Shown: in pieces, positions 1 to 64,000 of the stretch
How the letters are laid out: the number at the start of each line of letters is the position of its first letter
How positions within the stretch are numbered: the stretch's first letter is position 1
NCBI RefSeq assembly: GCF_026914265.1
Contig: NC_069136.1
Coordinates: 21,172,715-21,236,714 of the forward strand
Source of the DNA: Mya arenaria
Taxonomy: Eukaryota > Mollusca > Bivalvia > Myida > Myidae
Length of the DNA stretch: 64,000 nt
Direction of reading: 5' to 3'
The notes under the pieces: generated by a model
What the model was told of the DNA's origin: nothing
Seen by the model: the letters and a program-made list of their open reading frames with translations, nothing else
Databases searched by the model: none
Translations under genes and position numbers: made by a program

Positions 1-3000
1 AGCCTGGTGTCTACAACAGGGTCATCGTTAACCTTGTATCTCTCAACAGGGTCATCGTTAATCTTGTGTCTCTTAACAGGGTCTGTGTTAACCTTGTGCC
101 TCCTAACAAGATCATCGTTAACCTTGTTTCTTTTAACAGTGTCTTTGTTAACCTTGTGCCTCACAATAGGGTCATCGTTTACCTTGTGTCTCTTAATATG
201 GTCATCGTTAACCTTGTGTCTCTAAACATGGTCATCGTTAATCTTGTGCCGCTTAACAAGGTCATCGTTAACCTTGTGTCTCACAACAGGAACATCGTTT
301 ACCTTGTGTCTCACAACATGGTCATCGTGAACCTTGTGTCTCACAACAGGATCATCGTTTACCTTGTGTCTCACAACATGGTCATCGTTAACCTTGTGTC
401 TCACAACATGGTCATCGTTAACCTTGTGTCTCACAACAGGGTCATTGTTTACCTTGTGTCCAACAACAGGGTCATCGTTAACCTTGTGTCCCTTAACATG
501 GTCATCGTTTACCTTGTGTCTCACAACAGGAACATCGTTAACCTTGTGTCTCACAACATGGTCATCGTTAACCTTGTGTCTCACAACATGGTCATCGTTA
601 ACCTTGTGTCTCACAACATGGTCATCGTTAACCTTGTGTCCAACAACAGGGTCATCGTTAACCTTGTGTCCCTTAACATGGTCATCGTTTACCTTGTGTC
701 TCACAACAGGATCATCGTTTACCTTGTGTCTCACAACATGGTCATCATTAACCTTGTGTCTCACAACATGGTCATCGTTAACATTGTGTCTCACAACAGG
801 GTCATTGTTTACCTTGTGTCCAACAACAGGGTCATCGTTAACCTTGTGTCCCTTAACATGGTCATCGTTAACCTTGTGTCTCACAACAGGAACATCGTTT
901 ACCTTGTGTCTCACAACAGGAACATCGTTTACCTTGTGTCTCTCAACATGGTCATCGTTTACCTTGTGTCTCACAACAGGAACATCGTTTACCTTGTGTC
1001 TCACAACAAGGTCATCGTTAACCTTGTGTCTCACAACAGGGTCATCGTTAACCTTGTGTCTCACAACAGGAACATCGTTTACCTTGTGTCTCACAACAGG
1101 ATCATCGTTTACCTTGTGTCTCACAACATGGTCATCGTTTACCTTGTGTCTCACAACAGGGTCATCGTTTACCTTGTGTCTCACAACAGGATCATCGTTT
1201 ACCTCGTGTCTCACAACATGGTCATCGTTAACCTTGAGTCTCACAACAAGTTCATCGTTAACCTTGTGTCTCACAACATGGTCATCGTTAACCTCGTGTC
1301 TCACAACATGGTCATCGTTAACCTTGTGTCTCACAACATGGTCATCGTTAACCTTGTGTCTCACAACAAGGTCATCGTTAACCTTGTGTCTCACAACAAG
1401 GTCATCGTTAACCTCGTGTCTCACAACATGGTCATCGTTAACCTTGTGTCTCACAACAGGGTCATCGTTTACCTTGTGTCTCACAACAGGAACATCGTTA
1501 ACCTTGTGTCTCACAACAGGAACATCGTTTACCTTGTGTTTCACAACATGAACATCGTTTACCTCGTGTCTCACAACAAGGTCATCGTTAACCTTGTGTC
1601 TCACAACAGGAACATCGTTAACCTTGTGTCTCACAACAGGAACATCGTTTACCTTGTGTCTCACAACAGGAACATCGTTTACCTTGTGTCTCACAACAGG
1701 AACATCGTTTACCTTGTGTCTCACAACAGGAACATCGTTTACCTTGTGTCTCACAACAGGAACATCGTTTACCTTGTGTCTCACAACAGGAACATCGTTT
1801 ACCTTGTGTCTCTTAACATGGTTATCGTTTACCTTGTGTCTCACAACAGAAACATCGTTTACCTTGTGTCTCACAACATGGTCATCGTTAACCTTGTGTC
1901 TCACAACATGGTCATCGTTTACCTTGTGTCTCACAACAGGAACATCGTTTACCTTGTGTCTCACAACAGGAACATCGTTTACCTTGTGTCTCACAACAGG
2001 AACATCGTTTACCTTGTGTCTCTCAACAAGGTCATCGTTAACCTTGTGTCTCACAACAGGGTCATCGTTAACCTTGTGTCTCACAACAGGGTCATCGTTA
2101 ACCTTGTGTCTCACAACATGGTTATCGTTAACCTTGTGTCTCACAACAGGGTCATCGTTAACCTTGTGTCTCACAACAGGGTCATCGTTAACCTTGTGTC
2201 TCACAACAGGGTCATCGTTAACCTTATGTCTCACAACAGGGTCATCGTTAACCTTGTGTCTCACAACAAGGTCATCGTTAACCTTGTGTCTCACAACATG
2301 GTCATCGTTAACCTTGTGTCTAACAAAAGGGTCATCGTTAACCTTGTGTCTCAAAACAGGGTCATCGTTAACCTTGTGTCTCACAACAGGGTCATCGTTA
2401 ACCTTGTGTCTCACAACAGGAACATCGTTTACCTTGTGTCTCACAACAGGAACATCGTTTACCTTGTGTCTCACAACAGGAACATCGTTTACCTCGTGTC
2501 TCACAACAAGGTCATCGTTAACCTTGTGTCTCACAACAGGGTCATCGTTAACCTTGTGTCTCACAACAGGGTCATCGTTAACCTTGTGTCTCACAACAGG
2601 AACATTGTTTACCTTGTGTCCAACAACATGGTCATCTTTAACCTTGTGTCTCACAACATGGTTATAGTTTACCTTGTGTCTCACAACATGAACATCGTTA
2701 ACCTTGTGTCTCACAACAGGATCATCGTTTACCTTGTGTCTCACAACATGGTCATCGTTTACCTTGTGTCTCACAACATGGTCATCGTTAACCTTGTGTC
2801 TCACAACATGGTTATCGTTTACCTTGTGTCTCACAACAGGAACATCGTTTACCTTGTGTCCAACAACAAGGTCATCGTTAACCTTGTGTCTCACAACATG
2901 GTCATCGTTTACCTTGTGTCTCACAAGAGGAGCATCGTTTACCTTGTGTCCAACAACAAGGTCATCGTTAACCTTGTGTCCAACAACAAGGTCATCGTTT

Positions 3001-6000
3001 ACCTTGTGTCTCACAACAGGAACATCGTTTACCTTGTGTCTCACAACAGGGTCATCGTTAACCTTGTGTCTCACAACAGGGTCACCGTTTACCTTGTGTC
3101 TCACAACAGGGTCATCGTTTACCTTGTGTCTCACAACATGGTCATCGTTTACCTTGTGTCTCACAACATGGTCATCGTTTACCTTGTGTCTCACAACAGG
3201 AACATCGTTTACCTTGTGTCTCACAACAGGGTCATCGTTTACCTTGTGTCTCACAACATGGTCATCGTTAACCTTGTGTCTCACAACAGGATCATCGTTT
3301 ACCTTGTGTCTCACAACATGGTCATCGTTAACCTTGTGTCTCACAACATGGTCATCGTTTACCTTGTGTCTCACAACAGGGTCATCGTTTACCTTGTGTC
3401 TCACAACATGGTCATCGTTAACCTTGTGTCCAACAACAAGGTCATCGTTAACCTCGTGTCTCTCAACAGGAACATCGTTTACCTTGTGTCTCACAACATG
3501 GTCATCGTTTACCTTGTGTCTCACAACAGGGTCATCGTTTACCTTGTGTCTCACTACATGGTCATCGTTTACCTTGTGTCTCACTACATGGTCATCGTTT
3601 ACCTTGTGTCTCACAACATGGTCATCGTTTACCTTGTGTCTCACAACAGGAACATCGTTTACCTTGTGTCTCACAACAGGAACATCGTTTACCTTGTGTC
3701 TCACAACATGGTCATCGTTAATCTTGTGTCTCACAACATGGTCATCGTTTACCTTGTGTCTCACAACATGGTCATCGTTTACCTTGTGTCTCACAACAGG
3801 AACATCGTTTACCTTGTGTCTCACAACAGGATCATCGTTTACCTTGTGTCTCACAACAGGATCATCGTTTACCTTGTGTCTCACAACATGGTCATCGTTA
3901 ACCTTGTGTCTCACAACAGGAACATCGTCAACCTTGTGTCTCACAACATGGTCATCGTTTACCTTGTGTCTCACAACAGGAACATCGTTTACCTTGTGTC
4001 TCACAACAAGGTCATCGTTAACCTTGTGTCCAACAACAAGGTCATCGTTAACCTTGTGTCTCTTAACAGGAACATCGTTTACCTTGTGTCTCACAACATG
4101 GTCATCGTTTACCTTGTGTCTCACAACAGGATCATCATTTACCTTGTGTCTCACAACATGGTCATCGTTAACCTTGAGTCTCACAACAAGGTCATCGTTT
4201 ACCTTGTGTCTCTTAACATGATCATCGTTTACCTTGTACCTCTCAACAGGGTCTTTGTTAATCTTGTGCCTCACAACATGGTCATCGTTTACCTTGTCTA
4301 TCTCAACAGGTTCATCGTAAACATTGTGGCTCACAACAGGGTCATCGTTTACCTTGTGTCTCTCAACAAGTTCATCGTAAACATTGTGCCTTACAACAGG
4401 GTCATCGTTTACGTTGTGCCTCACAACAGGGTCATCGTTTACCTTGTGCCTCTCAACAAGTTCATCGTAAACATTGTGCCTCACAACAGGGTCATCGTTT
4501 ACGTTGTGCCTCACAACAGGGTCATCGTTTACCTTGTGTCTCACAAAACGGTCATCGTTTACATTGTGTCTCCCAACATGGTCATTGTTAACCTTGTGTC
4601 TCTCAACATGGTCATCGTTAACCTTGTGCCTCACAACAGGGTTATCATTTACCTAGTGTCTCACAATAGGGTCATCGTTAACCTTGTGTCTCACAACATG
4701 GTCATCGTTAACCTTGTGTCTCTCAACATGATCATCGTTAACCTTGTGCCTCACAACATGGTCATCGTTTACCTTGTGTCTCACAACATGGTCATTGTTA
4801 ACCTTATGTCTCTCAACATGGTCATCGTTAACCTTGTGTCTCACAACAGGGTCATCGTTAACCTTTTTGCCTCACAACATGGTCATCGTTAACCTTGTGT
4901 CTCTCAACATGGTCATCGTTAACCTTGTGTCTCTCAACATGGTCATCGTTAACCTTGTCCCTCACAACAGGGTCATCTTAAGCATTTTGCCTCTCAACAG
5001 AGTCATCGTTAACCTTGTACCTCACAACAGGGTAATCATTTACCTAGTGTCTCACAATAGGGTCATCGTTTACCTTGTGTCTCACAACATGGTCATTGTT
5101 AACCTTATATCTCTCAACATGGTCATCGTTAACCTTGTGCCTCACAACAGGGTCATCGTTAACCTTGTTTTTCACAACATGGTCATCGTTAACCTTGTCC
5201 CTCACAACAGGTTCATCTTAAGCATTTTGCCTCTCAACAGAGTCATCGTTAACCTTGTACCTCTATACAGGGTCATCGTTATCCTTGTGCCTCATAACAG
5301 GGTCTTTGTTAACTTTGTGCCTTTAACATGGTCTTTATTAACCTTGTGCCTCTCAACATGGTCATCGTTAACCTTGTGCCTCATAACAGGTTCATCGTTA
5401 ACCGTGCGCCTCTTAACAGGGTCATCGTTATCCTTGTGCCTCTTAACATGGTCATCGTTAACCTTGTGCCTCTCAACAGGGTCATCGTTTACATTGTGCC
5501 CCTCAACAGGGTCTTTGTTAACATTGTGCCTCTTAACATGTTCATCTTTAACCTTGTGCCTCTCAACAGGTTCTTTGTTAACCTTGTGCCTCTTAACAGG
5601 GTTTTTGTTAGCCTTGTGCCTCTTAACAGGGTTTTTGTTAACGTTGTGCCTCTTAACAGGGTTTTTGTTAACGTTGTGCCTTTTAACATGGTCGTCGTTA
5701 ACCTTGTGCCTCGCAACAGGGACTTCGTTAACCCTGTGCCTCTTAACAGGGTCTTGTTAACATTGTGCCTCTTAACAGGGTCTTTGTTAACCTTGTGCCT
5801 CTTGACAGGGTCATCGTTAACCTTCCGCCTCTCAACAGGGTCTTTTTGTAACCTTATGCCCCTTAACATGGCCATCGTTAACCTTGTGCTTCTCAACAGG
5901 GTCTTTGTTAAACTTGTGCCTCTTAACAGGGTCTTTGTTAATCTTGTGCCTATTAACAGGGTCTTTGTTATGTTTGTGCCTCTCAACAGGGTCTTTCTTA

Positions 6001-6552
6001 ATCTTGCGCCTCTCAACAGGGTCTTTTTTAACCTTGTGCCTCTTAACATTGTCTTTGTTAACGTTGTGCCTCTCAACAGGGTCATCGTTAATATTGTGCC
6101 TCTTAACAGGGTCAGCGTTAACCTTGTCCCTCTTAACAGGGTCATCGTTAGCCTTGTGCCTCTCAACAGGGTCATCGTTAACCTTGTCCCTCTCAACAGG
6201 GTCATCGTTATCATTGCGCCTCTCAACAGGGTCATCGCTAACCTTGTGCCTCCTAAAAGGGTCATCGTTAACCTTGTCCCTCTCAACAGGGTCATTGTTA
6301 ACCTTGTGCCTCTCAACAGGATCATCGTTAACTTAGTGCCTCTTAACATGGTCATCGTTAACCTTGTGCTTCTCAACAGGGTCATCGTTAACCTTGTCCC
6401 TCTCAACAGGATCATCGTTAACATTGCGCCTCTCAACAGGGTCTTCGCTAACCTTGTGCCTCTTAACAGGGTCTTTGTTAACCTTGTCCCTCTCAACAGG
6501 GTTATTGTCAACCTTGTGCCTCTCAACAGGGTCATCGTTAACCTTGTGCCTC
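1..6552. repeat. 30-bp minisatellite, intron 16 of copy 1
   Basis: About 218 tandem units of 30 bp, plus-strand core GTTAACCTTGTGTCTCAC; the array runs off the window's left edge. Units between about 250 and 4250 are the most uniform (CACAACAGG/CACAACATG forms), and units toward 6500 are more varied (CTCTTAACAGG forms), the usual pattern of central homogenisation. It resumes for 1-2 units at 6911-6953 after a MITE insertion. It lies downstream of exon 16 of copy 1, so in that gene's last intron. Because 30 is a multiple of 3 the array has long open frames on both strands. I see no evidence that they are translated. Confidence 0.95.
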
Positions 6553-6556
6553 TTAA

Positions 6557-6910
6557 AGCTGCACCCTCACAGGTTTACCGTTTTGACAAAAAAAAATATC
6601 ATTTGTCTTGGAACGAGCTAATTTATAAGAAAATTCATGTAAAACAAAAATATAAAATTGATGACAGAACATTAGATGGCAGATGTTTATATTTAAGTCA
6701 AAAATTGATGTTTTATAAATTTTTCTTAAACCGTTAGTATCGGTTTAAGCCATAAAACATTAATTTTGGAACGGAAATATAAAAATCTGCGATCTGATCT
6801 TTTGTCAGCAGTCTTTTATGACTGGTTTGCAGATATTTACGCAAAACATTTGCTCATTCCAGGACAAAAAAAATAAATTGTCAAAACGGTAAATCTGTGA
6901 GAGTGCAGCT
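6557..6910. mobile_element. piggyBac-like MITE (family A), 354 bp, TTAA target
   Basis: Terminal inverted repeats of about 35 bp begin AGCTGCACCCTCACAG at the left and end CTGTGAGAGTGCAGCT at the right. It is flanked by TTAA on both sides (6553-6556 and 6911-6914). The minisatellite unit before insertion reads CTCTTAACAGGG, so the TTAA duplication can be read directly. No coding capacity. It must be younger than this part of the array. Internal sequence related to it occurs at about 54895-55140. Confidence 0.85.
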
Positions 6911-6988
6911 TTAACAGGGTCATCGTTTACCTTGTACTTCTCAACAGGGTCTTAAATAACAAATAAGACTTGTAAATATTTTGTAAAC

Positions 6989-9900
6989 CTTGTTTTGCTG
7001 GATCTCGGGTGGATAGGGAGTTCTTCAGTTGTTGCTTTCTTAAATTTATAAAGACGCACGCTGCAATGATGATAAAAACCGACGCTGCTGTTCCAATCAC
7101 AACACCAATTATTAATCCCACGTTGGTTTCATTCTCATCAATAGTTGGTGGACTGTACGTATGATTTGTTCGTCCGTTAAAGGAAATCACAAATCCTATG
7201 AAAGGAAAAAAACGCTGTATAAAACTTTTTTCGCTTTGGAAAGATTTATCTCATCTTAAGTCAGATTTCGTAATAACTTCCTACAACTTCGTACAAAAGT
7301 ACGAGTTAATTGTACTGAACCTTACAGATATACTTACCATTAGCTATAACTATTGAAACAATATTTGACATAGCTCCCTTATTTCCAACCTCATCTAAAG
7401 CTCTGATGACCAAAAATGCCGTCTCGTTAAATTCTTTTTCAGTTGTTACAGAAATATCGACAGCCTCGTCTTCGCCTGAGTCTCTAGGGTCAAGGTTATG
7501 TTGACCAATGTTTAGAGCTTGAGCATTTTCAAAGTTATTTAACAAAGTGTTTAAGTCCGTTGCGTATCGGAGTTGATAAGATGTTGCTGAAAAGAAAACA
7601 AATAACTGTTTATCCAACTGCATTGTCATTTCAATACTCATTGTACATTTTCTTAATATCAAAGAAACTATGTTAATTGGAATATTAAATAAATTAACCT
7701 CAGATAATGTATAAGTGGAACAACATGTCAACATTTGCTATGTGAGCTTAGCATTTTGTTCAAGTTACCATTAAGAATTAGATTAAAAGTGCTACCCCTC
7801 GTTACTTTATAACATCTCTTGATCATTTACTTGCTTTCATTACTAGGGTAAATACGGTTAGCATGCCTAATGACATTACTCTGCCTACATATCAAAAACA
7901 TACCGTGTAGGTATCGAGTCCACGATTTTTGTCCTTTTCAATGATCTTATGTATCTTTTGCTGCCTCTCTATGCGAGTTATTAATCCTACAGATCCTATT
8001 CAGATGTACTTTTAAAACAACAAAACATTTTACTTCATTTCTTGTTTTAAAAATAAAATGAAAATATAATTAACTTTTGCTGTGCTTAGCTGACAAAGAG
8101 ATATGTTTACCTCGACCAGTGTAGCTGTCGCCACCCGTTGCAGTCCAGCGTATTGTAAAATGCCGGGTATTTTCATTCGTTTTAATATCTTCGATTCTGA
8201 GATCAGTAATTCGTCCAGGGGGTGTAGTATCCCCTATTGTTGTAGGAGATAATTCGACATCCGCAACGAGTGAAAACCTTTCAAAACTTTCCTCGATCAC
8301 AATTTCCTTAAAAGCGTCTGTAAAATAAAGTTTGCTGGTTTAAATATAATGAAGCTACGTTAACATTATAGTGACGCACTTATTTAAAATCAATATATAC
8401 ACATGAATAACAAACATAAATTCCTTGCTTAATAATGCATTTATGGAAAAAAACAACATAACTGATAACAAGATTATAACCGTGTATTCAATAGCTGAAA
8501 ACGCAAAAATATTAAATGTTTTGTGAATGGTAAAATATTTACTGTCTTTCATAATGTAGAAATACCGTAATTTCTGCACCTATATTTGAAAATGAACTCG
8601 GTTTCCTTCATAAGAACCATTGTTTTCGATATTTATTTATCCTTTTTGAAATATTAAAACAATATTATTAATTGTGGTCAATCTCATTTGGGGGTAAGAG
8701 TGCAACATAAATACAACACAATAGCAGATGGAACTAAACACTTTTAAATGAGATATGTTAATATTGATATAAAATTACATAAATACCCGCAATAAAAACA
8801 AATTAAACAGAGAAAACGTAATTCTAACATATAACACTTTATAATTTAAAACACAAAGTGCGACCACGTCCATATGTTGTTCGTTTTACCTGTATCGTAG
8901 TTGTTTGAGCAATTACCTGGGTTTATCGTTGCCGCACCCTCAATGCCACTCAGAAATATGATTGAATTTGCCTTCACACTGACTCGGGTTTCACTCCGGC
9001 CTTCTATTTGACATGTTAATTTTCCAGTGTAAGTTCCGTCGTCTGCTGTATTATCCTCACCTAAATACGTATGTTATTATTTGTTTTGTTTTTATGGTTG
9101 AATCATTAAAACTTATAAAAAGATTCTTTACAAAAAACTAAACCACTTTAGAATGTGCTACTTGTAATTATCATTGGTCTTTCGCTATTGCTATCAGATT
9201 TCATTGTGTTTCGCCGTAAAAAATGTTGATGCTAGCCCCCATTTAGTAGTCTCATTTCGTTAATTTGAGACAAGAAAAAGCTGAGAATTGTTACCTTTTC
9301 CATCGTCGTTTAAAATTGCAAAACAGTTTCCAGCCACGGCATCGACGCTGGCAGTGGCAACGACGTTGGCATTCAAAACAGGAGCGTTCCCCTTCAACAC
9401 GTCCGTATACACAACGTTTTTCTTGAAACGTGTTGTTACGGTAACTTGTAGATTATCCTTTGATTTAGATTTCACATCGTACTCCCAGTTTATAGCTGTA
9501 TCAGGATTTGTTTTACAACAATAAAATATGTCCCTTTCTAAAAAAAGTCAAGACAAATAACGACGGTTAGTAGGGATGATTCAACAAAAGTATTACGTTG
9601 AAAACAATAAGATCGAGATACTATATATAAGTTATACGCAGACTTGGGCATCTTCATGTTATCTTGACCTTTCGACATGGAACTTGGTCTTAACCTAATT
9701 TGTTTTCAAAATATTATAAACATGTACATTGCTTCGGAACTAAACCACACGATTCCGAGGTTGCTAAAATCAAAACCTCCGAAGTTCAGTAAAAGCCTAG
9801 AATTTTGTGTCGTATGTTTTAGACTGAAAACCTCAGCTATCAGATATCAAAACAAAAAAAAAACAATTTCAAGCATCACATGTGTTATTGAAGATACTTA

Positions 9901-12900
9901 TGAAATAGTCGTGATTTGAAAAAAAAGAGTTTAACTTACGGGTAACTTTCCAGAAAACCTTGCCATAATGGGTGTCTCACTAATATGTGAACTGCTCTCA
10001 TGGACGCTATTCCCTGCTCCTCTTATTTCAAAGTCGAAATGTGGTTTTGAGTTGCTTGGAAAAATGACAACTGTTGTGTTTAACCCCACCCCATCATCGA
10101 TTGTGAAATTGAAATTCAGCACGCTGCTGTTCTTTAGCGTCCCTGATCTCATCTACAAGATACAATGATTTTAAATCTTAAAACAAAAATGGCAGCACGA
10201 TTTCGTATCCCTTTTTAATGTATGATCCATATACATGTAATATAATTTGTTATGTGAGTCGAGTTAATGTTTGGCCCTTAAATTGTAAATCGGTACTTAG
10301 TGGTAAAATCCTTTGATATAGTCAACAATTAGCAGTTTAGTTTTCTTTCAACACTATTAGAGTGGTTGCAAAACACTATATGTACGGGTACTTATACTTG
10401 TGGACTACTTTGCGTGTGCTTCGTCGACAATGACCGCGTGCAATGCTTATATTTGAAGTTGAACAAGACTGCCATATCTTCCGCCGAAATAAGAACAGTA
10501 TCAACTTCGCCGTACGACACAGGATTACAATTAAACAACTGACATTAACTAAGCTAATATTGCAAATACATTCATGGTTCCTACTGCACTCCTCCTCAAT
10601 GAAACCAATTAATATTATTATGCAGATAGAAGACAATACTCCAAAGACTTTTTAAGTTATGCTTCGGACAAGAATTCATTATGAAAATAACCAAAGGGTA
10701 ATAACTAAAAAAAACCTGCACCCAGTGTCATGGTTGTTTTGCACTGCACTTTTCCTAAATGTGATACATATATGTATTTTGTTAGATGTCAATACAAAGA
10801 TTTTTCAAGTTATGCACCAGATAAAAAATAAGCATGAAAATTAACAATGGGCAATAACTCATATACTGCAGCCAGAGTAATTGTTCCCTTGCACTTCACT
10901 TCCTCAATGAGATCTATCTGTATATGCAGTTTGAAGTCAATACTCCAAAGACTTACAAGTAATATTCAAGAAAAGATTGCCCGGACACAAACACGCACAC
11001 TCCCACAGACGCACAAACCCTCACTATTACTATATCCTCTTTCGCTGGTAGATAATATAATAAAAGAAAAGATGTATCCGAGTATCAAAGATTGTACAAG
11101 GTCCGGATTACACCATTCACATAGTCTAGTACACTTGGTGCTTTGTAACTTCTCTGTTTACTTATTTCAAAACATTAATATTGTAACTTACCTCCTCCGA
11201 TTTACATCCGCCCCCAGTTATACTGTTCGACAATGCTTTTGACAAGACAGAAACAAACGTAATATTTCCTCCAATCTCAAGAAAAAGACTTTTCCCGCCA
11301 GTATTTCTCGACACGTTGGCGAGTCTTACAGAAGACTGAGAGGTGATAGCGACTGTGTGAATCAGTATGCCCAGATCTTTAGCTCTGTTCGTCTGCTCTG
11401 TTATTGTTTCAATACTAGTATCTTCGCCATCAGACATAAGAATAATCTCCGAATGTTTTGTGGATGTGGGAAAGTTTTTTTCGATTTCCTGAAGTAAAAA
11501 CTATGGATAAGTAATAGCCTGTGATTTTGTATCTATTTTTAAAGCATAAATAACTCTGGCTTGCAACATAAGATTTTCGTTACCAAACCTTTTTTAACTT
11601 TTTTGTCTTGAATCTGCATTTTAATCTATTAATAGAAAAACTTTGTTACAAGTATTCCATTCTTAAACAGACCATACATATTGCTCATGTGATTCATCAC
11701 GTCCTTAGTCTCTTCCGCATGAACGTATATAATAAGTATACATATGTGCTGATAAAATCTATTTTATATAGCCTTCATTGTCTTTTAATAGAAATGATGC
11801 TTTTAACAATTTAAAAGACATTGAAGGAGGAGATCCTACATCTATAGCAAGCTTGAGTCCACATCCGATACAAGTACCGCCACTCGGATCCTTTGGGAGA
11901 GCATCTACTAGAGCATCCCTCGTAGCTTCACTGTCGACCTTAGTGATAGCTGTAGAATAATTCGGGTAAATGTGTTTTCTTCAGTAATGCATTGTATTTG
12001 AAATATTATGTGTTTATGCCAACTGGTTACGCAATAAGAATGGGCAGTTTGTACATTTGTACTTAAATTCAAGGCACTCATTCCATTACATAGCTCATTC
12101 ATGGCCGAAAGGTTTTATACAATGGCACAATTAAAATCTACGGAGTAGATTTTATAGTTACAAAATGTTTTCACGTTGATCCTCATTATGATATAATCAG
12201 ACTGAATCTTAATGTGAAGTTTATTTTGGCTCTAAATATAATAATAAATTTGGATTAACGTTACCGTTTTTTCTTCGCCAGTTATTTTTTGTTTATTTTG
12301 GAACTACATTCCTTGTAGAGTAATAAGTTTTGATTTGTTAAAATTGTTATTTTGACTTTTGGCGCGAACTCAAGTTTTCTTCATTCTGTATTTTGTGTCA
12401 AAACGGATCACATCGTTTATTTTAAAAAAATACTGACACTTAAAATAATGCGGAGCTTTGTACATCGTTTTTTAATATTCAATATTTAAATTTATGGATT
12501 ATGTTATAATCTGGAGCTCGATATCAAAAGGAGTAATTTGAAAATTCTCGGATCTGAGGAGTTTAGTGTTTGGACATAAATTTGCTTATAATTAATTGAT
12601 AAACATAGTTGGCACAATGTCCGAAAAAGAATAAGAAAGAAACAATTATTGCACTGCGAGGATGGACTGCAAACAATTGAATACGGGACTGACTGAAGAC
12701 TCCTTGAAAGCTAAGGTTGTAAACAAAGATTGCGTACCGATGGACGTTTGTACGACAGATATGTCCGGGAACAAGGTTTCGGAGGGGTTGACAAAGATTG
12801 TTGTTTCTTTTGGCCAGACGTTTTCGTTGAGGGAGTAAGGAACGACGGAGCATTTAAGATCGGTAACGTTGTAGGTTACAAACTCCCGGACATTCCATTA

Positions 12901-15900
12901 CTGGACAGTCGTGACGTTCAAGTTCTGGGGTTGACTTCGTTTATGTTGGGGTCGGTTTGTGGGTGTAAGTTCGGGTCGGTATTGGGACGTGAAGGCGCGG
13001 TAGCTGGATTTAAAGGCTAGTAGGAGGTGGAATAACGTCGTCAGATGAAATGAGAGTTGGCACAGCTCGAAGAAGAAGAAGAATTTTTACATAGACAGAA
13101 GAACGAGGTGGAGGAAATTCGTGCAAGAATTCGACAAAAGAAACAGTCACTTGTTTAGTTACGAGGTGAGGTGTTGTCCTAAACTTCGAAACATGATTTT
13201 GTAAATGATATAGGCTTTTGACTTTAAAATGGTTTAAGAAAACATAAGCGTTTGAAAACGCCAAGTCAGAAACTCATTAACTTGGTCTGGATATTTTTAT
13301 CACATTGATATTGATAGTAGGGGTTCCGATTCTGAGTCTAGCAGTGATACTACCACTAGCAGTTGCATTCAGTTAAAGAAGTTAAAACACAAATAGAAAT
13401 ACTCTAGCAAAAATGTAAGGGAGTCTGAGGAAACTCTGGCTCTGATAAAAAAACAACAACAGGAAGACTAAGTCTAAGAGATCTGGCACTTTGGCTTAAG
13501 CAAGTGACCGTGTAACTCATAAAGAAAATTATCTTCAATCTCATTTGCGATATAAATCTGTAAGTGATGCTTTTACTTTTGATAAGTTAGATTTGAATCT
13601 GGTTTGTTGCTGGGAGTTAATTTCAAAATTGTCCCTTGCTAAGTCTGAGAGGAAGGCCAGGTAAGAATTGTTGAAAAGATTGATGTCATGTCATGTCACT
13701 ATGTTAAAAAGCAAGTGGTTTCAAAACCTAGCTTTGCAAATAAGGTGTCAAAGGAAAAGGGGGAAACTACTGAGAATTATCGTACATGGTTTTGAAGTCA
13801 ATACCAACGAAACAAATGTTCACAAAAACACCCCATACTCGTTATTAAAGGTGTATTGAGGTTGGCACAACATACTTGCGCATCATGTTGGATTAAAGAT
13901 AAAGTAAAATTAAAACATCCTGAATGTTCCAGTGCATGTCCACATGCGCAATTAACTAATATTATTGTTGTTATTTGAAAGAAAGAAGAAATGCAAATGA
14001 TGAATTAGTTGACCTGTTTCTAGTGGAAGGTCGATTCTGAAAAGGATTCATATATTGAGACATGTGTTTGCACGCACTCTTTTAGATGGACGGTTTGCAT
14101 GGTCACAAAAGTAATTGGAAAATATAGTAAAATTGATCAGGTAAAACATAACGAAAGGGTTTGTGAATCTGGTGTGTACAACTTAAAAGGTTGTAGAATT
14201 CCCGTTAATGATAGATTTGACACTGAATTAATAAGGCGTTTGCTTGGTCCTGATTATGATGATCTTTTAGTTAGGGATTTTTTGAAGTATGGGTTTCCCA
14301 TAGGAATTAAAGGAGGTGATGTAGAGAACTTTTAACTTGATTCGTGGAAGTACAAAAATCATTGCGGTGCTAATGAATTTCCTAATGAAATTGAGAAATA
14401 TTTAGGAAAGGAAAGTAAGGACTGTCGCATTTTAGGTCCGTTTAAGACAGATTACTTTTCTTCAAATTTAAAAGTTTCACAGTTGAATTCGGTTCCGAAG
14501 AAGGAAACTTCTGAGCGTAGTGTGATGTTTGATTTGTGTATGCCTAAAGGCTATATGATGTGAATGATTTCTTTGAGAAGGATTAGTACTTAGGAAAAAA
14601 GTTGTAATTAGTTTTCCCCAAAATGGGTGATTTTTTTCAGCCAATCAAAGCTCAGGTCCAGGTTGTCTCTTATTTAAGAAGAATTTGAAAAATGCATAAA
14701 GACAACTAAGTATTTGTCCTAGCAATTACAGTTTGGTAGCCTTTTGTTGGAAAAAAGCATATTTTCTGTGGCACAGTGTTAAGTATGGGTCTGAGATCAG
14801 CAGCACCAATATGTCAAAGAGTAATAAATGCAGTTGCTTGCATTATGTATCGAATAGGAGTTTTTATTTTGAATTATGGAGATGATTTGGCTTGAGCTTA
14901 AACGCCTTCGGAAGTAATGATTTTTTCAGGTGTTTTATTAAATGCCAAGACGATGCCAATGGATGTGACGCCTGAACTTTTCACAGAAATAGGTTATTTG
15001 GTGAAGTTATGGTTGGCTAAGAAGGAGGCATCGTTGAGAGAGCTCAAATCGTTGATAGGAAAATTTAATTTTGTTGTAAGGCCGGTTAGGGTTTGAGTTC
15101 TTGCCTCATATGCTTGTTCCTATTCCCATAGAAGTAACAAAGGACGTTCAATGGTAGGATAGATTTTGTGCCAGTACAATGGATTATATATCATGGAGTA
15201 TACCGAGAGGTCTATGCCAGACGCTATTTTGTCTACAGACGCTTGTATGTCGGGATGTGGAGATTTTTATCAAGGAAGTTATTTTCATACCGAGTTTCCA
15301 ACTCATGTACTGGAAAATGGTTTTGACATAGCTGGACTGAAATTACTTGGAATTGTTGTAGCTTTACGACTTTGGTCATGCAAGGAATAAAGGTTGTAAC
15401 TTATTGTGAAAATGATGCAGTGTGTCAGATTTTGAATACAGGGATATCAAGAAGTCTTGATTTACAAGAAGGTTTGAAAGAAGTTTGTTTTTAACTGCAG
15501 TTACTCAGTGTGATATAAGAGCAATTCATTTTTCTTGTACAGGAAATCGGGTAGTAGAAACAATTTAATTTTGTGAACGGGTTTTAAAAACCCCTTTATT
15601 GAATATATACCTGGTTCTTGCCTATTTCAGTCTTTTCTTACATAATTAACTAGGATCGAATCGTTTATTTAAGAAGAAATATAAAAAACCCTCCCTTCTC
15701 TCCCTTTTTTTATAAATTTATATTTAATATTATTTTAAATTTTGTATATCATTTGATATATAATCTGGCGTCATAATTAATATTATAAAATCATTACATG
15801 TTTAATTTCGATTGCGTTTGTGTGAATTATATTTTGTGTTTATATATATATGACATAGCATGTTTATGTTTGTATGTAATGTTTTGTTTGTCGTATAATA

Positions 15901-18900
15901 TTATTTTGCTTGACATTTAGTCTGCTTGCTTCACTTATGCTTATCAATGTTGCTTGATATCTATTTGTGTTCTACTTACTGTTTGCTTGCTAAATGTACT
16001 GTTGCTAAATGCTAATATTGATTATTGTTTTTGTGGTCCTCTATGCCTAAATCTTGAATAAAATTTCTATTAATCTGCCTGACTTGTTGTATTTATCTTA
16101 TAAGTGATAAAACATAGTTAGAAAGTGTGAATTCGTACAGAACTTTAAGACACATTGACAAAGAAACTGAAAAATCGCTCTTTACCTTTCTTGAATTTTG
16201 CATCGGAACTAAACCACACGATTCCGAGGTAGCTATCGGCACAAATCTCCTCTTCACTCTTTATTATGTATTTTCCAGCCTCATGCAAGCGTACTATGCG
16301 CCTTGGTGTGCTCTGTATGAAATGAGTTACATTTAAGCAGCTGCCACATAGAACAACAACCTCAAATCGATTATCTTTAAGCGTTTTATTCTAATAGTAA
16401 ATTGGGAAAATCAGTGCTACTAAGATAGGGAAAATGCAGCTTTTAAATGGCTTGTCTCATCGGGCGAGGAAGAGGACATACACTGAGAAGATTCGTTCAT
16501 CTTCATCCTGTTTCTGATGCAGAGAGATTGGTCAAAATCTCTGGGAAATGTTACAGTATATAAATTACACCACGTTAAACCCCCTATCCATATTGTTGTG
16601 ATTGCGGTTTCATCGGGTCTGTCAAAAAATCGAAACCCAACTGTAATGAACAACCCTTCCATGTTGAATCATATCCAAAGTGTTTTAACGAAAGGGATCT
16701 TATGTTAAGGTCATACCTTATTCATACTACTAGATGTATCCAGGACAAACACCTTTCTGCTTTTTGCCTCCTGTAAAATGGTGAATACTGGTGTAGTGTC
16801 GGTGTTTTCGGGGAGAGGTTCACTGTGGACTACAATTAAACCACATAACAATATTAGCACTTCTCTAGTTGTTTCCACAGAGTAAAATGTTGAGTGTATA
16901 CAGCATGATCCACAATATTTTCAGAGGACAGTTTTTATATCAATGATGTACACTGATATAATAAGCTCGACGTGATTTGCCCAATTGGAAATGACGTTTT
17001 AAAGTGTCACTCTTATTCAAAATGAATACATACACATGTATAACAAACATCACTTTTGAGTGACAAATCTTTAACTGCTTACTAAATAATGCATTTATGG
17101 AAAATATGATACTGATTACAATACTGCAACATTGTATTTAATAGCTGAAAACCCCAAATTATTAAATGATTGGTGAATGCTAAAAGATTTACAGTGATCT
17201 TCTATTGTCTCAGAAGGTAGAAATACCGTGTTTTCTGCACCTTTTTTCAAATTAAACGCAGTATCCTTCATAAGAACCATTGCTTTCGACAGTTATTAGT
17301 CCTTTTTGGTAAATTAAAACAATTGTATTAAATATGGAAAATCTCATTTGGGAGTAACAGTGCATCTTTAAATATCGTTTATAATAATAACATTTTATTT
17401 CTCAGTGTTAAACGCCAAAACGTAACTTCTTTCTTTACCAGGAGCTAAAATTATTGATAGCCTAAGTTTAAAAGGTAAAGTCGACAGAGTAATCAGGCAA
17501 GCATAGTTCATAAGAATTACCATTTGGACAAGGAAATTCAAGATCGCATTAATGCTTGCAGAAGTTAAATAAGTTTATAAAAGAGTTATTTACCTCCCTT
17601 AAAATCTGGATGTTCTCTCATGACAGCCCACACGCTCTTGTGGTCACAGTAAAGGTTCTGCTTATTTGTTGCAAGTCTGTTGTGTCTTCTCGTTTCAGGT
17701 GCATCTTCAGTATCGTCACAAAACAGGTCAAGCTGTAATAGAATTTATATGATAGTGAACCCCAATCATAATTTTATTTAATTGTCTTAATTATTACAAA
17801 GGCGCGTTTAAACGCGTTGGTGCAGACGGTTATTTTAAAGGATCATTTAACAGAGTAATTCTGACAATGAGCTAGACTAGTACAGGTATCCAACGAAATA
17901 AACTTGAAACGTTTGGAAGACAGGTTTAACTATGATTTCTTCATGCAACTATACGTTCCTGAACAGCTCTACAACATACTTGGTCCACGAATTGATTGTC
18001 CATGATGGACGCCCGTGCTGCTGGTTGTGTTAGATCAGGACAGAATCGACAACCAGGGTGTATACGTCTTGTTGAGTCATTGGTATCACACAATGGGCTA
18101 GCCTTACAGTCTGTACCGAACCCCACACGGCCTCTGATGTTCTCACTGCAGCTGAAGTGGAAATGCGTTAGAATCAACGTGTACTAGGATAAGGTTTTTA
18201 TATTTTCAAAGTACGCAAACAGACAAATACAAAACATTAAAATTGCTTGTAATAAAATCGAATTAAAATTATAGTGGTCTCTTGCTTTAACAGTGTTTTA
18301 TATAGTATTGGTAAAGTATACATTAAATAAATTGAACATCATTAGACATAAGTTGTGATAATAGTAAATTCTGAAGTTAAGTTATAAGTCTGTTCACAAT
18401 GATTTCATTCACTTTTTGTTGCTGTACAATCAGTTTCAGTTTAGACCTTTATGAATATTCCTGTTACCTTGTGGGTTTCCACTTCCCTCCAGCTTGGTAG
18501 AAATGCCCTTTGGACTCCTCATCAGTACCATATTCCGGAAACACGCCCCACCGTAGCTGTGCCCATTCGTGAACGAGAACATTCTCTGCGAAAATAACCG
18601 TCAACATATATATTTTTCATGATAGGAGAGTAGAACGAAAAGTCAGTAAAACCATTAACTTATGTTAAAATACAGTAAATCACTCCAGACAAGACACAAA
18701 AACATTCAATACACATACAATTGTATTTTCTATTAGTAAAAAATGAGGACATTGTTTTCGTTATACATGTATGTTTTATATGCATTCGTCTCGCATTTCG
18801 ACTGGCAAATGTATAATAAAAATCCTTTCGCTTTTGGTATTTGTTAAACAGATTGTTCAAAACTTATAAACTCTATTGAGGCAGATAATAATGTCAAATA

Positions 18901-20164
18901 AAAATGTTATTTTATTGCATTTGCATTATATTTCATTGTTTAATTTTTGCAATACCATCCGTGCGTTGCATCCACATTTTAAAAAGTGTTTCATTGATAA
19001 TGCAACTGGGAATGATACAAGTAGTACGGTTTCAAATTAAATTATTTGGCATAATTCCAGCAATGACGAACTGATACATACTCTGCTCTTTGGTCTTTTT
19101 AACGTAATGAAGGAGTACGAGTGATGTACGAGACGAACTCACCCACACAACGGTATTTACAAGATTTTTATAATTAGGAAGGCCATTATCTAATGTTGTT
19201 AAAACTTATGGCCCGACCAAATTGTAGAATAATAATGTGTGTCGAAATGATATATAATCAACATCGATTACTTTCTGCTATCTTGTAATCGTGATTGATT
19301 TCTTTCTCCTATCTTGTAATCGACATCGATTTCTTTGTGCTATCTTGTAATCGACATTGATTACTTTCTGCTATGTTGAAATCGACATCGATTACTTTTT
19401 GCTATCTTGTAATCGACATCGATTACTTTCTTCTGTCTTGTAATCGACATCGACTACTTTCTGCTATCTTGTAATTGATGTCGATCTTGGCGCGGAAATG
19501 CAACAACAACGCGAAGGGTGTAAATGAAAACTGATTTTTCTCTGATAGCATATTCAAGTCTTGGTAGACAGATATAAAAATATTGCGCTAACATAGTTTT
19601 GAACAAAGGAGTATTATACATTGTAAGTCACATGGAATATTTTAGTCCCATATTTCCATCCAATCACAATCGATCAGTCTTATCGTGTTTTCCAAAGTCA
19701 GTCCTTGATTTGTTCATGACGAATGATAAGGGAAGATAAGTGTACGTTCCTCCTTGCCCACAAACATCATTGCCAAATGTCCTAGGGGTTATCAGTTGCC
19801 CGTCTTCTATCTGCATGAAAATAATTTGAAACAGATGCGGGTATAATGAAAAGGAAGGTGTTTTCAAGGATGGCAATCATTGATACATCTAATTCTTTTA
19901 TTTTTCTTTCTAATGCGTAATTGATAATTATTATTATAGTTTTGCCGAAAGACATCGAGTTTGTCATCTGTCTGTCTCAATGTCTGGACCAACATCATTA
20001 ATAACAAGGTGATTCAAAGCCACGATTTGTACTAGGAAGCTTATATTAATTATTCTACACTACACATACTACTGTATGCCTCGTTTAAAAGAGTCAAGCT
20101 TTATACCAGGAAGGTTATATTAATTACGACGACACCTGTGTATTTTTTTAAAAGAGTAACAAAC

Positions 20165-20199
<35 letters not shown>

Positions 20200-23100
20200 T
20201 TACGTTTTTATCACTTCTTTATGTTGATTTCATCTCAATATGCAGCATTCCAGTCAAAAACTGCTTTATTATTGTACATGTACAAGATAATAATTTACTT
20301 TCAATTATATAAACACAATGAGTCACGAAACGTATCTGTGCTGTTAGTTTTTACACCAGTTTTGGAAATTGTTATATATTGGCTATTAACATCTCTAAAT
20401 TGGCATTGGTATTTCACTATTTGATAAACAGGTGATGATGTAACGTACCGGCTGTATCTTCCATCGGTGTCGTTGAATTTATATGGATCGCTCTTTAATA
20501 TAATTTTCCTCAGGCTAATTTGCCTTACGATTGAAACAAGTGATTAAATACCTGAACACCTGTCAGAACACTTATCACAATGCTCTGTGACTAACGAAGA
20601 TACCAAGTATTTGACTCCTGGAGATCCAAGCTCTGGTCACCAGACTAGATCGCAATGCCTTATGTATCTGGCTACTTGAACAGGAACACAACAAAACCCC
20701 AAGACGTGCCAAGTTTCGGATGCTATTCCATGCCACAGTATCTCTTGGGCGTACTCGCCTGGACCCTTGTCATCACACATATCGCAGTGCCCTGTATCCA
20801 ACACGGTATGAGGCTTATTGGAGTTTCCAGCCACCAGCTCCGTTCACCAGACTAGATCGCAATGCCCTATGTATCTGGCTACTTGAACAGGAACACAACG
20901 AAACCCCAAGACGTGCCAAGTTTCGGATGCTATTCCATGCCACAGTATCTCTTGGGCGTACTCGCCTGGACCCTTGTCATCACACATATCGCAGTGCCCT
21001 GTATCCAACACGGTATGAGGCTTATTGGAGTTTCCAGCCACCAGCTCCGTTCACCAGACTAGATCGCAATGTCCTATGTATCTGGCTACTTGAACAGGAA
21101 CACAACAAAACCCCAAGACGTGCCAAGTTTCGGATGCTATTCCATGCCACAGTATCTCTTGGGCGTACTCGCCTGGACCCTTGTCATCACACATATCGCA
21201 GTGCCCTGTATCCAACACGGTATGAGGCTTATTGGAGTTTCCAGCCACCAGCTCCGTTCACTAGACTAGATCGCAATGTCCTATGTATCTGGCTACTTGA
21301 ACTTGAACACAAAGAAACCCCCAAGACGTGCCAAGTTTCGGATGCTATTCTATGCCACAGTATCTCTTGGGCGTACTCGCCTGGACCCTTGTCAGCACAC
21401 ATATCGTGGTGCCCTGTAGCCAATACGGTATGAGGCTTACTGGAGTTTCCAGCCACCAGCTCCGTTCACCAGACTAGATCGCAATGCCCTATGTATCTGG
21501 CTACTTGAACTGAAACACTAGATTAACCTATAGATATGAAGTTCCTGGTGTCTTTAAATCCCTCAGATTACAATGCCCTGTGATCAATATTCAACAGCCA
21601 GAATGTCAAGAATCTTATTTACAGCCTTCAAACGGCGATTTCCGGTTTACTGCTTGAACTTACCTCGACGGCGGTCAGACACAGAATGACTATTTCAGCT
21701 GACCGACGCTATTATATACACACTGGGCGTACGAGTTTATTATTATAAATTCCACTTTCACGGGTGCGAAACAGTGGCTCCAGCTCTTTTAAGAGCTAGA
21801 GCAAAAGAACGGACATTATCAAGAAAGGTAAGTATGACGTGTTATTTTATCTAATATCACAATTATGAGGGCTTATTTGAGAAATCGGGGAATGCAGTGC
21901 CATATAAATATCTTCACACGCGTTTCGGTTATTCTGTAAACATATTGCTTATGGAGTAATAAGATCGAATCTCCCATCAAGCACTCGCATGTTTACAAAC
22001 GGAAGTAGAACATTTTCACCAATTTACACTCAAGAAGCTTACATTTAAGATGAAACCAGTATTATCGAGTGCTTTTAATTTGTCGGGAATAAAAATGACG
22101 GCCTGTTTACAGGAATAAGCATGTAAATACTCTGTTTTGGGGTTGAGCTGGGGCTAAAAGCCAGAGAGCTTGAGCCAAAGCGTGGAGGATGAGCCAATAC
22201 GCTGTATAATAATGCACTCAACTCGGCATATTTGGAATAGTTGAAGTTCTGTATTTAATACTAGTATAAGTAATCTTGCAAAGATGCGGTTGCGCTACAA
22301 TGATTACACAAGCCTTCAAACTGCATTTGGCACACGTTAAACTTTTGAATGACAGGACACTGCTTTGAAAGACATTGATGTAAACGTGCTTATACGTATG
22401 TTCCTACCTTGAAGTGTCCGCGCTCGGATTGTTTGACTGGCTGGGCTTCTCCCTGTTGTGACCAGGATATTGGAACGACGATGTTGATCTGACCGAAATA
22501 CACACGTTCTTCAGTAGCTCTGAATAGCAGTCGAGATGCAGCAGTGAAGATATCCTAGAGAAATGAGTAAATGTTTGACGACTTCCGGATGATATTTTGA
22601 TCAGTATGCAACAAAGAGGATTGCAAAAAGTGTGCTGCGAAAGTTGGTATAGTAATTAGCCCAACAGAAAATCTTAATTTAAATATGCTAATTAACTTGA
22701 TTTTCGGTTTCAAAGAAAAGGTGTTGTTGTTGTTTTATTTGCGTAGATACCACCATTAAACGAGTGTGTACAATAAGAGAGAAGTTACTGCCTATAACCA
22801 TTATATAATCATATCATAATTGCATAAAATGCAGGTTTGAGGTCTGTTATAGAGGTAAGTTAACGAACAAACGCCAGACGTAAACGGTTAATAACGTGTA
22901 TTATTCATAATGTCCACGTGCCTTCAACAACTGTCAGTTTTACATGTGTAGGGTTGTAGCTAAACGTTATGGAAGGGTACTGCACCCTGTCCTTTTTTGT
23001 AAGCACCCTTTGCCCTCATGGAGACAAGAATAGGCATAGGCACATTTCTGCCTTTATAGAATTTAATGCTGAATGTCATTTCTATTTTTTTTCTTTTGAT

Positions 23101-26100
23101 TAATAGTTAAATGATTATAAATTCATACAATCTTGACATATATGGCAGATGAAAGCTAATAAAACCTAATTCCTAACATTTTCCGTGAAATGCAGAGAAT
23201 GCTTAGTCTTCATAGCCCGATAAAATGTGCCCTTTTCTCCCTTTTCACCCTGTTCCTCTTCTAAGGCACTTTGTCCCATTCAAAATCATATTAAACCCTA
23301 AGTAAGCATACCCGGGTTATATACTTATCGGATATAAGAATGACATTGGTTCAACTGTTGATTCCCTTTTTATAATATTCAAAAATCCTGCCAAGATGAG
23401 AACTATACATCACAAACAAATGATTCAAAAATATGTTTCTTTTTGACGAACAAGAATCCAACTGGTCAGGTCATTAAAAGTTGCCCCCATGAAGTTTTTT
23501 GATACTGAGTATTGTTTTCATAATATAAACAACGTGAGACTGCTAAAATTTAAACCAAAATAGCATGCCAAAATGTTAAATTAAAATTTAAAACATCTCA
23601 AAATTTTATTTTTTATTAAGAGTTGAGGTAGAAACTTTTCTAAAGTTAAACAAATATCCAATGCAATATGTATTGGTGTAATAAGTTGACAAGTTTTGCA
23701 TTCAAATAACTCAGTTCATGATATCATAAATAAATGTTATTATCAGACAAAGAAATTGATCACCAGAGAGAAGACAGACAGAATTGTTAAGTGTCGTAAA
23801 CATACGTGCAATCTATTTTTAAACACGATATAGAAATTCTTCAAGTTTTAATGTATCCACACAGAAAAGAAACTAAACTTATTTAACAGGGTTTTTACAT
23901 CATTCGCTCAATTATTACGATTATCTGGACTTCCAGCCATATCATTGTATAGCTTATCAGAGGCGTAGCCAGGCCTTACTGAATGTTACGCACGAAAGGG
24001 GAAGGATGTGGGAGGGGAAATATCCCTGTAGCCGGTGGGGGTTCGGGGGGCCTCCCCAGGGGAAAAAATGGAAAATGGAACTAACATGTTGAGCTCTGAG
24101 GTGTATTTGGAGGGATTTATAGGTTCGAGGCGGTCGACTTTGTAGTTACTAAGTGATTGATTTAGGCTCAGTAACTTTAGCTGATTTTCCTTTTATTCTG
24201 GTATCAGTTTTTAGCTAAGCCCTCAACTTTGATGCCATTTTTGGCCATAATTATTTATTTTTTTCATTTTTGAAATTGATGTTACGCACATTCGTAAGTG
24301 CGTAACGCTGGCTATGCCCCTGCTTATCTATTATCTATGTTAAAGAAATAGTCTTACCCTTTAATTTTATAATTTGAGCATATTATTTTACATGTAACGG
24401 TTTTCAAACTGTTTCAAACCTGTCCGGCAATATTACATTTGCTCGATTTGACACCTAGACTATATGTACAAAACTTTAAGCGAACAATACTCTTAATTTA
24501 TTTCGATTTGGTAGAAACCCACATTTAACATCCATAATTCATCGTGGCACTTACAAAAGCGTCAGATGATTGGCAAATGACGCCAGGTTTGAAATTGTTA
24601 TGTTGAGTATTATTATTCAGTATATTTAGACCTTTAAGAGCAAAGATTCCTTAGTTTAAAACAAAATATCCGGTAAAGTAAAAAACAGTACTAGGGAAAT
24701 TAAAATTATCACCTGTTTCAATCTACATATTGCCGTGTAACCATACATAGCCATAAACAAGAGCGAGGCTGTGTTGTTGTAATGAAGAGTAAAGCACGCT
24801 TTACAAAGGAATAATATATTATATATTGTAATATTTTTTGTATATTTCTTTAAATTCCGTTTGCATTTTCCGGAAAGAAGTTGATAATAGGAGTAAGTAT
24901 GTGTTAGTGTTTAAATGTTTCAGACATTGAAAATAATGATTTTGAAAAAGTTGGATCCCCGTTAGGGAATAATTTACATAAGAGAATTCCACAGCCCACG
25001 ATTTTGGAACTTGCAGAAGTTGTAGAGGTTAGAAATATAAGAAATCAGATATAACATAATTCAAAAGTGGGGTTTATGGAAGTAATTTGTACTGTTTTTA
25101 AATAAAAAAACAACATGATGATAGTGAATCATAAAGTGTTTTGAGACACATTTTTTGTGTCGAAATTGTAAATTGTATGTAACATCTGCCATTCGTTGTT
25201 TCCCCTTGTTTTGGTAACGCCGATACACATTATACACAGATATATTTCAGAATGAGTTGTAGGTAATACAGAAGATTCTTTGGTTATAATTAGATAGCAG
25301 AAGTATGAATCACATCCTCAAAAAACAATTAAACGGCGTTTTAGCTAAATCAAACGTCTCATTGAATAATTTTGTCATTGTTCTAGACGCTTATTCGAAA
25401 GTCAGATCTTGTGGAATAGTCAATTGTTCGTAATAGAGAATACCATTTGGCAACAGTATCTTTAGAAAGTTTAGTAGTATTTTTACTTTTGAGATTACAT
25501 TTTATATAATATTGTCAGTCGATATATTTTAATGTCTTATAATCATTTGGAATCATAAAAAGAGGAAATTAGTCAGTTTATAAAACGGAAGATAGCTGAT
25601 ATCCCTAAGATGGTGTTCAAATGGGCTCGTCCTTAGGCGTATGAGGCGATATTTTACTTTGAGTTGTTAGTCTGAATTGGAACAGTGATCGAGTAGGATC
25701 GAGTCAGTTTGTTGTGTGTTGAAGGATAGAAGGGGTCTGATTGGTCAACAAGGTTACGATAAAAGGGTACTAGTGGACTTCAGGGATCTCCTCTCATCAT
25801 TGCGACAGCGCATGGGTTCTATGATGACATTTGTGACTGAAGCTAACACCTGGACCTTGGACCATGTAATAAATATCCCAGTAAACTGCCTGGTTGTCAC
25901 AATCCCTGTAATGGTGGTGTAGCATACCGATAGGCTTTGATATACATTTCTATAGACCGGGTCGTAGTGATGCATCGTACTGTGTAACTGTTGTATTACT
26001 GCTCGGTGCACTAATAATGAGGGTCATAAAAAATGAATTTGAAAATTTAGCAATTTGTTAAATAAGGGTTAAACAAACATCAATGAAGTTGGACTTCTTT

Positions 26101-27611
26101 AATTATCACCTTAAATAAGGGTTGAAAGTTGAAATAGACTTAGTTAAGACTGACTCATATAGTTTTGAAGTTATGTTAACCTGAAGTTAACTATGTTGAC
26201 CGGAGGGAATGTAGAAAAGTTTCGCCATGTTCGCCATGTTAGTATGTAACGTTGAAAGACACTATAGATGTAAAATTGATGTTTATTTATATTTGATCAG
26301 ATAAGTGATTTTAGATTTTAAAAAGAAAAAACAATAGTTGGAAATGGTTTACACCTAATGAAGTAGTTAGAAGTTGTAAGAAAGAATCTTTTAGTAATTA
26401 TGTTTATGGTTTTATAAGTTAATCATTGTTTTCAAATACAATCATTTTAATGATTAGAAGACAAAAGAGTCAGGAGGACAATTTATATATATTAGCAGGT
26501 GTTTTTTTTATAAAAGACCGCTCGGATATCATTAAAAACAATAGCTAGATAGTACGAATATAATGTCGAAAGCCGCACAGAAGAACCTTTCAGATATTCT
26601 GGTGCAGTTTATCAGTTCACCTAACATCAAATTATTAAAACTAGAAGAGTAATCGCTACATGTTTTGGAAACAGGACGGGAGATTGTTTTAGTAGGTGAA
26701 AGAAGTTCTTTACAGTTTTACCAAAACAAACGTTGGGTAAAAAAAACAATGGCTTCTTATCAAATGAATGCTTTGTTGATCTGTGTATGAATTATGATTC
26801 CATCCAGCTTAGCTATAACAACATCGGAATATATCATTTGCCACAAACATTAAATTATTTCAATGCAATGCATAGCTAATTACCTCAATTAATGTCACGG
26901 AATTAAGTTAAACACAATGTCATACCTTTTTCTCACTCTCTTCAATGTTTCCGAAGCCTCATTTCAGTAGTTTTCGATTGTATAAGTTATTGATTATTTG
27001 GATGCTCAAATCGAAATTGAACGTTCAAGCCTAACACAGTGAAAAGTAAGTAAAGATCGGATACCCCCAAAAATACAGTATTGATTGACTTGGCTCAACC
27101 CACAACACCAATGATCGGGTCTTACCTCATCGACAAGGTTGACAATAAATTAATAATAACATTGCATTAGTGACAAGATTGACAATAAATAGTCAAATAT
27201 CTACATTATATTGAATTATGGGGATGTTTTGACAGACCAGACCAGGAGTTTTATTGGTGGTACTTAGTACAAAACTGGAATATCACACCTTAAACTGCAT
27301 GTAAGAACTGGTATACAGACCGGGAATAACAAAGCCTATACATGAAACATTATTATAGAAAAGATCAGCACTTTAGCATGTCAATCATTTTCATTTACTG
27401 CATAAAACGTCTTCTACCTTTTGAACATAATTTTGATATGCTAGCAGAATAGTGATCATTAACTCCAGATTACCTTTATTCTGTCGATTAAGATTTGATC
27501 TTCGGCCACACGATCTTGAATGGCGACGTATATCCCTTCATATTTATTGTCTTTTAATGTGACACCATAACAAACCCCGAAGAAGGAAGTCAGAAAAAGC
27601 AACATACGCAT
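6989..27611 (-). CDS. CLCA: CLCA-family gene, copy 1 (partial in window; damaged)
   Basis: Same gene as copy 2, with the final tail exon beyond the window's left edge. Exons: 27611-27474, 22554-22408, 19810-19684, 18595-18478, 18151-17980, 17732-17594, 16829-16717, 16312-16186, 11949-11840, 11488-11192, 10152-9940, 9537-9295, 9060-8917, 8317-8111, 7586-7338, 7195-6989. The leader is MRMLLFLTSFFGVCYG; the zinc motif is HEWAQ; MIDAS reads DTSSSM, keeping DxSxS. Two lesions are visible. The exon 3 donor reads CACG|ATAAG where copies 2 and 3 have G|GTAAG, and exon 12 lacks one base near 9514 compared with copy 2, shifting the frame. All other exons are open. It may be a young pseudogene or carry sequencing errors. 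Introns 1, 2 and 8 are enlarged by repeats. Confidence 0.82.
8369..8710 (+). mobile_element. TTAA MITE family B, copy 1 (degraded)
   Basis: Non-coding element of about 340 bp in intron 13 of copy 1, matching the element at 17003-17367 throughout (AATAATGCATTTATGGAAAA, GTAGAAATACCGT, TTCATAAGAACCATTG). Ends are degraded. Confidence 0.75.
10430..11030 (+). repeat. Bivalve-type dispersed repeat with internal tandem units, intron 10 of copy 1
   Basis: About three diverged units of about 160 bp with the recurring phrases GGGCAATAACTC, GCACTGCACTTC, ATGAGATCTATCTG, CAGTTTGAAGTCAATA and AGTTATGC, ending GCCCGGACACAAACACGC. I recognise this phrase set as a common bivalve repeat; the element class is uncertain (non-autonomous, possibly Helitron-related). 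Confidence 0.65.
12220..16115 (+). mobile_element. DIRS-like (tyrosine-recombinase class) retroelement fossil
   Basis: Insertion of about 3.9 kb in intron 8 of CLCA copy 1. Its limits come from comparison with the 403-bp intron 8 of copy 2. Parts in order: a gag-like region from about 12660 to 13400, then reverse transcriptase from about 14100, with a CRIPV and RDFLKYGFPIG stretch, a YGDD active-site motif near 14875 and an RELKSLIGKFNFV thumb region near 15045. RNase H follows around 15200-15390 (STDACMSGCG, HTEFP). These stretches match the DIRS/Ngaro type. I see no tyrosine recombinase and no clear terminal repeats. The element is broken, with roughly ten or more disruptions, and appears old. 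Family assignment is moderately sure. Confidence 0.72.
17003..17367 (+). mobile_element. TTAA MITE family B, copy 2
   Basis: 365 bp with inverted ends AGTGTCACTCTTATTC and, reverse complemented, AGATGCACTGTTACTC. Flanked by TTAA at 16999-17002 and 17368-17371. No coding capacity. In intron 6 of CLCA copy 1. The TTAA target and AG-TGCAC-type ends suggest piggyBac-driven mobility. Confidence 0.82.
19256..19487. repeat. 31-bp tandem repeat, intron 3 of copy 1
   Basis: Seven to eight imperfect units with core ATCGACATCGATTACTTT and CTATCTTGTA. The core holds the palindrome ATCGAT. Copy 1 only. Confidence 0.88.
20165..20196. repeat. (CAT)n microsatellite, intron 2 of copy 1
   Basis: About 11 perfect trinucleotides. 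The same intron position carries the repeat in copy 2 (40884-40927) and copy 3 (59931-60038). Confidence 0.95.
20634..21517 (+). repeat. 207-bp tandem repeat, intron 2 of copy 1
   Basis: About 4.3 units; the marker AGACTAGATCGCAATG recurs at 20642, 20849, 21056, 21263 and 21470, exactly 207 bp apart. Units are about 97% alike, with the last more diverged. The length is a multiple of 3, so open frames run through on both strands. No homology to a known domain. Not present in copies 2 or 3. Confidence 0.92.
22555..27473. other. Intron 1 of CLCA copy 1: no gene seen
   Basis: 4.9 kb of AT-rich sequence containing the hAT-like MITE at 23959-24321. The rest shows no coding stretch with motif support and no array. 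It is more than twice the length of intron 1 in copies 2 and 3 (about 2.1 kb) and does not align to them by eye. Confidence 0.6.
23959..24321. mobile_element. hAT-like MITE with 7-bp target duplication
   Basis: 363 bp in intron 1 of copy 1. Ends AGAGGCGTAGCCAGG and (reverse complement) AGGGGCATAGCCAGC are inverted repeats. The flanks GCTTATC at 23952-23958 and 24322-24328 match exactly. It includes a G-rich stretch near 24030. No coding capacity. hAT assignment is tentative: those duplications are usually 8 bp, and the eighth base differs here. Confidence 0.72.
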
Positions 27612-27664
27612 AATGAAGCGATATTCTGTCCAAAATTATTGCAAGACACGATCACATTTTTCCT

Positions 27665-27690
27665 AGAGCGTTAAAATATTGGTATAACAT
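27665..27690 (-). promoter_or_regulatory. Candidate core promoter box, copy 1
   Basis: The sense-strand block TTATACCAATATTTTAACGC lies about 60-75 bp upstream of the ATG and is kept upstream of all four first exons in this window, where other flanking bases differ. It is TATA-like in position and content. Inferred from conservation only. Confidence 0.5.
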
Positions 27691-28677
27691 CACACGAACA
27701 CTCGCACATCATACCAAGGCTGCAATTTAAGTTTACATTGAAAATAGGAGCAATGCATGAATATATTGGAAACAGACATTCTGGAAATAGTTTTTTTAAT
27801 GAGATTTCATTTTTGTGCAGTACGTTCTGACCATGTTTATGAGTTATGAAGATCGCTACGAAAATTAATAAAAACGATTAAATTGTATCCAGATGTATTT
27901 AATCAGCCTCAAGCTGTTGGCGCTCGAGCAGTAATACAAAACTGTTTAAATGATCTTTAAAGTATTTCCACGCAGCAATATATCCCCTTCGTTTTTTGGT
28001 TTGAGTAATTTAACGTCTGGAACTACTTGCTTTCTTTTTGAGGTATGTCAGCTGCCTTGAAAAGCAGACACACGAGCGAACTACCTGATAACGAAACTTG
28101 CAAAATATCATTCAAAACCGCATTAATGTCTTCAGATATAATAAATCATGTAAAAACACGGAAATACATACAATAATGCAATGTACACATCATATAATGG
28201 TACCCAAATTTGGAAAAACTTTGTGTTTAAGAACTATTCAATGGGATGCAACGATCCAGAAGCATTTCGTTATGGTCCGATACCGTGCCCGATATCACCG
28301 GAAACGCATATTCGGTGTGCAAGAAAATGCAATCTATTACGCAACTCAATTACATTGTGTTGATGTGACCACATATTTATATTTCACATATTCGTTTTGA
28401 TTTGTCATGTCTTCGACAAATAAAAAAAGGTGGCTTAAGAAATAACAAACGGTTCCTAGAACGAACGGCAATTATAATGAGATTAAAGAAATAGATTAGT
28501 GATGTTAAACTAAAAGTTACCTTAATTATGTATATTTATATTACATGCAAAAACACAGAAACAAGTTCAGTAGCCAAAAGTTTAAAACATCACAAACTAG
28601 ACACATGGAACGACAGCACAAAACTCCATAAACAACACAGTGCATATATACTATTTAAAAACAACAAGGTATGTCTG

Positions 28678-28992
28678 TCAAGGATTGTTAGGTACCGCCT
28701 TGGAACGGTCAGTAAACTGTAAATTTACTGGGGGTTTAAACCAGTCTGTGTGCACAACCTCACTCTTATCCCAACAATCCCGAATAAAGTCATAACGTAA
28801 ATGTGTGACCGTCATCGAATTTCCAGGTGTTTCTTACAAAATTTGCCCTAATAGTTATTGCCATAATCTCGTTTAAAATAGTAATTCTTTAATTGTCTAT
28901 TCATTTACCACAAAGCTAAGTGTGTTTATCAAGGATTGTTAGGTACCGCCTTGGAACGGTCAGTTAAATGTAAATTTACTGGGGGGTTAAAC
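28678..28992 (+). repeat. Pair of 63-bp direct repeats about 250 bp apart
   Basis: TCAAGGATTGTTAGGTACCG and about 43 following bases occur at 28678-28741 and again at 28929-28992, differing at a few positions. The spacing and paired form could be the terminal repeats of a small element or two copies of a short repeat. No coding content. Confidence 0.6.
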
Positions 28993-30662
28993 TTGATGTT
29001 ACTAGAGAAACAGTCAGTAAAAAGGGTTAGCAGTACTGAAGCACAAATATAACTTTTAATAGAGTGATATATTTCAACACGTAAAATAAGACTCCATTTT
29101 TATTGTAAGTACTGATTAACAGTTCAACGACGCGGTTTTGTACTTCTCCCAATTTGTTATCAGTTTGCATTTATTTGTAAATAGTTTGTATTCCCAAAAG
29201 ATGCATTGGGCATGTTCAAGTTCCTAATACGGATGACTTACTAATGGTGCTTTAAGATGACCAACATTTCCCCATGGGAAATTTACCAACTTTCCCGCAG
29301 GGGGTAGTTCTCATATGGAAATAGTCAATAGTTTATGTTGAAAGTACCACGTGATTTTAATAAAGCTTTTACTACAGACGTATTATTCAAAGAACTGGAT
29401 TTAAGCTTCTATCATTCTCTAACTGATACAATGTTGTAAAACGTTCGGGAAATGAACTAACATTTCGTGGGTCTTAGTATAAGTTTGAATCAATGTGTTT
29501 AATATTCTAAACTTCAAAGAATCAGCTGTTTATTTAGTGCGTAGCATTTGATTTGTTTATAGGATCGGTCACGAGTCATCATACAATACACAACTTTATT
29601 TACGGATTCCAGTAAATTATTATCATTGACATGTTTCATGTATTTTAATCACATGCAAGATGCAAGTCCCGGCCAAAGAGAATGAAAAAGACTAACCTGT
29701 TTCACCTGCGCTATGATTATCTGATTTTTTTGTGCGTGCTACATACATTACAGACATGATTTACCCTGAAGAATTTAAAACACTTAACTTGATCTTCTCT
29801 CTTATATGATTATGTATTATTCGGTCCTTCCCAAATGCGGCCATAATAACCAACGCATAATATAATTTTCAAACAAATACATTGTTCTCAGTGCATACTC
29901 CTTTACTCAATCAGTTACCATCCCATCTTTATCAAACTAAGTAGCAATGTGTATGGTCATTTATAATTTCCATAAACTGCGATATTGCAACATCCAATTT
30001 GTCCGTTTTGAGTTAAAGTTCTTGCATTTTAATTTTAACCACCTCTACGTATATTACGTTTTATGCTAAAACTAACTTCATCATGCTAAAAAAAGAAACA
30101 TTCCGCTCTAGCTGCATCTGTCACACTCATAATAAATATTTGTTTAATCATTTTCTTTCTAGAACGTGGGCGCTACAAGCAGACGACATTCTCACTTCCG
30201 AAATTCGTGTATGTTTGTTTTGCTGCTGAATAAGATAGACAGGCATATAGACTAACAGACAAATTGTTTATTTCTGACCAGTACAATGAATGTGCGATTC
30301 TGTTTCTGCAACCCGCAGCCACTTCCGCTGTGTTTTCACAATATATCATCCTTGGATTGACAGTGTATTTGTAGAAACTTTGACATATTAACAAAATCAT
30401 CTTATTGATTTAATGAAGAAAAACATTGACGAATATCTCGTGAAGGGCGAACATGTTTGGTTTAATCAAAAAGTAAAAAAGCTAACTCCGTATATATTTT
30501 TGCATTTTTATTTTGTAAATGTATCCTTTGATATGTCTTGTATTCCATCTTTAATTAGTGTTCACTGTTTCAAATTCGATTTCATTTTTTCTCGCGCTTT
30601 TACTTTGCGCGTGTACAACCTCCAAAACTCAATTTGCATGTAAACAAACGTGAACACATGCT

Positions 30663-30668
30663 TTTATT
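30663..30668 (-). terminator. Candidate polyadenylation signal, copy 2
   Basis: AATAAA in sense orientation about 310 bp after the stop codon. The hexamer and its surroundings are kept in copy 3 (49316-49321), which supports but does not prove use. Confidence 0.4.
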
Positions 30669-30976
30669 TCAAATAAATATTATGGTTAAAACATGTTAAC
30701 TTTTGAAGATGTATGTGAGGAAAACATGCGAATATCAAAAACATGTCAATAAAACATAAACATATATTAAACTGTATTTTGAGCAGGAACACAGAAATAC
30801 GTAAAATATACAAAACGTAATTGCGTATCATCCTACAGATTGTCTATAACGCTTCATATGTTACATTCAAAATGATAACACTAAAGTTTATGAAAATTCA
30901 AATGACGTTAATAAACCACCAATTGAACATGACTTCGGTATCCCTTGTAGACGTATGCTGTTTGTGTGTGATGGTT

Positions 30977-31659
30977 TTATACTCGATTGTCTTCAGAGAA
31001 TGTCGGATTGTCGCCGGTTTCTGAAAACAGTACATGTAACATAACAACACGAACATTCAATTAAACATAGCGCCACGATTCAAATAAATATATCGATGTA
31101 TAACTTTTCAATTTAACATTATTTTAGAACAAAATATTCAAATTCCACATAACATTACTTAGTACAATTTAATTGCAAGACATTTCAATTAAACGTCGAT
31201 ATTCATTAGCAACAGAATGCTTTAATATTAATATTAATATTAATTTCAAGAAGGTCTGCATTAACCTTGTGCATCTCAACAGGGTCTTTGTAAACCTTGT
31301 ACCCCACAACAGGGTCATCGATAACCTTGTGACTCTCAACCGAGTCTTTATTAACCTTGTGCCTCTCAACAGGGTCAACGTCTACCTTGTGCATCTCAAA
31401 AGCGTGTTCGTTAACAAAAAATACTTGCAAAAATGTGTGCACAAACCTTCCTTTCGTGGATTTCGGATGTAGTATGAGTTTTTCAGTTTATGCCTTCTTA
31501 GATTTATAACGACGCACGTTGCAATGATGATAATAACCGGTACTGCTGTTCCGATAACAACACCAATGATAAAACCCACGTTGGTTTTATCATCATCTAT
31601 GATAGAAGGAGGAGGACTGTACGTATGATTTGTTCTTCCGTTGAAGGAAATGTTAAATC
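30977..31659 (-). other. Copy 2 exons 16-17: TM helix and cytoplasmic tail, split by minisatellite intron
   Basis: Exon 16 (31659-31447) encodes a stalk with NHT and NIS glycosylation sequons, then a TM helix at about residues 870-895 (core GFIIGVVIGTAVPVIIIIA) and a basic stop-transfer NLRRHKLK. It ends GAAG|GTTTGTGC in phase 1. Exon 17 (31020-30977) starts after CTGTTTTCAG and completes the frame with ETGDNPTFSEDNRV then TAA. Copy 3's exon 17 reads on for about 23 more codons. The last intron (31021-31446) contains the 30-bp repeat. Confidence 0.85.
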
Positions 31660-34600
31660 CTGTGAAAGGAAAAAAGCGGTTGTCTAAAACTATTGCGCTT
31701 TGGAAACATTTATGTCTTCTGATGCCAGGTTTTGTCAGTTTCTATATCTTCCTTACGTACATAAATTACGACTTAATTGTACTTTATCTTACCGTCATAC
31801 TTACCATTTGCTATTACTATTGACACAATATTAGACATAGCTCCCTCATTTCCAACCTCATCCAAAGCTCTAATGCCCAAAAAGGCTGTCTCGTTAAATT
31901 CTTTTTCAGCTGTTACAGAAATATCGACAGTCTCGTCTTCGCCTGAGTCTCTAGGGTAAAGGTTATGTTGACCAATGTCCAGAGCTTGCGCATTTCCAAA
32001 ATTATTTAACAAACTGTCTAAGTCGTTTGCATAGCGGAGTTTATAAGTTGTTGCTGAAATAAAAAGGTAACTAATTATCCAACTTCATTGTCATTTTAAT
32101 ACTCGTTTTACACTTTCTTAAATTCAAAGAAATTACGTTAAGTAGAAATGATTTAAATTGACCTCAAATAAAGTATTCAGTGGACAACACTTATTCATGT
32201 GTTATGTCAATGTGAGCCTATAAATGCGTTCATGTTACCACTTGGAATGCGATGAAAAAGGGCCATGGTGCGTTATTATACAGCATTATTGTAAAGTTGA
32301 ACATTTTAAGGGTTCCTGCTGTTGTTACCAAGGTAAATAAGGTGAACATGCCAAATATCATATATTTAACAAACATACCGTGTCATCATCTAATGCATAT
32401 ATTGCGGTTTCTGTGTGTGATTTTCTACTCTAAATGTTATGTACGTTTCATACAAATTGACATTTGTTTAATTAAATATTTTAACAACAAAATGATCAAG
32501 ATTGGTCGTTCTTAGTGTGGGCGTTTTGATTAGCTTACAAAGATATACAAGCATGGTACCTTGGCCAGTGTATCTGTCGTCACCTGTTGCTGTCCAGCGT
32601 ATTGTAAAATGTCGGGTGTTTCCATTCGTTTCCACATCTTCTATTCTGAGATCAGTAATCTTTCCCGGGGAAGTAGTATCCCCTATTGTTGTTGGAGATA
32701 AATTTGCATCCTCAACAAGTGAAAACCTTTCAAAACTTTCCTCAATGACAATTTCTTCAAAAGCCTCTGAATAATAAATTTCACTAGTTGAAACATAATC
32801 ATAGTACGTTTAATTTACAATTTGATAACATGAATACAACACAATTACGGATAGCGTTGGAACTGAAAAATCTATTAGGGGAGGCCTATTCATGTTGAGA
32901 TAAAAGGGCATAACTGTCCGCATAACAATACTATTTGAACGTAAAAGACTCACACTACAATCCAAATAGGACATTTTACGATTGGAACACAAAGTGCCAC
33001 TAAGTCAATGTGCCGTTTGTATAACCTGTTTATAAATGAGTTGAGTGATTACCTGGGTTTAATGTTGCGGCTCCGACAATGCCAGTCACAATAATGATTG
33101 AATTTGCCTTCACAGTGACGCGGGTTTCACTCCGGCCTTCTTTGGGACATTTTAACTGTCCTGTATAAGTTCCGTCGCCTGCTGTAATGTCTTTACCTAA
33201 ATAAGTTAGTAGGTATGTAATTTGAGCTTCAAATGAATCATTGGGACGAATAAAATATTCTTCACAATAATAAACCACTTAGGCTTGTGTAAACAGGTAA
33301 AATGCTTAGAATTGTAACCTATTCCATTGTCCCGTAAAATTACAAAACATGATCCAGACGTGGCGACGACGTTTGCATTCAAAACAGGAGCATTCCCCTT
33401 CAATACGTCCGTATAAACCACGTCGTCGGAGAAACGAGTCGTTACGGTAACTTGATGGTTATCCTTTGATTTAGATTTCACATCGTACTCCCAATTTATA
33501 GCTGTGTCAGGCTTTGTTTTGACAACAACAAAATATGTCCCTTTCTGAAAATATATAATATAGACACATAACGACGGCTCCTTGGGATGATTTAACAATA
33601 TTATTTCGTTGAAACTATGTGTAAGTTTAATGCAGACTTTCGCCTCGTCCTGTTCCTTAACGTTTCGCAACGGAACTTGGTCTTAACCTTATTTCTTTTC
33701 GAAATATTGTAAACATGTACGTATCATTTATAGCAAAACCTCTGAAGTTAAGCGAAAGCCTAGAAATTAATGCCGTTACTTAAGCTATTAGAAATTCAAA
33801 CAATAAAAACAGTTGACATGCATCACATTTGGTATTGTAAATACTTATGAAATAGTCCTCTACTGAAACAAGAACAAAGATAATATTACTTTGTATAAAA
33901 AGTAAGTCAATAAATGCATTATAGAAAGTTGAACTTACCCTTAATTTTCCAGTCAACCGTGCCATAATCGGTGTCTCACTTATATTTAAACTTTTCTCAA
34001 GAAAGCCCTCCTCTCTTCTTAGTTCAAAGTCAAAGTTTAGGCCAGGGTTGCTTGGAAATATGACAACTGTTGTGTTTAAACCCAGCCCATCATCGATAGT
34101 GAAATAAAAATTCAACACGCTGCTGTTCTTTAACGTCCCTGATCTCATCTACAAGACACAATGATTTTAAATCTAAAACAAACCATTGCAGCACAAGTTC
34201 GTACCCCATGCAATGTATGCGTCACATTATAGAATTTCTTATAATCAAAATGTATGTAAAATGGATGTTTAAATCTTAAATTGTAAATAAGTATTCAATG
34301 CTAATTCCTTGCGTTTAAACAGCAAATGAGCGTTTAGATCACTTGTGCAACAATATAAGTGTTGCTCCAAATGGGTATTAGTACGTATGCGTGTACATGC
34401 GGACTAACTTTATTGTGTTGCGTTAACCGTGTCTGCATGCAAAACACATTTTAAGAATGGCTCATACAAAGACCAGAGGATATTTGTTTATGGTAGTATC
34501 AAAAATCGTCCATAAACAGTATCACCTTCGCCTTACGACAAAGGATACCACTTTAACAATGGACAATTACTAAATGAATACTGCACCCTGAGTGCTAGTT

Positions 34601-37600
34601 CTAATGCATTGCACTTCTCTTAATGAGATCTATCTGATATGTATTGGCAGTTTGAAGTAAACATGAGATCTATCTGATATGTATAGGCAGTTTGAAGCAA
34701 ACACCTCAACGGCTTCACGTTATGCTCCAGACAAAAATAAATAACTAGTAAAAAAACAAAGATCAATCGATTCAATATACTGCATTCAGAATAATGGTTC
34801 CTGTGCACTGCACTTCTATCTGTATATAAAATTTGAATTAATACCTTAAGGGCATTTTAAGATATGCCCCGAACAAAAATAAGCATAAAAACATTCTGCA
34901 CCATGAGGTATGGTTCTTGTGCACTGCTATAATTTCCAATGATATCTATTTGTATTTGAAGTTTGAAGTACTTGTGAACTTTTCATATTATGCTCTGGAC
35001 AGAATTGCCCGGACGCACACAGGCACTTTCCCCCACATATACACGCGCCTACATTTCTATTCCCTTTCGAAGGTGGCTACTATACAAAGGCAAAGAAAAG
35101 TTATGTATCGAAGTATGAAAGAGCGAGCAGACATAGGATTACGTCGTGTTTTCTCAATTTCTCTATTTACTTTTTTTTTTTTAAATCATACCTCCTCTGA
35201 TTTACATCCGCCCCCGGTTATACTGTTCGACAATGCTTTGGATAAGACAGAAACAAACGTAATAGTTCCTCCAATCTCCAGAAAAAGACTTTTCCCACCA
35301 GTAATTTTCGAAACGTCGGCGAGTCGTACAGAAGACTGGTTTGAGATAGCGACTGTGTGTATGAGTATACCAAGATCTTTCGCTCTGTTTGCTTGCTCTG
35401 TTATTGTTAAATTGTTCGTCGTCTCTTCGCCATCAGACATAAGAATAATCTCAGAATGTTTTGAGGACGTGGGAAAGGTTTTTATGATTTCCTGAAGAAA
35501 AACTATATGTAAGTTGTGGTCTGTAATTTTGTGTTTATATTAGCACCTTAACTAATTTTCGGTTGCCATATTAGTTTTTCTTTACACTTAACATTAATTC
35601 CTTCTTTTTAGAATAGAAACTGCATCTTACTATTGTATAACCAATAATAGGAAAACCCTATTTTTATTTTAAGCACTTTTTTAATTCTTAAAAAACAATT
35701 TATATATATTGCTTATTATGTAATTCATAACGTTTTTGGTCTCTTTCTGACAAACTTATTTAATAATTATACATATAATAGTAATGTTCTGATAAAATCT
35801 TTCTTATAGAACCTCCATTCTCTTACAAAAGCAAGAATGCTTTTAATAATTTAATAGACAAATCAACATTGAGAGATTGAACTCTTACATCTATAGCAAG
35901 CTTCAGTCCACATCCGATACATGTACCGCCATCGGGAATCGTTGGAAGAGCATCAACTAGAACAGCCCTCGTGGCTCCACTATCGACCTTAGTAATAGCT
36001 GTAGAATGAGGGCGGTATTTGTTTTATTTTAAAAAATTTCAGCAATAAATTCGATTTTAAATTTTATGTGTTTATGCCTGGTTGTTAAAGAATAAACATA
36101 GGCTGTTGGCAATACAAATTGTGTTTTTTATGTGTTCAGATATTAAAGTAGACAGTTGTTGGTTGATGTCGTTTCTATTAAGTGTACGTAAAGTCAATGC
36201 ACTTATTCCAGTGCAAAACAGATTCATGGTTGGGAAATTTGATATAATGATCCAATTTAATCTGCGGAATATCTCGTTACAAAATGTTTTCACATTGATC
36301 TTCATATGAAAAAAATAAGGCTGATTCATTATGATCAGATTGGGTGAAATCGTACAACATGTTCAAAACCATAACAACGAAACCTAAAAGATGCACTTCA
36401 CCTTTCTTGACAGATGCGCTTGAATCAAACCACACGATTCCGAGGTAGCTATCGGCACAAATCTCCTCTTCACTTTCTATTATGTATTTTCCAGTTTCAT
36501 GCAAGCGTACTATCCTCATTGGTGTGTCCTGTATGAAAAGATATACCCATTTTTGGCAATGGCCACATACAGCACGAGTCTCAAATCGACTGTCATTTAG
36601 TGTTTTATTCTTATTAGTTATTTAGAAAATTAGTGCTACTAAAAAAGGGGGCATACATTTTTTAAACTGTTTATCCCATCAGGCTGGGCAAAGGACACAC
36701 CCTGAGGATATTGATAAAAATATCTTATGTTATCTTAAACCTGCTCCTGGTGTATAGAGATTTGCCAAAATCACTGGTATGGGAAATGTTTGGTGTATAT
36801 AAATCTTAATCAGTTAAACCAGCTAGATATGTAACTGTGACTGCGGTCTGACCTGGTCTGTCGAAAATTCAAAACCCCAATGTTATAATCTAACCCTCTT
36901 TCTAACGTCCCCTTTGTACCAATAAACTCGTGCAAAAACATGTAATGAATTATGTTTAACAACGGGAATCTAATATAGACCTCATACCAATTCCATACTG
37001 CCAGATTTATCCAGGACAAACACCTTTCTGCTCTTTGTTTCTTGTGAAACGGTGAATACTGGTGTAGTGTCGGTGTGTATGGGGAGACGTTCACTGTGGA
37101 CTACAATTAAAACGAATAGCATTTTAAACATTACCCTTGTATTTTCTGCAAAGAAAATGTGGAGTTTATAATGCAAAATTCACATTGCTTTGAAACGACA
37201 TTGTTTATTCGATTGATGCTATTTCATATTGCAAGCTCGATACCATTTGCCAATTGTTCACGACGTTGTATGTATCGTTTGTTTTATTTCTCAATGTTAA
37301 ACGCCGAAACAAACCTTACTTTCCTTACTTTCACCTTACATTGTATACAGTCAAAACTCAAAATAAGTATAATCGACAGAGAAATCCCTAATGTGCTTCA
37401 TGGAAATTATTATTTAGACTAGGTCATTCAAGATCGCATGAATGACCCTCGAAATGACCTTCAATCAGTAAATTGTGATATACCTCCAGTAAAATCAGAA
37501 TGTTCCCTCATGACAGCCCACACGCTCTTGTGGTCACAGTACAGGTTCTGCTTGTTTGTTGCAAGTCTGTTGTGTCTTTTCGCTGCAGGTGTACCTTCGC

Positions 37601-40600
37601 TGTCGTCACAAAACAGGTCCAGCTAAAATAGAAAGTAAATGCCATCGAGCCCAATATTAAAACAACAACACTTTGCTATTACAAAACCGCGTTAAACCGC
37701 GTTTAAACGCTTTATATCACATAAAATGTTCGACCCATTGTTCACATTCCGCTTATAGTACATATTGATAAGTGACTATAACAATGAGCTAGACTGTTTT
37801 AGTATCCAACAAAAACATAATGAAGCCAGGTACCCATATTTAACAAAAATATGTGTATGCAACCATACACTCCTAAACAGCTCTATAACATACTTGGTCC
37901 ACGAATTGGTTGTCCATAATGGACGCCCCTGCTACCGATTGTGTAAGATCAGGACAGAATCGACAACCGGGGTGGATACGTCGTGTTGAATCATTTGTAT
38001 CACACCACGAACTAGCCTTACAATTAGTACCGAACCCCACACGACCTTGAACGTTCTCACTGCAGCTGAAGTGGAAATAAATTGGTGTCAATGCGCCCTA
38101 GGATACTGGTATGTCATTTGTGTTCCACCATAAGCTTGATTGCAGTCAGGACCAACCAACGGCCTTGAAATTTTTCAATGAAGGTGAAGCGTAAATGGGT
38201 TTAATATCACACCACGGGCAAGCCTTACAGTCAGTGTAAATGCAAACACAAACTGGAACGTTGTTAGTACCACACCATGGACAAGACTTACAGCCAGTAC
38301 AGAACCCCACTCGGCCTTGGACGTTCGCACTGCAGCTGAAATGGAAACTAGTTAGTATCACACCATGGACAAGACTTACAGCCAGTATAGAAACCCACTC
38401 GGCCTTGGACGTTCGCACTGCAGCTGAAATGGAAACTAGTTAGTATCACACCATGGACAAGACGTACAGCCAGTATAGAACCCCACTCGGCCTTGGTCGT
38501 TCGCACTGCAGCTGAAATGAAAACTAGTTAGTATCACACCATGGGCTAGCCTTACTGTTAGTACAGAACCCCACGTGGCCTTCGACGTTCTCACTGCAGC
38601 TGAAATGGAAACTTGTTAGTATCACACCATGGGCTAGCCTTACTGTCAGTACAGAAACCCACTCGGCCTTTGATGTTCTCACTGCAGCTGAAATGAACAC
38701 TAGTTAGTATCACACCATGGACTAGCCTTATTGTTAGTACAGAGCACCACACGGCCTTGGATAATCTCACTACGGCTGAAATGAACACTAGTTAGTATCA
38801 CACCACGAACTACCTTTAAAGTCAGTACAGAACCCCGCGTGGCCTTGGACGTTCTCACTGCAGCTGAAATAGAAACTAGGTAGTATAACACCATGGATAA
38901 GACTTACAGCCAGTACAGAACCCCACTCGGCCTTGGACGTTCGCACTGCAGCTGAAATGGAAACTAGTTAGTATCACAAAATGGGCTAACCTTATTGTTA
39001 GTACAGAACCCCACTCGGCCTTGGACGTTCTCATTGCAGCTGAAATGGAAACTAGTTAGTATCACACCATGGGCTAGCCTTACTGTTAGTTCAGATCCCC
39101 ACTCGGCCTTGGATGTTCTCACTGCAGCTGAAATGAATACTAGTTAGTATCACACCATGGACAAGACTTACAGCCAGTACAGAACCCCACTCGGCCTTGG
39201 ACGTTCGCACTGCAGCTGAAATGGAAACTAGTTAGAATCACACCATGGGCTAGCCTTACTGTCAGTACAGAACCCCACTCGGCCTTGGATGTTCTCACTG
39301 CAGCTGAAATGAACACTAGTTAGAATCATACCATGGGCTAGCCTTATTGTTAGTACAGAACACGACTCGGCCTTGGATGTTCTCACTGCAGATGAAATGA
39401 ACACTAGTTAGTATCACACCACGGGCTAGCCTTATTGTTAGTACAAAACCCAACTCGGCCTTTGATGTTCTCACTGCAGCTGAAATGAACACTAGGTATT
39501 ATCACACCACGGGCTACCTTTAAAGTCAGTACAGAACCCCACGTGGCCTTGGACGTTCGCACTGCAGCTGAAATGGAAATTACTTAGTATCACACCATGG
39601 GTAGCCTTACTGTTAGTACAGAACCCCACGTGGTCTTGGAAGTTCGCACTGCAGCTGTAATGGAAACTAGGTAGTATCACACCATGGACAAGACTTACAG
39701 CCAGTACAAAACCCCACCGGCCACAAGTGGAAATAAGTATTGATAATCATAATACATACATCTAAAGTTGAATCATATGCCATCCCACAATGACTTCATT
39801 CACATTTCATCGACTTACGATTAGATTCAGTTAAGAGTCAAATACTACTCCTTTTACCTTGTGGGTTTCCACTTCCCTCCAGCTTGGTAGAAATGCCCTT
39901 TGGCTTCCTCATCGGTACCGTATTCAGGAAACACGCCCCACCGAAGCTGTGCCCATTCATGAACGAGAACGTTCTCTGTGAAAAGTAGTTTCAACATGAT
40001 TAAACCAAAGATTCAATTTGACCTTTCGGGATAAAAACAGAAGCTCTTTTAAAAATCATGAAAAACAACTTTCCCGATGTAAAGAATAATGCATATCATA
40101 TCACCCAAGGTAAGACACAAACATTCAAAAAAACATGTACGTACAATTTTCCTTTCATTAGTAATATAATAATGATAATGTTTTCTTTATTGTTTTTTGT
40201 GCACTCGTCTCGTTTTTCCACTAGCAATTGTATAATGAAATACCTTCCTAATCGCTTTGTTATTTAATTACTGCTTTCAGAAAATCTAATAATTTCTGTT
40301 TTGGCAGAAAATAGTGTCAAATAATAATTTTGTTATTTTATCGTCTTTCTTTGTTTCATATTTTCTATGCCATCCGTCCGTTGCACATTTTAAAAGGTGT
40401 TTCATGCACAATGCAGCTTTGAATGATATCAGTAGTGACTCCTTTGAAAATGCGACAACGCGAAGGGCGAAAATGCAAGAAAAAAATCGTGTTGACCCTT
40501 TTTCACGTCCTGGTTGACAGAGAAGGAGTATTTGCGCTAAAATGTTTGTGTACGAATTTTTCATTGCAATTAAAATTCACATCGAACATTTCAGTTTCAT

Positions 40601-40883
40601 TCCAATCCAGCCCCCTCGTAGTGTCTTACCATGTTTTCCAAAATCAGTCCTGGATGTGTTCTTGACGAATGACAAGGGGAGATAAGTGTACGTTCCTCCT
40701 TGTCCACAAATGTCATTGCCAAATGTCCTCGGGGTTATCAGTTGTCCGTCTTCTATCTGCAAGGAAACTAATTTGAAACCGATGCGGATGAATTGTAAAA
40801 CAAGTCTTGCCGAAAGTCATCGAGGTAGTCATCTGCATGTCTCATCAGGAATATGATCTTAAAAACAACGACACCCGTGAATA

Positions 40884-40924
<41 letters not shown>

Positions 40925-43619
40925 CCATGTTGTTGTTCTTTTAGCAACTTGACTTCATAGACTTTCCGTTGTTTTTGTCATAAAAACAGTTTGTCACAAA
41001 AACTAGTAACCGTAACTATTTTTTGTTCAGTTCTGATTAAGAAATTATCAGATATGGAACATTTACACTTGTATATGGACTTTGGTGTTGCACTTTTTTA
41101 AACAGCTGATGATAACACAAACCTACAAAACTGCATCCTTCATGCGTTTTACTTTTTCATGACAAGGAACTGATCTGAAAGGCATTGACATTAAACGTGC
41201 TTATCCGTGTGTTGTTACCTTGAAGTATCCGCGCTCGGATTGTTGGACTGGCTGGGCGTCTCTCTGTGGTGTCCAGGATCTTGGAACGACGATGTTGATT
41301 TCACCAAAATACACGCGCTGTTCCGTAGCCCTAAACAGCAATCGTGATGCGGCAGTAAAGATATCCTAGAAAATTGAAAATGTTAAACCACTTATGACTC
41401 TACGAGCAATATTCCAAAAAGTATGCGACGGAAGTTGATTGAGGACATATCTCTATAATAATGGTTTTGCTCAATGTTCGTTTTTGATCTGTATAGAGGT
41501 TTGTTAGTGATCAAAAGCCAGACCTTAACAGGTGATGTCATGTTTTATTCACCTGTAAGCTTTACAAATGTATGCTTGGACCCAGAGGTCAAGTGTTGAT
41601 TCTTTTTTATCAGTGCGGAATGAGAACTATTAACATTTCATTGAAATGTGTTATTTGTGACGAACATGTATCCGACAGCTCATTTAAAGTAAGTTGGGTT
41701 GTTTACAAAAAAAGTCAATGATTCGTTTAAATTTAAACCCAAACAGCTTAACAAAGTCCAATACTTAAAGATTAAAAGGTTTCCAAATTTTATTTTTATG
41801 TAGTTTTGATGTCGAAACTTTATTTTAACAAATATCCAATGCAATATTTATTCATGTAACCAGTTTTCAAGTTAATAAGTTTTGTATTCAAAGAACTCCG
41901 CTCATGAGAAAATGAAAGCATCAGTATATGGACAAGGAAATTCATAGTAAGAGCTATGCTACTTTGGTGACATAGCGAGCTGAGCACATTCTACAAAGGA
42001 AGTATATGTCGGATATTTCTTGAAATTCCTTTTGCATTTTCGGCATGTCTTCAGACAATAAGATTATGTGTTTTTCTAAATATGTTTCAGACAATCCGAT
42101 CAACATTGTCGTGTGGCTTTTTGAATAACAGTGTTAGTTAGAATAGTAAAAAGTGACTTAAATTAACTTCGAATAGAACAATGAAGAATACAGGGACAAG
42201 CCCAGTAGTCAGGAATTTAATCACAAATCCTGTTAAAAGGCACAAGGCCCAGACGACAATGAACACGAGACAGAAACGTATACAATCATACGAGTTACAA
42301 TAAATGCAAAAAAACAACATCCGATTAAAGTTTACAAACATCGAATATAAAAACGCATTTACGAACTGGTAAACAGGCATTGATTAACAAAGAATATCCA
42401 TGCCATTTTTATAATAAAAAGATCAGTATTGCAACACATCAATTATTTTTATTAAAAGATGTTACCTTCTGTGACCCAATGTGTTATAATATATTAAGAC
42501 TTCATTCAAAAGCTTGACTAACGTCCAAATATTACTAGTAGAATAATCTTAAATCTGTATAGATATATTCGATTCAATGTCAGAAGTATCCAATGTATTA
42601 TGCATTCCATAGTCTTGTCGTATTGATTTTTGCCACCAATAAAATCAGGAAAACAAAATGTACAATTAAACAAGCCTAACGTATTAACAGTTTACGTTCA
42701 TAGTTTACTTAAAGATGCACTATTACTCCTAAAAAGATTTAGCACAATAGATGCAATTGTTTAAATATACATGTACTAGAAAACATTTATACATGTCGAA
42801 AGCAATGGTTCTTATAAAGAATTCCGAGTTGAATTCGAAGGAATTGTGCAGAAAACACGGTATTTCTACCTCATGAGACTATAGTAGATCACTTTAAATA
42901 TCTAAGCGTTCACCAATCATTTAATTTATTTATTTTGGTTTCAGCTATCTAATACACTGTTACAATCTTGATATCAGTATTAACATTTTCCATAAATGGA
43001 TTATTTAGTAAGTTGTTCAAGATTTGTCATTCAAAATTTATGTTTGTTATACATGTGTATGTATTGATTTTGAATAAAAGTGTCACTTTAAGTAATTAAT
43101 ACTGTGAGGCTGGCTAGTGTATTGGATTCCAAAACATTCAAACAACCACACTGTTTGTTCGATTATCAACCGGATCTAGTTTGAAAATACGATTAAAGCA
43201 TTATGCACACTTGCACATGCAACACCACTGCATAATAAGGAGTGAGTGTGTGTCAAAATGATTATTTAATTTGAAGGGGACGAACGACCGAACTTAAAGA
43301 AATTAAAGAAACACGAAATATACTAGACAACATAACTATCTAGCATCTATGTCCCATGGTACGTTGATACAACGAACTAAGAAAAACATCAATTTATAAT
43401 CTTATACAAAGTACGTCTTCCACCTTTTGAAAACAATATTTTGATATGTTAGTAAATTAGTGATAATTAACTCAAGATTACCTTTATTCTGTCGATTAAG
43501 CTTTGATCTTCGGTCACAAGATCATGAACAGCGACGTATATCCCTTCATATCTATTGTCTTTTAATGTAACACCATAACAAACCCCTATGAAGAAAGCCA
43601 AAGCAAACAAAACGCGCAT
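30977..43619 (-). CDS. CLCA: CLCA-family protein, copy 2 (intact, 17 exons)
   Basis: Calcium-activated chloride channel regulator family: a cell-surface or secreted glycoprotein that modulates chloride channels in other animals. Exons in transcript order: 43619-43482, 41365-41219, 40756-40630, 39975-39858, 38065-37894, 37622-37484, 37100-36988, 36528-36402, 35998-35889, 35491-35192, 34148-33939, 33544-33319, 33196-33053, 32766-32560, 32053-31805, 31659-31447, 31020-30977. All introns are GT-AG and all phases agree. They join to 2784 nt, 927 residues plus stop, the usual CLCA length. Order: signal peptide, metalloprotease-like domain, Cys-rich segment, VWA, beta-sandwich, FnIII, TM helix, short tail. 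Start chosen at the ATG opening a hydrophobic leader. The stop is earlier than in copy 3 by a substitution, shortening the tail by about 23 residues. It is the only copy here with an unbroken frame. Confidence 0.93.
31251..31412. repeat. 30-bp minisatellite, short allele in intron 16 of copy 2
   Basis: Five to six units of the same 30-bp repeat as at 1-6552, with the same flanks as copy 3's array: an AATATTAATTTCAAGA-like start and a CTCAAAAGCGTGTTCG end. The same locus is thus 0.16 kb in copy 2 and 3.5 kb in copy 3. Confidence 0.9.
31805..32766 (-). other. Copy 2 exons 14-15: fibronectin type III-like domain
   Basis: Residues about 691-842. Exon 14 has the family signature PGKITDLRIED...IRWTATGDD, matching PPGQITDLKA...LTWTAPGDD of CLCA1. 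Exon 15 has YKLRYANDL and the terminal FLGIRALDEVGNEGAMSN, matching FIAIQAVDKVDLKSEISN. Both boundaries are phase 1, which is typical of FnIII cassettes. Confidence 0.88.
33053..34148 (-). other. Copy 2 exons 11-13: beta-sandwich region
   Basis: Residues 498-690. Exon 11 begins at ATGAGATCAGGGACG after a TTGTAG acceptor. That ATG is internal, not a start. Exon 12 holds SKSKDNHQVTVTTRF and GNAPVLNANVVA, resembling the GASPILRASVTA motif of CLCA1, followed by LRDNG (family: LLDNGAGAD). Exon 13 continues DGTYTG, as the family continues DGVYS. All four exons 11-14 are missing from copy 3. Confidence 0.85.
34500..35040 (+). repeat. Bivalve-type dispersed repeat, intron 10 of copy 2
   Basis: Counterpart of 10430-11030 at the same intron position, so it was inserted before copies 1 and 2 split. 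Contains an extra local duplication of a 46-bp piece (34624-34669 and 34670-34715, ATGAGATCTATCTGATATGT twice). Ends near GCCCGGACGCACACAGGC. Confidence 0.65.
35192..37100 (-). other. Copy 2 exons 7-10: von Willebrand factor A domain
   Basis: Residues 281-497. The MIDAS metal site is complete: DKSGSM at 311-316 supplies DxSxS, Thr386 in GGTCIGCGL and Asp417 in LMSDGE supply the other ligands, with normal VWA spacing. Exon 8 carries SYLGIVWFDSSA, like VGMVTFDSAA of vertebrate CLCA1. Exon 10 (300 nt) carries the LGILIHTVAI and KITGGKSLFL strands. An intact MIDAS indicates divalent-cation ligand binding, as proposed for CLCA action on channel partners. Confidence 0.9.
37484..38065 (-). other. 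Copy 2 exons 5-6: cysteine-rich segment
   Basis: Residues about 177-280. Exon 5 begins at CAG|CTGCAGTGAGAAC and encodes a Cys-rich stretch (CKASSWCDTN, then PGCRFCPDL) ending in ASIMDNQFVDQ, matching the conserved ASIM region of the family. Exon 6 encodes CDDSEG...KQNLYCDHKSVWAVM, matching the family's segment before the VWA domain. The exon 5 donor is GACCAA|GTATGT. The start of exon 5 is the source of the tandem array lying upstream of it in intron 4. Confidence 0.85.
38100..39722 (-). repeat. 88-bp tandem array derived from exon 5, intron 4 of copy 2
   Basis: About 16 units spaced 88 bp. In the gene's sense direction each unit holds TACTAAC, a pyrimidine run, TTTCAG, then a copy of the first part of exon 5 (CTGCAGTGAGAACGT onward) ending TGTGATACTAACTAG. 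The translated start resembles exon 5's CSENVQGRVGF. Units nearest the true exon 5 (about 38100-38300) are the most diverged and those farther away the most alike. The 88-bp length shifts the frame between units, so the array is not an extended reading frame. Copy 1 has only the single exon 5. Confidence 0.9.
39858..41365 (-). other. Copy 2 exons 2-4: metalloprotease-like domain, degenerate zinc motif
   Basis: Residues 47 to about 177. Exon 2 carries the family segment around YFGEINIVVPRSW, exon 3 GNDICGQGGTYTYLPLSFV, and exon 4 the active-site region. Active CLCA members have HEXXH with a downstream Asp (HEWAHLRWGVFDE in human CLCA1), which binds zinc and allows self-cleavage. Here the sequence is HEWAQLRWGVFPE (residues 143-155): the first His and the Glu remain, the second His is Gln, and the Asp position is Pro. 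Inference: zinc binding and self-cleavage are probably lost. Copies 1 and 3 have the same change. Confidence 0.88.
40884..40927. repeat. (CAT)n microsatellite, intron 2 of copy 2
   Basis: About 14 trinucleotides, orthologous in position to the tracts at 20165 and 59931. Confidence 0.95.
42713..43087 (-). mobile_element. TTAA MITE family B, in intron 1 of CLCA copy 2
   Basis: 375 bp, reverse orientation to the copy at 17003, with TTAA at 42709-42712 and 43088-43091. Ends read AGATGCACTATTACTC and GAATAAAAGTGTCACT. Shared at the same site by CLCA copy 3 (61863-62237), so it was present before that duplication. Confidence 0.85.
43482..43619 (-). other. Copy 2 exon 1: signal peptide and start of N-domain
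   Basis: Encodes residues 1-46. The leader MRVLFALAFFIGVCYG is a typical signal peptide with a basic N-end, hydrophobic core and small residue before the likely cleavage. It is followed by the CLCA N-domain opening (YEGIYVAVHD). The exon ends in phase 0 at AAG|GTAATC. The same exon recurs at 27611, 47640 and 62769, so it is the best marker for counting gene copies in this cluster. Confidence 0.9.
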
Positions 43620-43671
43620 GATGAAGCGATATTCTTTCTAAAATGATTGTAAAGGGCAGTCACATTTACCT

Positions 43672-43698
43672 TGAGCGGAAAAAATATGGGTATAATAT
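43672..43698 (-). promoter_or_regulatory. Candidate core promoter box, copy 2
   Basis: Sense strand TTATACCCATATTTT, about 70 bp upstream of the start codon at 43619, matching the block in front of the other first exons. Confidence 0.5.
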
Positions 43699-43865
43699 CA
43701 CAAAATACTCTTCGCTTCTTATTAATGCCGGAAGATCAGTGTTTAATGCAAATACGAACAATACATGATTATTTGTCAAACAGACATCTGACTCAGATGT
43801 TCTTGATGGTGAAATGTGGGTGCGCTCTAATCTGACTTTAACTTGAGTGTTATATTACTCCTTAT

Positions 43866-44010
43866 TTAAGGATGAAGTCTAGTGGCATATGTGTCCGCCA
43901 TGCATTTAATGTCGTAGGTCCGATCCCAGCCAGGGAAATGTTCTCCATTGGGCCCAGTAAATGTATATTTCATATTTTCAAAGCCAAAATAATACGAAAA
44001 ATACTTTTTT
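43866..44010 (+). mobile_element. tRNA-derived SINE-like fragment upstream of copy 2
   Basis: Contains an A-box-like TGGCATATGTG (43883) and a B-box-like GGTCCGATCCC (43917) at tRNA spacing, followed by a non-tRNA body. It does not fold as a full tRNA, so this is a SINE piece rather than a tRNA gene. Exact ends not visible. Confidence 0.5.
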
Positions 44011-47000
44011 GAATGAAATTCTCTCTGAGTGAAATTGCTATGTCCATGCTCCAAAAAAACAACAGTAAGTTTGGAATATCAATCAGAAACCAAATGAAAA
44101 TGATTTCTCAGTACCCAAGCATAGTGAATTAGAAAAACCTGCAGTGGGGTTTTAGAATTAATTCAGAAAAAAAATGATTCAAAACGTTTCCGAGTAGCAA
44201 CATATTCCGTTATAGCCTATATTGAATTCGGTAAGAGTAATATAACGTCTATAGGTCCTATCTTTCTTTGCGAGGTCTTTGAGCCGCCTTGAAGAGCAGC
44301 CACCGCGGCGGATTTCCCGGCAACGAAAGTTGATATAACCTCTTGCACTTAAATGATGCATGTGTATGGTAAGTTTAATATACATGATGCGCCTTTAAAA
44401 TGGCAATTTAATTTAATTTGAATAGTTTATGATCGATAAACCAGTTTTACATAAAATGTCACGTTTATGAAAAAGAAATCATACATACGAATTTCAGATG
44501 ATTAAATTAATTAATAAGAGGCGTGTTTAAGTATGACTATTCCATTAAACATAAAATATGAATTCCCATCTACCTTCCCTATTATTCAGGGGAAATTACT
44601 AATCGTAATTATATTCTATAGTCATGCAAGTTGTTTGGTTATTATTCATTTAATAAATGAACATGTTAAAGATAGTTTCGGGGTTTTTTTCGTGACAAAA
44701 AACAATCAACCTTATAAAATGTGTTTGGTCATATGTTATACCATTCTTAAAAAGACCCCACCCCAACACTCATAATTTTGATTGACTTAAGATGGAGGTA
44801 ATATTATGCATTTTATGAAAATATATAGAAGTCATACTCTGCATTCGCTCAAAAATAGCTGACTTTTTCTTCGAAGTTATCGTTCTCCATACGACAATAT
44901 AGACAATTGGGAAGGTAGTGTGTAATATAAATGGGGAAATCAACAACAACAATCTGTTTGGCTACTGTAAAATGTATTCACTCCAGAGTGTAATCATGTT
45001 GTTTATTCCTGAACCGGTATTCATTACATATATTTAGCCATTTACCTGATTTAAGTTTATTAGGAAATTACTTATTTTATCAATTTATTGTGTAAATACC
45101 AGTCGTGTTTTTTTTTAAATCATATTAGTATTATTATATGTTAAAAACAGAAAGTGTTACTTCAATGAATGTGTCAACAGAAACTGAATAATCAATGTTG
45201 TGTTGAATGTTAATGGCTCGAAGAAAACATGATAAAATGCAAGATTATATTTTCCCCAGCAAATCCTTAAAAATCAAGAATAAATTCAATACAACTGACT
45301 GGATATTTAGGGGTCGTGCTTTAATTATTACCCCTAAGCCGCAACACGCACCCATGACAAATGGGTTTCCTCCTGGAACTTCGGTTTCCCCCACATCACA
45401 AGACCACACTCTCGCATAACAAAGAGCCAAATTAAGTAAATTAATGTGTTATAGCATAAATGGAAAAATGTTAACTATTATAAAACAAAATGTAAAGTGG
45501 TAGCAAATCTTGTTTTTTCGATAATAATCTGTCAAACTTTTTCCCGTGTGCTAGAGGTGTACCCAAAGGCGAAACTCTTTCGTCAACTAGGCAACTTTTT
45601 AGCTATCAAAATTAATTGTTTTAAAAAACCACCCGGCATTTCAAACCCACAAAACTGTTAGATAATCATAGACGCATGTATTTTCCTTTTGATAAATGTG
45701 TAACAACTTTTCCACATTATTTCTTCTCTCTGATAGTTACAACCATAGTTATTTAGTTATTAGTATACTATTGTATAACCATATATCACATTTATCTATT
45801 GTGCTAAGTGTACCAATAAACTTGAGAATTTGCCAACGAAAGAGATTAATACAATGTTGTAATAAATTTCAAAATCGTTGTAAAATATAGAATTTAGACT
45901 AATACACAGCGTGACAAGGTGTTGCATCAGCTTCGTGCTAAGTAAGTGCAATAACAGCATATCGTTTGTCAGTGCAAGAATCAAGATTTGACCCGATGGT
46001 CTCAGAAGTTGTGTATGCATGGTTAAAAGTACTGATTTTATATTCGTTTCGTACTTAACATTCCATAATATACAGTGTGTGTATACCACGTGATAAATAA
46101 CGTCATATATGCTACATCGGAATACAATATTCTGCTTAAAATGAAGACTTGAAACAAAGATTACTTTTGTTTTACTACACAATTTTAAATAAAACAAAGG
46201 GGCAGTCTATGCCGTTTAAAGAGCCCCGCCTTCGTTTTATTACCGGAGTTTGATAAGGTGATTAGTTTCATCAACCACTTCGACAAACCTGTTTCCGAAA
46301 AAACGTTTTGACAGTGGTCCGTCAGACGGCCGTATTTTGAAAAGGTTTGTCGAAGTGTTTTAAGATACTAAACTGTCAATCAAACACTGGTAAATGACCG
46401 AAGGCGGAGCTCCGTAAGCGGCGTAGACTGCGCTATGTTTTATTTAAAACGATGAAGAAATGGAAACGTTATCTTTGTTTAAAGTCTTCATTCAAAGCAA
46501 AATGTTGCCTTCCGACGTAGCATTTAACGCAATTTATCACGTGGTATACACAAACTGGTATAGTCCTCCGTATTTTCACCGTCACTTAAATCAGATATAA
46601 CGAAAGGTGGAATAAAACTCATAACCTAGCATAACTTACTATCATGGCGTACCACGTTTACTTAAGTAATTTATACTGTTTGACTGTTGTGAACTTCCAA
46701 AACTTTTAAACAAACATACACTTTATTTGAATATCTACAGAAACTAGTTTCTCTATTCTGTTAAATTGTTTAATCGTAAGGTATTCGTAATGTATTTATG
46801 TGATTCTAAATGTTTACAATATCCGTAAGCTTCGAACTGTTCGCCTTTAAAATAACCACAATGCAGTCTGAAACGCCGTGGTTGTGTGACCACATATTTA
46901 TATTTCATATATTCGTGTTGACTTGCAAACATTATCATGTGTTCGACGGATCATGAAAATACAGGTAGCTTAAGACTCCTCATACGATACCTAGCACAAC

Positions 47001-47095
47001 TGGCAATTCTAATAAGATGCTAGAATTACAAAATATACGAAACAACATGACTCTCAGTCAGTAATGCAACAGAATGTTGATTTTAACGAACTTGA
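44011..47095. other. Upstream region of copy 2: no gene seen
   Basis: 44011-45000 matches 63155-64000 almost base for base. 45000-47095 holds the foldback element at 46073-46557 and otherwise nothing recognisable. Small open stretches (44533-44775, 45207-45419) have no domain or codon signature and are duplicated with the flanking DNA. Confidence 0.55.
46073..46557. mobile_element. Long inverted-repeat (foldback) element
   Basis: About 485 bp of which nearly all folds on itself. Left-arm sequence GTGTATACCACGTGATAAAT is matched by ATTTATCACGTGGTATACAC near the right end, and arms of about 140-150 bp continue inward through AAGTCTTCATT and GTTTTATTTAAAA. The inner spacer again pairs (GCAGTCTATGCCG against GCGTAGACTGC). 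No coding capacity. Lies in the spacer upstream of copy 2. Confidence 0.8.
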
Positions 47096-47460
47096 AGTGA
47101 CACTCTTATTCTAAATCAATATATACACATGTATAACAATCATAAATTTTGAGTGATAAACCTTTAACTACTTACTAAATAATGCATTAATGAAATATTT
47201 ATTACTGATAACAATATTGTAATCATGTATGTAATAGCTGGAAACGGAAAAATATTAGATAATTTGGGAGTGCTAAAAGATTTACTGTGATCTACTATTG
47301 TCTCATACGGTAGAAACACTGCTTTTTTGCACCTTTCTTTCAAATTAAACTCGGTATCCTTCATAAGAACCATTGTATTCGACATTAATTCAACATTTTT
47401 GATATGTTAAAACAATTGTGTAAATTGTGGAAAACCTTATTCTGTAGTAAGAGTGTCTCT
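47096..47460 (+). mobile_element. TTAA MITE family B, beside the orphan exon
   Basis: 365 bp; the right end is followed by TTAA at 47461-47464 and the left flank is a changed TTGA. Lies 40 bp downstream of the orphan first exon's donor, so its insertion or nearby rearrangement may mark where the rest of that gene was lost. Confidence 0.8.
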
Positions 47461-47502
47461 TTAAGTACACTGATAGATTAGCGCTTAAAAACGCACGGTT
47501 AC

Positions 47503-47640
47503 CTTTATTCTGTCGATTAAACTTAGATCTTCGGTCACAAGATCATGAACAGCGACGTATATCCCTTCATATTTATTGTCTTTTAATGTAACACCATAAC
47601 AAAACCCTAAGAAGGGAACAAGAACAAGCAACATGCGCAT
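47503..47640 (-). pseudogene. Orphan CLCA first exon
   Basis: A complete copy of exon 1 with a good donor (AAG|GTAACC) encoding MRMLLVLVPFLGFCYG plus VTLKDNKYEGIYVAVHD and the rest of the 46 residues, all open. It resembles copy 1's leader (MRMLL) more than that of copies 2 and 3 (MRVLF). No exons 2-17 follow before copy 2's own exon 1 at 43619. It is either the relic of a fourth gene whose body was deleted, or an upstream alternative first exon for copy 2, since its phase-0 donor could join copy 2 exon 2. Confidence 0.8.
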
Positions 47641-47691
47641 GATGAAGCGATATTCTGTCCAAAACGATTGTACGACACGACCACTTCTACG

Positions 47692-47792
47692 TTTAGCGTT
47701 TAAATATGAGTATACTATTACTCAAATACTCTTCGCGTCTTATCTATCGTCGGATCAGTTCTACATTGAGCGCTAAAATATGGGTATAAATT
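47692..47792 (-). promoter_or_regulatory. Doubled promoter box before the orphan exon
   Basis: The conserved block occurs twice, at 47692-47718 (TATACTCATATTTAAACGC in sense) and at 47766-47792 (TTTATACCCATATTTTAGCG), each followed by similar bases. The other first exons have it once. Confidence 0.5.
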
Positions 47793-49552
47793 ACACAAAT
47801 TCTTCTGGCGCCTGATCAAGAGTTCAGTTTCAGTGCGTTTATTCACAGACCAAAATATGAATGATTATGTATTACAGACTTCGAGTGTTTCAAAATATTT
47901 TAAACAGAATCCCGACTGTGATGTCCATAATGCTTGATGTTACTTGATGCAGCTAGTAAAACGGAGCACGGATACTACTTTAACTAGTCTAAGAGTGATA
48001 TATTTCAACACGTATAATATGGCACCATTTTTTATTGTAAGTACTGAATAACAGTACACCGACACGGTTTTGTACCTCTTTCAATCTGTTCAGCTAAGTG
48101 TAATCAATTTGCATTCATTTGTAAATAGTTGGTATTCCAAAAAGAGGCATTGGGCATGTTCAAGTTTCTTATACTGATAACTTATGCTGCATTAAATTTT
48201 CCTCATGAGAAATTTTCCAATATTGCCGCTGGGGTAGTTCTCATATGGAAATGGAGAATTTTATTTTAATAAAACACAAATGGTTAGTGTTGAAAATATC
48301 TGATATTGATGAAGCTATCATTACTGACATATAATTCTAAAGAACTGTGTTTCATACTGATATTATTCTCTAATTGATACCATATTGTAAAACTTTCGGG
48401 AAACGAACTAACATTTCGTGTGTCCTCCAAGTATTAGTGTAAATCGGAATCAAGTAGGTGTCTTAAACTCTTATCTTCAAAGAAACAGCTCTTTGAAGTA
48501 CTAGTCATTTGATTTGTAAATAAAATCTGTCACAAGTCGTCATGTCGTTATTCAAGGTTTTCAGCTAATAATTTCCTTGAGATGTTATGTTTCATGTCTT
48601 TTCAGCACATGCAAGTCCCCACCAGAGAGAACGAAAGAGCCCTAACTGTTTAACCTGCGGTATGATTATCAGAATTTCTTTCCGTGTTACATACATTACA
48701 AACATTATTTACCCGGAAGATTTTAAAACACTTAACTTGATCTTCACTCTTATATGATTATTCAGTGTTTAATCATTCGTTTTCCTTAAATTTGGGCGCT
48801 ACAAGCAGACGACATATTCATTTCCGGAATTCTTGTATTTTTGTATTGCTGCTGAATAAGATAGACAGGCATATAGACAAAACAGACATTTATTTCTGAC
48901 TAGTACAAGGAATGTGCGATTCTCTTTCTGCAACCCGCAGCCACTTCCGCTGTGTTTTCACAATATATTATCCCATTATTGACAGTGTATTTCTAAAAAC
49001 TTGAACATACGAACATAACCAACTAATTGTTTTTAATGCAGAAGAATATTGAGGAAGATCTAAGGAAGGTCGAACATGTTTGGTTTAACTTTAATCCAAA
49101 AGTAAAAAACAGCTCATTGTGGTTGTGAAAACCATCTTTCTTCCCATTCCGTATATGCTTTTGCATTTTTTTGTCGTTGTATCCTTTAATATTGGTCCAC
49201 TCAAACGTTAGATAAGGTTCATTTGTTTCAAATTCGATTTCGTGTGTCCTCGCGCTTGTATTTTGAGCGTGTACAATATCCGAAACTCAATTTTCTTGTA
49301 AGCACACAACATGCTTTTATTTCAATCAAATATTATGGTTAAAACATGTTAACTTTTCAATATGTATGTAATGTAAACATGCGAATATCAGAAACATGTC
49401 AATAAAACATAAACATATATTATTCTGTATTATGAGAAAGAATAAAGAAATCCGTAGTATCGAAACGTAATCAGATTCTACAGATTGTTCATAACGCTTC
49501 ATATCTTACAACCAAAATGATAATACTAAAGTTTATGACAATTCAAAAGACG
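47793..49552. other. Spacer between orphan exon and copy 3's last exon: no gene seen
   Basis: Homologous to about 29060-30976, the spacer between copies 1 and 2, at roughly 85-90% identity by eye. This confirms that the orphan exon holds the position of a full gene's first exon in an ancestral tandem array. Confidence 0.6.
49316..49321 (-). terminator. Candidate polyadenylation signal, copy 3
   Basis: AATAAA in sense orientation about 235 bp after the stop codon, in the same context as the signal at 30663. Confidence 0.4.
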
Positions 49553-49904
49553 TTAATAAACGACCATTTGACCATGACTTCCGTATCCCTTGTAGACGTA
49601 TGCTGTTTGTGTTTGATGGTTATATGCTCGATTGCCTTCAGAGAATGACGGATTGTCGCCGGTTTCTGAAAACAGTACATGTAACATAACAAAACGAACT
49701 TTCAATTAAGCATAGCGCCACGATTCTAATCAATATATCGATGTATAACTATTCAATTTAGCATTTTTGCAGAACAAAATATTCCAATTCAACACAATAT
49801 TACTTAGTACAATTTAATTGCAAGAAAGTTGATATACACGACATTCAATTAAACGTCGGTATTCATTAGCAACAAAGTGCTTTAATATAAATATTAATCT
49901 CAAG

Positions 49905-52900
49905 AGGGTCTGGATTAACCTTGTGCATATCAACAGGGTCATCGTTTACCTTGTGCCTCTCAACAGGGCCTTTGGTTACCTTGTGCCTGTCAACAGTACT
50001 TTGTTATCCTTGTGTCCCTCAACCGGGTTTTCGTTAACCTTGTGATTTATAACAGTGTCTTGGTTAACCTTGTATCTCTCAACAGGGTCTTTGTTAACCT
50101 TGTGTCTCTCAACCGGGATAATATTAACCTTGTGCCTCACAATAGGGTCTTTGTTAACCTTGTGCATCTCGACAGGGCCTTTTTAAGATCGTGCATCGCA
50201 AAAAGGGTCTTTGTTAGCATTGTGCCTCTCAACCGGGATTTTATTAACCTTTTGCCTCACAACAGGGTCTTTGTTAACAGTATACATCTCAACAGGGTCT
50301 TTGTTAACAGTGTACATCTCAACGGGGTCTTGGTTAACATTTTGCCTCACAGAGTCTTTGTAAAACTTGTGCCTCACAACAAGGTCATCGTTAACTAAGT
50401 GCATCACAACAGGGTCTTTGTTAACATCTTAATTAACATCTCAACACGGTCTTTGTTAACAGTGTGCCTCTCAACAGGATCTTTGTTAACATTGTGCATC
50501 TCAACAAGGTCTTTGTTAACCTTGTGCCTCACAACAGGGACTTTGTTAACCTTGTGCTTCACAACAGGTTCTTTGTTAACAAAGTGCATCACAACAGGGT
50601 CTTTGTTAACGTCTTAATTAACATCTCAACACGGTCTTTGTTAACATTGTGCCTCACAACAGGGTCATCGTTTACCTTGCACCTCTTAACAGGATCTTTG
50701 TTAACCTTGTGCGTCTCAAAAGGGTTTTAGTCAACCTTGTGCCTCACAATAGGGTCTTTGTTAACTTTGGGTCTCTCAAGTGTACTTTGTTTACCTTGTG
50801 CCTCACAACAAGGACTTTGTTAACCTTATCCTCACAACAGGGTCTTTGTTAACCAAGTGCATCACAACCGGGTCTTTGTTAACGTCTTAATTAACATCTC
50901 AACACGGTCTTTGTTAACATCGTGCCTCACAACATGGTCATCGTTTACCTTGTACCTCTTAACAGGGTCTGTATTAACCATGTGCGTCTCAAAAGTGTTT
51001 AGTTAACCTTGTGCCTCACAATAGGGTCTGTTTTAACCTTGGGACTCTCAACAGTACTTTGTTGACCTTTTTTCTCAACAATACTTTGTTAGATTTATGC
51101 ATCAACCAGGTTATCGTTTACCTTGTTCATCTTAACAGGGTTATCGTTTACCTTGTTCATCTTAACAGGGTCATGGTTAACCTTATGCCGCTCAAAACGG
51201 TCTTCGTTAACGTTGTGCATCACAACCGGGTCATCGTTTACCTTGTGCCTCACAGCAGGGTCATGGCTAACCTTGTTCATCTCAACAGGGTTATAGTTTA
51301 CCTTGTTCATCTTAACAAGGTCATGGTTAACCAAATGCTGTTCAACAGGGTCTTCGTTAACCTTGTGCCTCACAACAGGGTCATCGTTTACCTTGTGCAT
51401 CATAACAGGGTCATCGTTTACCTTGTGCCTCACAACAGGTTCATCGTTTACCTTGTGCCTCACAACAGGGTCATGGTTAACCTTGTTCATCTCAACAGGG
51501 TTATCGATTACCTTGTTCATCTTTACAGGGTCTGTTTTAACCTTGTGTCTCTCAACTGGGTCTGTGTTAACCTTGAGCTTCTCATTAGTACTTTGTTAAC
51601 CTTGTTCATCTCAACAGGGTTATCGTTTACCTTGTTCATCTTAACAATGTCTGTTTTAACCTTGTGCCTCTTAACTGGGTCTGTGTTAACCTTGGGCCTG
51701 TCAACAGGGTCATCGTTAACCGTGTGCATCTCAACAGGGTCATCGTTAACCGTATGCATCTCAACAGGGTCATCGTTAACCTTGTGCCTCTTAACAGGGT
51801 CATCGTTAACCGTGTGCCTCTCAACAGGGTCATCGTTAACCGTGTGCCTCTCAACAGGGTCATCGTTAACCGTGTGTCTCTCAATAGAACTTTGTTAACC
51901 TTGTGCATCTCAACAGAGTCATCGTTTATCTAGTACCTCTCAACAGGGTCTGTTTTAACCTTGTGCCTTTTCAAAAGCACTTTGTTAACTTTGTGTCTCT
52001 CAACAGTACTTTGTTAACCTTGTGGATCTCAACCGGGTTATCGTTTACCTTGTATGTTTTAACCTTGTGCTTTTCGACAGAGTCTTTTTTAATCCTGTGC
52101 ATCTCAACAGGGTCTTCGTTAACCTTGTGCCTAACAACAGGGTCTTTGTTAACCTTGGGTATCTCAAGTTTAATTTGTTAACCTTGTGCCTCTCAAGAGG
52201 GTCATATTTTACCTTGTGCCATTTTACAGGGTCTGTTTTAACCTTGGAATTCTCAACAGGGTCTTATTTAACCTTGGACCATTCAACAGGGTCTGCGTTA
52301 ACCTTGTGCCCCTCAACAGGGTCTTCGTTAACCTTGAGACCCTCAAAAGGGTCTTCGTTAAACTTGTGCCTTACAACAGGGTCATGGTTTACCTTGTACC
52401 TCACAACAGGGTCAACGTTAACCTTGTGTTTATCAACAGGGTCTTCGTTAACCTTCTGCCGCTCAACAGGGTCTTCGTTAATCTGGTGACTCTCAACAGG
52501 GTCATCGTTAACATTGTTACTCTCAACAGGGTCATCATTGACCTCGTGCCAAACAATAGGTTCTTCGTTATCATTGTGCCTTTACACAGGGTCATCGTTA
52601 ACCTTGTACTTCACAACAGGGTCATCGTTAACCTTGAGTCTCTCAACAGGGTCTGCGTTAACCTTATTCCTCACAACAGGGTCATTTTTAACCTTGTGCC
52701 TCTCAACATGATCTGCGTTAAACTTGTGCCTCTCAACAGGTTCATCGTTAACCTTGTGCCTCTCGACAGGTTCTTCGTTAACCTTGTACCTCAAAAACAG
52801 GGTCATCGTTAACCTTGTGCTTCTCAACAGGGTATTCGTTAACCTTGTACCTCTCAACAGGGTCTTCGTTAACCTTGGACCTCAAAATCAGGGTCATCGT

Positions 52901-53432
52901 TAACCTTGTGCATCTCAACAGGGTCTTCGTTAACCTTATGCCTCTCAAAGGGTCTTCGTTAACCTTGTACCTCAACAACAGAGTCATCGTTAACCTTGTG
53001 CCTATCAACAGGGTATTCGTTAACCTTGTACCTCACAACGGGGTCATCGTTAAGCTTGTACATCACATCAGGGTCATCGTTTACCTTGTGCCTCACAACA
53101 GGGTCTTTGTTAATCTTGTGCCTCACAACAGGGTCTTTGTTAACCCTGTGCCTCTCAACAGGGTATTCGTTAACCTTGTGCCTCACAACACGGTCTTTGT
53201 TAACCTTGTCCCTCTCAACAGGGTCTTTGTTAACCTTGTGCCTCTCAGCAGGGTCATCTTTAACCTTGTGTCTCTCAACAGGGTCATCGTTCACCTTGTA
53301 TCTCTCAACAGGGTTTTCGTTAACATTTTGCCTCACAACAGGCTCTTTGTTAAACTTGTGCCTTCAAACGGGGCATGATTTAACCTTGTGCCTCACGACA
53401 GGGTCATTGTTTACCTTGTGCCTCTCAAAAGC
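49905..53432. repeat. 30-bp minisatellite, intron 16 of copy 3
   Basis: About 117 units, more varied than the array at 1-6552 (GTCTTTGTTAACC, GTCATCGTTTACC and GTCTGTTTTAACC forms). A higher-order period is visible near 50420, 50610 and 50890, where CTTAATTAACATCTCAACAC recurs. It lies between exon 17 (49553-49665) and exon 16 (53475-53687) of copy 3. Confidence 0.93.
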
Positions 53433-54894
53433 GTGTTCGTAAGCAAAAATACTTGTAAAAATGTGTGCACAAACCTTCCTTTCGTGGATCTCGGGTGGAG
53501 TGTGGGTTATTTAGTTTATGCCTTCTTAGATTTATAACGACGCATGCTGCAATGAGGATGATAACCGGCACTGCTGTTCCGATTACAACACCAATAATTA
53601 AACCCACGATGGTTTTATCATCATCTATGATAGGCGGAGGAGCAATGTACGTATGATTTGTTCTTCCGTTGAAGGAAATGTTAAATCCTGTGAAAGGAAA
53701 AAAGGCGATTGTCTAAAACTATTGCGCTTTGGAAACATTTATGTCATCTGATGCCAGGTTTGGTCAGTTTCTTTAACTTCCTTACGTACATAAATTACGA
53801 CATATTTGTACTTTATCTTACCGTCATACTTACCATTTGCTATTACTATTGACACAATATTAGACATAGCTCCCTCATTTCCAACCTCATCCAAAGCTCT
53901 AATGCCCAAAAAGGCTGTCTCGTTAAATTCTTTTTCAGCTGTTACAGAAATATCGACAGCCTCGTCTTCGCCTGAGTCTCTAGGGTAAAGGTTATGTTGA
54001 CCAATGTCCAGAGCTTGCGCATTTCCAAAATTATTTAACACCAGTAATTTTCGCAACGTCGGCGAGTCGTACAGAAGACTGGTTTGAGATAGCAACTGTG
54101 TGTATGAGTATACCAAGATCTTTCGCTCTGTTTGCTTGCTCTGTTATTGTTAAATTGTTCGTCGTCTCTTCGCCATCAGACATAAGAATAATCTCAGAAT
54201 GTTTTGAGGACGTGGGAAAGGTCTTTATGATTTCCTGAAGAAAAACTATGGGTAAGTGATGGTCTGTAATGTTGTATTTATATTAGCACCTAAACTAACT
54301 TAAGGTTGTCACATTAGTTTTCTTTACACTTAACATTACTTCCTTCTTTTCAGTATAGAACCTCCATCTTATAATTGTATAACCAATAATAGGAAAACCC
54401 TTTTTTACCTCAAGCACTTTTTCAATTCTTAAAAGAAACCATATATATATTGCTTATGTAATTCATCACGTCCTTGGTCTCTTTCTGACAAACTTATTTC
54501 ATAATTATACATATAATAATAATGTTCTGATAAAATATTTCTTTTAGAACCTCTATTTTCATATAAAAGCAAGAACGCTTTTAATAATTTAACAGACAAA
54601 TCAACATTGAGAGAATGAACTCTTACATCTATAGCAAGCTTCAGTCCACATCCGATACATGTCCCGCCAGCGGGAATCGTTGGAAGAGCATCTACTAGAG
54701 CAGCCCTCGTGGCTTCACTGTCGACCTTAGTCATAGCTGTAGAATAATGGCGGTATTTGTTTTTAATATTTTCAGCAATCAATTCAATTATAAATAGTAT
54801 GTGTTTATGCCTAGTGGGAATAAGAGTAGGCAGTAGGCAATGCAAATTGTGCTTTTATGTGTTCAGCTCTTTGATATTGAACGTTTTGACAACT

Positions 54895-55140
54895 TATTTA
54901 TTTTTTTGGTCTTGGAACGAGCAGTTTTTTGCGTAATTATCTGCAAACCAGTGATAAAAGACTGATGACGAAAGATCAGATCGCAGATGTTCATATTTTC
55001 TCTCCAAAAATGATATTTTCTTCATTTTTCTTAAACTGTTAGTAACGGTTTAAGCCATAAAACATTAAATTTTGAATGGAAATATGAAAATCTGCGATAT
55101 GATCTTTTGTCAACAGTCTTTCATCACCGGTCAAAAGAAT
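54895..55140. mobile_element. Degraded relative of MITE family A
   Basis: Shares the internal stretches GTCTTGGAACGAGC, CGGTTTAAGCCATAAAACAT and AAAATCTGCGAT with the element at 6557-6910, in the same order and orientation. The inverted-repeat ends are not clear. Lies in intron 8 of copy 3 and is absent from the matching intron of copy 2 (35999-36401), so it arrived after the duplication or was lost from copy 2. Confidence 0.65.
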
Positions 55141-57034
55141 TGTAGTGCTAAACAGTTCAAAGGTTGGGAAACTTGATATAATGATCCAATCTGCGGAATA
55201 TCTCGTTACAAAAAGTGTTCACGTTGATCATCATATAAAAAATAAGGGTGATTCATTATGATCAGATTGCGTGAAATCGTACAACATGTTCAAAACCATA
55301 ACAACGAAACAGAAAACATGCACTTCACCTTTCTTGACTAATGCGCTTTCATTAAACCACACGATTCCGAGGTAGCTATCGGCACAAATCTCCTCTTCAT
55401 TCTCGAGTATGTATTTTCCAGTTTCATGCAAGCGTACTATCCTCATTGGTGTGTCCTGTATCAAAAGATATACCCATTTTTGGCAGTGGCCACATACAGC
55501 GCGAGTCTCAAATCGACTGCCATTTAGTGATTTATTCTTATTAGTTAGTCAGTTGTTAGAAAATGTAGTGCTACTAAAAAGTGGCATATACCTTTTAAAC
55601 TGTTCTATCCCGTCAGGCGGGACAGAGGACACACCCTGGGGATATTGATAAAAATATATTATGTTATCTTTAACCTGCTCCTTGTGTAGAGAGATTTGCC
55701 AAAATCACTGGTATGGGAAATGTTTGGTGTATATAAATCTTAACAGGTTAAACCAGCTAGATATGTTGCTCTGACTGCGGTCTGACCTGGTCCGTCAAAA
55801 ATTCAAAACCCCAATGTTATAATCTACCCCTCTTTCTAACGTCTCCTCTGTACCCATATACTCGTGCAAAAAAAATTAAATAAATTATGTTTTACAACAG
55901 GAATTTAATAAAGACCTCATACCTATTCCATGCTGCCTGATTTATCCAGGACAAACACCTTTCTGCTCTTTACCTCTTATAAAATGGTGTATACTGGTGT
56001 TGTGTAGGTGTCTTCGGGGAGACGTTCACTGTGGACTACAATTAAAACGAAGAACAATTTAAACACTACTCTTGTATTTTCTGCAAAGAAAATGTGGAGT
56101 TTATAATGCAAAATTCACATTGCTTTGAAACGACATTGTTAATTCCATTGATGCAAGTTGATATTGCAAGCTCGACACCATTTGCCCTATTGTACACGAC
56201 GTTGTATGTATCGTTTGTTTTATTTCTCAACCTTACTTTCCTTACTTTTACCTTACATTGTTTACAATTAAAACACAAAATAAGTATAATCGACAGAGAA
56301 CTCCATAACGGGCTTATGAAAATTACCATTTGGACTAGGATATTCAAGATCGCATGAATTACCCTCGAAGTGACTTTCAATCAGTAAATTGTGATATACC
56401 TCCAGTAAAATCAAAATGTTCCCTCATGACAGCCCACACGCTCTTATGGTCTCAGTACAGGTTCTGCTTGTTTGTTGCAAGTCTGTTGTGTCTTTTCGCT
56501 GCAGGTGTACCTTCGCTGTCGTCACAAAACAGGTCAGAAACAGGTTAGAAAGTAAATGGCATCGAGCCCAAATTACAATATTACAAAACAACACTTTACT
56601 ATTACAAAACCATAAAAATATAAATAAAATGTTGGACCCATTGTTCACATTCCGCTTATAGTACATATTTATAAGTGACTATAACAATGAGCTAGACTGC
56701 TTTAGTATCCAACAAAAGCATAATGAAGCCAGGTAGCAATATTTAACAAAAATATTCGTATGCAACAATACACTCCTGAACAGCTCTATAACATACTAGG
56801 TCCACGAATTGGTTGTCCATAATGGACGCCCCTGCTACCGATTGTGTAAGATCAGGACAGAATCGACAGCCGGGGTGGATACGTCGTGTTGAATCATTTG
56901 TATCACACCACGAACTAGCCTTACAATTAGTACCGAACCCCACACGACCTTGAACGTTCTCACTGCAGCTGAAGTGGAAATAAATTGGTGTCAATGCGCC
57001 CTAGGATACTGGTATGTCATTTGTATTCCACCAT

Positions 57035-58720
57035 AAGCTTGATTGCAGTCAGGAACAACCAACGGCCTTGACAGATTTCGATAAAGGTGAAGCGTAAATG
57101 GGTTTAATATCACACCACGGGCAAGCCTTACAGTCAGTGTAGATGCAAACACAAACTGGAACGTTGTTAGTATCACACCATGGACAAGACTTACAGCCAG
57201 TACAGAACTCCACTCGGCCTTGGACGTTCGCACTGCAGCTGAAATGGAAACTAGTTAGTATCACACCATGGACAAGACTTACAGGCAGTATAGAACCCCA
57301 CTCGGCCTTGGACGTTCGCACTGCAGCTGAAATGGAAACTAGTCAGTATCACACCATGGACAAGTCTTACAGCCAGTATTGAACCCCACTCGGCCTTGGA
57401 CGTTCGCACTGCAGCTGAAATGAAAACTAGTTAGTATCACACCATGGGCTAGCCTTACAGTTAGTACAGAACCCCACGTGGCCTTCGACGTTCTCACTGC
57501 AGCTGAAATGGAAACTAGTTAGTATCACACCATGGGCTAGCCTTACTGTCAGTACAGAGCCCCACTCGGCCTTGGATGTTCTCACTGCAGCTGAAATGAA
57601 CACTAGTTAGTATCACACCATGCGCTAGCCTTATGGTTAGTACAGAACACGACTCGGCCTTGGATATTCTCACTGCAGCTGAAATGAACACTAGGTAAAA
57701 AAAAATTGTCACTGTCAACAAACATGGTTGCTGAAAATGCCGGACGATTTTGACATTTTTTCTATGCGTCTTTTAACCAAAAACATAGATTAAAAGTTTT
57801 TTTCTCGGATTTTTCACATATTTTTTCCCTGCGTCTAATACCCCCTATCGTCTTATACCCAGTATTTACGGTAGTATCACACCATGGACTAGCCTTATTG
57901 TTAGTACAGAACACGACTCAGCCTTGGATGTTCTCACTGCAGCTGAAATGAACACTAGTAAGTATCACACCACGGGCTAGCCTTATTGTTAGTACAGAAC
58001 CCCACTCGGCCTTGGATGTTCTCACTGCAGCTGAAATGAACACAAGGTATTATCAAACCACGGGCTACCTTTAAAGTCAGTACAGAACCCCACGTGGCCT
58101 TGGACGTTCTCACTGCAGCAGAAATGGAAACTAGTTAGTATCACACCATGGGCTAGCCTTACTGTTAGTACAGAACCCCACTCGGCCTTGGACGTTCGCA
58201 CTGCAGCTGAAATGGAAACGAGGTAGTATCACACCATGGACAAGACTTACAACCAGTACAGAACCCCACCGGCCTTGTACGTTCTCACTGCAGCTGAAAT
58301 AGAAACTAGTTAGTATCACACAATGGGCTAGCCTTATTGTTAGTACAGAACCCCACGTGGCCTTGGACGTTCTCATTGCAGCTGAAATGGAAACTAGTTA
58401 GTATCACACCATGGGCTAGCCTTACTGTGAGTACAGAATCCCACTCGGCCTTGGACGTTCTCACTGCAGCTGAAATGGAAACTAGTTAGTATCACACCAT
58501 GGGCTAGCCTTACTGTTAGTACAGAACCCCACGTGGCCTTGGACGTTCTCATTGCAGCTGAAATGGAAACTAGTTAGTATCACACCATGGGCTAGCCTTA
58601 CTGTTAGTACAGAACCCCACTCGGCTTTGGACGTTCTCACTGCAGCTGAAATGGAAATTACTTAGTATCACAACATGAGCAAGACTTACATTCAGTACAG
58701 AATTCGACACGGCCTGCAGC
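57035..58720 (-). repeat. 88-bp exon 5-derived array, intron 4 of copy 3
   Basis: Counterpart of the array at 38100-39722, with about 15 clear units plus diverged ones next to exon 5, and interrupted by a 174-bp insertion at 57698-57871. Each clear unit keeps the branch-point-like TACTAAC and a CAG acceptor. Unit order differs from copy 2, so the arrays have changed since duplication. Confidence 0.88.
57698..57871. mobile_element. Short TA-flanked insert (pogo/mariner-like MITE fragment)
   Basis: 174 bp interrupts one 88-bp unit; the unit's GGTAGTATCAC is split with TA on both sides (57696-57697, 57872-57873). The right end reads, reverse complemented, CCGTAAATACTGGGTATAAG. I see no matching inverted repeat on the A-rich left end, so it may be truncated. 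Family is inferred from the TA duplication only. Confidence 0.55.
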
Positions 58721-59930
58721 TGAAGTGGAAATAAGTATTGATAATCATAATACATACATCTAAAGTTGAATCATGTGCCATCCCACAATGACTTCATTCA
58801 CATTTCATCGACTTACGATTAGAATCAGTTAAGATTCATATACTACTCCTTTTACCGTGTGGGTTTCCACTTCCCTCCAGCTTGGTAGAAATGCCCTTTG
58901 GCTTCCGCATCGGTACCATATTCCGGAAACACGCCCCACCGTAGCTGTGCCCATTCATGAACGAGAACGTTCTCTGTGAAAAGTAGTTTCAACATGATTA
59001 AGCCAAAGATTCAATTAGACCTTTCGGGATAAAAACCGACGCTCTTTCAAAAATCATGAAAAACAACTTTCCCGATGTTAAGAATAATGCATATCATATC
59101 ACCCAAGGTAAGACACAAACATTAAAAAAAACATGTACGTACAATTTTCCTTCCATAAGTAATATAATAATGACAATGTTTTCTTTAATGTTTTTATATG
59201 CACTCGTCTCGTTTTTCCACTAGCAATTATATAATGAAATACCTTTCTTATCGCTTTTGTTATTTATTTACTACTTTGAGAAAATCTTATAAAGTCTGTT
59301 TTGGCACACAATAGTGTCAAATAATAATTTTATTATTTTATCGCCTTTCCTTGTTTCATATTTTCTATGCCATCCGTCCTTTTAAAAGGTGTTTCATGCA
59401 CAATGCAGCTTTAAATGATATCAGTAGTGATGGTACAATTCCAAAAATTGAACTCCTTTGAAAATGAGACAACGCGAAGGGCGAAAATGAAAGAAAAAAA
59501 TCGTGTTGACATTTTTCACGTCCTGGTTGACAGAGAAGGAGTATTTGCGCTAAAATGATTGTGTACGAATTTTTCATTGCAATTAAAATTCACATGGAAT
59601 ATTTCAGTTTCATTCCAATCCAGCCCCCTCGTAGTGTCTTACCGTGTTTTTCAAAATCAGTCCTGGATGTGTTCTTGACGAATGACAAGGGGAGATAAGT
59701 GTACGTTCCTCCTTGTCCACAAATATCATTGCCAAATGTCCTCGGGGTTATCAGTTGTCCGTCTTCTACCTGCAATGAAACTAATTTGAAACCGATGCGG
59801 ATGAATTGTAAAACAAGTCTTGCCGAAAGTCATCGAGGTAGTCATCTGCATGTCTCATCATATGGACTACCATTATTAAATGCATTGTACCAGGAATATG
59901 ATCTTAAAAACAACGACACCCGTGAATGTC

Positions 59931-59971
<41 letters not shown>

Positions 59972-59980
59972 GTCGCCGTG

Positions 59981-60038
<58 letters not shown>
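59931..60038. repeat. (CAT)n microsatellite, expanded, intron 2 of copy 3
   Basis: About 36 trinucleotides with one GC-richer interruption (CGTCGCCGTGATC) near 59971. Open frames of poly-Met, poly-Asp or poly-Ile here are products of the repeat. Confidence 0.95.
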
Positions 60039-61862
60039 CGTTGTTGTTCTTTTAACTTGACTTCATATTCCATGGACTTTCCGTTGTTTTTGTCATAAAA
60101 AACAGTTTGTCACAAAAACTAGATACCGTAACCATTTTTTTTTTTCAGTTTTGATTTAGAAATTACCAGATATGGAACATTTACACTAGTAATATGGACT
60201 TTGGTGTTGCACTTTTTTAAACAGCTGATGATAACACAAACCTACAAAACTGCATCCTTCATGCGTTTTACTTTTTATGACAAGGAACTGATCTGAAAGA
60301 CATTGATACTAAACGTGCTTATCCGTGTGTTGTTACCTTCAAGTATCCGCGCTCGGACTGTTGGACTGGCTGGGCGTCTCTCTGTGGTGTCCAGGATCTT
60401 GGAACGACGATGTTGATTTCACCAAAATACACGCGCTGTTCCGTAGCCCTAAACAGCAATCGTGATGCGGCAGTAAAGATATCCTAGAAAATTGAAAATG
60501 TTAGACCACTTACGACTCTACGAGCAATATTGCAAAAAGTATGCGACGGTTGATTGAGGACATATCTTTATAATGGTTTTGCTCAATGTTCGGTTTTGAT
60601 CTGTATAGAGGTTTGTTAGTGATCAAAAGCCAGACCTTAACAGGTGATGTCATGTTTTATTCATCTGTAAGGTTTACAAATGCATGCTTGGACCCAGTAT
60701 TCATTGTATAGATACGGATGAGGTCAAGTGTTGATTCTTTTTTATCAGTGCAGGATGAGAACTATCAACATTTCATTGAAATGTGTCATTTGTGACGAAC
60801 ATGTATCCGACAGCTTATTTAAAGTAAGTTGGGTTGTTTACAAAAAAAGTAAATGATTCGTTTAAATTTAAACCAAAACAGCTTAACAAAGTCCAATACT
60901 TAAAGATTTAAAGGTTTCAAAATTTTATTTTTATGTAGTTTTGATGTCGAAACTTTATTTTAACAAATATCCAATGCAATATTTATTCCTGTAATCAGTT
61001 TCCAAGTTAATAAGTTTTGTATTCAAAGAACTCCGCTCATGAGAAAATGAAAGCATCAGTATATGGGACAAGAACATTCATATTTAGAGCTATGCTATTT
61101 TGGTAACATAGCGAGCTTAGCACATTTTACAAAGGAAGTATATGTCGGATATTTCTTGAAATTCCTTTTGCATTTTTCGGAATGTCTTCAGAGAATAAGA
61201 TTATGTGTTTTTGTAAATATGTTCCAGACAATCCGATCAACATTGTCGTGTGGTTTTTAGAATAACAGTATTAGTTAGAATAGTGAAAAAAGTGACTTAA
61301 ATTAACTTCCAATATTACAATAAAGAATACAGGGACAAGCCCAGTAGTGAAAAATTCAATAACAAATTCTGTTAAAAGGCACAAGGCCCAGACGACAATG
61401 AACACGAGACACAAACGTATACAATCATACGAGTTACAATAAATGCAAATAAAACAACTTCCGATTAAAGTTTACAAACATCGAATATAAAAACGCATTT
61501 ACGAACTGGTATACAGGCATTGATTAACAAAGAAAATCCATGCCATTTTTTATAATAAATAGATCAGTATTGCACCACATCAATTATTTTTATTAAAAGA
61601 TGTTACCTTCTGTGACCCAATGTGTTATAATATATTAAGACTTCATTCAAAAGTTTGACTAACGTCCAAATATTACTAGTAGAATAGTCTTTAATCTGTA
61701 TAGATATATTTAATTCAATGTAAGAAGTACCCAATGTATTATGCATTCTTAACATTCCATAGTCTTGTCGTATTGATTTTTGCCACCAATAAAATCAGGA
61801 AAACAAAATGTAGAATTAAACAAGCCTAACTTCCTAACAAGTTACGGTCATAGTTTACTTAA

Positions 61863-62237
61863 AGATGCACTATTACTCCTAAAAAGATTTAGCCCAATAG
61901 ATACAATTGTTTAAATATACATGTACTAGAAAACATTTATGCATGTCGAAAGCAATGGTTCTTATAAAGAATTCCGAGTTGAATTCGAAGTTATTGTGCA
62001 GAAAACACGGTATTTCTACCTCATGAGACTATAGTAGATAACTTTAAATATTTAAGCGTTCACCAATCATTTAATTTATTTATTTTGGTTTCAGCTATTT
62101 AATACACTGTTACAATCTTGATATCAGTATTAATATTTTCCATAAATGCATTATTTAGTAAGTTGTTCAAGATTTGTCATTCAAAATTTATGTTTGTTAT
62201 ACATGTGTATGTATTGATTTTGAATAAAAGTGTCACT
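61863..62237 (-). mobile_element. TTAA MITE family B, in intron 1 of CLCA copy 3
   Basis: Orthologous to the element at 42713-43087, same orientation and flanks (TTAA at 61859-61862 and 62238-62241), nearly identical in sequence. It was copied with the gene rather than inserted separately. Confidence 0.85.
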
Positions 62238-62821
62238 TTAAGTAATTAATACTGTGAGGCTGGCTAGTGTATTGGATTCCAAAACATTCAAACAACCACA
62301 CTGTTTGTTCGATTATCAACCGGATCTAGTTTGAAAATACGATTAAAGCATTATGCACACTTGCACATGCAACACCACTGCATAATAAGGAGTGAGTGTG
62401 TGTCAAAATGATTATTTAATTTGAAGGGGACGAACGACCGAACTTAAAGAAATTAAAGAAGCACGAAATATACTAGACAACATAACTATCTAGCATTTAT
62501 GTCCCATGGTACGTTGATACAACGAACTAAGAAAAACATCAATTTATAATTTTATACAAAGTACGTCTTCCACCTTTTGAAAACAATATTTTGATATGTT
62601 AGTAAATTAGTGATAATTAACTCAAGATTACCTTTATTCTGTCGATTAAGCTTTGATCTTCGGTCACAAGATCATGAACAGCGACGTATATCCCTTCATA
62701 TCTATTGTCTGTTAATGTAACACCATAACAAACCCCTATGAAGAAAGCCAAAGCAAACAAAACGCGCATGATGAAGCGAAATTCTTTCTAAAATGATTGT
62801 AAAGGGCAGTCACATTTACCT

Positions 62822-62848
62822 TGAGCGGAAAAAATATGGGTATAATAT
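62822..62848 (-). promoter_or_regulatory. Candidate core promoter box, copy 3
   Basis: Identical to the block at 43672-43698 and at the same distance from the start codon at 62769. The upstream regions of copies 2 and 3 are nearly the same for at least 1.2 kb. Confidence 0.5.
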
Positions 62849-64000
62849 CACAAAATACTCTTCGCTTCTTATTAATGCCGGAAGATCAGTGTTTAATGCA
62901 AATACGAACAATACATGATTATTTGTCAAACAGACATCTGACTCAGATGTTCTTGATGGTGAAATGTGGGTGCGCTCTAATCTGACTTTAACTTGAGTGT
63001 TATATTACTCCTTATTTAAGGATGAAGTCTAGTGGCATATGTGTCCGCCATGCATTTAATGTCGTAGGTCCGATCCCAGCCAGGGAAATGTTCTCCATTG
63101 GGCCCAGTAAACGTATATTTCATATTTTCAAAGCCAAAATAATACGAAAAATACTTTTTTGAATGAAATTCTCTCTGAGTGAAATTGCTATGTCCATGCT
63201 CTAAAAAAACAACAGTAAGTTTGGAATATCAATCAGAAACCAAATGAAAATGATTTCTCAGGACCCAAGCATAGTGAAACCTGCAGTGGGGTTTTAGAAT
63301 TAATTCAGAAAAAAAAATGATTCAAAACGTTTCCGAGTAGCAACATATTCCGTTATAGCCTATATTGAATTCGGTAAGAGTAATATAACGTCTATAGGTC
63401 CTATCTTTCTTTGCGAGGTCTTTGAGCCGCCTTGAAGAGCAGCCACCGCGGCGGATTTCCCGGCAACGAAAGTTGATATAACCTCTTGCACTTAAATGAT
63501 GCATGTGTATGGTAAGTTTAATATATATGATGCGCCTTTAAAATGGCAATTCAATTTAATTTGAATAGTTTATGATCGATCAACCAGTTTTACATAAAAT
63601 GTCACGTTTATGAAAAAGAAATCATACATACGAATTTCAGATGATTAAATTAATTAATAAGAGGCGTGTTTAAGTATGACTATTCCATTAAACATAAAAT
63701 ATGAATTCCCATCTACCTCCCCTATTATTCAGGGGAAATTACTAATCGTAATTATATTCTATAGTCATGCAAGTTGTTTGGTTATTATTCATTTAATAAA
63801 TGAACATGTTAAAGATAGTTTCGGGGTTTTTTTCGTGACAAAAAACAATCAACCTTATAAAATGTGTTTGGTCATATGTTATACCATTCTTAAAAAGACC
63901 CCTCCCCAACACTCATAATTTTGATTGACTTAAGATGGAGGTAAGATTATGCATTTTATGGAAATATATAGAAGTCATACTCTGCATTCGCTCAAAAATA
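62849..64000. other. Upstream region of copy 3: no gene seen
   Basis: Near-identical to 43699-44850 with few differences, including a shared SINE piece. No gene begins before the window's right edge. Confidence 0.6.
63010..63155 (+). mobile_element. tRNA-derived SINE-like fragment upstream of copy 3
   Basis: Same element as at 43866, carried in the duplicated upstream region, with A-box near 63033 and B-box near 63067. Confidence 0.5.

Follow-up and report, generated by a model that had tools for sequence, protein, structure and literature searches.

A mutable 88-bp minisatellite made from the intron 4/exon 5 boundary of tandem CLCA genes in the clam Mya arenaria

Intron 4 of the CLCA gene g06 in Mya arenaria contains an array of 88-bp units in which the end of the intron runs into the start of exon 5. 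Judging from the sequence, we think it likely that this array is a mutable, mirage-type minisatellite of the intron 4/exon 5 boundary that is tolerated by splicing. In this view, the exon 4 donor would normally be spliced to the acceptor of the last, real exon 5, so that the array leaves as intron. As copies of an acceptor, the units would resemble one without having been kept as decoys. Coordinates are positions within the window, which is the whole 64,000-nt stretch of DNA that was analysed, and cluster positions (in Mb) refer to the contig that holds the window.

The array lies within a tandem cluster of CLCA genes

The model of g06 was fitted by eye to the reading frame and to GT/AG borders. 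Its predicted protein matches PF08434 at 17-279 (6.6e-57) and then the VWA domain PF00092 at 322-475 (1e-09), which indicates that the predicted product is a CLCA protein with the CLCA N-terminal domain followed by VWA. Seventeen CLCA copies lie in tandem at 21.08-21.46 Mb, with 17 matches to exon 4 and 16 to exon 5, and the 16 copies of exon 5 in the cluster are 82-100% identical. For g11-g17, the comparisons cover exons 4-6 or fewer. The features used below are as follows.

31382..43619, reverse strand: CLCA gene g06, 16-exon model, GT/AG at 15 of 15 introns, open frame of 949 aa
39858..39975, reverse strand: exon 4 of g06, donor AAG/GTAAAA, last base 39858
39671-39721, reverse strand: truncated first unit of the g06 array, found with the profile
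38263..39669, reverse strand: 16 full 88-bp units in g06 intron 4, found with Tandem Repeats Finder and the profile
38119..38262, reverse strand: a pair of decayed units separating the array from the real exon 5, profile E values 6.3e-05 and 0.0052
38066..38093, reverse strand: real 3' splice site of g06 exon 5, with a TTGAC branch-like site (A at -23), a pyrimidine run and CAG
37894..38065, reverse strand: real exon 5 of g06, 172 nt, phase 2 in and phase 0 out, first base 38065
17980..18151, reverse strand: exon 5 of the array-less paralogue g05
56797..56968, reverse strand: real exon 5 of g07, a broken gene
57166-58702, reverse strand: second array, in g07 intron 4, with 15 full units at 57166..58660, found with Tandem Repeats Finder and the profile

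Exons 1-15 are open in the array-bearing genes g06, g08 and g10. Exon 16 measures 280 nt in g06 and 279 nt in g08, so their tails end in different frames. The gene g07 is broken: its exon 6 acceptor is lost, exons 6 and 7 contain stops, and exons 11-14 were not found.

Several other features of the cluster were recorded. At the exon 4 site of the CLCA metallohydrolase motif HEXXH, 16 of the 17 cluster exon 4 matches read HEWAQ (window 39947-39961 in g06), which means that the second histidine is lost, and g09 exon 4 is missing two residues at this site. Three similar first exons encoding signal peptides lie at window 47500-47709, 43473-43634 and 27465-27635; two of them are upstream of g06 and could serve as alternative first exons. 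The 3' ends of CLCA genes carry a 30-bp minisatellite (window 3-6552, 31246-31415 and 49898-53440) of 5.7 to more than 200 copies, which overlaps exon 16 in g06-g10. One of its frames is open over 1476 aa, and it may encode a tail of 10-aa repeats or be 3' UTR. Between exons 2 and 3 of g05, there is also a 207-bp tandem repeat of 4.3 copies with 96% matches (window 20629-21518).

Each unit copies a 3' splice site and part of exon 5

Tandem Repeats Finder placed the array at 38263-39722, with a period of 88, 16.6 copies and 86% matches. As originally predicted, it lies in sense within intron 4, between exon 4 (39858) and exon 5 (38065). The units match the end of intron 4 and the start of exon 5, with a branch-like motif followed by TTTCCATTTCAG and then the opening 64-73 nt of exon 5, which bears out the view that a 3' splice site and a partial exon have been multiplied together. 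The same set of features was claimed for every unit, which goes too far: among the 16 full g06 units, CAG is present in 15, TACTAAC directly upstream of the acceptor in 10 (11 when counted at the unit's own end) and TAG in 14. Across the cluster, we counted 135 full units, 104 of them distinct, where a full unit is one with a profile score above 30 bits.

A donor inside each unit had also been predicted. Such a donor would indeed define a 44-nt piece (unit columns 16-59), but ACAGTAAGG occurs in 5 of the 16 full g06 units and GTAAG in 9. If these donors were used, 44-nt pieces or multiples of them could be spliced in as alternative exons that diversify the N-domain, and some unit donors (GCTGTAAGT) do score like weak true donors of g06. 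Against such cassette isoforms, the donor GT is less well conserved than most of the unit (81 of 135 units keep it), the 44-nt piece is out of frame, and stops are met on reading through the unit. A length of 44 nt is also short for exon definition. With the required donor in part of the units only, the cassette prediction fares poorly, and we consider it very improbable.

The original prediction pointed out that the true exon 5 acceptor has no TACTAAC just upstream. This is true but misleading, since the real site has TTGAC with its A at -23, and either TTGAC or TTGAT is found with an A at -23 in all 16 of 16 paralogues. CTAAY with an A at -17 of the real acceptor is found in 8 of 16 genes and is absent from g01, g06-g09, g12, g13 and g16. 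Its absence from the real acceptor of g06-g09, g12, g13 and g16 counts against the mirage reading. A tie between array size and loss of CTAAY was considered and is ruled out by g15, which has 16 units and keeps the site, and by g01, which has no array and lacks the site.

Unit acceptors score like real ones without special conservation

We scored splice sites with a local matrix built from seven cluster genes (g01, g03, g04, g05, g06, g08 and g10; exon 5 left out) and with a generic animal matrix; with these matrices, the ranks are approximate. With the local matrix, the 15 AG-bearing g06 unit acceptors and the real acceptor take places 1-16 of 128 AGs, and the unit acceptors thus look usable. 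The real acceptor at 38066 ranks third with the local matrix and first with the generic one. The expectation that unit acceptors would outrank 38066 was therefore not borne out, as two score higher with the local matrix and none with the generic one. Because unit acceptors score like the real ones and some unit donors like weak true donors, occasional use of units is plausible.

As also predicted, when the phase of exon 4 is continued past a unit acceptor, an in-frame stop is reached in 128 of 128 AG-bearing units from 11 genes. For this count, units were read straight on, and 7 further units have no AG. The stop is met within 247 nt in all 128 units, and at 73 nt in 85 of them. These stops are consistent with a poison-acceptor array, in which units would be used part of the time and each use would end in a stop, thereby lowering full-length CLCA, whether by nonsense-mediated decay or by yielding a short N-terminal piece for secretion; array length would serve as a dial. 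The scores also favour this possibility, in that 15 of the 16 g06 unit acceptors fall within the range of the cluster's real acceptors.

If units were decoy or poison exons, their splice signals should be conserved above background, but the acceptor columns look like the rest of the unit. AG is intact in 128 of 135 units, which places it at rank 21 of 88 dinucleotides, and circular shifts are at least as conserved in 35% of cases for AG alone and in 25% for the 13-column acceptor. Because the unit splice signals are kept no better than the rest of the unit, and given the findings on unit number, gene integrity and substitution rates described below, we regard a poison-acceptor array as unlikely. 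A length-tunable bank of poison acceptors, in which more units would give more early-stopped transcripts and unit number would set the output of the 11 paralogues, is in our estimation decidedly improbable.

Eleven paralogues share the array, and its length changes

Full units number 16 in g06, 15 in g07, 20 in g08, 15 in g09, 2 in g10, 3 in g11, 9 in g12, 22 in g13, 16 in g15, 14 in g16 and 3 in g17, with none in g01-g05. The array is thus present in 11 of the 17 tandem paralogues (2 to 22 full units), nine of which lie beyond the window in addition to g06 and g07, whereas five paralogues have no array and one (g14) has a remnant. The real exon 5 is present in 11 of the 11 genes with full arrays. 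A DNA search of the 1.216-Gb assembly in 18 contigs gave at least 66 matches, and those 66 are all in the CLCA cluster. In a midpoint-rooted tree of exons 4-6 from 16 copies, the 11 array-bearing genes form one group with moderate support (89/87); g05 adjoins this group (100/100), opposite a side made up of g01-g04 (100/100). From these patterns, the array probably arose a single time, in the shared ancestor of these 11 CLCA paralogues (12 with the g14 remnant).

In g14, exon 4 and the first units are followed by apparent intron 6 sequence (read by eye), which indicates that exons 5 and 6 are gone. The deletion seems to begin inside the second unit and to have removed the remaining array together with exons 5 and 6, and the array may promote rearrangement of this kind. 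Separately, the g07 array contains a 176-bp insert between its ninth and tenth full units (window 57694-57869), which may be a small mobile element, and the g16 array has a gap of similar size at the same place.

A link between arrays and gene decay was considered and rejected: arrays are found in open genes (g06, g08 and g10) as well as in broken ones (g07 and g09); array-less g02 is also flagged as broken. That open and broken genes both have arrays counts against the poison-acceptor reading as well.

Unit number has changed in genes that are otherwise nearly identical. From exon 5 on, 1 base in 1201 separates g06, which has 16 units, from g13, which has 22, and g13 units 7-22 match g06 units 1-16 one after another, each with at most 1 difference. 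Similarly, 4 bases in 1201 separate g12, with 9 units, from g13. Arrays of 9, 16 and 22 units thus occur next to 3' flanks that are identical except at 1-5 of 1201 bases, a comparison between paralogues or haplotypes and not between individuals. On the exon 4 side, 255 bases were compared, of which 8 differ between g06 and g13 and 2 between g12 and g13; for g06 and g13, the 5' side of intron 4 is thus less similar than the 3' side, a point against the favoured reading. The wide variation in unit number among genes with near-identical 3' flanks argues against poison acceptors. For the minisatellite that we favour, we infer that unequal exchange or slippage would have raised and lowered the number of units.

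The near-identical downstream copies (g06/g12/g13 and g07/g09) raise the possibility that some of the cluster consists of two haplotypes placed one after the other, in which case the change in unit number would be allelic length variation. Carried further, this raises the question of whether haplotypes in series or mis-assembly of repeats made the paralogous arrays as an artefact, which we consider very improbable. Units differ among and within genes (104 distinct sequences among 135), exon or intron differences separate the copies with 2, 3, 9, 15, 16 and 20 units, and duplication of a haplotype would alter the number of genes but not the existence of the array.

Exons downstream of the array are constrained

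We compared g06 and g08, which have 16 and 20 units. In exons 5-15, we counted 45 changes over 2042 bases and found indels to be absent, whereas introns 5-14 show 243 changes in 4055 bases and 26 indels (Fisher, 4e-12 for changes and 3e-5 for indels). The closest counterparts of g08 units 7-10 are g06 units 2-5, taken in order, which suggests that the array is probably older than the split between the two genes. The protein downstream has thus probably been constrained while the array was in place, and constraint on exons 5-15 between array-bearing genes suggests that the real exon 5 has been used. The claim that units outcompete the real exon does not agree with this constraint, with unit scores that are no better than the real one or with the open frame of g06. 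Partial use of units would also leave the exons constrained.

As controls, two broken genes were compared with g06. For g07, 15 exon indels were found. For g09, exons show 80 changes in 2042 bases and no indels, and introns show 373 changes in 4030 bases and 55 indels, a pattern that resembles that of g06 and g08; presumably g09 broke recently. Recent breakage is therefore invisible to the constraint test, which is not very sharp.

In g06/g08, dN/dS is 0.51 for exons 5-15 and 0.07 for exons 1-4 (based on 28 and 2 nonsynonymous changes, respectively), and the pairs among g06, g08 and g10 give 0.42-0.51 and 0.07-0.15. In array-bearing pairs, constraint thus looks stronger on exons 1-4 than on exons 5-15, as would be expected if poison acceptors yielded a truncated product. 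However, array-less g05 compared with g06, g08 and g10 gives 0.38-0.39 for exons 5-15 and 0.11-0.15 for exons 1-4 (0.39 and 0.11 with g06). Because g05 shows the same contrast with no array, the contrast does not depend on the array, and it was rejected as a sign of a truncated product. Pairs among array-less g01, g03 and g04 give 0.27-0.34 for exons 5-15 and 0.19-0.28 for exons 1-4 (g04 exon 6 is flagged). A retrocopy with a spliced exon 4/5 junction was also sought, and none of 126 matches crosses the junction.

A candidate origin for the unit

In array-less g05, GATTCTAAC lies in the intron at -24 and GATACCAAT in the exon at +65, and the unit consensus carries GATACTAAC. The spacing from -24 to +65 is 88 bp, the length of the unit. 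In a first duplication, recombination probably joined the branch-site region of intron 4 (-24) to its look-alike in exon 5 (+65). TACTAAC and the in-frame TAG would both be products of this join, with TACTAAC occupying the place of the real acceptor's branch-like site. In the 16 genes, the 9-mers at the two places share 5-7 of their 9 letters; as background, 69 of 4054 9-mer pairs at 88-bp spacing in array-less genes reach at least 6 of 9. Counting against this origin, agreement in array-less genes is no more than 5 or 6 of 9 (5 in g01-g04 and 6 in g05).

Discussion

The clam array can be compared with three kinds of known element. Intron retention or detention can be promoted by decoy exons, for example in OGT, which are described as single, regulated elements. 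Like them, the clam units are intronic, splice-competent sites that could hold or divert the spliceosome; unlike them, the clam array is variable and its signals have no extra conservation.

Internal tandem repeats of human segmental duplications are similar in being minisatellites within recent paralogues, some of them at an exon-intron boundary. They differ in having on average 30-bp units and 4 copies; half are coding and alter the protein, and some make new introns (PMC2812944).

The closest anatomy is that of amphioxus. There, the 3' end of an intron is repeated in tandem together with the 5' part of exon 2 in the globin gene BflGb6, one haplotype having 6 units and another 3, and BflGb9 has a duplicate of a 3' exon boundary; the term "mirages" was given to such repeats (PMC3087553). 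Further amphioxus mirages are found in PGBD5 and troponin C (PMC3902484). The repeats in Adh3, BflGb6, BflGb9, troponin C and PGBD5 span an intron-exon boundary, many with AG or GT signals (PMC3087553, PMC3902484). Multiplication of a partial exon is thus unusual, as originally predicted, but not new. The clam array shares with mirages a boundary-spanning unit, an authentic boundary and exon that are retained, and instability of length, which in amphioxus is seen between haplotypes and in the clam between paralogues or haplotypes. Adh3 data and RT-PCR of globin genes suggest that regular splicing is undisturbed by mirages, although many of the units could act as cryptic sites (PMC3087553).

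The clam array differs from the amphioxus mirages in its phylum and in being common to 11 tandem paralogues. It is also longer, with up to 22 full units compared with 3-6 in BflGb6, and its unit of 88 bp compares with 150-160 bp in BflGb6, 157 bp in BflGb9 and 10-72 bp in Adh3. We found no mirages outside amphioxus among the matches listed from open-licence literature. Taken together, our results suggest that boundary-spanning minisatellites are not peculiar to amphioxus. The clam cluster forms a natural series, with 0, 2, 3, 9, 14-16, 20 and 22 copies of a seemingly good acceptor beside the same real exon, which would allow tests of how the spliceosome chooses among near-identical acceptors and of whether such repeats seed new introns.
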